A stretch of DNA of 32,026 nucleotides from positions 1 to 32,026 of the forward strand of contig CAJWLL010000027.1 in the NCBI GenBank assembly GCA_913043275.1, read 5' to 3'. A program made the position numbers and the translations under genes. Under the pieces are notes generated by a model that searched no databases, was not told the origin of the DNA, and worked only from the letters and a program-made list of their open reading frames with translations. Position 1 is the first letter of the stretch, and each line of letters opens with the position of its first letter. The stretch comes from an uncultured Flavobacteriaceae bacterium (lineage in GTDB: Bacteria; Bacteroidota; Bacteroidia; Flavobacteriales; Flavobacteriaceae). Positions 1 through 32,026 of the stretch are shown in pieces.

Positions 1-2
1 CT

Positions 3-604
<602 letters not shown>

Positions 605-605
<1 letters not shown>

Positions 606-883
606 TGCACTTAGAAATTGTATCCCCTGAGGCAACTTTGTTTAGTGGTGAAGTAGATTCAGTAATCGTTCCTGGAACTTCCGGATCTTTTCAGATGCTT
701 AACAATCACGCTCCTATTGTTTCTATCCTTAAAGAGGGAACCGTTATTATTTCAGGAAAAATGGACGTGGACGATATCGTTCAAAACAAGTTTAATAAAC
801 AAGACAACAATACGACACTATTTGAGATCAGCTCAGGTACTGTTGAAATGAAAAATAACAAATTGATACTTCTCGCAGATTAA
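605..883 (+). CDS. atpC: F1Fo ATP synthase subunit epsilon, short form
   Basis: This 92-residue protein is the epsilon subunit of the F1 central stalk, linking rotation to catalysis. The N-terminal beta-sandwich is recognisable from MHLEIVSPEATLFSGEV, SVIVPGTSGSFQMLNNHAP and a VSILKEG-like strand. It stops after that domain: the C-terminal two-helix domain, which in E. coli epsilon (about 138 residues) inhibits ATP hydrolysis, is absent. Short epsilon subunits are usual in flavobacteria, so this is a lineage trait rather than a truncation. The start is fixed by the one-base overlap with the atpD stop. The residues between the strands (about 53-75, KMDVDDIVQNKFNKQDNNTT) are polar and variable. 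Confidence 0.95.
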
Positions 884-909
884 TTTGTTCCAACAAACCC
901 TTTTGGATC

Positions 910-2754
910 ATGAAAAAAAACCGTGCGGTAAGCCTCATATGTCTTGTTTTTCTGGCCAATTGGGTTAAAGCTCAGAACAAAGTAGGACTTGATTCCCTCC
1001 AAATTCAAAAGCTTGAGGAAGTAGTTATCTCTTCAAACCGTTTGGAGATTTCTTTACGTCAAAACTCCAAAACGGTTCAAATTCTTACCTCTGATCAAAT
1101 CAGACAAAGTGGGGTAACTCATGTGGTAGATTTACTACAGCAAATTGCTGGAATAGACATCAAAAGAAGAGGATTAGGAGCTACTCAAGCCGATCTCAAC
1201 ATTCGTGGTGGGACTTTTGATCAAACCCTTTTACTTATTGACGGAGTCAAGCTAGACGATGCCCAGACAGGACATCATACCCTAAACTTTCTCCCTCCTC
1301 CACAGATGATTGAACGTATTGAAATTATAAAAGGCCCCGCCTCTAGAGCCTATGGTCAAAATGCTTTTACAGGAGCGATCAATGTGGTAACCAAGACAGA
1401 TACACCAAAAACCCTGACTTTGGATTTACAAAAAGGAAACTACGATCAAACCAATGGATCTGTTTTTCTAGGCAATACTACTGAAAAAACAAGCTTCCTT
1501 GGAATTGTTTCCAGAAACACTTCAGATGGCTACCGTTACAATACTGATTATGACCAAGCTCAATATTTTGTCAAATCAAGTTTTAACCGCCATAAGACTC
1601 CGCTTGATTTTATTGCTACCTACTCGAGTCGAAAGTTTGGCGCCAATGGTTTTTATGCCAGCCCATCGGCGATAGATCAATACGAGGAAACCCAAGCGAG
1701 TTTGATTTCATTGTCACAAAGACGCAGTAAAGGAGATTGGATCTTTAAACCTAAAGTTTATTGGCGCAGGGGACAGGACATGTACGAATACATTCGCAAC
1801 AAACCTGAAATATACCGTAACCTTCATGTAACCAACAAACTGGGTGCGGCATTTGATACCTCTATAGTAACGAATTTGGGATTGACGGGAATGGGGGTCG
1901 ATATTTCTCGCGTAAGTATCCGCAGTAATAACTTGGGTGATCGTAGTCGAACTATGATGAATTTCTTTTTGGAACACCGTTTCTATCTATTTAACAAAAG
2001 TGTTGACATCACCCCTGGTTTTTTGGCCAGCTATTTTTCTGATTTCGGAAGCCATAGTTTTCCTGGAATTGATCTGGGGTGTCAAATTAGCCCTAAATTT
2101 CGTCTTTATGCTAACATAGGAGCCACCTTTCGCATACCCACTTTTACGGATCTTTATTATTCAGATAGAACCACATTGGGCAATATCGATTTAAACCCCG
2201 AAAAAGCTATCTCTAATGAAATGGGTTTCCGTTTTATTAGCCCCAAAGTCATTGCCTCCATTGCCTTCTTTAATCGAAAGGCCAAAAACCTAATAGACTA
2301 TGTCAAAAACAGTAATAACGACAGCATTCCATTTAAGGCAGAAAACATACAGCAGGTTAATACCAGTGGAGTTGACCTAGAGCTCACCCATCGTATTCAA
2401 ATCAATACCTTGACCCACGAATTTAAAATCAGTTATTCCTTCTTGGAAAACAATCTGGAAAACAGTGGCTATAATTTTTCCCGTTACTCCATCAATAACA
2501 ACATAAAGCACCATTTTATTTCCAGTTATCATCTACCTATTCATAAAAATTTGAGCACCTATTTTGTTTACAAATATGTAAAAAGAACCTCTGGGGATGC
2601 ATATTCAGTAATGGATGCTTTCGCTCGATGGGCGATTGGTCAATGGCAAGTCAGCATGTATCTAAACAATATTTTCAATACTGAATATTGGGAGTCTAAT
2701 TTGGTCCCTATGCCCAAGGGAAATGGGCTTTTGGGACTACGTTATTCCTTTTGA
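910..2754 (+). CDS. TonB-dependent outer-membrane receptor, BtuB-like
   Basis: This 614-residue outer-membrane receptor would import a scarce ligand using TonB energy. It has a signal peptide (residues 1-21, ending WVKA before Q), then a plug domain at about residues 50-165 with the typical segments LQQIAGIDIKRRG, LNIRGGTFDQTLLLIDGV, IERIEIIKGPASRAYG and GAINVVTK. The remainder is a beta-barrel rich in alternating aromatic residues, and it ends in the terminal aromatic (LGLRYSF) expected for BAM-dependent insertion. There is no carboxypeptidase-like N-terminal domain, so it is not of the SusC type. The size and plug resemble BtuB/cobalamin-type receptors, but the ligand cannot be read from the sequence. 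It starts 26 bases after atpC and may be partly cotranscribed with it. Its end overlaps recX by 13 bases, tail to tail. Confidence 0.88.
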   Translation: MKKNRAVSLICLVFLANWVKAQNKVGLDSLQIQKLEEVVISSNRLEISLRQNSKTVQILTSDQIRQSGVTHVVDLLQQIAGIDIKRRGLGATQADLNIRGGTFDQTLLLIDGVKLDDAQTGHHTLNFLPPPQMIERIEIIKGPASRAYGQNAFTGAINVVTKTDTPKTLTLDLQKGNYDQTNGSVFLGNTTEKTSFLGIVSRNTSDGYRYNTDYDQAQYFVKSSFNRHKTPLDFIATYSSRKFGANGFYASPSAIDQYEETQASLISLSQRRSKGDWIFKPKVYWRRGQDMYEYIRNKPEIYRNLHVTNKLGAAFDTSIVTNLGLTGMGVDISRVSIRSNNLGDRSRTMMNFFLEHRFYLFNKSVDITPGFLASYFSDFGSHSFPGIDLGCQISPKFRLYANIGATFRIPTFTDLYYSDRTTLGNIDLNPEKAISNEMGFRFISPKVIASIAFFNRKAKNLIDYVKNSNNDSIPFKAENIQQVNTSGVDLELTHRIQINTLTHEFKISYSFLENNLENSGYNFSRYSINNNIKHHFISSYHLPIHKNLSTYFVYKYVKRTSGDAYSVMDAFARWAIGQWQVSMYLNNIFNTEYWESNLVPMPKGNGLLGLRYSF

Positions 2755-3221
2755 TGCTCTAGTCTTAAGATATTTTCCATAATCACTTCTGTTTCCCAGC
2801 CTCGGTAACGCATGGCATTCCAAACTTTTTTCTTTTGCTCAGCTAGTGGACGATTTTGATGAGCTGACCAAAACTTTTCTGCCAAGGCCCGACCAGACTC
2901 AAAGTAGACTCTATCAGAAATATTTTTCATTGCATTCTTGATGTTCCAGTCAGAAATATGGCGCTGTTTCAGTTCCCTGAGAAGTCGTTTTTTCCCCCAT
3001 TTTTTGATGCTAAATTTTCCATGGACAAAGTGTTCTGCAAAACGCGTTTCGTTCAGATAATTTTGCTCAATCAAATGAGAAATAACCTTATCTATAGTAG
3101 TTCCGAAAACTCCCAGCTCTTTAAGTTTCTTGGACACTTCTTGATGGCAACGCTCCTGATAGCTACAATAATGCTCTAATTTTTTTTGAATTTCCAACAA
3201 GGGGATTGCTTGATCTGGCAT
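2742..3221 (-). CDS. recX: RecX-family regulatory protein
   Basis: This is a small, helical, basic protein of the RecX family, which binds RecA filaments and limits recombinase activity in the cytoplasm. The three tandem three-helix repeats are visible, for example CSYQERCHQEVSKKLKELG, VISHLIEQNYLNETRFAEHFVHGK, KKWGKKRLLRELKQRHIS and KKVWNAMRYRGWETEVI. I prefer the ATG at 3221 (MPDQAIPLLEIQKKLE, 159 residues). The frame extends to an earlier ATG at 3263, but its extra residues (MNCFSNSKNLLILA) do not look like the family. The gene is convergent with the TonB receptor, and the last 13 bases of both coding regions are shared. The upstream spacer to the rng terminator is AT-rich. Confidence 0.9.
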   Translation of the reverse strand: MPDQAIPLLEIQKKLEHYCSYQERCHQEVSKKLKELGVFGTTIDKVISHLIEQNYLNETRFAEHFVHGKFSIKKWGKKRLLRELKQRHISDWNIKNAMKNISDRVYFESGRALAEKFWSAHQNRPLAEQKKKVWNAMRYRGWETEVIMENILRLEHQKE

Positions 3222-3403
3222 AGCCAAAATTAACAAGTTTTTGGAGTTTGAAAAACAGTTCAATTTTTTTAATTAAATTGAAAATTTCAAATCTTAAATC
3301 ATGGGCAAAGGTGATAAAAAGAAGTAAAATTATTAATGGTTCAAATATCATACATCATTCAAAAAAAGTTCAACTCCAGGATAGCAGGTATAATTAATAC
3401 ATA

Positions 3404-3434
3404 AAAAAACCGCCCTGTTGCCAAGGCGGTTTTG
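3404..3434 (-). terminator. Rho-independent terminator of rng
   Basis: The stem AACCGCC (3408-3414) pairs perfectly with GGCGGTT (3425-3431) around a 10-base loop. Read on the minus strand, the stem is followed by a run of seven T. It begins directly after the RNase G stop codon (3436-3438), so it is that gene's terminator. Confidence 0.9.
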
Positions 3435-3435
3435 G

Positions 3436-4995
3436 TTATTTGGTCCGGAGCAGTCTTCTGTTTTGATCCAAAAAACGGAACTCCAAATAAAAATAAGCAT
3501 CACGGGGTACAATGCGCACCCACTTTTTGTATTTTAAATACCAGCTGCTCCGGATGGAGGGGAAACTGCTGGTTAGATAGGCAGCGACAAAAGGGTGAAG
3601 ATGCAAATGCAGCTGTTTCTTTTTGTTGTGCCTGTGCTCGACGATTTTGTCAAGCTCTGCGTTGATTTTGTTAATTAAAACAATGGGAGCCTCAACCTCA
3701 CCATTTTTGTTGGGATTGGGTTCTCTTGTTTTAATACTCATCTCCGGGCGGACCCGTTGACGGGTGATTTGGATCAGTCCAAATCGAGAAGGTGGCAGAA
3801 TTTTATGTTTGGTTCTATCACTTTCCATCTCTTTTCTGAGATGGTCAAATAATTTTTTTCGATTTTCGTTGGTATTGAGATCGATGAAATCGACTACTAT
3901 AATACCTCCCATATCTCTTAAACGTAATTGCCTGGCAATTTCACTAGCAGCAATAAGATTAACCTCCAAGGCAGTTTGTTCTTGAGACTTGGCCTTATTG
4001 GATCTATTACCGCTGTTAACATCTATTACATGTAGAGCCTCGGTATGTTCGATGACCAAATAGGCACCTTTTTGCATGGATACCGTTGTGCCAAATCCAG
4101 TTTTAATTTGCCTTTCAATTCCAAAATGATCGAAAATGGGCGTTGATTTGTTTTTGAAATACTTGACAATGGACACTTTGTCAGGGGCGATGGTTTTCAA
4201 ATAATCCTCGATCTCCACTTGCATTTCGGGGTCATCCACATGGATTCCCGTAAAATCATTGTCGAAGATGTCTCTTAAAATAGAAGAGGATCTATTGATT
4301 TCACTGAGAATTTTGCTAGGATATTGATCCACTTTTACAAATTTTTCACACAGGTTTTTCCATCTACCTAGCAGTTGTTGCAAATCGGCATCTAGTTCTT
4401 TCACCTTTTGATCTTTGGCTACAGTTCTGATGATGACACCAAACCCTTTGGGTCTAATGCTATTAACCAGTTTTTTTAACCGATTTTTTTCGGCAGAGCT
4501 TTCAATTTTTTGAGAAATTGAAATGCGATCTGAAAAAGGAATGAGTACCATGAATCTTCCCGCTAGGGATAATTCTGAGCTTACTCTAGGCCCTTTTGTA
4601 GAAATAGGTTCCTTGACAATCTGAACAAGAATATGCTGTTGGGTCTTAACATACTCTTGTATAGATCCGTCTTTGGGTATTTCTTTTTCAAAACGAAAAT
4701 TCTTTAGAGAATAACTTTTGATTCTACCTGAGCTTACCAGTTTAAAAAATTTTAATAAAGTAGGGAGGTTTGGCCCTAAATCATGATAGTGTAAAAAACC
4801 ATCTTTTTCACTACCTACGCTAACAAAAGCAGCGTTGAGACCAGAAATCGGTTTTCTGATTTTGGCAGCATAAATGTCGCCAACAGAAAAATTATTATTA
4901 TCTACTTCTTTATTGAGCTCAATTAATTTTCCATCCTTGAGCAGTGCAAAATCAACAGCAGAGGAATTCGATCGTATTATTAGTTCTTTATTCAC
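3436..4995 (-). CDS. rng: Ribonuclease E/G family endoribonuclease (RNase G)
   Basis: This is a single-strand-specific endoribonuclease for rRNA and mRNA processing in the cytoplasm. An N-terminal S1-like RNA-binding region (about residues 35-115, VGDIYAAKIRKPISGLNAAF, DGFLHYHDLG) precedes the RNase E/G catalytic domain. The Mg-binding aspartates are D325 (HVIDVNSGNR) and D369 (GIIVVDFIDL), with the same spacing as in the E. coli enzymes. The zinc-link CPxC motif that follows in E. coli RNase E/G is absent; the position reads TREPNPN, as I recall for flavobacterial homologues. I prefer the GTG at 4995 (MNKELIIRSNSSAVDF, 519 residues), which matches family starts. An upstream in-frame GTG at 5019 would add eight residues but lies inside a stem-loop. 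The gene follows HU and a tiny basic protein on the same strand. Confidence 0.94.
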   Translation of the reverse strand: MNKELIIRSNSSAVDFALLKDGKLIELNKEVDNNNFSVGDIYAAKIRKPISGLNAAFVSVGSEKDGFLHYHDLGPNLPTLLKFFKLVSSGRIKSYSLKNFRFEKEIPKDGSIQEYVKTQQHILVQIVKEPISTKGPRVSSELSLAGRFMVLIPFSDRISISQKIESSAEKNRLKKLVNSIRPKGFGVIIRTVAKDQKVKELDADLQQLLGRWKNLCEKFVKVDQYPSKILSEINRSSSILRDIFDNDFTGIHVDDPEMQVEIEDYLKTIAPDKVSIVKYFKNKSTPIFDHFGIERQIKTGFGTTVSMQKGAYLVIEHTEALHVIDVNSGNRSNKAKSQEQTALEVNLIAASEIARQLRLRDMGGIIVVDFIDLNTNENRKKLFDHLRKEMESDRTKHKILPPSRFGLIQITRQRVRPEMSIKTREPNPNKNGEVEAPIVLINKINAELDKIVEHRHNKKKQLHLHLHPFVAAYLTSSFPSIRSSWYLKYKKWVRIVPRDAYFYLEFRFLDQNRRLLRTK

Positions 4996-5012
4996 TCTGA
5001 TGAATTTTAGAT

Positions 5013-5034
5013 ACGACACTATAAAGTGTGTCGT
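5013..5034 (-). promoter_or_regulatory. Stem-loop in the rng leader, proximal to the start
   Basis: ACGACAC (5013-5019) and GTGTCGT (5028-5034) form a 7-bp perfect stem around an eight-base AT-rich loop, 17 bases upstream of the preferred GTG start of rng. It buries the alternative GTG at 5019. It could be a regulatory or processing hairpin; its function is inferred. Confidence 0.5.
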
Positions 5035-5050
5035 TGTTAAACAATAAATA

Positions 5051-5087
5051 TTCAGGATTTTCCTGAAGATACTGACTTAGCAGTATC
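5051..5087 (-). promoter_or_regulatory. Two back-to-back stem-loops in the rng leader
   Basis: TTCAGGA/TCCTGAA (5051-5057 with 5061-5067, loop of 3) is immediately followed by GATACTG/CAGTATC (5068-5074 with 5081-5087, loop of 6). Both 7-bp stems are perfect and they abut without a gap, so they could stack. They lie between the tiny basic protein gene and rng. Neither has a proper T-run, so a terminator role is unlikely though not excluded for the first. Confidence 0.55.
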
Positions 5088-5133
5088 AAATTTCAATGAA
5101 CTTTGGATAAATTTTTAAGTGTATTTCCAAACA

Positions 5134-5223
5134 CTATTTTTTCTTGTGACGGTTGGCCCTTCTACGCTTCTTTCTTTTATGCGTGGCTACCTTATGCCGT
5201 TTTCTTTTTTTACCACTTGGCAT
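5134..5223 (-). CDS. 29-residue highly basic conserved protein, probably ribosome-associated
   Basis: This very short gene encodes a protein starting MPSGKKRKRHKVATHKRKKR and ending RRANRHKKK before a TAG stop. Of 29 residues, 18 are K, R or H, and no acidic residue occurs. I recognise the MPSGKKRKRHK start as a recurrent small hypothetical protein of Bacteroidota next to HU and RNase G genes. Its composition is that of a small ribosomal protein that threads into rRNA (compare bTHX). It might be the extra large-subunit protein reported in Flavobacterium ribosomes, but I cannot confirm that from memory. It lies 35 bases after the HU stop and 138 bases before rng, so all three are probably cotranscribed. 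A longer plus-strand ORF over it has no coding character. Confidence 0.85.
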   Translation of the reverse strand: MPSGKKRKRHKVATHKRKKRRRANRHKKK

Positions 5224-5258
5224 AGTTCAAATTTATGTTTGAATTTATGTTTGATTTA

Positions 5259-5549
5259 TTATGCAACTTCTACCTTTGATTTTACGCTATTCGTAAAAAC
5301 TTTTGCAGGTTTAAATGAAGGAATATTATGGGCTGGAATTTTGACAGCTACATTTTTGGAAATATTTCTACCAGTTTTCTCAGCTCTTGTTTTGATAATA
5401 AAGCTTCCAAATCCCCTCAAATAAACGTTCTCTCCATTCTCCAATGAGTTTTTGATTTCCCCCATGAAGCTTTCAACAGTGGCCTGAACGTCAGTTTTGT
5501 CAATCCCTAGTTGATCGGATATATTGCTTACAACATCAGCTTTTGTCAT
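5259..5549 (-). CDS. hup: HU/IHF-family DNA-binding protein
   Basis: This 96-residue nucleoid protein binds DNA as a dimer. MTKADVVSNISDQLGIDKTDVQATVESFMGEI gives the N-terminal helix pair, ENVYLRGFGSFIIKTRAEKTGRN the beta-saddle, and VAVKIPAHNIPSFKPAK the DNA-inserting arm and C-terminal helix, including the usual intercalating proline after IPAHNI. The length and start agree with the HU family (about 90-100 residues). It is the first gene of a minus-strand series followed by the tiny basic protein and rng, and it is divergent from mutY across a 91-base or longer promoter region. A box TATATTTG at 5587-5594 is well placed for its promoter. Confidence 0.95.
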   Translation of the reverse strand: MTKADVVSNISDQLGIDKTDVQATVESFMGEIKNSLENGENVYLRGFGSFIIKTRAEKTGRNISKNVAVKIPAHNIPSFKPAKVFTNSVKSKVEVA

Positions 5550-5586
5550 ATTTTATTTTTATTAAGATTAGTTATCCAAAGGCTTG

Positions 5587-5594
5587 CAAATATA
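5587..5594 (-). promoter_or_regulatory. Candidate -7 box (TATATTTG) for hup
   Basis: It matches the Bacteroidota -7 consensus TAnnTTTG on the minus strand, about 38 bases before the hup ATG. No clear TTG -33 element is seen at the expected distance, so the assignment rests on the -7 box and its position. Confidence 0.45.
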
Positions 5595-5630
5595 AAAATT
5601 AAAATGATAATTCATTCAGACTTACCTTTT

Positions 5631-5638
5631 TATCTTTG
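5631..5638 (+). promoter_or_regulatory. Candidate -7 box (TATCTTTG) for mutY
   Basis: It matches TAnnTTTG. Transcription would start a few bases downstream, around 5643-5646, after the ATG at 5641. This supports the ATG at 5677 as the true mutY start. The -33 element is weak. Confidence 0.45.
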
Positions 5639-5676
5639 TTATGAATTTTCTCTATAATTCATTTTTTAATGCCAGA

Positions 5677-6723
5677 ATGAGTTTCCATAAAAAATTGATA
5701 GATTGGTTTAAAGAAAACCGCAGATCTTTTCCATGGAGGGACAATATTAAACCCTATAACATTTGGTTGTCAGAGATTATTTTACAACAGACAAGAGCCG
5801 CCCAAGGCATACCTTATTATGAATCTTTTATTTCAAATTTCCCAACTGTCGAAAAACTGGCTTTAGCCGAGGAAGATCATATTATGAAGATTTGGCAGGG
5901 TCTGGGATACTATTCCAGAGCGAGAAACCTTCATGCTACAGCTAAAATAATTACAAATCAACACCATGGAAGGTTTCCCAGTGATTTCAATCAAATAAAA
6001 AGTCTTAAAGGAATTGGTGATTATACAGCAAGTGCTATTGTCTCTATATGTTTCGATCAAGAACAAGCGGTTGTAGATGGAAATGTTTATAGGGTATTGT
6101 CAAGAATTTTTGGTATGTATCAACCCATCGATGCTTCTAGAGCATACAAGATTTACAAAGAAAAAGCCCAGGATTTGATGAAAGGGGCCCCTCCGGGGGA
6201 CTTTAATCAGGCCATAATGGAATTTGGGGCACTTCAGTGTGTCCCCAAAAACCCTAATTGTCAAGGTTGTATTTTTTCAGAAAACTGTTTGGCTTTCCGA
6301 CAAGGAAAGGTGAGTTTGCTCCCTATTAAAGCCAAAAAAATAATAGTAAAAAACCGCTACCTCAATTTTTTTGTTTTGATCGATAAATTTAAAAACACCC
6401 TTTTGCAAAAAAGAGAAGCAAAGGGAATATGGCAAAACTTGTATCAATTCCCACTAGTTGAAACTTTCGGAAAGCAAGAGGATTTTAAAAAGCACCAGGT
6501 CAAATCACTTTTAGCCGAACATCAAATTACATCTGATTTTGTCATTGATAAATGGAATGATCAGCCTATTTTTCAAAAGCTTACGCATCAAAAATTAGAA
6601 ATTAATTTTTGGATTGTCAATCTTTTTGACAGTAGTAATTTAGGCACTCAAAGTTGCAGGATTCAAGATTACCCAATGCCCAAGGTACTCCAAAATTTTA
6701 GAGATAAATTTTTTATCAACTGA
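5677..6723 (+). CDS. mutY: A/G-specific adenine DNA glycosylase
   Basis: This base-excision repair enzyme removes adenine mispaired with 8-oxoguanine. With the preferred start at 5677 (MSFHKKLIDWFKENRRSFPW, 348 residues), the catalytic glutamate is E33 (LSEIILQQT), the helix-hairpin-helix is KGIGDYTASA (111-120), and the catalytic aspartate is D134 (AVVDGNVYRV). The iron-sulfur cysteines are 188, 195, 198 and 204, in the C-x6-C-x2-C-x5-C pattern. A NUDIX-like 8-oxoG recognition domain follows from about residue 225 (QKREAKGIWQNLYQFPL). An in-frame ATG at 5641 would add 12 residues but lies directly after the -7 box. The gene is followed by ssb, gldE and gldD in the order common in flavobacteria. 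Confidence 0.95.
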   Translation: MSFHKKLIDWFKENRRSFPWRDNIKPYNIWLSEIILQQTRAAQGIPYYESFISNFPTVEKLALAEEDHIMKIWQGLGYYSRARNLHATAKIITNQHHGRFPSDFNQIKSLKGIGDYTASAIVSICFDQEQAVVDGNVYRVLSRIFGMYQPIDASRAYKIYKEKAQDLMKGAPPGDFNQAIMEFGALQCVPKNPNCQGCIFSENCLAFRQGKVSLLPIKAKKIIVKNRYLNFFVLIDKFKNTLLQKREAKGIWQNLYQFPLVETFGKQEDFKKHQVKSLLAEHQITSDFVIDKWNDQPIFQKLTHQKLEINFWIVNLFDSSNLGTQSCRIQDYPMPKVLQNFRDKFFIN

Positions 6724-6734
6724 TTGTGATTCAT

Positions 6735-6742
6735 TACATTTG
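6735..6742 (+). promoter_or_regulatory. Candidate -7 box (TACATTTG) for ssb
   Basis: It matches TAnnTTTG in the 45-base gap between mutY and ssb, 26 bases before the ssb ATG. It suggests that ssb can be transcribed independently of mutY. No convincing -33 element was found. Confidence 0.4.
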
Positions 6743-6768
6743 ATAGTGTTATCCGAAAATCTTTTATC

Positions 6769-7191
6769 ATGAATGGTACACTAAATAAAGTTATGTTAAT
6801 TGGTCACCTAGGAGATGATGTTAAAATGCATTATTTCGATGGCGGAGGTTGCATAGGAAGGTTTCCACTTGCGACCAACGAAGTCTACACTAACAAAACC
6901 TCTGGAGAAAAAGTCACTAATACCGACTGGCACAATATAGTGGTTCGTAATAAAGCTGCAGAAATTTGTGAAAAGTACCTTAGTAAAGGCGATAAAATCT
7001 ACATCGAAGGACGAGTTAAAAACAGAAAGTGGCAAGATCAGGATCAAAAGGATCGATACACAACTGAAGTTAATGTAGATGAATTTACCTTTTTAACCAC
7101 AAAGAAGAGTGAAACAGCCGGATCAAATCCAGACGAATCTGCCCCTCCGGCTTTGGAAGAAAATTCTCCCGAAAGCGATCTTCCTTTTTAA
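6769..7191 (+). CDS. ssb: Single-stranded DNA-binding protein
   Basis: This 140-residue SSB coats single-stranded DNA during replication and repair. An OB-fold covers about residues 1-105 (MNGTLNKVMLIGHLGDDVKM, TDWHNIVVRNKAAEICEKYLSKGDKIYIEGRV, RYTTEVNVDEF). A short acidic linker then leads to the protein-interaction tip, which ends in DLPF. Its position between mutY and gldE is the usual flavobacterial arrangement. The N-terminal residues GGGCIGRFPLATNE are slightly unusual (GCIGRF where VARF is common) but consistent with the lineage. Other SSB paralogues may exist elsewhere in the genome. Confidence 0.96.
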   Translation: MNGTLNKVMLIGHLGDDVKMHYFDGGGCIGRFPLATNEVYTNKTSGEKVTNTDWHNIVVRNKAAEICEKYLSKGDKIYIEGRVKNRKWQDQDQKDRYTTEVNVDEFTFLTTKKSETAGSNPDESAPPALEENSPESDLPF

Positions 7192-7207
7192 TCAAACTAT
7201 ATGTTAA

Positions 7208-8524
7208 TTGGACCCTGACCCTTTAAGTTTATTTATCATTATTCTAGATGTTCAGGGGTTGTTGATGATCAAGTTCATTTTACTTGCATTGCTATTGATA
7301 ACCTCAGGACTGGTTTCAGGTGCTGAGGTGGCTTTTTTTTCTTTGACCAAAGACCAATTGGATTCTAAAAAGGAGAAAAAGTCTAGGCAAGTGGAGATTA
7401 TTCAGAAGATGCTCCAAAACCCCAAACGCCTTTTGGCAACCATTCTAATCACTAATAATTTCATCAATATTGCCATTGTACTCTTGTTTGCTTCTCTGGG
7501 CGAGGATATCTTCAGCCAAATTGAAAATCCATTTATTGTACTTTTAATTGAAATAGGAGTAATTACTTTTTTAATTCTCTTTTTTGGAGAAATACTACCC
7601 AAGGTCTACGCCAACAGAAATGCTATGACTTTCTCCAAAGCTGTGGCTTTCCCCATCTATACGATCGACCGATATTTTTTGTTTTATCTGACTATTCCCA
7701 TGAGTAAAATTACCCGATTAATGGAGTCACGCTTGGCTCAAAAAAACAATGAATTTTCGATTGATAAATTATCTCAAGCCCTAGAGCTGACAAGTGAGGA
7801 GGAAACCACTAGAGAGGAGCAAAAAATTTTGCAGGGAATTGTAAACTTTGGGAATACCGACACCAAACAGGTCATGTGCCCTCGTATTGACGTCTTTGCG
7901 CTCTCGCAGGAAATGGATATGGAAACCATCGTCTCACTCATCCTGGAAAAAGGATTTTCTAGAGTTCCGGTTTATGCGGAGAATATCGATAGTGTTGTGG
8001 GAATTCTATATACCAAAGATTTACTGCCTCATCTTGAGCAGGCCAACTTTAAATGGCAAAAGCTATTAAAAACTGCTTTCTACGTTCCAGAAAACAAAAA
8101 ATTGGATGATCTTTTGAGAGAATTTCAACAGAAAAAAATCCACCTAGCAGTTGTGGTCGATGAGTATGGAGGTACTTCGGGTGTTATCACTCTGGAGGAT
8201 GTAATTGAGGAAATAGTGGGGGATATCAGCGACGAATTTGATGACGATGAATTGATATATTCTAAGTTGGATGATTTTACTTTTGTTTTTGATGCTAAGA
8301 TCAACCTTAAAGATTTTTACAAGGTCATTGATTTAGAGCAAGAGGAAATTTTTGAAAAAGCCAAGGGAGAGTCTGAATCCATAGCAGGCTTTCTACTTGA
8401 GATCTCTCAGGCTTTCCCCAAGATTGGTCAAATTATACAATTCGAAGGATACCAGTTTGTAATTGAATCTTTAGATCGAAAGAGAATCAAAAGAATAAAG
8501 CTTATTTTACCTCCTTCACCATGA
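7208..8524 (+). CDS. gldE: Gliding motility-associated protein GldE (CNNM/CorC-type membrane protein)
   Basis: This 438-residue inner-membrane protein combines a DUF21/CNNM domain, two CBS domains and a CorC/HlyC C-terminal domain. The membrane part covers residues 18-165, with hydrophobic segments near 18-45, 75-97 and 108-130 (LILFFGEILPKVYANRNA is typical). CBS1 is near 222-276 (MCPRIDVFAL, SRVPVYAENIDSVVGILYTKDLL), CBS2 near 288-345 (AVVVDEYGGTSGVITLEDVIEEIVGDI), and CorC_HlyC near 355-435. The preferred start is a TTG at 7208: the LDPDPLSLF beginning matches the N-terminus I recall for GldE, and no ATG occurs before residue 20. Adjacency to gldD (ATGA overlap) settles the GldE call. In Flavobacterium, GldE overexpression can partly compensate for gldD defects. 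Confidence 0.92.
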   Translation: MDPDPLSLFIIILDVQGLLMIKFILLALLLITSGLVSGAEVAFFSLTKDQLDSKKEKKSRQVEIIQKMLQNPKRLLATILITNNFINIAIVLLFASLGEDIFSQIENPFIVLLIEIGVITFLILFFGEILPKVYANRNAMTFSKAVAFPIYTIDRYFLFYLTIPMSKITRLMESRLAQKNNEFSIDKLSQALELTSEEETTREEQKILQGIVNFGNTDTKQVMCPRIDVFALSQEMDMETIVSLILEKGFSRVPVYAENIDSVVGILYTKDLLPHLEQANFKWQKLLKTAFYVPENKKLDDLLREFQQKKIHLAVVVDEYGGTSGVITLEDVIEEIVGDISDEFDDDELIYSKLDDFTFVFDAKINLKDFYKVIDLEQEEIFEKAKGESESIAGFLLEISQAFPKIGQIIQFEGYQFVIESLDRKRIKRIKLILPPSP

Positions 8525-9087
8525 GATTATCAAAATGGGTCAAGGCTTTTTTATTGATGCTGATTGTACTGCTTTTGAGTTGCGAAAGAGTCCAACAACC
8601 CAAACCAAAGGCTCAATTTCGCCTTCAGTATCCCGAGCCAAAATACAAGCAGGTACCCGATGATTTTCGTTTTGATTTTGAATATAACGATTGGGTTCAA
8701 TTAAAAGGAATTGCTAAAACAGCTCCGGATTTGTATTATCCTAAAATGAAAGCTACCTTGTATTTGTCTTATGTAGCTGTAGAAAATAATATAGATTCTT
8801 TATTAAAAGACGCATATAGACTTTCAGGGAAGCATATTATAAAGGCAACTGAAATACCCGAAAAGATCTTTTTGTCTGCAGATAAAAGAGTATATGGGAC
8901 TCTTTTTACTGTGGTGGGAAATGCTGCTTCACAATTGCAGTTTTTTGTGACAGACTCTACGGATCACTTTCTTATTGGGTCACTCTATTTTTATTCAAGA
9001 CCCAATTATGATTCTATCATGCCCGCTGCCAAATACGTAGAGCGAGATGTAATTCACCTGATGGAAACTCTGCGGTGGAAGGATTAA
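8521..9087 (+). CDS. gldD: Gliding motility lipoprotein GldD
   Basis: This 188-residue lipoprotein is required for gliding and the linked type IX secretion in Flavobacterium. A lipoprotein signal ends at C21 (LIVLLLSC), and the mature protein begins ERVQQPKPKAQFRLQYPEPKY, whose FRLxYPxPxY segment is a hallmark of GldD. The rest is a compact globular domain (DFRFDFEYNDWVQLKG; FFVTDSTDHFLIGSLYFYSRPNYDSI). It is translationally coupled to gldE by an ATGA overlap (8521-8524). Its stop overlaps the convergent HMA lipoprotein gene by four bases. Confidence 0.94.
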   Translation: MRLSKWVKAFLLMLIVLLLSCERVQQPKPKAQFRLQYPEPKYKQVPDDFRFDFEYNDWVQLKGIAKTAPDLYYPKMKATLYLSYVAVENNIDSLLKDAYRLSGKHIIKATEIPEKIFLSADKRVYGTLFTVVGNAASQLQFFVTDSTDHFLIGSLYFYSRPNYDSIMPAAKYVERDVIHLMETLRWKD

Positions 9088-9455
9088 TCTAATAGTTCGA
9101 AATCTTTGACAGAATAGGCCTCTCCAGTATTTAGAACTATTTGAGCAACTTCATTGGGAGTTATGACTTTAGGATTGAAAATCAAAGTGGCTTTTTTGGT
9201 TTCAAAATCTACTTTGGCTTCTTTTATTCCGTTGGTTTTGTTAAGGTTTTTTTCAATGAGTGCCGCACAACCCACAGAACAAATCATCCCTTCAATGCTC
9301 ATGGCCATAGGCTGGGATTCTTGGAATGAGGCTTTGTTGGTCTTAAGAGCATTTGTTTTTAACTTAATGGTTTTTTGAGATATGTTGTTTTTACAAGAGG
9401 TAAGGCTTAAAAATGAAAGCCCAATTATAACAGAGTAGAATGATATTTTTTCCAT
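9084..9455 (-). CDS. Heavy-metal-associated (HMA) domain lipoprotein
   Basis: This 123-residue lipoprotein has a signal ending at C21 (LSFLSLTSC), a polar linker, and an HMA/ferredoxin-like domain at about residues 50-118. The metal-binding loop reads GMICSVGCAALIEKNL, with C59 and C63. The spacing is CxxxC instead of the usual CxxC, a variant I recall from other Bacteroidota envelope proteins. It probably binds copper or another soft metal in the periplasm, but the metal is not readable from sequence. It starts 15 bases after the upstream M16 subunit gene, so it is the last gene of that operon. It converges with gldD over four shared bases. Confidence 0.85.
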   Translation of the reverse strand: MEKISFYSVIIGLSFLSLTSCKNNISQKTIKLKTNALKTNKASFQESQPMAMSIEGMICSVGCAALIEKNLNKTNGIKEAKVDFETKKATLIFNPKVITPNEVAQIVLNTGEAYSVKDFELLD

Positions 9456-9470
9456 GATTTAAAGTAAATT

Positions 9471-11540
9471 TTATTCAAATAAATTGTCGGGCATGGGTTC
9501 GTTAAGGATGATTGATTTTAATTGAAAATCTGCCTTTTGCGAACCCATATCTTTTTGGATAACTTGAGGGAAGAGTATCCCTTCTATTACCTTATAATTT
9601 CGAAAAGATGTCGTGGAAGATTGAACTTTCCCTTGCATTTCAATAGTCTCTACCGTTTGGAGTTTAAGAAAATCATCTACAGCATAATAAACGGTTTTAT
9701 TGTCAGACCATTTGATTTCGTATGCGTCTTTTCCATCAATGATGACGATTCTTTCTAATGAGATTTGATTGGGGTTGATTTCCAACTCGGGAAATAAGGC
9801 AGCATTTTTAATAGCATTTTCAAACTCTTCACTTTTCATCTCCGTTTTTTCTCCTTTCATTTCGTTATAACCTTTAGAGGGATTTAAGACCATTTTTTGG
9901 ATGATGTTGCCCATCATACTGATTTCTACCCGCATTTGTTTTTTAGCGGTTTGTCGGTTCGATATCTGTATGGTCATACCCTGCATACTGGCTTCCGAAA
10001 TAGAGGTTTTGGTTTTTATTACTTCCAACTTGGCCCTGCCTCCAATGGCATCTATATATCCTTCCATAATACGTTTGGCACTTAGTCCGTCCATTAGGGG
10101 TTTAGAAAAGACCGGTCTTTCTGTAACATTTCCGTATTTGTCGAAATAAAGCACATTTAATTTACGGCCATTGAATTCCATTTTTTCTAATGGGTTCAAA
10201 ACATCACTTCCCTTTCCGGTAACCACTACCCACATTAAGTTGGGATCAAAGTATTTTTTGGAGACTCTAGTAATATCTTCTCTTGTAACCTTTTGAATAT
10301 TCTTTAAAAGTTTGTTATAAAAATTGGGGGGTAATTTTTGCGTCTTGGTGTTGTAAGCGAAATTGGCAATATTTTCAGGATCCTCCATAGATCGAATAAG
10401 TGAGCCTGCATATTTTTTTTTAACAAGTTCCAATTCTTCTTCGGTGACCATCTCTTTACTCATTCGATCAACTTCATAGAGTAATTGGACCACAGCACTG
10501 TCGGTTACTGAATTGCGAACAGCGGCAAAAGCCCGCAATTGGGATTTAGTTTTATGGTTTATGTTAAAACGAGAATAAGAACCATAGGTGTAACCCTTGT
10601 CTTCCCTTAAGTTAAGGAATAGTCGAGCTTCTCCACCACCACCCAATATTTGATTGGCAATTGTTAGAGCATAATAATCGGGGTTATTTCTATCAATATT
10701 AGCAGTACATAAAACCGAAACCTCAGATTGAACGGCATTGGGCATTTCTACAAAGGCGATTTGGGCTTGGGGTAAGTTTTTTGGATTGTAAAACGTAGAA
10801 GGTACTACCTGGCCTTTGGCCCATTTCCCTAAATATTTTTTGGTCAGTTTTTTTGAGGATTCAAAGTCGATGTCCCCTACTATGGTGATGTAAGCATCTT
10901 GAGCATGAAAGTTTTTTTGATACAATTGCTGGAGATCATCTATCGAAACACTTTTAATACTCTTTTCTGAAACGAATTCACCATAGGGATGATCCTTACC
11001 ATAGGAGAGAAGATTTTCTACCCTGCGAGCTGCTGTTTTTACATCTTTTTCATTAGATTTTAATGCTTCTAAGGTTTTGTCTACTTCTTTTTGGAATTCC
11101 TCTTTAAGAAAGTGGGGGTGGAGTAAAGCATCGATCATCATTTCAAAAACCCTGGGAAAATAGCGTTTTAACGTACTGGCGTACCCACCTTGTGCATTTA
11201 AACTCAGACGGGCACCCATAAAATCTATTTCCTCCTCAAAATAATCTTTGGGAATGTTTTTTGATCCTTTTCCCATCATGCTGCTTAGTAGTCCAGATAA
11301 GCCTGCTTTTTCACCCTCCAGATAAAGGGGGTTGTCGATACTGAGGGAAACGGAAACTTGAGGTAATTTGTGGTTTTCTACTACCATAAGGGTTAGACCA
11401 TTATCAAACTGGTGTTCTTTTGGAGTTCCAAAGTTGATTTCGGGAATAGGTCCTGGTTGAGGCTGTATGGATCGATCAATTTGTGCTTTTGCATTGCCCA
11501 AAAAGCCAATGGAAACTAATAATATTAAGGCTTTTATCAT
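9471..11540 (-). CDS. M16B peptidase subunit lacking the zinc motif, with extra C-terminal domain
   Basis: This is a 689-residue exported protein (signal peptide 1-20, ending NAKAQ). Residues 35-460 form two M16-type domains. Where HxxEH is expected the sequence is LSGLLSS (residues 81-87; G83, S86 and S87 replace H, E and H), so it cannot bind the catalytic zinc. It keeps the substrate-binding motif of the second half, LREDKGYTYG (R...Y). Residues from about 480 to 689 form an additional mostly-beta region (IDAIGGRAKLEVIKT..., YYAVDDFLKLQTVETI..., GILFPQVIQKDMG) resembling the LolA/LppX lipoprotein-carrier fold; that likeness is my inference. The upstream gene, two bases away, encodes the zinc-bearing partner. 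Together they look like a heterodimeric periplasmic M16B protease. Confidence 0.9.
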   Translation of the reverse strand: MIKALILLVSIGFLGNAKAQIDRSIQPQPGPIPEINFGTPKEHQFDNGLTLMVVENHKLPQVSVSLSIDNPLYLEGEKAGLSGLLSSMMGKGSKNIPKDYFEEEIDFMGARLSLNAQGGYASTLKRYFPRVFEMMIDALLHPHFLKEEFQKEVDKTLEALKSNEKDVKTAARRVENLLSYGKDHPYGEFVSEKSIKSVSIDDLQQLYQKNFHAQDAYITIVGDIDFESSKKLTKKYLGKWAKGQVVPSTFYNPKNLPQAQIAFVEMPNAVQSEVSVLCTANIDRNNPDYYALTIANQILGGGGEARLFLNLREDKGYTYGSYSRFNINHKTKSQLRAFAAVRNSVTDSAVVQLLYEVDRMSKEMVTEEELELVKKKYAGSLIRSMEDPENIANFAYNTKTQKLPPNFYNKLLKNIQKVTREDITRVSKKYFDPNLMWVVVTGKGSDVLNPLEKMEFNGRKLNVLYFDKYGNVTERPVFSKPLMDGLSAKRIMEGYIDAIGGRAKLEVIKTKTSISEASMQGMTIQISNRQTAKKQMRVEISMMGNIIQKMVLNPSKGYNEMKGEKTEMKSEEFENAIKNAALFPELEINPNQISLERIVIIDGKDAYEIKWSDNKTVYYAVDDFLKLQTVETIEMQGKVQSSTTSFRNYKVIEGILFPQVIQKDMGSQKADFQLKSIILNEPMPDNLFE

Positions 11541-11542
11541 TT

Positions 11543-12868
11543 TTATTCTTTTTGGGGCTTAGGTAAATAGTGTAATTCCAATCGCTGATTAGAGTTGAGG
11601 TAGCTTTGAGCAACTTTTTGGATTTCCTCACGAGTAATGGATTTGTAAAGTTCAAGCTCTTTGTTGATTAGGTTCGTGTCTTTATTGTAAAAGGTGTAAT
11701 ATTCCGCCAGGGAATTGGCGATTCCTTCTATGGTAGAATTAGAATTGACAAATTCAGATTCAAACTGATTTTGTAATTTTTGGTAGTCTTTTTCTGAGAT
11801 TAATTCTTTTTGAATTTTAACTAATTCCTCGTCAATTTCAGTTATCAGATTTTCTAATTTTGTTTCACCCAGAGGTAAACTTAAAATCACATAGGTACTG
11901 TAATCCTCGTTGTTCATATTAAAAGCAGCGATCTCAAGTGACATTTTTTGCTTATCTACTAGTTTTTTATAGAGTTTAGAACTTTTTCCTTTACTGAGAT
12001 AAGTCGAAATCACGTCGAGGACTCTGGCGTCTCTAGAATTTCTTCCCGGTGTTCTGTAGGCCAAAAAAATAGCCGGTATTTGAATGTTAGAGTCAAAGGC
12101 TTCTGCTTTGATGGTCTGAGTGATGGGTAATTCTTTTGGAAATATTCGCTGAATTTCCAGACCTCGGGGGATAGTTCCAAAATAGTCTTCAATCCACTTC
12201 TTGGCTTGGGGAATCTTGATGTCCCCTGCAACAGTCAAAGTTGCATTATTGGGAATGTAATACTTTTTATTGAAGGCCATAAATTCCTCGAGGGTAGCAG
12301 CGTCTAAATGTTCCATTTTTCCAATGGTCGTTTGGCTGTATGGATGCAATTTGTACAAATAGGATTTTACTTCTTCATTCCATTTTCCATAGGGGCTGTT
12401 GTCGTAGCGCATGCGTTTTTCTTCTTTGACCACTTCGTTTTGGGTGTCAACACCGGTTTGATCAATTATGGAATGGAGCATGCGTTCGGACTCCATCCAA
12501 AGGCCCAGCTTGAGATTGTTGGAAGGAAAGTTTTCGTAATAATAGGTAAAATCATTTGTAGTGTAGGCATTGTTAGAACCTCCGTTGCCAGTAACTATGC
12601 TGAACCATTTTCCTTTTGGTATATTTTTTGTGCCTTCGAACAACAGATGCTCAAAAAAATGCGCAAAACCTGTCCTTTCTGGATCTTCATCTTTGGAGCC
12701 CACATGATACAAAACTGAGATTGTGACTATTGGGACCGAGTTGTCTCTATGCAATATTACATGAAGACCGTTATCTAGGTCGTATTCTTCAAAGACAACT
12801 TTTTGACAATAAATGAATTGAGAGCCAATAAATAAAGCTGTCAAGATACTGAGGTTAAGTTTTTTCAT
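11543..12868 (-). CDS. M16 family zinc metallopeptidase, catalytic subunit
   Basis: This 441-residue exported metallopeptidase has a signal peptide (1-21, ending FIYCQ). The inverted zinc motif HFFEH is at residues 70-74 and the third zinc ligand at E150 (NEVVKEEKRMR), the 76-residue spacing expected for the family. The second half keeps the fold but lacks the R...Y substrate motif (KLYKKLVDKQKMSLEIAAFN), which the downstream partner supplies. This division of labour is typical of two-subunit M16B enzymes. The operon order is catalytic subunit, non-catalytic subunit, HMA lipoprotein. The gap to the partner is two bases, so coupled translation is likely. The upstream spacer is AT-rich without a clear TAnnTTTG box. 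Confidence 0.93.
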   Translation of the reverse strand: MKKLNLSILTALFIGSQFIYCQKVVFEEYDLDNGLHVILHRDNSVPIVTISVLYHVGSKDEDPERTGFAHFFEHLLFEGTKNIPKGKWFSIVTGNGGSNNAYTTNDFTYYYENFPSNNLKLGLWMESERMLHSIIDQTGVDTQNEVVKEEKRMRYDNSPYGKWNEEVKSYLYKLHPYSQTTIGKMEHLDAATLEEFMAFNKKYYIPNNATLTVAGDIKIPQAKKWIEDYFGTIPRGLEIQRIFPKELPITQTIKAEAFDSNIQIPAIFLAYRTPGRNSRDARVLDVISTYLSKGKSSKLYKKLVDKQKMSLEIAAFNMNNEDYSTYVILSLPLGETKLENLITEIDEELVKIQKELISEKDYQKLQNQFESEFVNSNSTIEGIANSLAEYYTFYNKDTNLINKELELYKSITREEIQKVAQSYLNSNQRLELHYLPKPQKE

Positions 12869-13117
12869 ACTATAATTGAGCTTAAATTTAATTTAATTTA
12901 ATAAATTACCTATAAAGAAGCTAAAAGAGAATGTTTTTCTAAAGTTCTATGGGTAATTATGAGTCAGATCTATTTAGTATTTCTTTTCTTGGAGCATTAG
13001 TTAGGACTGTTTTATTAACATGAAAAAAGAAATATTTTAAAAGAAGAAATTAATCCTTAGATTCATAGTTGTTATAACGCAAGGTTAAACTCAACTTGAT
13101 CACTAAAAATCATCAAA

Positions 13118-13783
13118 ATGAAAAACAAAATTTTCATCGTTTTTTTCTCACAATTCTTTTTTCAGCAAATGTTATTAGGACAGGTTTTTTCCTTTATAAC
13201 TCAAGAAAATGGAAAACACATACAACATAGAATTTTAATGGATAAGGAGTATTTTGTAGAAACTCAATTTTCTTCCAAATCCAATCAATTTATTAAAACC
13301 ATAGGAGGCTTCTATCAAAAAAAGGGTAACGATTTGATGGTGGTCTTAGAGTTCAACTCCAATTTTCCCAAGGATAGCCTGAAAAACATTATGATCAACA
13401 ATCAAGATTATTGGAAAAAAATTTCCAATAATACATTACCTCTTCAAGGCAAGTGGTTAATGGCCGGAAGGGTTAATGGAGATCAAGAACGAAGAAGAGA
13501 TACGGACCGCCCAAGAAAAACGATGAAAATTTTAGTTGATGGTTATTTCCAGTGGATTGCGTATAATACAGCTAGCTTTTCCTTTCATGGAACAGGAGGG
13601 GGAAGTTATACCGCATTAGAAGATACCTATACCGAAACAATTGATTATTTTTCGAGGGATAACAACAAAGTAGGAATTACACTAGGGTTTGAATATGAAA
13701 AAAAAGGAATGGATTGGCATCATAAAGGATTCAGCAGCAAAGGAAAGCCCTTGCATGAAATATGGACTTATAGAATTCCCTAG
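13118..13783 (+). CDS. Secreted protein of unknown function
   Basis: This is a 221-residue exported protein with a signal peptide (about 1-21, ending LLGQ). I recognise it as a flavobacterial family usually annotated only as 'membrane or secreted protein'. The conserved block is in the C-terminal half: KWLMAGRVNG, RKTMKILVDGYFQWIAYNT, FHGTGGGSYTALEDTYTETIDYFSRDN, VGITLGFEYE, WHHKGFSSKGKPLHEIW. The alternating strands suggest a small beta-barrel or lipocalin-like fold, but that is inference. The downstream transporter begins three bases after its stop, so the two are probably cotranslated. No catalytic motif is evident. Confidence 0.75.
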   Translation: MKNKIFIVFFSQFFFQQMLLGQVFSFITQENGKHIQHRILMDKEYFVETQFSSKSNQFIKTIGGFYQKKGNDLMVVLEFNSNFPKDSLKNIMINNQDYWKKISNNTLPLQGKWLMAGRVNGDQERRRDTDRPRKTMKILVDGYFQWIAYNTASFSFHGTGGGSYTALEDTYTETIDYFSRDNNKVGITLGFEYEKKGMDWHHKGFSSKGKPLHEIWTYRIP

Positions 13784-13786
13784 TCG

Positions 13787-14731
13787 TTGGGTATATTTAA
13801 CACTATACCTGCTGCTTTTCCATGGATTGTATTGATTGCTTCGTGTCTAGCATTATACCATCCTCCACTATTTACTTGGTTTTCCGGAAATTGGATAACC
13901 CTTGGATTGGGAGGCATAATGTTGGGTATGGGTTTGACATTACGATTAGTGGATTTTCTTAGGGTGACCCAGACTCCAAGGTGGGTTATGACCGGTCTTC
14001 TTTTGCAGTTTACGGTTATGCCTTTTTTTGGTTGGCTTTTGGGAAAAGTATTTGATTTACCTCCTTTTTTTGCGGTGGGATTGATTCTGGTTTCTAGTTG
14101 TCCCGGAGGAACAGCTTCTAATGTGATTGTATTTTTATCTAGATCCAATTTGGCTTTATCGGTTACTATGACTGCCCTCTCGACCATGGTGGGGATTGTT
14201 ATGACTCCCTTGTTGACCAGTAGTCTTTCAGGTAGTGAAATTCATGTGGATGCTTTGGGCTTGTTTTATACTACGCTCAAGGTGGTCTTGGTTCCTGTAG
14301 TCTTGGGTGTTTTTCTCAATGCCCAGTTACCGCGTTACACTCAAAAGATTCAATTTTATTCCCCATCCCTTGCCGTAATACTTATAACATTGATAGTGGC
14401 TAGTATTATTGGACAGGGAAAAGAAATTATTCTTGGATCTGGTATTTCCCTTATTTTTTCCATTATGACCCTTCATCTGGCAGGATTTATTTTAGGCTAT
14501 TTTTTAAGTAAAATCTTTCTAAAAGAAGAAGGTGTGAGTAGAACTATTTCGGTAGAGGTGGGCATGCAAAATTCTGGTTTGGGAGTAGTTTTGGCCAAAG
14601 AAAATTTTGCAAACCCTACAGTGGCAATCCCAGCAGCTATTTCCAGCTTGGTTCATTCACTTTACGGAAGTATTTTCGTAGCCTTGTTCAGCAACAGAAC
14701 TGCTGAGCCTCCTATGGAAAAGGCTAATTAA
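13787..14731 (+). CDS. BASS-family (bile acid:sodium symporter-like) transporter
   Basis: This is a 314-residue inner-membrane protein with about nine or ten hydrophobic segments. The BASS signatures are GGIMLGMGLTLRLVDF in the second helix, LVSSCPGGTASNV at the first helix crossover and VEVGMQNSGLGVVLA at the second; the two crossovers hold the sodium sites in structurally known members. Bacterial members carry organic anions such as pantoate, keto acids or sulfonated compounds, so the substrate is open. The start is a TTG at 13787, three bases after the upstream stop; no ATG lies before the second helix, so the TTG or an equivalent non-ATG start is required. The gene is followed after 60 bases by an SGNH hydrolase. 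Confidence 0.88.
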   Translation: MGIFNTIPAAFPWIVLIASCLALYHPPLFTWFSGNWITLGLGGIMLGMGLTLRLVDFLRVTQTPRWVMTGLLLQFTVMPFFGWLLGKVFDLPPFFAVGLILVSSCPGGTASNVIVFLSRSNLALSVTMTALSTMVGIVMTPLLTSSLSGSEIHVDALGLFYTTLKVVLVPVVLGVFLNAQLPRYTQKIQFYSPSLAVILITLIVASIIGQGKEIILGSGISLIFSIMTLHLAGFILGYFLSKIFLKEEGVSRTISVEVGMQNSGLGVVLAKENFANPTVAIPAAISSLVHSLYGSIFVALFSNRTAEPPMEKAN

Positions 14732-14791
14732 ATCCGCTAGAAGAATTTATCTTATATTGAATACGAATTCATCTATAAACAATTTAAATAT

Positions 14792-15919
14792 ATGAAAACC
14801 AACCGTTATAGTCGACGCCAGTTTACTTCTCAATTGGTGGGAGGTTTGGTCAGCTTGGTTCTTTCTCCGGCACTATTTGCCCAAAAACCATTGATGTCAG
14901 AGAATGAAATAGATTGGTATGATGTAAAAGGAACAGGGGTAGAAGGGAAAGGCTGGAAAGACACCAAAAGATGTTTTGACCGATTTCCTTCCAAAGCTCA
15001 GGGAATGGTTCGTGAGGCCGTATGGAATCTCTCTCGTCATTCAGCGGGGATGTGCTTGCGGTTTGTTTCGGATTCGCCTAATATATATGTTCGCTATAGC
15101 CTTTACGAAGACAAATTGGCCATGTCCCATATGCCCGCTACAGGTGTGAGTGGTTTGGATTTGTACGGTAGTGATGATAATGGTATAGACCGTTGGGTGG
15201 CAGTCGTAAGACCAGAAAAAAAAGAGATAGAAACCACCATAGCCAAAGACTTGGCCCCGGGGTCACGTCGTTATACGCTGTATTTGCCTCTATACAATGG
15301 AGTAGACTCACTGGAAGTAGGTGTCTTCAAAGGACAATCTTTTAAAGCCTTAGCCCCCCGTAAGGAAAAACCCTTACTCTTTTATGGAACCTCTATCATG
15401 CACGGTGCTTGTGCATCACGACCAGGCATGGCTTTCCCGGCGATTTTGGGCAGGAGGTTGAGGAGGCCAACCATCAACTTAGGATTTTCAGGGAATGGAC
15501 GTATGGAAGCAGAGGTAGCTGCTTTGCTAGCCGAGCAAGATCCATGTGCGTATGTAATTGACTGTCTGCCCAATATGAACGAAATCAGTATCTCAGAAAG
15601 AACAGTTCCGTTGGTGAAAAAATTGAGAGAAGCACACGACAAAACTCCTATATTATTGGTAGAAGATCGAAGTTTTACTAATACTCGATTTTTCCCTTTC
15701 AGAAAATCTCATCACCAAAAAAGTCGAGCAGCACTCAAAAAAGCTTATTCTAAATTGATTGATGCCGGCATAGGAAACCTCTATTATTTGGATGGAGATT
15801 ATCTATTGGGTGAAGATGGGGAAGGAGCAACTGACGGTTCACACCCTAGCGATCTTGGAATGGTGCGTTATGCAGATGCCTATGAACCTGTTTTGAGGTC
15901 GATGCTTAAGCAGTTTTAA
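14792..15919 (+). CDS. Exported SGNH/GDSL hydrolase with GxDLY N-terminal domain
   Basis: This is a 375-residue predicted esterase or deacylase. The N-terminus has a Tat-like signal (SRRQF at 7-11, hydrophobic stretch 15-29, ending LFAQ). Residues 38-190 form the GxDLY-type beta domain, with GLDLY at 121-125. The SGNH catalytic domain follows: block I is LLFYGTSIMHG with S201, block II is NLGFSGNG (G231 or G234 region), block III is DCLPNMN, and block V is TDGSHP with D348 and H351. This family is common in polysaccharide-degrading Bacteroidota and may act on acetyl groups of glycans; the substrate is not shown. Cofactor-binding Tat export is not needed for this fold, so a Sec route is also possible. 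Confidence 0.88.
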   Translation: MKTNRYSRRQFTSQLVGGLVSLVLSPALFAQKPLMSENEIDWYDVKGTGVEGKGWKDTKRCFDRFPSKAQGMVREAVWNLSRHSAGMCLRFVSDSPNIYVRYSLYEDKLAMSHMPATGVSGLDLYGSDDNGIDRWVAVVRPEKKEIETTIAKDLAPGSRRYTLYLPLYNGVDSLEVGVFKGQSFKALAPRKEKPLLFYGTSIMHGACASRPGMAFPAILGRRLRRPTINLGFSGNGRMEAEVAALLAEQDPCAYVIDCLPNMNEISISERTVPLVKKLREAHDKTPILLVEDRSFTNTRFFPFRKSHHQKSRAALKKAYSKLIDAGIGNLYYLDGDYLLGEDGEGATDGSHPSDLGMVRYADAYEPVLRSMLKQF

Positions 15920-16062
15920 ACGCTGTTTTAAAGTAAAATGATTATTTTTAATAGATAAATTCACAAAGTTTAAACCTTGCATGATTTTTTGTGGAGAATT
16001 ATTTAAAAAATAGTAGAAAGAAGTATACTTAAGGATCAGATAATTATTAAAAAAATAGAGTC

Positions 16063-16431
16063 ATGATAAAAAAAACGACTTGGCGTCCTTTGCCAGATTT
16101 CTTGACCATTAAGAAAAGTAAAATAGAAGGTCTGGGGGTTTTTGCCACACGGGATTTACCCAAAGGATTTGACCTAGGTATCTCACATATTTTTGACGAG
16201 CGTTTTCCTGACGGATATATTCGTTTGCCCTTGGGTGGTTTTATCAATCACCACGAAATCCCTAATTGTAAGGCGATTTTAGCTGAAGAGGACAATGAAA
16301 TGGGGAAATTAAAACACATTCGCATTGAAGCGATTAAAACTGTTACAGTGGGTCAAGAAATTACCATAAAGTACATAATCAACAAATTGGAAAACCCCAA
16401 TTGGGAGTTTGAATATGAGATTTCTCAATAA
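16063..16431 (+). CDS. Small stand-alone SET-domain protein (putative lysine methyltransferase)
   Basis: This 122-residue cytoplasmic protein is essentially one SET domain. The SAM-binding start is KIEGLGVFATRDLPKG (residues 20-36). FINHHEIPNCKA corresponds to the NHS..PN motif that builds the pseudoknot, and VGQEITIKYI to the GEELTxxY motif with the catalytic tyrosine. There are no pre-SET or post-SET cysteines, and the inserted iSET region is very short (residues 42-60). SET proteins of this size occur sporadically in bacteria and methylate protein lysines; the target here is unknown. The gene stands alone with about 140 bases upstream and an inverted repeat downstream. The call rests on the three ordered motifs. 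Confidence 0.85.
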   Translation: MIKKTTWRPLPDFLTIKKSKIEGLGVFATRDLPKGFDLGISHIFDERFPDGYIRLPLGGFINHHEIPNCKAILAEEDNEMGKLKHIRIEAIKTVTVGQEITIKYIINKLENPNWEFEYEISQ

Positions 16432-16453
16432 ATTTTGCCTCTATTTATAAAAA

Positions 16454-16487
16454 AACCCGCTAAGTTTAGCTTGAACTTTAGGGGGTT
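16454..16487 (-). terminator. Strong hairpin, probable terminator
   Basis: AACCC-G-CTAAGTT (16454-16466) pairs with AACTT-T-AG-G-GGGTT (16474-16487) around a 7-base loop, with one bulged T and one G/G mismatch. Adjacent A bases at 16449-16455 become a T-run on the minus strand, so it would end transcripts of the GT9 gene that stops 160 bases away. It might also act for the SET gene on the plus strand, where no T-run follows. Confidence 0.5.
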
Positions 16488-16648
16488 AAACCAATTAAAC
16501 AAACAAAAATGAAGCTTATTAAATTCTCACATAAAATTAATGAATGATTTGTTAAAGAATTGGTAAAAGTGAGGTTAAATAGAAGTTAAAACATTTATTT
16601 TCAACAAGAGAATTTTTAAAAAGCTAAAGAATTATTTACTAGATAAAT

Positions 16649-17758
16649 TCATTTAGAAATAACACTTTTTAAAAAATCAGTCCATTTTTTTTCAAAAAGG
16701 TCTGGCTTTAGCATTTTATATAGCTCCATTACTTTTGCAGGATCTTTTGCTAATTTTCGATGATCACTGTAATCGATTGCATCAAAAAAAAATGCTTTAA
16801 GATTAACCGCCATACATTTGTTTGGAATTTCAGTATGCCAACCTGAAGGGTCGATTAAGGGTGAAAAAATTGCAAAAGTGGGCTTTTTGAGTCCTTTAGC
16901 AATATTGATGGCTCCTCCTTCATTCCCCACGACAGCATTACAATGATAGGCTTTAACCATATAATCCCTCAACGAACTTGGGGTTAATGATTTCATCACT
17001 GCTTTTTTGGTGGCGGGTTGCAGCTGATCGACCAGAGTATCAATTTGTTCCTCTTGATCGGGGCGGTAATTTAGTATAAATGGGAGGTTCGTGGTTATAA
17101 AAGCAATTTCCATCAGTTGAGCCATATACTCAAAAGGATAGGTTTTGTTTCTACTGCTGCCCATTGCAGAAACCATGATTGCTTGATTACCCTTACCCAA
17201 AACAGCGTCCATTTGCTCCCTAATTATAGCAATTTCTTCGGAGGTCAGATGAATTTCAACTTCGCTGTTTTTTGGAAAATTTCCCATGATAGGTTCCAAC
17301 AATTGAAATCTATTTTTGATTGATAATTGAAGTGAATCTTCTTGAACTTTCTTTTTTTTGACAGCATGACTATAGAAAAAAGAGGTGTAAAATTTTTTAA
17401 AACCGATTTTGTGTTGAGCAGGAACTAACAAACAAATCAAAAGGCTTTCAAGTTTTCCATAGGCATCAATGATGTAATCGTATTTTTTTTTTCGATGGTA
17501 TCGTAAAAACTTTAAAAACCCCCACTTATCTTTTTTGAAACGGTCTTCGAAAACTACAACTTCATCAATGTAAGGATTGTAACGAATTACATCTAATGTA
17601 TGGCGATTGGCAATAAAATCAATATGTATGACCGAATTCCACCGTTTTAAATTTTTACAAATTAAGGTGCTGATCAGTACGTCTCCAATCATTTTTTGTT
17701 GAATGACTAAAATTTTAATTATTGATTTATTTTTAGATAAATCTTTTTGAAAGCTCAT
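16649..17758 (-). CDS. Glycosyltransferase family 9 (heptosyltransferase-like)
   Basis: This 369-residue cytoplasmic or membrane-associated enzyme resembles ADP-heptose:LPS heptosyltransferases. It shows the GT-B start ILVIQQKMIGDVLISTLICKNLK (where G-D-V-L is the GT9 motif), IDFIANRHTLDVIRYNPYIDEVVVFE, the second-domain nucleotide-sugar region VSAMGSSRNKTYPFEYMAQLM, and NAVVGNEGGAINIAKGLKKPTFAIFSP. The usual acceptor-side catalytic aspartate falls in the IGDVL segment. It probably adds a sugar to lipopolysaccharide core or surface glycan. It is divergent from a GT4 enzyme, and the pair makes a small surface-glycan locus. It ends in a lysine-rich tail without a membrane anchor. Confidence 0.9.
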   Translation of the reverse strand: MSFQKDLSKNKSIIKILVIQQKMIGDVLISTLICKNLKRWNSVIHIDFIANRHTLDVIRYNPYIDEVVVFEDRFKKDKWGFLKFLRYHRKKKYDYIIDAYGKLESLLICLLVPAQHKIGFKKFYTSFFYSHAVKKKKVQEDSLQLSIKNRFQLLEPIMGNFPKNSEVEIHLTSEEIAIIREQMDAVLGKGNQAIMVSAMGSSRNKTYPFEYMAQLMEIAFITTNLPFILNYRPDQEEQIDTLVDQLQPATKKAVMKSLTPSSLRDYMVKAYHCNAVVGNEGGAINIAKGLKKPTFAIFSPLIDPSGWHTEIPNKCMAVNLKAFFFDAIDYSDHRKLAKDPAKVMELYKMLKPDLFEKKWTDFLKSVISK

Positions 17759-17870
17759 AAATTCAATAGATTCGTTTAAAATATGTTAGACATGTTCTTT
17801 TCAATCTATCATAAAAAATCAACTGTAACTTAATATTTTATTTCTTCTATTACCCAATAATCGGATGTCC

Positions 17871-17878
17871 CAAAGGTA
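17871..17878 (-). promoter_or_regulatory. Candidate -7 box (TACCTTTG) for the GT9 gene
   Basis: It is a TAnnTTTG match on the minus strand, about 113 bases upstream of the GT9 ATG. It would give a roughly 105-base leader. No -33 TTG is evident, so this is tentative. Confidence 0.3.
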
Positions 17879-18014
17879 GTATTTTAGAAAAAAGGAATTC
17901 CTCTATTATAGAAAATCAGTTTTTAATATCTCATTACCAAGGTTTACCAAAAAACAGATTGTTCCTTTATTCTCTTGATTATTTTTCTTATTCTTGATTA
18001 CTATTTTTAATATA

Positions 18015-19103
18015 TTGAAATCATTCTGTTTTTTTAATACTGTTGACGAATGGGGCGGAGGAGAACGGTGGCATCTAGACATGGCCTTGCATCTTCGGTC
18101 CAAGGGGCACCGTGTGATGATTATTACCCAACCTGGTGCTGTTATAGGGCAACGTGCCCAAAGAGAAGGGATAGCAGTTTTTCATATTGTTTTGAGAAAT
18201 TTGAGTTTTTTTAATCCTTTTGTATTACTCAAATTGGTTAATGTTTTTAAATCTAATAAAGTAGATACAGTTGTTTTAAATCTATCTCGTGACTTAAAAT
18301 GCGGGGGTATTTCGGCTCGGATGGCGGGCGTTAAAAAAATTATTTTCAGACGGGGAAGCGATCGAAGAGTTAGAAATTATTTTATAAATCGATTTTTTTA
18401 TCAAAAGGTGATAACCGGAATTCTTACCAATTCTCAGGCTACTAAAACAGCAATTCTATCCAATGGTCGTTCCTTGGTTTATCCAGACAAGATCACGGTT
18501 ATACCAAACGGCATTGACATTCAATCCTTTTTGAATAAGAATTTTGAGGTGCTTAAGCCGAAAGAAAAAGCTTCTATTGTATTGGGAGCTTTGGGGAGGT
18601 TGGAGCCTCAAAAGAATTTTGAATTTTTGATTCCTGTAGCCATAGAATTAAAAAAAAGGGGCATTCCTTTTGAATTTTTAATCGGAGGAAAAGGTTCTCA
18701 GGAGTCAATGCTCAAATCGATTGTTGATGAAAATAATTTGACAGATTTTTTTAATTTTTTGGGTTTTCTTGATAACCCTAAGGATTTACTAATGTCTTCG
18801 GATATTTTTCTTTTACCTTCTTTGTGGGAGGGTTTTGGTTACGTCATTGTTGAGGCTTCTTTGAGTGAACTTCCGGTTATTGCATTTAATATTAGCAGTA
18901 ATGGCGAGGTGATTAGTGAAGCGACTGGTTATTTGACACCACCTCATGATGTAGCTGCTTTTTGTAATAAGATAGCTTATTTATACAATCATCCTAAGGA
19001 GCTCAAAGCCATGGGAAAAGCGGGTAGAGCTTTTGTAGTAGATCAATTTGAATCAACTAAAATTTTTAAAAAGATTGAACAATATTTAACCGGCGATGAC
19101 TAA
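18015..19103 (+). CDS. Glycosyltransferase family 4
   Basis: This is a retaining GT-B glycosyltransferase. The N-terminal domain begins FCFFNTVDEWGGGERWHLDMAL, where the first strand and the glycine loop bind the acceptor side. The C-terminal GT4 domain has LGALGRLEPQKNFEFLIP, LIGGKGSQESMLKSIV, FFNFLGFLDNP and the E(x7)E motif LPSLWEGFGYVIVEASLSELPVI. The preferred start is a TTG at 18015, which puts the first beta strand at residues 3-7 (MKSFCFF, 362 residues). The frame also reaches an upstream TTG at 17994; neither is an ATG, so the start is uncertain. It probably works with the divergent GT9 gene on LPS or capsule. Its stop overlaps the convergent downstream gene by four bases. Confidence 0.88.
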   Translation: MKSFCFFNTVDEWGGGERWHLDMALHLRSKGHRVMIITQPGAVIGQRAQREGIAVFHIVLRNLSFFNPFVLLKLVNVFKSNKVDTVVLNLSRDLKCGGISARMAGVKKIIFRRGSDRRVRNYFINRFFYQKVITGILTNSQATKTAILSNGRSLVYPDKITVIPNGIDIQSFLNKNFEVLKPKEKASIVLGALGRLEPQKNFEFLIPVAIELKKRGIPFEFLIGGKGSQESMLKSIVDENNLTDFFNFLGFLDNPKDLLMSSDIFLLPSLWEGFGYVIVEASLSELPVIAFNISSNGEVISEATGYLTPPHDVAAFCNKIAYLYNHPKELKAMGKAGRAFVVDQFESTKIFKKIEQYLTGDD

Positions 19104-19939
19104 AGCCGAATCTTATAAAGCATAGGATAACTATTGACTCCACCTTCGCTTGTTATCCAAAAGTTTTCTTGATCGATGATTTTAACGGCTTCAATTTGCT
19201 TTCCATCCAGTGGCAATTTGAATTTTTTCATTTTGACTTGGTTTAAATTTTCCATATCAAATGAACTGATGGTGTATAGAAATTGTTCTCTAGACTTAGT
19301 ATAGCCTACCAGGGCGACTAACTTTAAGGAGTGGTAATAATCCCCTCCTGTGATCAGCGATTGAACATCAAAAGAGTTTTGCGAGCTTAAGGAATAATTT
19401 CCTGGAGTTTTAGGGATGGAATACAGTTCAGTCCTAGAAGTTTTTCGATTCTTTGAAAATAAGATCAACATTTCTTGGGTGGCGATCAAGGCTTCTGCAT
19501 CAAAAGGGTGTTTATTTCTTTTGTCAAAATTTTGTTGGTCGAGGTAATTGAATGCTATTTTTCCAACTTTTTTAAAATTATTTTTGGGATCAACGATCAA
19601 GACGTTGAGGTCTTTTCTTTTTCCTTTGTTATTTCCGCTGTCTGAGATGTAGAGGAAATTTTCATCTTGTGTAATGTCTTCCCAGTCATTATTTTCAGCT
19701 CCCAAGATACTGTATTGCTCAATAAGATTCCCCTTTTTAGTAAACCTATACAGGTCGGGCTTCCCACCGGAATCATTGTGGGTAAGGAAGTCATTTTCAA
19801 AAAACTCTAAACCTGAAGTTTCTTCAATTATTTTGGGGAGTTGCACTTCAGAGACTACAGTTTGGGCTAATAGCTTTGCACTGTTATTTGGGAAGTATAA
19901 AAGCAGAAGAAGGATTAATATTTTAAGAAAAGGTCTCAA
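19100..19939 (-). CDS. Exported protein of unknown function, possible beta-propeller
   Basis: This 279-residue protein has a Sec signal peptide (1-26, ending KLLAQ). The mature part consists of repeated strand pairs with loops: ETSGLEFFENDFLTHNDSGG, WEDITQDENFLYISDSGNNKG, HPFDAEALIATQEMLILFSKN, GKQIEAVKIIDQENFWITSEGG. The recurring SGLE..., ...ITSEGG and ISDSGNN pieces resemble blades of a small propeller of the kind seen in SdiA-regulated or NHL-type proteins, but I cannot assign a family. It starts five bases after the PHP phosphoesterase gene and is therefore probably cotranscribed and functionally linked to it. No catalytic motif is recognised. Confidence 0.75.
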   Translation of the reverse strand: MRPFLKILILLLLLYFPNNSAKLLAQTVVSEVQLPKIIEETSGLEFFENDFLTHNDSGGKPDLYRFTKKGNLIEQYSILGAENNDWEDITQDENFLYISDSGNNKGKRKDLNVLIVDPKNNFKKVGKIAFNYLDQQNFDKRNKHPFDAEALIATQEMLILFSKNRKTSRTELYSIPKTPGNYSLSSQNSFDVQSLITGGDYYHSLKLVALVGYTKSREQFLYTISSFDMENLNQVKMKKFKLPLDGKQIEAVKIIDQENFWITSEGGVNSYPMLYKIRL

Positions 19940-19944
19940 AAATC

Positions 19945-21048
19945 CTATTGTGTTTTAATTGAGAAGTTAAGGTATTTTTTACGTCCAATAATGCCATTGA
20001 GCAGCTCAAAAGGAAGCTGAAAAGATGTTTTTATTTCCAATGTCTTTATGTTTATAGTTTTTTCGCTGTAGGGCTCAATTTTGAAAATGGTTCCGTCTTG
20101 ATGAAAGGTAAATGGTCCAGTATATTTTAGGTGTAGTGTATTGGCTGATAGATTTCTTAAGGTGACTTTTGCGATCAACTCATCATCTTTGTAGCTGGGG
20201 GAAGATGCGGAGATATTGGCCTTAACAAGATCCAGCAAGTGTTCTTCCTTTCCAATCATCAGCTCTTTAAACCAAACCATTGTTTTCCCTTCAAAGAGGG
20301 CTTTTTTTACTTCTTTGGGACTGTTGTCTTTAGAAAAAACAAACGTCATGGGCCTATGACCACCCTGTGGAATATCAAAATCCCAAGTGGTTAATCCGTG
20401 GACGTCTGAAGTTCCTAACATTGTAAGGTCATTTTCTAGTGCAATTTCAATGGCCTCTTCTGAATAAGTGGTGAAGTTGACCACTTCGATACCATGTATG
20501 AGCTTTCTTTCAATGAGATCGATATGCATAGTATCTAGTCTTGCAATTCCGTCTTTCCTTTGGGCTTCCCAATTGGGATGATTCCAAAAAACAAATCCCT
20601 TTTGATGATTGGCCTCTTCGATCCCGGCAGAAGGGTCATCTGGGAATAAAAGTTTGTTAGCATCTTGAATAAATACTGCATTGAGATGTCCGGGTGGCAT
20701 AGAGCGAGTTATTTCGGCACCTTTAATCACTATAAGTTTTGATTCTTTAGCACTCCCCTTTGCGATATCGTAGGATCGATTTCTATCGGGATTAGGAAGG
20801 TCCTCATGGTGAGGTTGATATTCTAGGTGATCTGTAATAGAGATAAGATCAAGTCCTTCTTTCAGTGCCTCAGATACTCTAATGTTGGGCCAAACTGAGC
20901 CATCTGAAAAGGTGGTATGGATGTGAAGGTCTGTACTTACAAGGAACTGTTCCTCTGGGGCTACAAAAAAAGGTTGATCCTGTGCGTAAATCCACAACGG
21001 AAATGTTGAAAGTAAAATGAGAATTTTTTTTGGAGTAATCTTTATCAT
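19945..21048 (-). CDS. Exported PHP-domain phosphoesterase
   Basis: This 367-residue protein has a Sec signal peptide (1-22, ending WIYAQ) followed by a PHP metal-dependent phosphoesterase domain at about residues 34-255. The metal ligands are visible in order: STDLHIHTTFSDG (H42, H44, D49), ISITDH (D73, H74), GAEIT (E112), FWNHPNW and GTSDVHG. The region from about 270 to 367 is a separate beta-rich domain (AKVTLRNLSANTLHLKY..., FKIEPYSEKTINIK). An exported PHP enzyme probably hydrolyses a phosphate ester or phosphodiester in the periplasm; the substrate is unknown. The downstream secreted gene follows after five bases. The 317-base region upstream has no gene. Confidence 0.88.
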   Translation of the reverse strand: MIKITPKKILILLSTFPLWIYAQDQPFFVAPEEQFLVSTDLHIHTTFSDGSVWPNIRVSEALKEGLDLISITDHLEYQPHHEDLPNPDRNRSYDIAKGSAKESKLIVIKGAEITRSMPPGHLNAVFIQDANKLLFPDDPSAGIEEANHQKGFVFWNHPNWEAQRKDGIARLDTMHIDLIERKLIHGIEVVNFTTYSEEAIEIALENDLTMLGTSDVHGLTTWDFDIPQGGHRPMTFVFSKDNSPKEVKKALFEGKTMVWFKELMIGKEEHLLDLVKANISASSPSYKDDELIAKVTLRNLSANTLHLKYTGPFTFHQDGTIFKIEPYSEKTINIKTLEIKTSFQLPFELLNGIIGRKKYLNFSIKTQ

Positions 21049-21365
21049 AAAAATTTTATTTACTAGTCATTCAAATCATAGAAAATCTTATGCATTAAGG
21101 TATCCAAAAACTCATTTGTAACCATCTTACTTCTCGTAAGAATCTTTTTAAGCAATTTTTTTCTATTTGCAATAACTGATTAATTATTCTTGTATAAGTT
21201 ACTCAATCTTTTTTTGAGTGCTATGTTTATTCAGTAGACAAATTTTGTAATGATCGATGTAGATTTTTATTTTTAATCAAATCAATATAGGTGTTATTAA
21301 AGAAAGTTAAAAAGATCATTTACACTTTGTGTCTAATATCAAAAAGTTATAATTAAAGCTAATAT
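21049..21365. other. Gene-free AT-rich spacer with small inverted repeats
   Basis: No credible coding region lies between the PHP gene start and the cupin gene end. A short inverted repeat, ACTCAA/TTGAGT at 21201-21219 with a T-rich loop, and a 5-bp CTTAC/GTAAG pair near 21129-21143 are visible. No exact TAnnTTTG box was found on the minus strand for the PHP gene, although a promoter must lie here if it is not cotranscribed with the cupin gene. Confidence 0.5.
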
Positions 21366-21857
21366 TTAGCGGCCAAAGTCGTCTTGCAGTCTTACGATAT
21401 CTTCCTCATTGGAGGGATTGTTGGGGTCGGTATGTTGCCAAATTTCGGCTACTAAGGCTTGCTGTTTCAGACCAATAAGCCGGTGGCGTTCACCTTGTTT
21501 AAGTTTAACTTGATCCCCCTCATTAAGCGTTAGTAGTGGTTTTTGATCGTCATCATTGGATCGTATAATACCGACAGTTCCTTTATAGACCCGCCAGATT
21601 TCCGCTCTTCGGTGGTGGTATTGCCATGAAAGTCTGGAATTGATATTGACGATGAGGATTTTGGGGCTGAGCTTCCCTCCAATTTTAAGACTTTCAATTG
21701 AAATTTTATCAAAAAATTGATTTGCAAATTTTTGAGCTTGGGTTTCATCGATGACCAAGAAGCCCCCCCAAGGTCGTTTAAAATCGAAATTGACAATATG
21801 GTATCCAAAAGATTCGATATAATTTTTAACTTGAATGAATTTTTCGGACTGACTCAT
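21366..21857 (-). CDS. Cupin protein, mannose-6-phosphate isomerase type II-like
   Basis: This 163-residue cytoplasmic cupin has the features of the sugar-phosphate isomerase cupins: KRPWGGFLVID at the start, WQYHHRRAEIWRVYKGTVGI (the metal-binding HH...E motif), and NEGDQVKLKQGERHRL (second cupin motif with H). In flavobacteria such proteins are often called phosphoheptose isomerase; the true substrate cannot be told. I choose the ATG at 21857 (MSQSEKFIQVKNYIESFGYHI). The frame extends to an ATG at 21884, but its extra residues (MLFLFYLYN) are read from the terminator stem of the preceding operon. Whether it has its own promoter is unclear, as it starts ten bases after that stem. Confidence 0.85.
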   Translation of the reverse strand: MSQSEKFIQVKNYIESFGYHIVNFDFKRPWGGFLVIDETQAQKFANQFFDKISIESLKIGGKLSPKILIVNINSRLSWQYHHRRAEIWRVYKGTVGIIRSNDDDQKPLLTLNEGDQVKLKQGERHRLIGLKQQALVAEIWQHTDPNNPSNEEDIVRLQDDFGR

Positions 21858-21866
21858 ATTATAAAG

Positions 21867-21908
21867 ATAAAACAGGAATAACAAATTGTATTGCTATTCC
21901 TGTTTTAT
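21867..21908 (-). terminator. Terminator of the uxaB-uxaA-oxidoreductase operon
   Basis: This is a perfect 14-bp inverted repeat, ATAAAACAGGAATA (21867-21880) with TATTCCTGTTTTAT (21895-21908), around a 14-base loop. It lies 19 bases after the oxidoreductase stop. On the minus strand the stem ends in a TTTTAT tract. The A/T flanks make it potentially bidirectional. Confidence 0.85.
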
Positions 21909-21926
21909 ATAGTATTTAAAAAAGGA

Positions 21927-23408
21927 TTAAATAGGAAGCTCCCAGCCTGCGCGGTATTCTTTACTCACAAAGGCATTTGCTTCATCCAAGTTCTTGATAT
22001 TCATGTTTTCGCCATCCCAAAGCAGTTTTTTTCTGCCATAGTAACTAGTGATTTTTCGACCGTTTTTTCTGGTTCCAATCTCCTTTCTAAGATCTCTACT
22101 ACGAAGGGCAAGGTTCCCCATGATTACAGTTTCTGTAAAAGGTCCAGAATAATCAAATGAGGAGGTCAAATTTTTGTGTTCGCTGCTGTTGAATCCAGCC
22201 TTACACGCTTCTGTCCATGCTGCAGCGTGGACATCATTTACATTGGCTTGTTTTCTGGTGTCAAATAAAACAGGCTCCTCTCCTTTGACATATAATGTCG
22301 GATTATTGGCATAAATCTCAGAAGTAATAACTCCTTTGGCTCCTAACATCATAATTCCACTAGAGTTCCCCATGTCGAAATTCATTATGAATTCTTCTTC
22401 TATTTCTTCAGGAATGGTTGGGGTGAGTCCTCCGTCCATCCAGATGAGTTTGATTCCATCTTTGTTATGTGGAGAATTTTTGTATTCTAGGGTAACAATA
22501 GAGGAAATGGGACATCCCTCTGGGGTGTATTCCGGGGTCCACATTTTTTTGAAAACGTTGCTTGCGGTACACTCTACACTGCTGGGATATCCCAACTTTA
22601 ATGTTTTGTATGGCGCATCGAGGGTATGGCATCCAATGTCTCCTAATGCACCGGTTCCGTATTCCCAAAAACCTCTCCAATCGAAGGGGTGTAATCCAGG
22701 AGAATAAGGTTTTGATTGGGCTGTCCCCAACCATAAATCCCAGTTTAATGTTTCAGGTTTTTTACTTGCAGCAGGACCGGGATGATTAACACCTTGTGGC
22801 CAAACTGGACGATTGGTCCATGCGTATATGGTGTGAACTTTTCCAATTTTGTTTTGGTCAATCCACTCTTGAATTTTGGGGACTCCAATACTGGAACCAC
22901 CCTGGTTACCCATTTGGGTAACAATTTTATTTTTTTCAGCGGTTTGAGCTAAAAGCCTTGCCTCAGCAATTGTATGAGTTAGGGGTTTTTGCACATAAAC
23001 ATGAATGCCCCTATTCATACAATCATATGCAATTTTTGCATGATTGTGATCGGGTGTAGAAATAGTTAGCGCGTCGATTCCCTTTTCTTTATCAAGCATT
23101 TCCCTATAGTCTTCATACTTGTTTACATCAGGATGACTTTCATAAGAAGTTTTTGCATTAGCAGGATCAACATCACAAAGAGCAACGACTCGGTTTTTCC
23201 CATTTTGATATGCATTTCTGATGTCTGAGGTTCCTTTTCCTCCTGATCCAATGGCTGCAAACCCCAATTGGTCACTTGGAGCAGTATATCCCTCTCCACC
23301 CAAAACGTGACGTGGAACAATGAATACACCTGTTCCAATCATACCTGTTTTTTTTATGAAGTTTCTTCTTGATTTATTTTGTTTGTTGTACATCTTTCTG
23401 TTTTTCAT
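21927..23408 (-). CDS. Tat-exported Gfo/Idh/MocA-family oxidoreductase
   Basis: This 493-residue NAD(P)-dependent sugar oxidoreductase-like protein begins with a twin-arginine signal, SRRNFIKKTGMIGTG (residues 13-27). The Rossmann domain follows (LGFAAIGSGGKGTSDIRNAY, VVALCDVD, IDALTISTPDHNHAKIA). The EKP catalytic motif reads QKPLTHT, with lysine retained and glutamate replaced by glutamine. The C-terminal substrate domain contains WDLWLGTA, HPFDWRGFWEYGTGALGDIGCHTLD, a block typical of the large 'GFO_IDH_MocA with C-terminal Bac_rhodopsin-type' exported Bacteroidota/Planctomycetes proteins. The gene is last in the hexuronate operon, 54 bases after uxaA. It may act on a uronate-containing sugar in the periplasm, but this is inferred from context. 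Confidence 0.9.
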   Translation of the reverse strand: MKNRKMYNKQNKSRRNFIKKTGMIGTGVFIVPRHVLGGEGYTAPSDQLGFAAIGSGGKGTSDIRNAYQNGKNRVVALCDVDPANAKTSYESHPDVNKYEDYREMLDKEKGIDALTISTPDHNHAKIAYDCMNRGIHVYVQKPLTHTIAEARLLAQTAEKNKIVTQMGNQGGSSIGVPKIQEWIDQNKIGKVHTIYAWTNRPVWPQGVNHPGPAASKKPETLNWDLWLGTAQSKPYSPGLHPFDWRGFWEYGTGALGDIGCHTLDAPYKTLKLGYPSSVECTASNVFKKMWTPEYTPEGCPISSIVTLEYKNSPHNKDGIKLIWMDGGLTPTIPEEIEEEFIMNFDMGNSSGIMMLGAKGVITSEIYANNPTLYVKGEEPVLFDTRKQANVNDVHAAAWTEACKAGFNSSEHKNLTSSFDYSGPFTETVIMGNLALRSRDLRKEIGTRKNGRKITSYYGRKKLLWDGENMNIKNLDEANAFVSKEYRAGWELPI

Positions 23409-23462
23409 GGGTTGTAAAAATAGTCAAGTTTTTTTAATTTTTCACAATACATTTTTTTTGAT

Positions 23463-25064
23463 TTATAGAGAAATATCTCGCTTCCATGGCAGGAAGTCAA
23501 ATTGTCTATTTCGCGATGCTTTGGTGATGCTCTCCCCGCTGGCAACTTTTATAATTAACTCTAGCATATGGTCAGATAATTCTTCCAGAGTTTGAGCCCC
23601 TTCAATAATAGAACCGGTATCGAAATCAATGATGTCTTTCATTTTATTAAATACCGCTGTATTTGAGGAGACTTTAATTACAGGGGCAATAGGGTTGCCC
23701 GTTGGGGTTCCAAGACCCGTTGTAAAAATAATTAGGTTGGCTCCAGACCCTGCCATTGCAGTTGTGCTTTCCACATCGTTTCCTGGGGTGCAAAGTAAAT
23801 TCAATCCTTGATTTTTAAAATATTCTCCGTAATCCAATACATCGACAATTGGAGAGCTCCCCCCTTTTTTAGCCGCTCCGGCAGATTTCATGGCATCGGT
23901 TATGAGTCCGTCTTTGATGTTTCCGGGAGATGGGTTGGCGCTAAAATCAGTTCCTGAGGCAATCACTTTGCTTTCATAGGACCTCATGAGTTTAATGAAT
24001 TTTTTAGCTTTCTCTTTATCGACACAGCGGTCTACGAGTTCTTGCTCTACTCCTCTTAGTTCAGGGAATTCAGAAAGTATTGCACTGCCTCCTAACTTTA
24101 CCAATTTGTCCATAGAGGCGCCCAAAGTGGGATTGGCAGAAATCCCTGAAAAGCCGTCAGAACCACCGCATTCTAAACCAATGGTAAGCTTGGTAAGGGG
24201 TGTTTTTTTCCTTTCGATATCATTGACTTTTTTTATTTCAACTAGAGAGTCTTTGATTATTTTTTGAATTAAGTTGATTCCACTTCCTACTTCTTGTTGG
24301 TCAAAGATCAGTAGGGGTTTGTTAAAGTTTTTATTAATTGTTTTGAGCTGCTCAAGGAAAAGATCTACCTGTAAGTTTTGACAACCCAAACTTAAGACGG
24401 ATGCTCCGGCTACGTTGGGATTATTGACATAGCCCGCCAAAAGCTTTCCCAACATGGTAGAATCAGCTCTTGTTCCCCCACAACCAGCATTATGAGTGAT
24501 AAACCTTACTTCGACATTGGGGAAGGGATTTACAGTTTTTCGGGATTGGACGGTTTCTGATTTTCCTTGAACTAGAGTTCTTAAGAAATGCTGATGTTCT
24601 GATAATTTGTCGGGATAGAATTCTCTTTCAAAAACGGTTTTGAGCAGCTCGACGTTTCTGTTTTCGCAAAAAACCAAAGGAAAAAAAAGCCAGATGTTTT
24701 GAGTGCCTACTGTACCATCTTTACGGGGGTAACCCATAAAGTATCTTTCGTTTTTGGGCAGGCTTTGGACTGAAGATTTCCCTACATTTTCAAAACTGAT
24801 GTCTTCATTGAAGGCATTATCCATATTTTTTGTTGTAAGTGCCGCTCCCCTAGGAATATCTTGATTGGCAAGGCCTACTTTGACACCATACATGATTAGT
24901 GTGTCTCCTTTTTTTACTGATTCTTTGGTGAATTTGTGTTTTTGTTGAATATCCTCTAACAGGGTAACTTGTTGTTGTTCAAGCTTGACCGTTTCCCCTT
25001 TTTTGAGATTCTCAAGGGCAACAATCATATTATCTTGAGGATTTATTTTAATTGCTTTAATCAT
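23463..25064 (-). CDS. uxaA: Altronate dehydratase (UxaA family)
   Basis: This 533-residue enzyme dehydrates D-altronate to 2-keto-3-deoxy-D-gluconate in hexuronate breakdown. The N-terminal SAF domain covers about residues 8-85 (NMIVALENLKKGETV, KKGDTLIMYGVKVGLA, IPRGAAL). The catalytic part has GYPRKDGTVGTQN, FITHNAGCGGTRADS, GLECGGSDGFSGISANPTLG, FPELRGVEQELVDRC and FTTGLGTPTGNPIAPVIKVS, all characteristic of UxaA/GarD. Cysteines within those glycine-rich motifs are the likely metal ligands. It overlaps uxaB by four bases (ATGA at 25061-25064), so the two are translationally coupled. The pairing with UxaB makes altronate, rather than galactarate, the probable substrate. Confidence 0.93.
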   Translation of the reverse strand: MIKAIKINPQDNMIVALENLKKGETVKLEQQQVTLLEDIQQKHKFTKESVKKGDTLIMYGVKVGLANQDIPRGAALTTKNMDNAFNEDISFENVGKSSVQSLPKNERYFMGYPRKDGTVGTQNIWLFFPLVFCENRNVELLKTVFEREFYPDKLSEHQHFLRTLVQGKSETVQSRKTVNPFPNVEVRFITHNAGCGGTRADSTMLGKLLAGYVNNPNVAGASVLSLGCQNLQVDLFLEQLKTINKNFNKPLLIFDQQEVGSGINLIQKIIKDSLVEIKKVNDIERKKTPLTKLTIGLECGGSDGFSGISANPTLGASMDKLVKLGGSAILSEFPELRGVEQELVDRCVDKEKAKKFIKLMRSYESKVIASGTDFSANPSPGNIKDGLITDAMKSAGAAKKGGSSPIVDVLDYGEYFKNQGLNLLCTPGNDVESTTAMAGSGANLIIFTTGLGTPTGNPIAPVIKVSSNTAVFNKMKDIIDFDTGSIIEGAQTLEELSDHMLELIIKVASGESITKASRNRQFDFLPWKRDISL

Positions 25065-26479
25065 GACTGAAGAATTTGAAAAACCTGATAAGCCTCACTT
25101 ATTTCGTCATGTGAGGTTATGGCATTGAGCGCTTGAGTAAGGGTGTTCTTTAGCGGACCAATTTCGGTCAAATTTTGATCCCAAAGTTTAGAATTAGAAA
25201 GAGTTTCGGTTACTACTTTTTCAATTTTTTTGTCTTTCCAAACATCATTGAAAAATGAGATGATTTGGGGATCATCTTTCAGTGGGTGATTATGTTTAGA
25301 TATCTCTTTGCCATAAAAGTAAATAAGGGCAGCCATTGCAAAAGTTAAATTTTTGGGAGCCTTTCCTTCTTTTTTGTGGTAAGAAAGTAAACTGGGGAGG
25401 ACCCTAACTTTGAATTTCGATATGGAATTTAATGAAATAGATTCTAATTGGTGAATGATAAAGGGGTTTAAAAAACGTTCCAAAACCGATTGCGCATAGT
25501 CTTCTAATTCTTGCTTGTCAAAATCTACACTTGGGATAATTTCATCAAATAGTGTCTCGGAGATAAAAGTTTTTAGAAAATCATCTTTTAGGGTCTCCGA
25601 AACGGTCGGTGTTCCGTGGAGCAGGCCTACAGGGACAAGTGTTGTGTGGCTACCATTTAGTATCCTCACTTTTCTAGTTCTGTAGACTCCCAGGTCTTGG
25701 ACGACCTTTACATCAATGTTTTTTAATTGATCAACTGGAAAAATTTCGAGTAGTTTGGAATTTCCTTCAATTACCCAGAGGAAAAAGGGTTCACATGTAA
25801 CGATTAATTGGTCATCAAAGGGCAAATCTTTTTTGTAAAATTCAAGATCTTTTTTGGGAAAACCGGGAACTATCCTATCGACCAATGTATTGTAAAAATG
25901 GTTCTGATGAATCCAAGCAATGAAAGAATTTTCAAGCCCCCATTTTTTACAAAGCTCCAAAATTATTTCTTTGAGTTTGCTACCGTTTTTTTCGATCAAT
26001 TCGCAGGGAATGATGTGTAAAACTTTTGATAGATCTCCGTTAAATGTTTTATAACGATGATAAAGTAGCAGTGTTAGTTTGCCTGGGAACGATTCGGGTG
26101 GGGTGGCCTTAAATTGATCATCATGATTTAAGGCAATACCAGCTTCAGTTGTATTAGAGAAGATAAAAGTTAAATTTTCATTTTCAGCTAGTTTTAAGAA
26201 ATGATCAAACTCTTGATAGGGGTTTATCATTTTGTCGATACAGTTGATTTGCCGTCCCTCCCTTAAATTTTTTCCTTCCATCACCCCCTCGTGAAACAGA
26301 TGGTATTTTCCATTTTGTTTTTTTAGCTGATCTATCATCCCATTGGGTATGGGTTGAACGATATTTACTTTTCCCGAGAAAGAGCTTTTCTCATTTAGCA
26401 ATTGAATACAATAATCTACAAAAGCTCTCAGGAAATTTCCTTCACCAAATTGAATGCTATCTGTGATAATGTTTTTCAT
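25061..26479 (-). CDS. uxaB: Tagaturonate reductase (UxaB)
   Basis: This 472-residue member of the mannitol dehydrogenase/altronate oxidoreductase family reduces D-tagaturonate to D-altronate with NADH in the D-galacturonate route. SIQFGEGNFLRAFVDYCIQ (residues 9-27) is the N-terminal nucleotide-binding motif, NLTFIFSNTTEAGI follows as a typical strand, and KVRILNGSHTTLVPVG contains the family signature with the catalytic lysine region. The length agrees with UxaB (about 480 residues). It is the first gene of the operon; upstream lies a 110-base region with a 20-base inverted repeat that could be an operator. No uxaC or KDG kinase is in the window. Confidence 0.93.
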   Translation of the reverse strand: MKNIITDSIQFGEGNFLRAFVDYCIQLLNEKSSFSGKVNIVQPIPNGMIDQLKKQNGKYHLFHEGVMEGKNLREGRQINCIDKMINPYQEFDHFLKLAENENLTFIFSNTTEAGIALNHDDQFKATPPESFPGKLTLLLYHRYKTFNGDLSKVLHIIPCELIEKNGSKLKEIILELCKKWGLENSFIAWIHQNHFYNTLVDRIVPGFPKKDLEFYKKDLPFDDQLIVTCEPFFLWVIEGNSKLLEIFPVDQLKNIDVKVVQDLGVYRTRKVRILNGSHTTLVPVGLLHGTPTVSETLKDDFLKTFISETLFDEIIPSVDFDKQELEDYAQSVLERFLNPFIIHQLESISLNSISKFKVRVLPSLLSYHKKEGKAPKNLTFAMAALIYFYGKEISKHNHPLKDDPQIISFFNDVWKDKKIEKVVTETLSNSKLWDQNLTEIGPLKNTLTQALNAITSHDEISEAYQVFQILQS

Positions 26480-26500
26480 TTTTAATTATTCCGATGGTAA

Positions 26501-26524
26501 AGCTCTGTCATTTGTGACAGAGTT
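26501..26524. promoter_or_regulatory. Inverted repeat, candidate operator between uxaB and a small lipoprotein gene
   Basis: CTCTGTCA (503-510 of this kilobase) and TGACAGAG (515-522) are perfect inverted arms separated by TTTG; a G/T and an A/T pair extend the symmetry to ten pairs. It lies 22 bases upstream of uxaB and overlaps the candidate -33 TTG (26512-26514) of the divergent promoter. A 20-base palindrome in this place suits a dimeric repressor. Confidence 0.5.
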
Positions 26525-26531
26525 AATTTAC

Positions 26532-26539
26532 TAACTTTG
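26532..26539 (+). promoter_or_regulatory. Candidate promoter (-7 TAACTTTG, -33 TTG) for the small lipoprotein
   Basis: The -7 box TAACTTTG matches TAnnTTTG, and a TTG lies 17 bases upstream at 26512-26514, close to the Bacteroidota spacing. A second box, TACTTTTG at 26569-26576, lies only 13 bases from the ATG. The first arrangement gives a 5' leader of about 45 bases. Confidence 0.45.
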
Positions 26540-26589
26540 CTAAAATAAAGACTTTTATCTTTTGTTTTTACTTTTGTAATTAATTACGC

Positions 26590-26838
26590 ATGAAAAGATT
26601 TATTTTAATTTTTTTATTTTCACTTTCTTGCTCAAAAGATAAAGAGTGCGTGATCATTCTAAATAAGGAAGAAGTAAAGGAAAATTATTATTTCTATTTT
26701 CGTCCAAATCTAAATTATCTTCCTAACTCTCAGGCAAATTCTCTTGGATCTCCTGGCTTAAACGCTAATTATGCCTCTGGAAAAGTCTCCAAAGAATTAT
26801 TCGATCAGTATAATATCGGGGATGAGTACTGTTTTTAG
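26590..26838 (+). CDS. Small putative lipoprotein, unknown function
   Basis: This 82-residue product has a short signal ending in a lipobox-like LFSLSC (C14). The mature part is polar and aromatic, with KDKECVIILNKEEV and a tyrosine/asparagine-rich middle (NYYFYFRPNLNYLPNSQ), and it ends IGDEYCF. A second and third cysteine (C20 and C81) could form a disulfide. I do not recognise a family. It is supported by the lipoprotein signal and a well-placed promoter, and it stops three bases before the convergent AraC-type gene. It could be a degenerate remnant, but no frameshift is visible. Confidence 0.6.
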   Translation: MKRFILIFLFSLSCSKDKECVIILNKEEVKENYYFYFRPNLNYLPNSQANSLGSPGLNANYASGKVSKELFDQYNIGDEYCF

Positions 26839-26841
26839 TGC

Positions 26842-27963
26842 TTAAGTTTTAATAAACTCTGAAGGGCTTTTTCCGGTAAATTTTTTAAAATTATTATAAA
26901 ATGTAATTCTTGATTCGAAATGGCTTGACTTTGATAAAGATTCTATAGTATGTCCATGCAAGAAACCTTGATGAATTAATTTTATCGAAAGAGCTATCTT
27001 AAGAAAATTAAAGTATTCATGGAATGTCAAATAGTTATAGTATTTAAAAATAATCTTTAAATGTGAATTAGGTGTTTTTAATTTTTCAGAAAGCATTTTT
27101 ATATTTATTTCGCTACTATTTAAAAAATTAAAATCTTGTTCAAAAGACTTTAAAGAATATATTAAATCAGGAACCGACTTACTTATTTTGTCATATATCA
27201 ACTGATCCGAATTCTCCACTTTTTTTAAAACTTTATATTTCCATGGATCATATAATTTAGACCTTGTATTTAATTGAAATAAAAGATAATCTTTACCAAA
27301 GACAATAACTGGATTTAAAACAACGTAAATCAGGCATATAGCCCACATGATAGAACTACTCCTATAAAAGTCTGTAAGTACCATGTGGGGTTTAACATTA
27401 TCAACTATATCTAATGGACTAGTATGCCAATAAAGTACATTGTAATTTAGAAAAAATGTAATTATTGTTAAGTTTGAAAACATAAGAATTAGCCACCTGA
27501 AAATTATCTTATTGAATGAGAATTTCAATATTATTTTTTTGTAGTTTTTTAATACTAGAGTTAACATCAGAATCCAGTAAACAGTTGTGAATAAGAGAAA
27601 GATTATCCTATTAAAATAATCAGGAATAATTTGTAATTGCTTAATAATTAATAATAATAAAGGTAAAATTAGGTGAATCAAATCGCTATATGAAGTATTT
27701 CTTTCCTCTAATGAATTTTTAAAAAAAAATAAGAAAATAGGAATAAAAACCAGAGCTATAAAGGGAGATGTTTCAAATGGGGATTTGAAAACTATTAAAT
27801 TCATATTCGCCATAAAGTTTTGAAATCGCTGTAATCCAACAATCAAAATAATAATGAAAAATGGTAAATTAAAAAGTCTGTTAAACCTAAATGAAGCTAT
27901 CAACATTAAAATTATAATTAGACATAAAAAAGTCACAAAAAGCCCAATAAAATCTAAAATCAT
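26842..27963 (-). CDS. Membrane-anchored AraC-type transcriptional regulator
   Basis: This is a 373-residue protein with six or seven hydrophobic helices in residues 1-230 (for example FIGLFVTFLCLIIILMLIASF and WLILMFSNLTIITFFL) and a C-terminal AraC-type helix-turn-helix region at about residues 275-373. The DNA-binding part shows INIKMLSEKLKTPNSHLKIIFKYYNYLTFHEYFNFLKIALSIKL and the classic end SHFESRITFYNNFKKFTGKSPSEFIK. Such 7TM-HTH proteins occur in Bacteroidota as sensors that bind DNA from the membrane. The coding region is more AT-rich than the genes before uxaB. It is divergent from the giant repeat protein gene across 268 bases, which makes that gene a natural candidate target; this is inference. 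Confidence 0.85.
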   Translation of the reverse strand: MILDFIGLFVTFLCLIIILMLIASFRFNRLFNLPFFIIILIVGLQRFQNFMANMNLIVFKSPFETSPFIALVFIPIFLFFFKNSLEERNTSYSDLIHLILPLLLLIIKQLQIIPDYFNRIIFLLFTTVYWILMLTLVLKNYKKIILKFSFNKIIFRWLILMFSNLTIITFFLNYNVLYWHTSPLDIVDNVKPHMVLTDFYRSSSIMWAICLIYVVLNPVIVFGKDYLLFQLNTRSKLYDPWKYKVLKKVENSDQLIYDKISKSVPDLIYSLKSFEQDFNFLNSSEINIKMLSEKLKTPNSHLKIIFKYYNYLTFHEYFNFLKIALSIKLIHQGFLHGHTIESLSKSSHFESRITFYNNFKKFTGKSPSEFIKT

Positions 27964-28148
27964 TTTTCTATAATAATTTGTTTCATATTTGTTAAATAAT
28001 TTTTTTTAGTCTAGAGATTTTTTAAGTAACAACATCTTCAACTAGAGCATAAAAAATCTATTAATTACTAGAATTAATCAATAGTCATATTAAATTTTAA
28101 ACTCGGAACAAACAGTTTTTAGGGCTTAATACATGTTTCATAAATGAA

Positions 28149-28156
28149 TATATTTG
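28149..28156 (+). promoter_or_regulatory. Candidate -7 box (TATATTTG) for the giant secreted protein
   Basis: It is a TAnnTTTG match 76 bases upstream of the ATG at 28232, in the divergent spacer shared with the AraC-type gene. No clear -33 TTG is present, so this is tentative; a regulator may substitute for it. Confidence 0.35.
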
Positions 28157-28231
28157 TTTCAAAAGTAGCAATTTTATATAGTTTAAAAATAATAGCTCTA
28201 AAAAACAAGAAGTATTATTTATATTCCTCTG

Positions 28232-31200
28232 ATGTTATCTAAACTTTACTGGTTTACAAGTAAAAAAATACCTTTTTTTACGCTTGTATTACTACTTCCT
28301 TTTCTGTTTTTTGGACAATCAGATTTTTATTGGGTTGGTGGAAATGGTAACTGGTCTAACTATTCATCGCACTGGGCAACATCCTCTGGCGGAAATATTT
28401 TTCACACCACCTCTCCAGGTTCAAATGATAAAGTGATTTTTGACAGCAATTCATTTTCCCAAGCAAACCAAACGGTCAACTTAGATTCAGACAATCAAAG
28501 TTTTAAAGATATGTCATGGGTTGGTGTGACTGATAATCCTAAGTTTAACATGTCTGGTAAAACCTTTGAAGTCCATGGTAAAGTTGAATATGATCCTAAC
28601 ATGCAATTTCAAAGTGTGGGAACTTTATCATTTGTTTCTAGCGCTACAGGTTCTATTATTTCAGGGGGACATAATCTTGGTAACATTTATATCAGAAAGC
28701 CATCTGGGACATTTCATTTATTAAGCCCCATAAGAGCTTCCCACTTTGAAGTGAGAAACGGCTCTACTTTCTACACCAATGATTATGACATACGTGCCTC
28801 ATATTTATATTTTTACGGAGGAACTACTACCACAACAATTTATACAGGGACTTCCGAACTTCTTGTTGAGGGAGGACAGATGAAGGTTTATTATCAGAGT
28901 AATAGTTCAAGCAGCAAATATCTTGAGGCGAATATTGTTAGTAGTACAATCATTTTAGATAATGCTACTTTAAATGGAAGATATATTCATCATCCTAAAA
29001 TAAATGACATCAATTTTGGACATGTTATCTCGAGGAATAGTAGAAACAGAGATTTTGGAGAAGGAGTAGATAGAGTTAGGAAGTTTGAAATTCAGAAAGG
29101 GACAAATAATGAAAACTATGAGCAAAAGATCCACTATTATTTTGAAGGGATAATTGATACGCTTGATATTGAAAGTAAAAAAGTTAAATTCGAAACAGCT
29201 ACAAATCGTAATCCAAAAATTGGAGTTTTTAATGTAAAAGGAGATGGAGTTACTATTGAGATAAGTCATGGATCAACCATTACGGTTTCTAATAGTTTGT
29301 CATTTCAATCTTCCTCTTGTTCTGTTGTAAACATTAAGTCAAATAGTGCTGGAAATCAAGCAACAATTAATTATGTAAGCGGTGTGACCACTGCTACCAA
29401 TTTAAGTATTAGAGATATTTCCTTAACAGGAAGTGGTACAATTACAGCGCTAAATTCTGTAGATGGAGGAAACAACTCAGGCATTAGCATTTCACAGCAA
29501 GCTTCTAGGAACATGTATTGGGTTGGAGGGACTGGTAATTGGAGTGACCCTATTCACTGGTCAACCTCGGACGGAGGAACGGGGAATGTATGCGCTCCCA
29601 CACCTAATGATAATGTATTTTTCACTTCAAATTCATTTTCAGCGTCAAACCAAGAGATTACTCTAAATGTAGACAACATTGGGATTGTAAATATGGATTG
29701 GACAGGTGTTGCCAATAATCCAAAGTTTAATATGGGAGGTAAGACCGTGGAAATAACTGGATCAGTCACTTATACTGCTGATATGACATTCCAAAGCGTA
29801 GGAACATTAAGCTTCTTATCAACAGATACAACTTCAATTTATACTGGAGAAACAACCACCAATTCAGCAAGGAATCTTGGTAACATTTATATCAGAAAGC
29901 CATCTGGGACATTTCATTTATTAAGCCCCATAAGAGCTTCCCACTTTGAAGTGAGAAACGGCTCTACTTTCTACACCAATGATTATGACATACGTGCCTC
30001 ATATTTATATTTTTACGGAGGAACTACTACCACAACAATTTATACAGGGACTTCCGAACTTCTTGTTGAGGGAGGACAGATGAAGGTTTATTATCAGAGT
30101 AATAGTTCAAGCAGCAAATATCTTGAGGCGAATATTGTTAGTAGTACAATCATTTTAGATAATGCTACTTTAAATGGAAGATATATTCATCATCCTAAAA
30201 TAAATGACATCAATTTTGGACATGTTATCTCGAGGAATAGTAGAAACAGAGATTTTGGAGAAGGAGTAGATAGAGTTAGGAAGTTTGAAATTCAGAAAGG
30301 GACAAATAATGAAAACTATGAGCAAAAGATCCACTATTATTTTGAAGGGATAATTGATACGCTTGATATTGAAAGTAAAAAAGTTAAATTCGAAACAGCT
30401 ACAAATCGTAATCCAAAAATTGGAGTTTTTAATGTAAAAGGAGATGGAGTTACTATTGAGATAAGTCATGGATCAACCATTACGGTTTCTAATACCTTAA
30501 ACTTTGGATCCAAATCAGGAACTAGGAATTATATTAAGTCAAATAGTAGTGGGAGTCAAGCAACTATTAATTATCAAGGCGGTGATGTTTGCGCAGATTA
30601 TCTTAGGGTTAAAGATATAACTCTGCTGTCTAGTTCAACAATCACTTTGGGGCCTTACAGTCAAAATGAAGGAAATACAAGTGGTTTTAACTTTAATACG
30701 GACACAAGTAATACTATTTCAGGAATGACAATTTCTGTGAGTCCAACAGGATTGTCTTATTACGAAAATCAGCCGATTTCATTTGTTATTTCGTCAACTT
30801 ATTCAAACAACAACTCAGCAACTTTTCACTTTTTTGTAAACAGTCAAAAAACACAAAGTAGTACATCTACAACCTTTTCCGGGAACAATTTAAAAAATGG
30901 AGATAAGGTCTTCGGTTCAGTTGAAATTCCCTATACAGGGACAGTTACAGGGTGTAATTTCACCACCATTGGTAAAACAGACGAAATCACCCTGAGTTTA
31001 AATTTATATCCAGTTATTACCTCAAGCACATATTCTCAAACTAACAATAAAGTTGCAGTTACTTTTAACGAGCCTGTTTTCACAGCAAATTCCGGATCAG
31101 GGAATCTTATTCCATCTGATTTTGAATTTTTATTAACTGGAGGAACAGCTGTTTTAAATTCAAACCAGCCTAACAGTGTAACCAAAAGTGAAAACACATA

Positions 31201-32026
31201 TACTTTAGGTCTTAATATTTCAAACCAAGCGGGAAGTGAAGTATTGACAATCAAACCCAAATACAACCAGATCTTTGATAAAGATGGTAGAAGGTCGGAT
31301 CAAAATCAAAGTAATAATTCAGTTAGACTAGGAACTGTTAGCGCTAGTCTTTTAAGTGCAGCTGTATCCTCAGATAATCTTACTGTACTGGTTACTTTTA
31401 GTGAAAATGTTTTTTCTACTGTAAATGGAAGTGGAGCCCTAGAGCCATCGGATTTTATTTTACAAATGAGTGGGGGGACGGCAACTCTATCCTCTACTAC
31501 TCCTATATCTATTTTTTCAGATAATTTTAAGCACTCATTAGGCTTTACATTTGGTGGAGTACCTAATGGAAACGAGGTAATCAACGTAAAGCTTGCAAAT
31601 AATTCAGTATTCGATATTCAGGGAGTCGCTCTTCCACAGATTCAAACTAATAGTTCCTCAAATCTCAAAGCTGATGCCGATGCTGATGGAATTGCCAACC
31701 CTGTTGACCTATGTCCAAATACTGCAAATGGAACAGCTGTAAATATGAATGGATGTGCTGACAGTGCATCTAAATACTTTTGGGTCGGAGGTTCGGGAAA
31801 CTGGTCAGACTTTTCTAGTCATTGGGCTACCACTTCAGGAGGAAACGTGTTTCACTCTAGATCCCCTAACGGGAATGATAATGTATATTTTGATAGATTT
31901 TCTTTTACTGCTAGTGGACAGACAATAACTGTTGATTCGGATGCCTCTTCTCTTAAAAACATGAGTTGGATTGGAGTTACCAATAACCCTACCTTTAATT
32001 TTAATAGTAAATCCATTGATGTTTTT
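28232..32026 (+). CDS. Giant secreted repeat protein, adhesin-like (3' end beyond window)
   Basis: An open frame of 1265 codons runs to the window edge. A signal peptide covers residues 1-28 (FTLVLLLPFLFFGQ). Three WVGG modules follow, with the motif YWVGGxGNWS..HW..: W34, W430 and W1184, each continuing into a NPKFNM-like segment and, in the first two, QSVGTLSF. After the first two comes a beta-rich solenoid-like region, residues 148-354 and 548-754, which are identical. Residues about 830-920 look like an Ig-type domain. Two repeats at about 926-1035 and 1038-1145 (VAVTFNEPVF..., VLVTFSENVF..., each with SDF and a GG) resemble SwmB/Ig-like cell-surface repeats. A thrombospondin type 3-like calcium loop, ADADADGIANPVDLCPN, starts at 1147. 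A type IX secretion signal would be expected at the unseen C-terminus. It is probably a surface adhesin or gliding-related protein; the function is inferred. Confidence 0.85.
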   Translation, partial: MLSKLYWFTSKKIPFFTLVLLLPFLFFGQSDFYWVGGNGNWSNYSSHWATSSGGNIFHTTSPGSNDKVIFDSNSFSQANQTVNLDSDNQSFKDMSWVGVTDNPKFNMSGKTFEVHGKVEYDPNMQFQSVGTLSFVSSATGSIISGGHNLGNIYIRKPSGTFHLLSPIRASHFEVRNGSTFYTNDYDIRASYLYFYGGTTTTTIYTGTSELLVEGGQMKVYYQSNSSSSKYLEANIVSSTIILDNATLNGRYIHHPKINDINFGHVISRNSRNRDFGEGVDRVRKFEIQKGTNNENYEQKIHYYFEGIIDTLDIESKKVKFETATNRNPKIGVFNVKGDGVTIEISHGSTITVSNSLSFQSSSCSVVNIKSNSAGNQATINYVSGVTTATNLSIRDISLTGSGTITALNSVDGGNNSGISISQQASRNMYWVGGTGNWSDPIHWSTSDGGTGNVCAPTPNDNVFFTSNSFSASNQEITLNVDNIGIVNMDWTGVANNPKFNMGGKTVEITGSVTYTADMTFQSVGTLSFLSTDTTSIYTGETTTNSARNLGNIYIRKPSGTFHLLSPIRASHFEVRNGSTFYTNDYDIRASYLYFYGGTTTTTIYTGTSELLVEGGQMKVYYQSNSSSSKYLEANIVSSTIILDNATLNGRYIHHPKINDINFGHVISRNSRNRDFGEGVDRVRKFEIQKGTNNENYEQKIHYYFEGIIDTLDIESKKVKFETATNRNPKIGVFNVKGDGVTIEISHGSTITVSNTLNFGSKSGTRNYIKSNSSGSQATINYQGGDVCADYLRVKDITLLSSSTITLGPYSQNEGNTSGFNFNTDTSNTISGMTISVSPTGLSYYENQPISFVISSTYSNNNSATFHFFVNSQKTQSSTSTTFSGNNLKNGDKVFGSVEIPYTGTVTGCNFTTIGKTDEITLSLNLYPVITSSTYSQTNNKVAVTFNEPVFTANSGSGNLIPSDFEFLLTGGTAVLNSNQPNSVTKSENTYTLGLNISNQAGSEVLTIKPKYNQIFDKDGRRSDQNQSNNSVRLGTVSASLLSAAVSSDNLTVLVTFSENVFSTVNGSGALEPSDFILQMSGGTATLSSTTPISIFSDNFKHSLGFTFGGVPNGNEVINVKLANNSVFDIQGVALPQIQTNSSSNLKADADADGIANPVDLCPNTANGTAVNMNGCADSASKYFWVGGSGNWSDFSSHWATTSGGNVFHSRSPNGNDNVYFDRFSFTASGQTITVDSDASSLKNMSWIGVTNNPTFNFNSKSIDVF
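28673..29294 (+). repeat. 622-bp perfect direct repeat, copy 1
   Basis: It is identical to 29873-30494 at every base, offset exactly 1200 bp, and encodes residues 148-354 of the giant protein. Identity begins at AATCTTGGTAACATT and ends after TACGGTTTCTAATA. The flanking DNA on both sides is related but clearly diverged. Confidence 0.97.
29873..30494 (+). repeat. 622-bp perfect direct repeat, copy 2
   Basis: This is the second copy of the repeat, encoding residues 548-754. Only the stretch after its right end, such as ATTAAGTCAAATAGT, is again shared with copy 1 in a patchy way, showing an older repeat unit that surrounds the homogenised core. Confidence 0.97.

Follow-up and report, generated by a model that had tools for sequence, protein, structure and literature searches.

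Near-identical repeats are already known to let surface proteins change length by recombination, as reported in the available parts of two studies (PMC8201768, PMC9704523). The closest known class is that of the Periscope Proteins, described there as carrying long, highly identical coding repeats, with intragenic recombination proposed to change repeat number and length. The locus described here resembles them in having a repeat of more than 50 residues with very high DNA identity: its 207-residue core is 99.3-100% identical within each of four genomes (G000, G006, G015 and G019). In Periscope Proteins, as those accounts portray them, whole repeated domains form the stalk, whereas here the likeness is confined to the 207-residue core and the modules around it are diverged in the two-copy genomes. 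Periscope repeat number varies between strains; here two cores (a minimum) are seen in G000 and three in record L053, a different species. The present case rests on comparison across species and on concerted evolution in an uncultured marine group.

Fibrillar adhesins of Bacteroidetes, in the available part of the study consulted, are long multi-unit proteins with CHU_C anchors (PMC8286594). The protein described here is likewise long and multi-unit, and in the relative L053 its C-terminus carries a CHU_C domain; unlike the adhesins so described, the part of it within the window contains no known adhesive or stalk family at the Pfam cut-off. SprB-like type IX surface proteins carry a type B C-terminal signal and adjoin a PorP/SprF gene. 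Both features were found in L053, but no SprB repeat family was present in the pieces scanned. Diversity-generating retroelements combine a reverse transcriptase with a template/variable pair of repeats; the copies in the window are instead identical within one open reading frame. No earlier report of repeats kept alike in this way, whether in type IX or in marine surface proteins, was found in a search that covered a small share of the matching literature and few subscription journals. New here are homogenisation that is limited to the core and spares the diverged modules around it, traced across several species of an uncultured marine group; a core that changes fast from species to species, with signs of interspecies exchange; and a crossover-type array together with a second array in one protein (L053).

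The window, the whole stretch of DNA analysed, is the complete contig C27 (32026 bases) of genome G000, an assembly of 2.01 Mb in 64 contigs and 88% complete. The following features were recognised:
26842..27963, - strand: divergent AraC-type regulator adjoining the giant gene (Pfam HTH matches, both slightly below cut-off)
28232..32026, + strand: giant gene, 5' part only, 1265 codons, running off the contig end
28328..28672, + strand: m1, the first WVGG module
28673..29294, + strand: core copy 1, 622 bp, from an exact-repeat search
29297..29515, + strand: p1, the segment after core 1 and first part of the 578-bp spacer
29516..29872, + strand: m2, the second WVGG module and second part of the spacer
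29873..30494, + strand: core copy 2, identical to copy 1, from the same search
30497..30766, + strand: p2, the segment after core 2, limits approximate
30767..31756, + strand: linker region, probably Ig-like repeats, no Pfam hit
31778..32026, + strand: third WVGG module, cut by the contig end; the matching place in L053 opens a second array

The Ig-like repeats of the linker are presumably SwmB-like, and its end gave a weak TSP_3 match (E 0.0051, below the Pfam cut-off). Pfam and NCBIfam searches of the window's protein yielded no model for the WVGG unit, only a few matches below cut-off that we do not believe. The unit looks like an unnamed domain family, and distant Bacteroidota have tandem copies of it. 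The final 47 bases of the window have no second occurrence in G000 at up to two mismatches, so the rest of the giant gene is not linkable. Two G000 contigs start with C-termini of this kind of protein; neither could be assigned to the gene.

An earlier note on this DNA had described two 622-bp copies matching at every base, and this was confirmed in the assembled sequence: 28673-29294 equals 29873-30494 at an offset of 1200, both copies lie within the reading frame that starts at 28232, and the pair is the only exact direct repeat of at least 25 bp in the window. Its description of the surroundings also held. The WVGG modules preceding the cores are only about half alike (55% identity over 114 aligned residues), the segments after them are diverged (45% over 74), and the edges are sharp, with mismatches starting immediately on either side. 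Synonymous identity was compared with the flanks, as had been proposed: the G000 cores show no difference over 139.5 synonymous sites, against pS values of 0.64 and 0.62 in the flanking segments, and cores aged like those flanks would be expected to carry about 86-89 synonymous differences. Core (622 bp) and spacer (p1 plus m2, 578 bp) together make a unit of 1200 bp. The exactness of that offset had been taken as a possible sign of artefact; it is 400 codons, and relatives have 1200 (G002, G015) or 1197 (G006, G019). The start of the identical block falls between -10 and +9 of a landmark codon in all five genomes compared. In G006 and G019 it extends to +569, in G000 to +625, and the G015 copies are still identical at +573, where the contig stops. 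The common left edge may be self-maintaining, m1 and m2 being too different to recombine, or may reflect selection that keeps the modules separate.

Among named records, the nearest come from uncultured marine Flavobacteriaceae or Bacteroidetes and include FRAM18_bin161 (titled Flavobacteria bacterium MS024-2A). The available part of one study places FRAM18_bin161 in group NS5_D and counts MS024-2A species there (PMC9122927). The window likely belongs to the same genus as these relatives. The N-terminal part of the gene was present in 8 of the 22 genomes of the genus set, which includes G000 itself: G000, G002, G006, G008, G010, G015, G017 and G019. A search with the core found seven of them, all except G017, whose contig reaches only a short way into the core; the remaining same-genus matches to the gene cover the later linker region only. 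From their names we take G006 (AG-914-G02) and G019 (AG-430-N14) to be single-cell genomes. A second core was seen in four genus genomes besides G000, namely G006, G019, G015 (a perfect match over 583 bp, then the contig end) and G002 (the first 55 bp only, then the contig end). Two further records beyond the genus set, L053 and L056, carry the gene, and L053 has three cores. In a family sample of 299 genomes, three match the m1-core-p1 stretch, G000 and G015 among them. The IMG/VR search returned no relative (43 stretches fitted a pattern, none was confirmed). Tandem WVGG units also occur in distant Bacteroidota proteins (L058-L064). In all seven distant frames with related units examined for exact repeats (L058, L059, L060, L062, L063, L064 and L065; L061, L066 and L067 are outside this count), the longest exact direct repeat was 15-48 bp. 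The third WVGG module is clearly unlike between the otherwise very similar G019 and G006, as if it had been swapped.

Comparison with these orthologues, a check suggested in the earlier note, revealed the same layout, with core letters that differ by species and modules that keep their position. Within a genome the two cores are 100% identical in DNA in G000 and G015, 99.6% in G006 and 99.3% in G019; the alternative named in the note, cores diverged to the degree of their flanks, is thus not what G006, G015 and G019 show. Between species, core protein identity is 42-58% (leaving out the 19-residue piece of the second core of G002), with 81% for G000-G002 and 96-98% for the closely related G006 and G019. 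Modules compared position by position are 66-72% (m1) and 62-71% (m2) identical between species, two close pairs apart, and m1 and m2 of one genome 54-62%. The core protein is therefore less conserved between species than the modules adjoining it.

In DNA trees, modules and post-core segments each split by position (support 100/100 for both), with the m1 of L053 placed among the m1 sequences and its other two modules among those of m2. Cores were grouped by genome, the four G006/G019 copies being mutually unresolved, in a tree for which the program gave a long-branch warning. A single clade of position-1 cores was rejected (p-AU 1e-92) in a test where two sets of identical rows spanned both sides and were left free. 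A clade of both modules of one genome was rejected in five of five genomes (p-AU <=2e-4; L053 lay outside the test). In the comparison of G006 with G019, the variation at 15 core sites does not follow position, nine having changed in both copies of a genome together and six in one copy; none of the 31 such sites in modules and post-core segments is concerted (Fisher p 5e-6). These concerted changes indicate that homogenisation has been ongoing since the two split. Flanks that follow position and cores that follow genome are, as read from the sequence comparisons, concerted evolution in several species. They suggest that recombination prevents the cores within a genome from drifting apart, even as the segment changes fast between species. 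The recent homogenisation by recombination proposed in the note thus gained support from the trees and from the 9/15 versus 0/31 sites. Its appeal to gene conversion can be refined: the tract is better read as the shared end of a tandem array of the form m1-[core-spacer]n-core-p2 than as an isolated conversion tract.

Record L053 extends this picture. Its first array is ordered m1-c-p1, m2-c-p1, m2-c-p2 (c, core), the arrangement that unequal crossing-over within a core should produce. Modules two and three are 97-100% alike, post-core segments one and two 96-100% along most of their length, and the cores 89-100% per 60 columns when substitutions alone are counted; the cores also differ by indels. 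Farther along the gene (about 11784-15265) lies a second array, of three units with a period of about 1161. Its first module differs while the other two are alike, and post-segments 1 and 2 are alike while the third differs. The window's contig ends where an array of this kind would start. A query from the second array matched 8 of the 22 genus genomes, through WVGG-bearing and neighbouring parts; no assembled core of that array was seen in these eight. We take L053 to be probably a long-read contig, judging by its resolved arrays. The genomes paper, in its available part, used PacBio with metaFlye beside Illumina with Megahit, and its main text, as far as available, makes no mention of bin161 (PMC8254474). 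L053 is an imperfect witness, with cores only 89-100% alike, indels, and a repeat-bearing part (about 7.5-14.7 kb, positions ~7500-14700) broken into many frames, the genes on either side being open. Two units of its second array have identical frame breaks; the breaks may stem from sequencing error or from decay of the gene, and the order of the units is independent of the cause. Length change by recombination, another proposal of the note, is supported by the three-core array as a comparison across species.

We consider it probable that the gene encodes a long type IX-secreted fibre of beta-solenoid units of about 400 residues, in which recombination between cores both homogenises the cores and changes the number of units. 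Homologous recombination between cores, by unequal crossing-over with or without gene conversion, would leave the cores of one genome near-identical and add or remove in-frame units of 400 codons in a first array of the form given above; m1 and p2, lying outside the repeat, would retain their own old sequence. The agent would presumably be RecA-type recombination, length would be predicted to vary within one species, and surface exposure may account for the fast change of the core.

Parts of the gene also seem to have moved between species after their split, as synonymous divergence within it is low relative to that of its neighbours. For G000-G002, six neighbouring genes have dS from 0.96 to 2.00, one being saturated; within the giant gene the first half of m1 is saturated, then dS is 0.65, with 0.32-0.73 in the core, 0.29 in p1 and 0.16-0.26 in m2. 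For G000-G010, dS is 0.45, then 0.09, and reaches 0 in the 16 visible core codons, against 1.04-2.12 in neighbouring genes. For G000-G008, two neighbouring genes are low as well (0.42 and 0.56), which counts against the exchange being special to the giant gene. The dN/dS of G000-G002 is 0.23 in the core, 0.02 in m1, 0.08 in p1 and 0.26 in m2; by the last value the core is not alone in being elevated.

The assembly bears on how literally the window can be taken. Two other G000 contigs, C8 and C36 (L069, L071), share their first 55 bases and then differ, which suggests that the window's assembly is a k=55 graph. (The shared 55 bases fall within the C-terminal parts of other large surface proteins.) Identical cores would there form one edge with a loop (p1 plus m2), and a single walk of such a graph would give the sequence seen and merge small differences. 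The two cores in G000 are consequently a minimum, the true number may be larger, and the 100% identity may include a few core differences merged by the assembler. That one core, or two diverged cores, had simply been written twice is nonetheless very unlikely. The layout recurs in the single cells G006 and G019, where 2 and 4 sites of the block distinguish one copy from the other, and in G015 and L053, and copies 1 and 2 precede different segments that each match their counterparts in relatives. Six of the ten contigs with the gene (G002, G008, G010, G015, G017 and L056) stop inside the core, which is what a real repeat would lead one to expect; the contig of the window breaks off later in the gene. 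The G002 contig ends exactly 55 bp into the repeat. That of G017, whose name contains k141, ends 131 bases past the landmark codon, or 141 if the repeat starts 10 bases earlier as in G015; graph assemblers leave contig ends of this sort where they meet a repeat. An inverted piece at the end of L056 is an assembly fault. The artefact worry raised in the note therefore falls as regards the duplication itself, on which separate assemblies, two single cells and a probably long-read contig agree, but persists for copy number and literal identity.

The complete absence of differences in G000 and G015 would also fit a single recent core duplication without continuing exchange. This is highly improbable: the layout is common to G000, G002, G006, G015, G019 and L053, and m1/m2 and p1/p2 diverged anciently, so the duplication predates these species. 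The changes in both cores after the G006-G019 split contradict it too, unless the core was re-duplicated per lineage between the same modules. Gene conversion without crossing-over, correcting the copies while their number stays at two, agrees with the common left edge (5/5 genomes) and with the count of two cores on all four genus contigs that show more than a short piece of a second one. The three cores of L053 and the hybrid middle unit m2-c-p1 in each of its two arrays speak against it, and short-read copy numbers are minima; we regard it as unlikely, though well worth keeping in mind. Rewriting of the cores from partial silent copies elsewhere in the genome might explain the fast change of the core between species. 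We find it hard to credit, as the G000 core protein matches only its two places and the DNA of the gene only itself, and each of the 12 core matches across the 22 genus genomes, themselves incomplete, falls on a contig that carries this gene; no partial donor copies were found elsewhere in the 88%-complete G000. Strict selection on the sequence, without recombination, would account for the identity of all residues in the two G000 copies. It is contradicted by the identity of the silent sites and by a core protein less conserved between species than the modules, and we give it practically no weight.

Recombination between cores, the reading we prefer, would act on a unit for which structure models were made. 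A one-unit structure model (mean pLDDT 91) and a two-unit model (pLDDT 86.7, pTM 0.74) are nearly all strand. The repeats of Periscope Proteins form a rod that projects a functional domain; here no projected functional domain was identified. Foldseek, run against the PDB with E values up to 10, gave 143 matches, the best at 0.14 and none at <=0.001. Many of the best 50 of these 143 are beta-helix proteins (adhesin PfbA, phage tailspikes, polysaccharide lyases), which suggests a fold class only. On these models the unit would be a beta-solenoid and the protein a surface fibre of changeable length, a putative function. The giant gene probably encodes a surface protein, and adhesion would be a candidate role. 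After its arrays L053 encodes TSP3 repeats, CHU_C (PF13585, 4.8e-19) and TIGR04131 (35.4 bits, cut-off 35), and its giant gene is followed by a PorP/SprF gene (PF11751, 2.7e-35). Type IX secretion is thereby indicated for this relative only, the window's gene being cut before its end.

The window and five of five syntenic relatives have a divergent AraC-type regulator next to the gene. A distant one (24% identity) occupies the same place in L053 (5781-6893, - strand) and L056 (about 6361-7185, - strand), where the surrounding genes differ. From this conserved position the regulator is presumably linked to the giant gene; regulator and surface gene look as if they travel as a pair. At 23463-26479 (- strand), altronate/galactarate dehydratase-like and mannitol dehydrogenase-family genes suggest a uronate-use locus, and one might speculate that it is tied to what the surface protein binds.

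It is possible, though we hold the idea only tentatively, that the core is a uniform, fast-changing surface cassette, in which a new version, whether a product of mutation or acquired from another species, is copied by recombination to all cores while the modules serve as fixed connectors. Each cell would then display one uniform type at a time and the species would switch types quickly, two arrays of one protein (both present in L053) would be under the same rule, and phage or grazer pressure would be a natural cause.

In marine bacterial genomes, repetitive surface genes are where short reads leave breaks or blurred sequence, and copy number and perfect identity taken from such assemblies are bounds only. 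The locus offers a natural test of recombination holding parts of a surface protein uniform in each cell, yet variable between species and in length.
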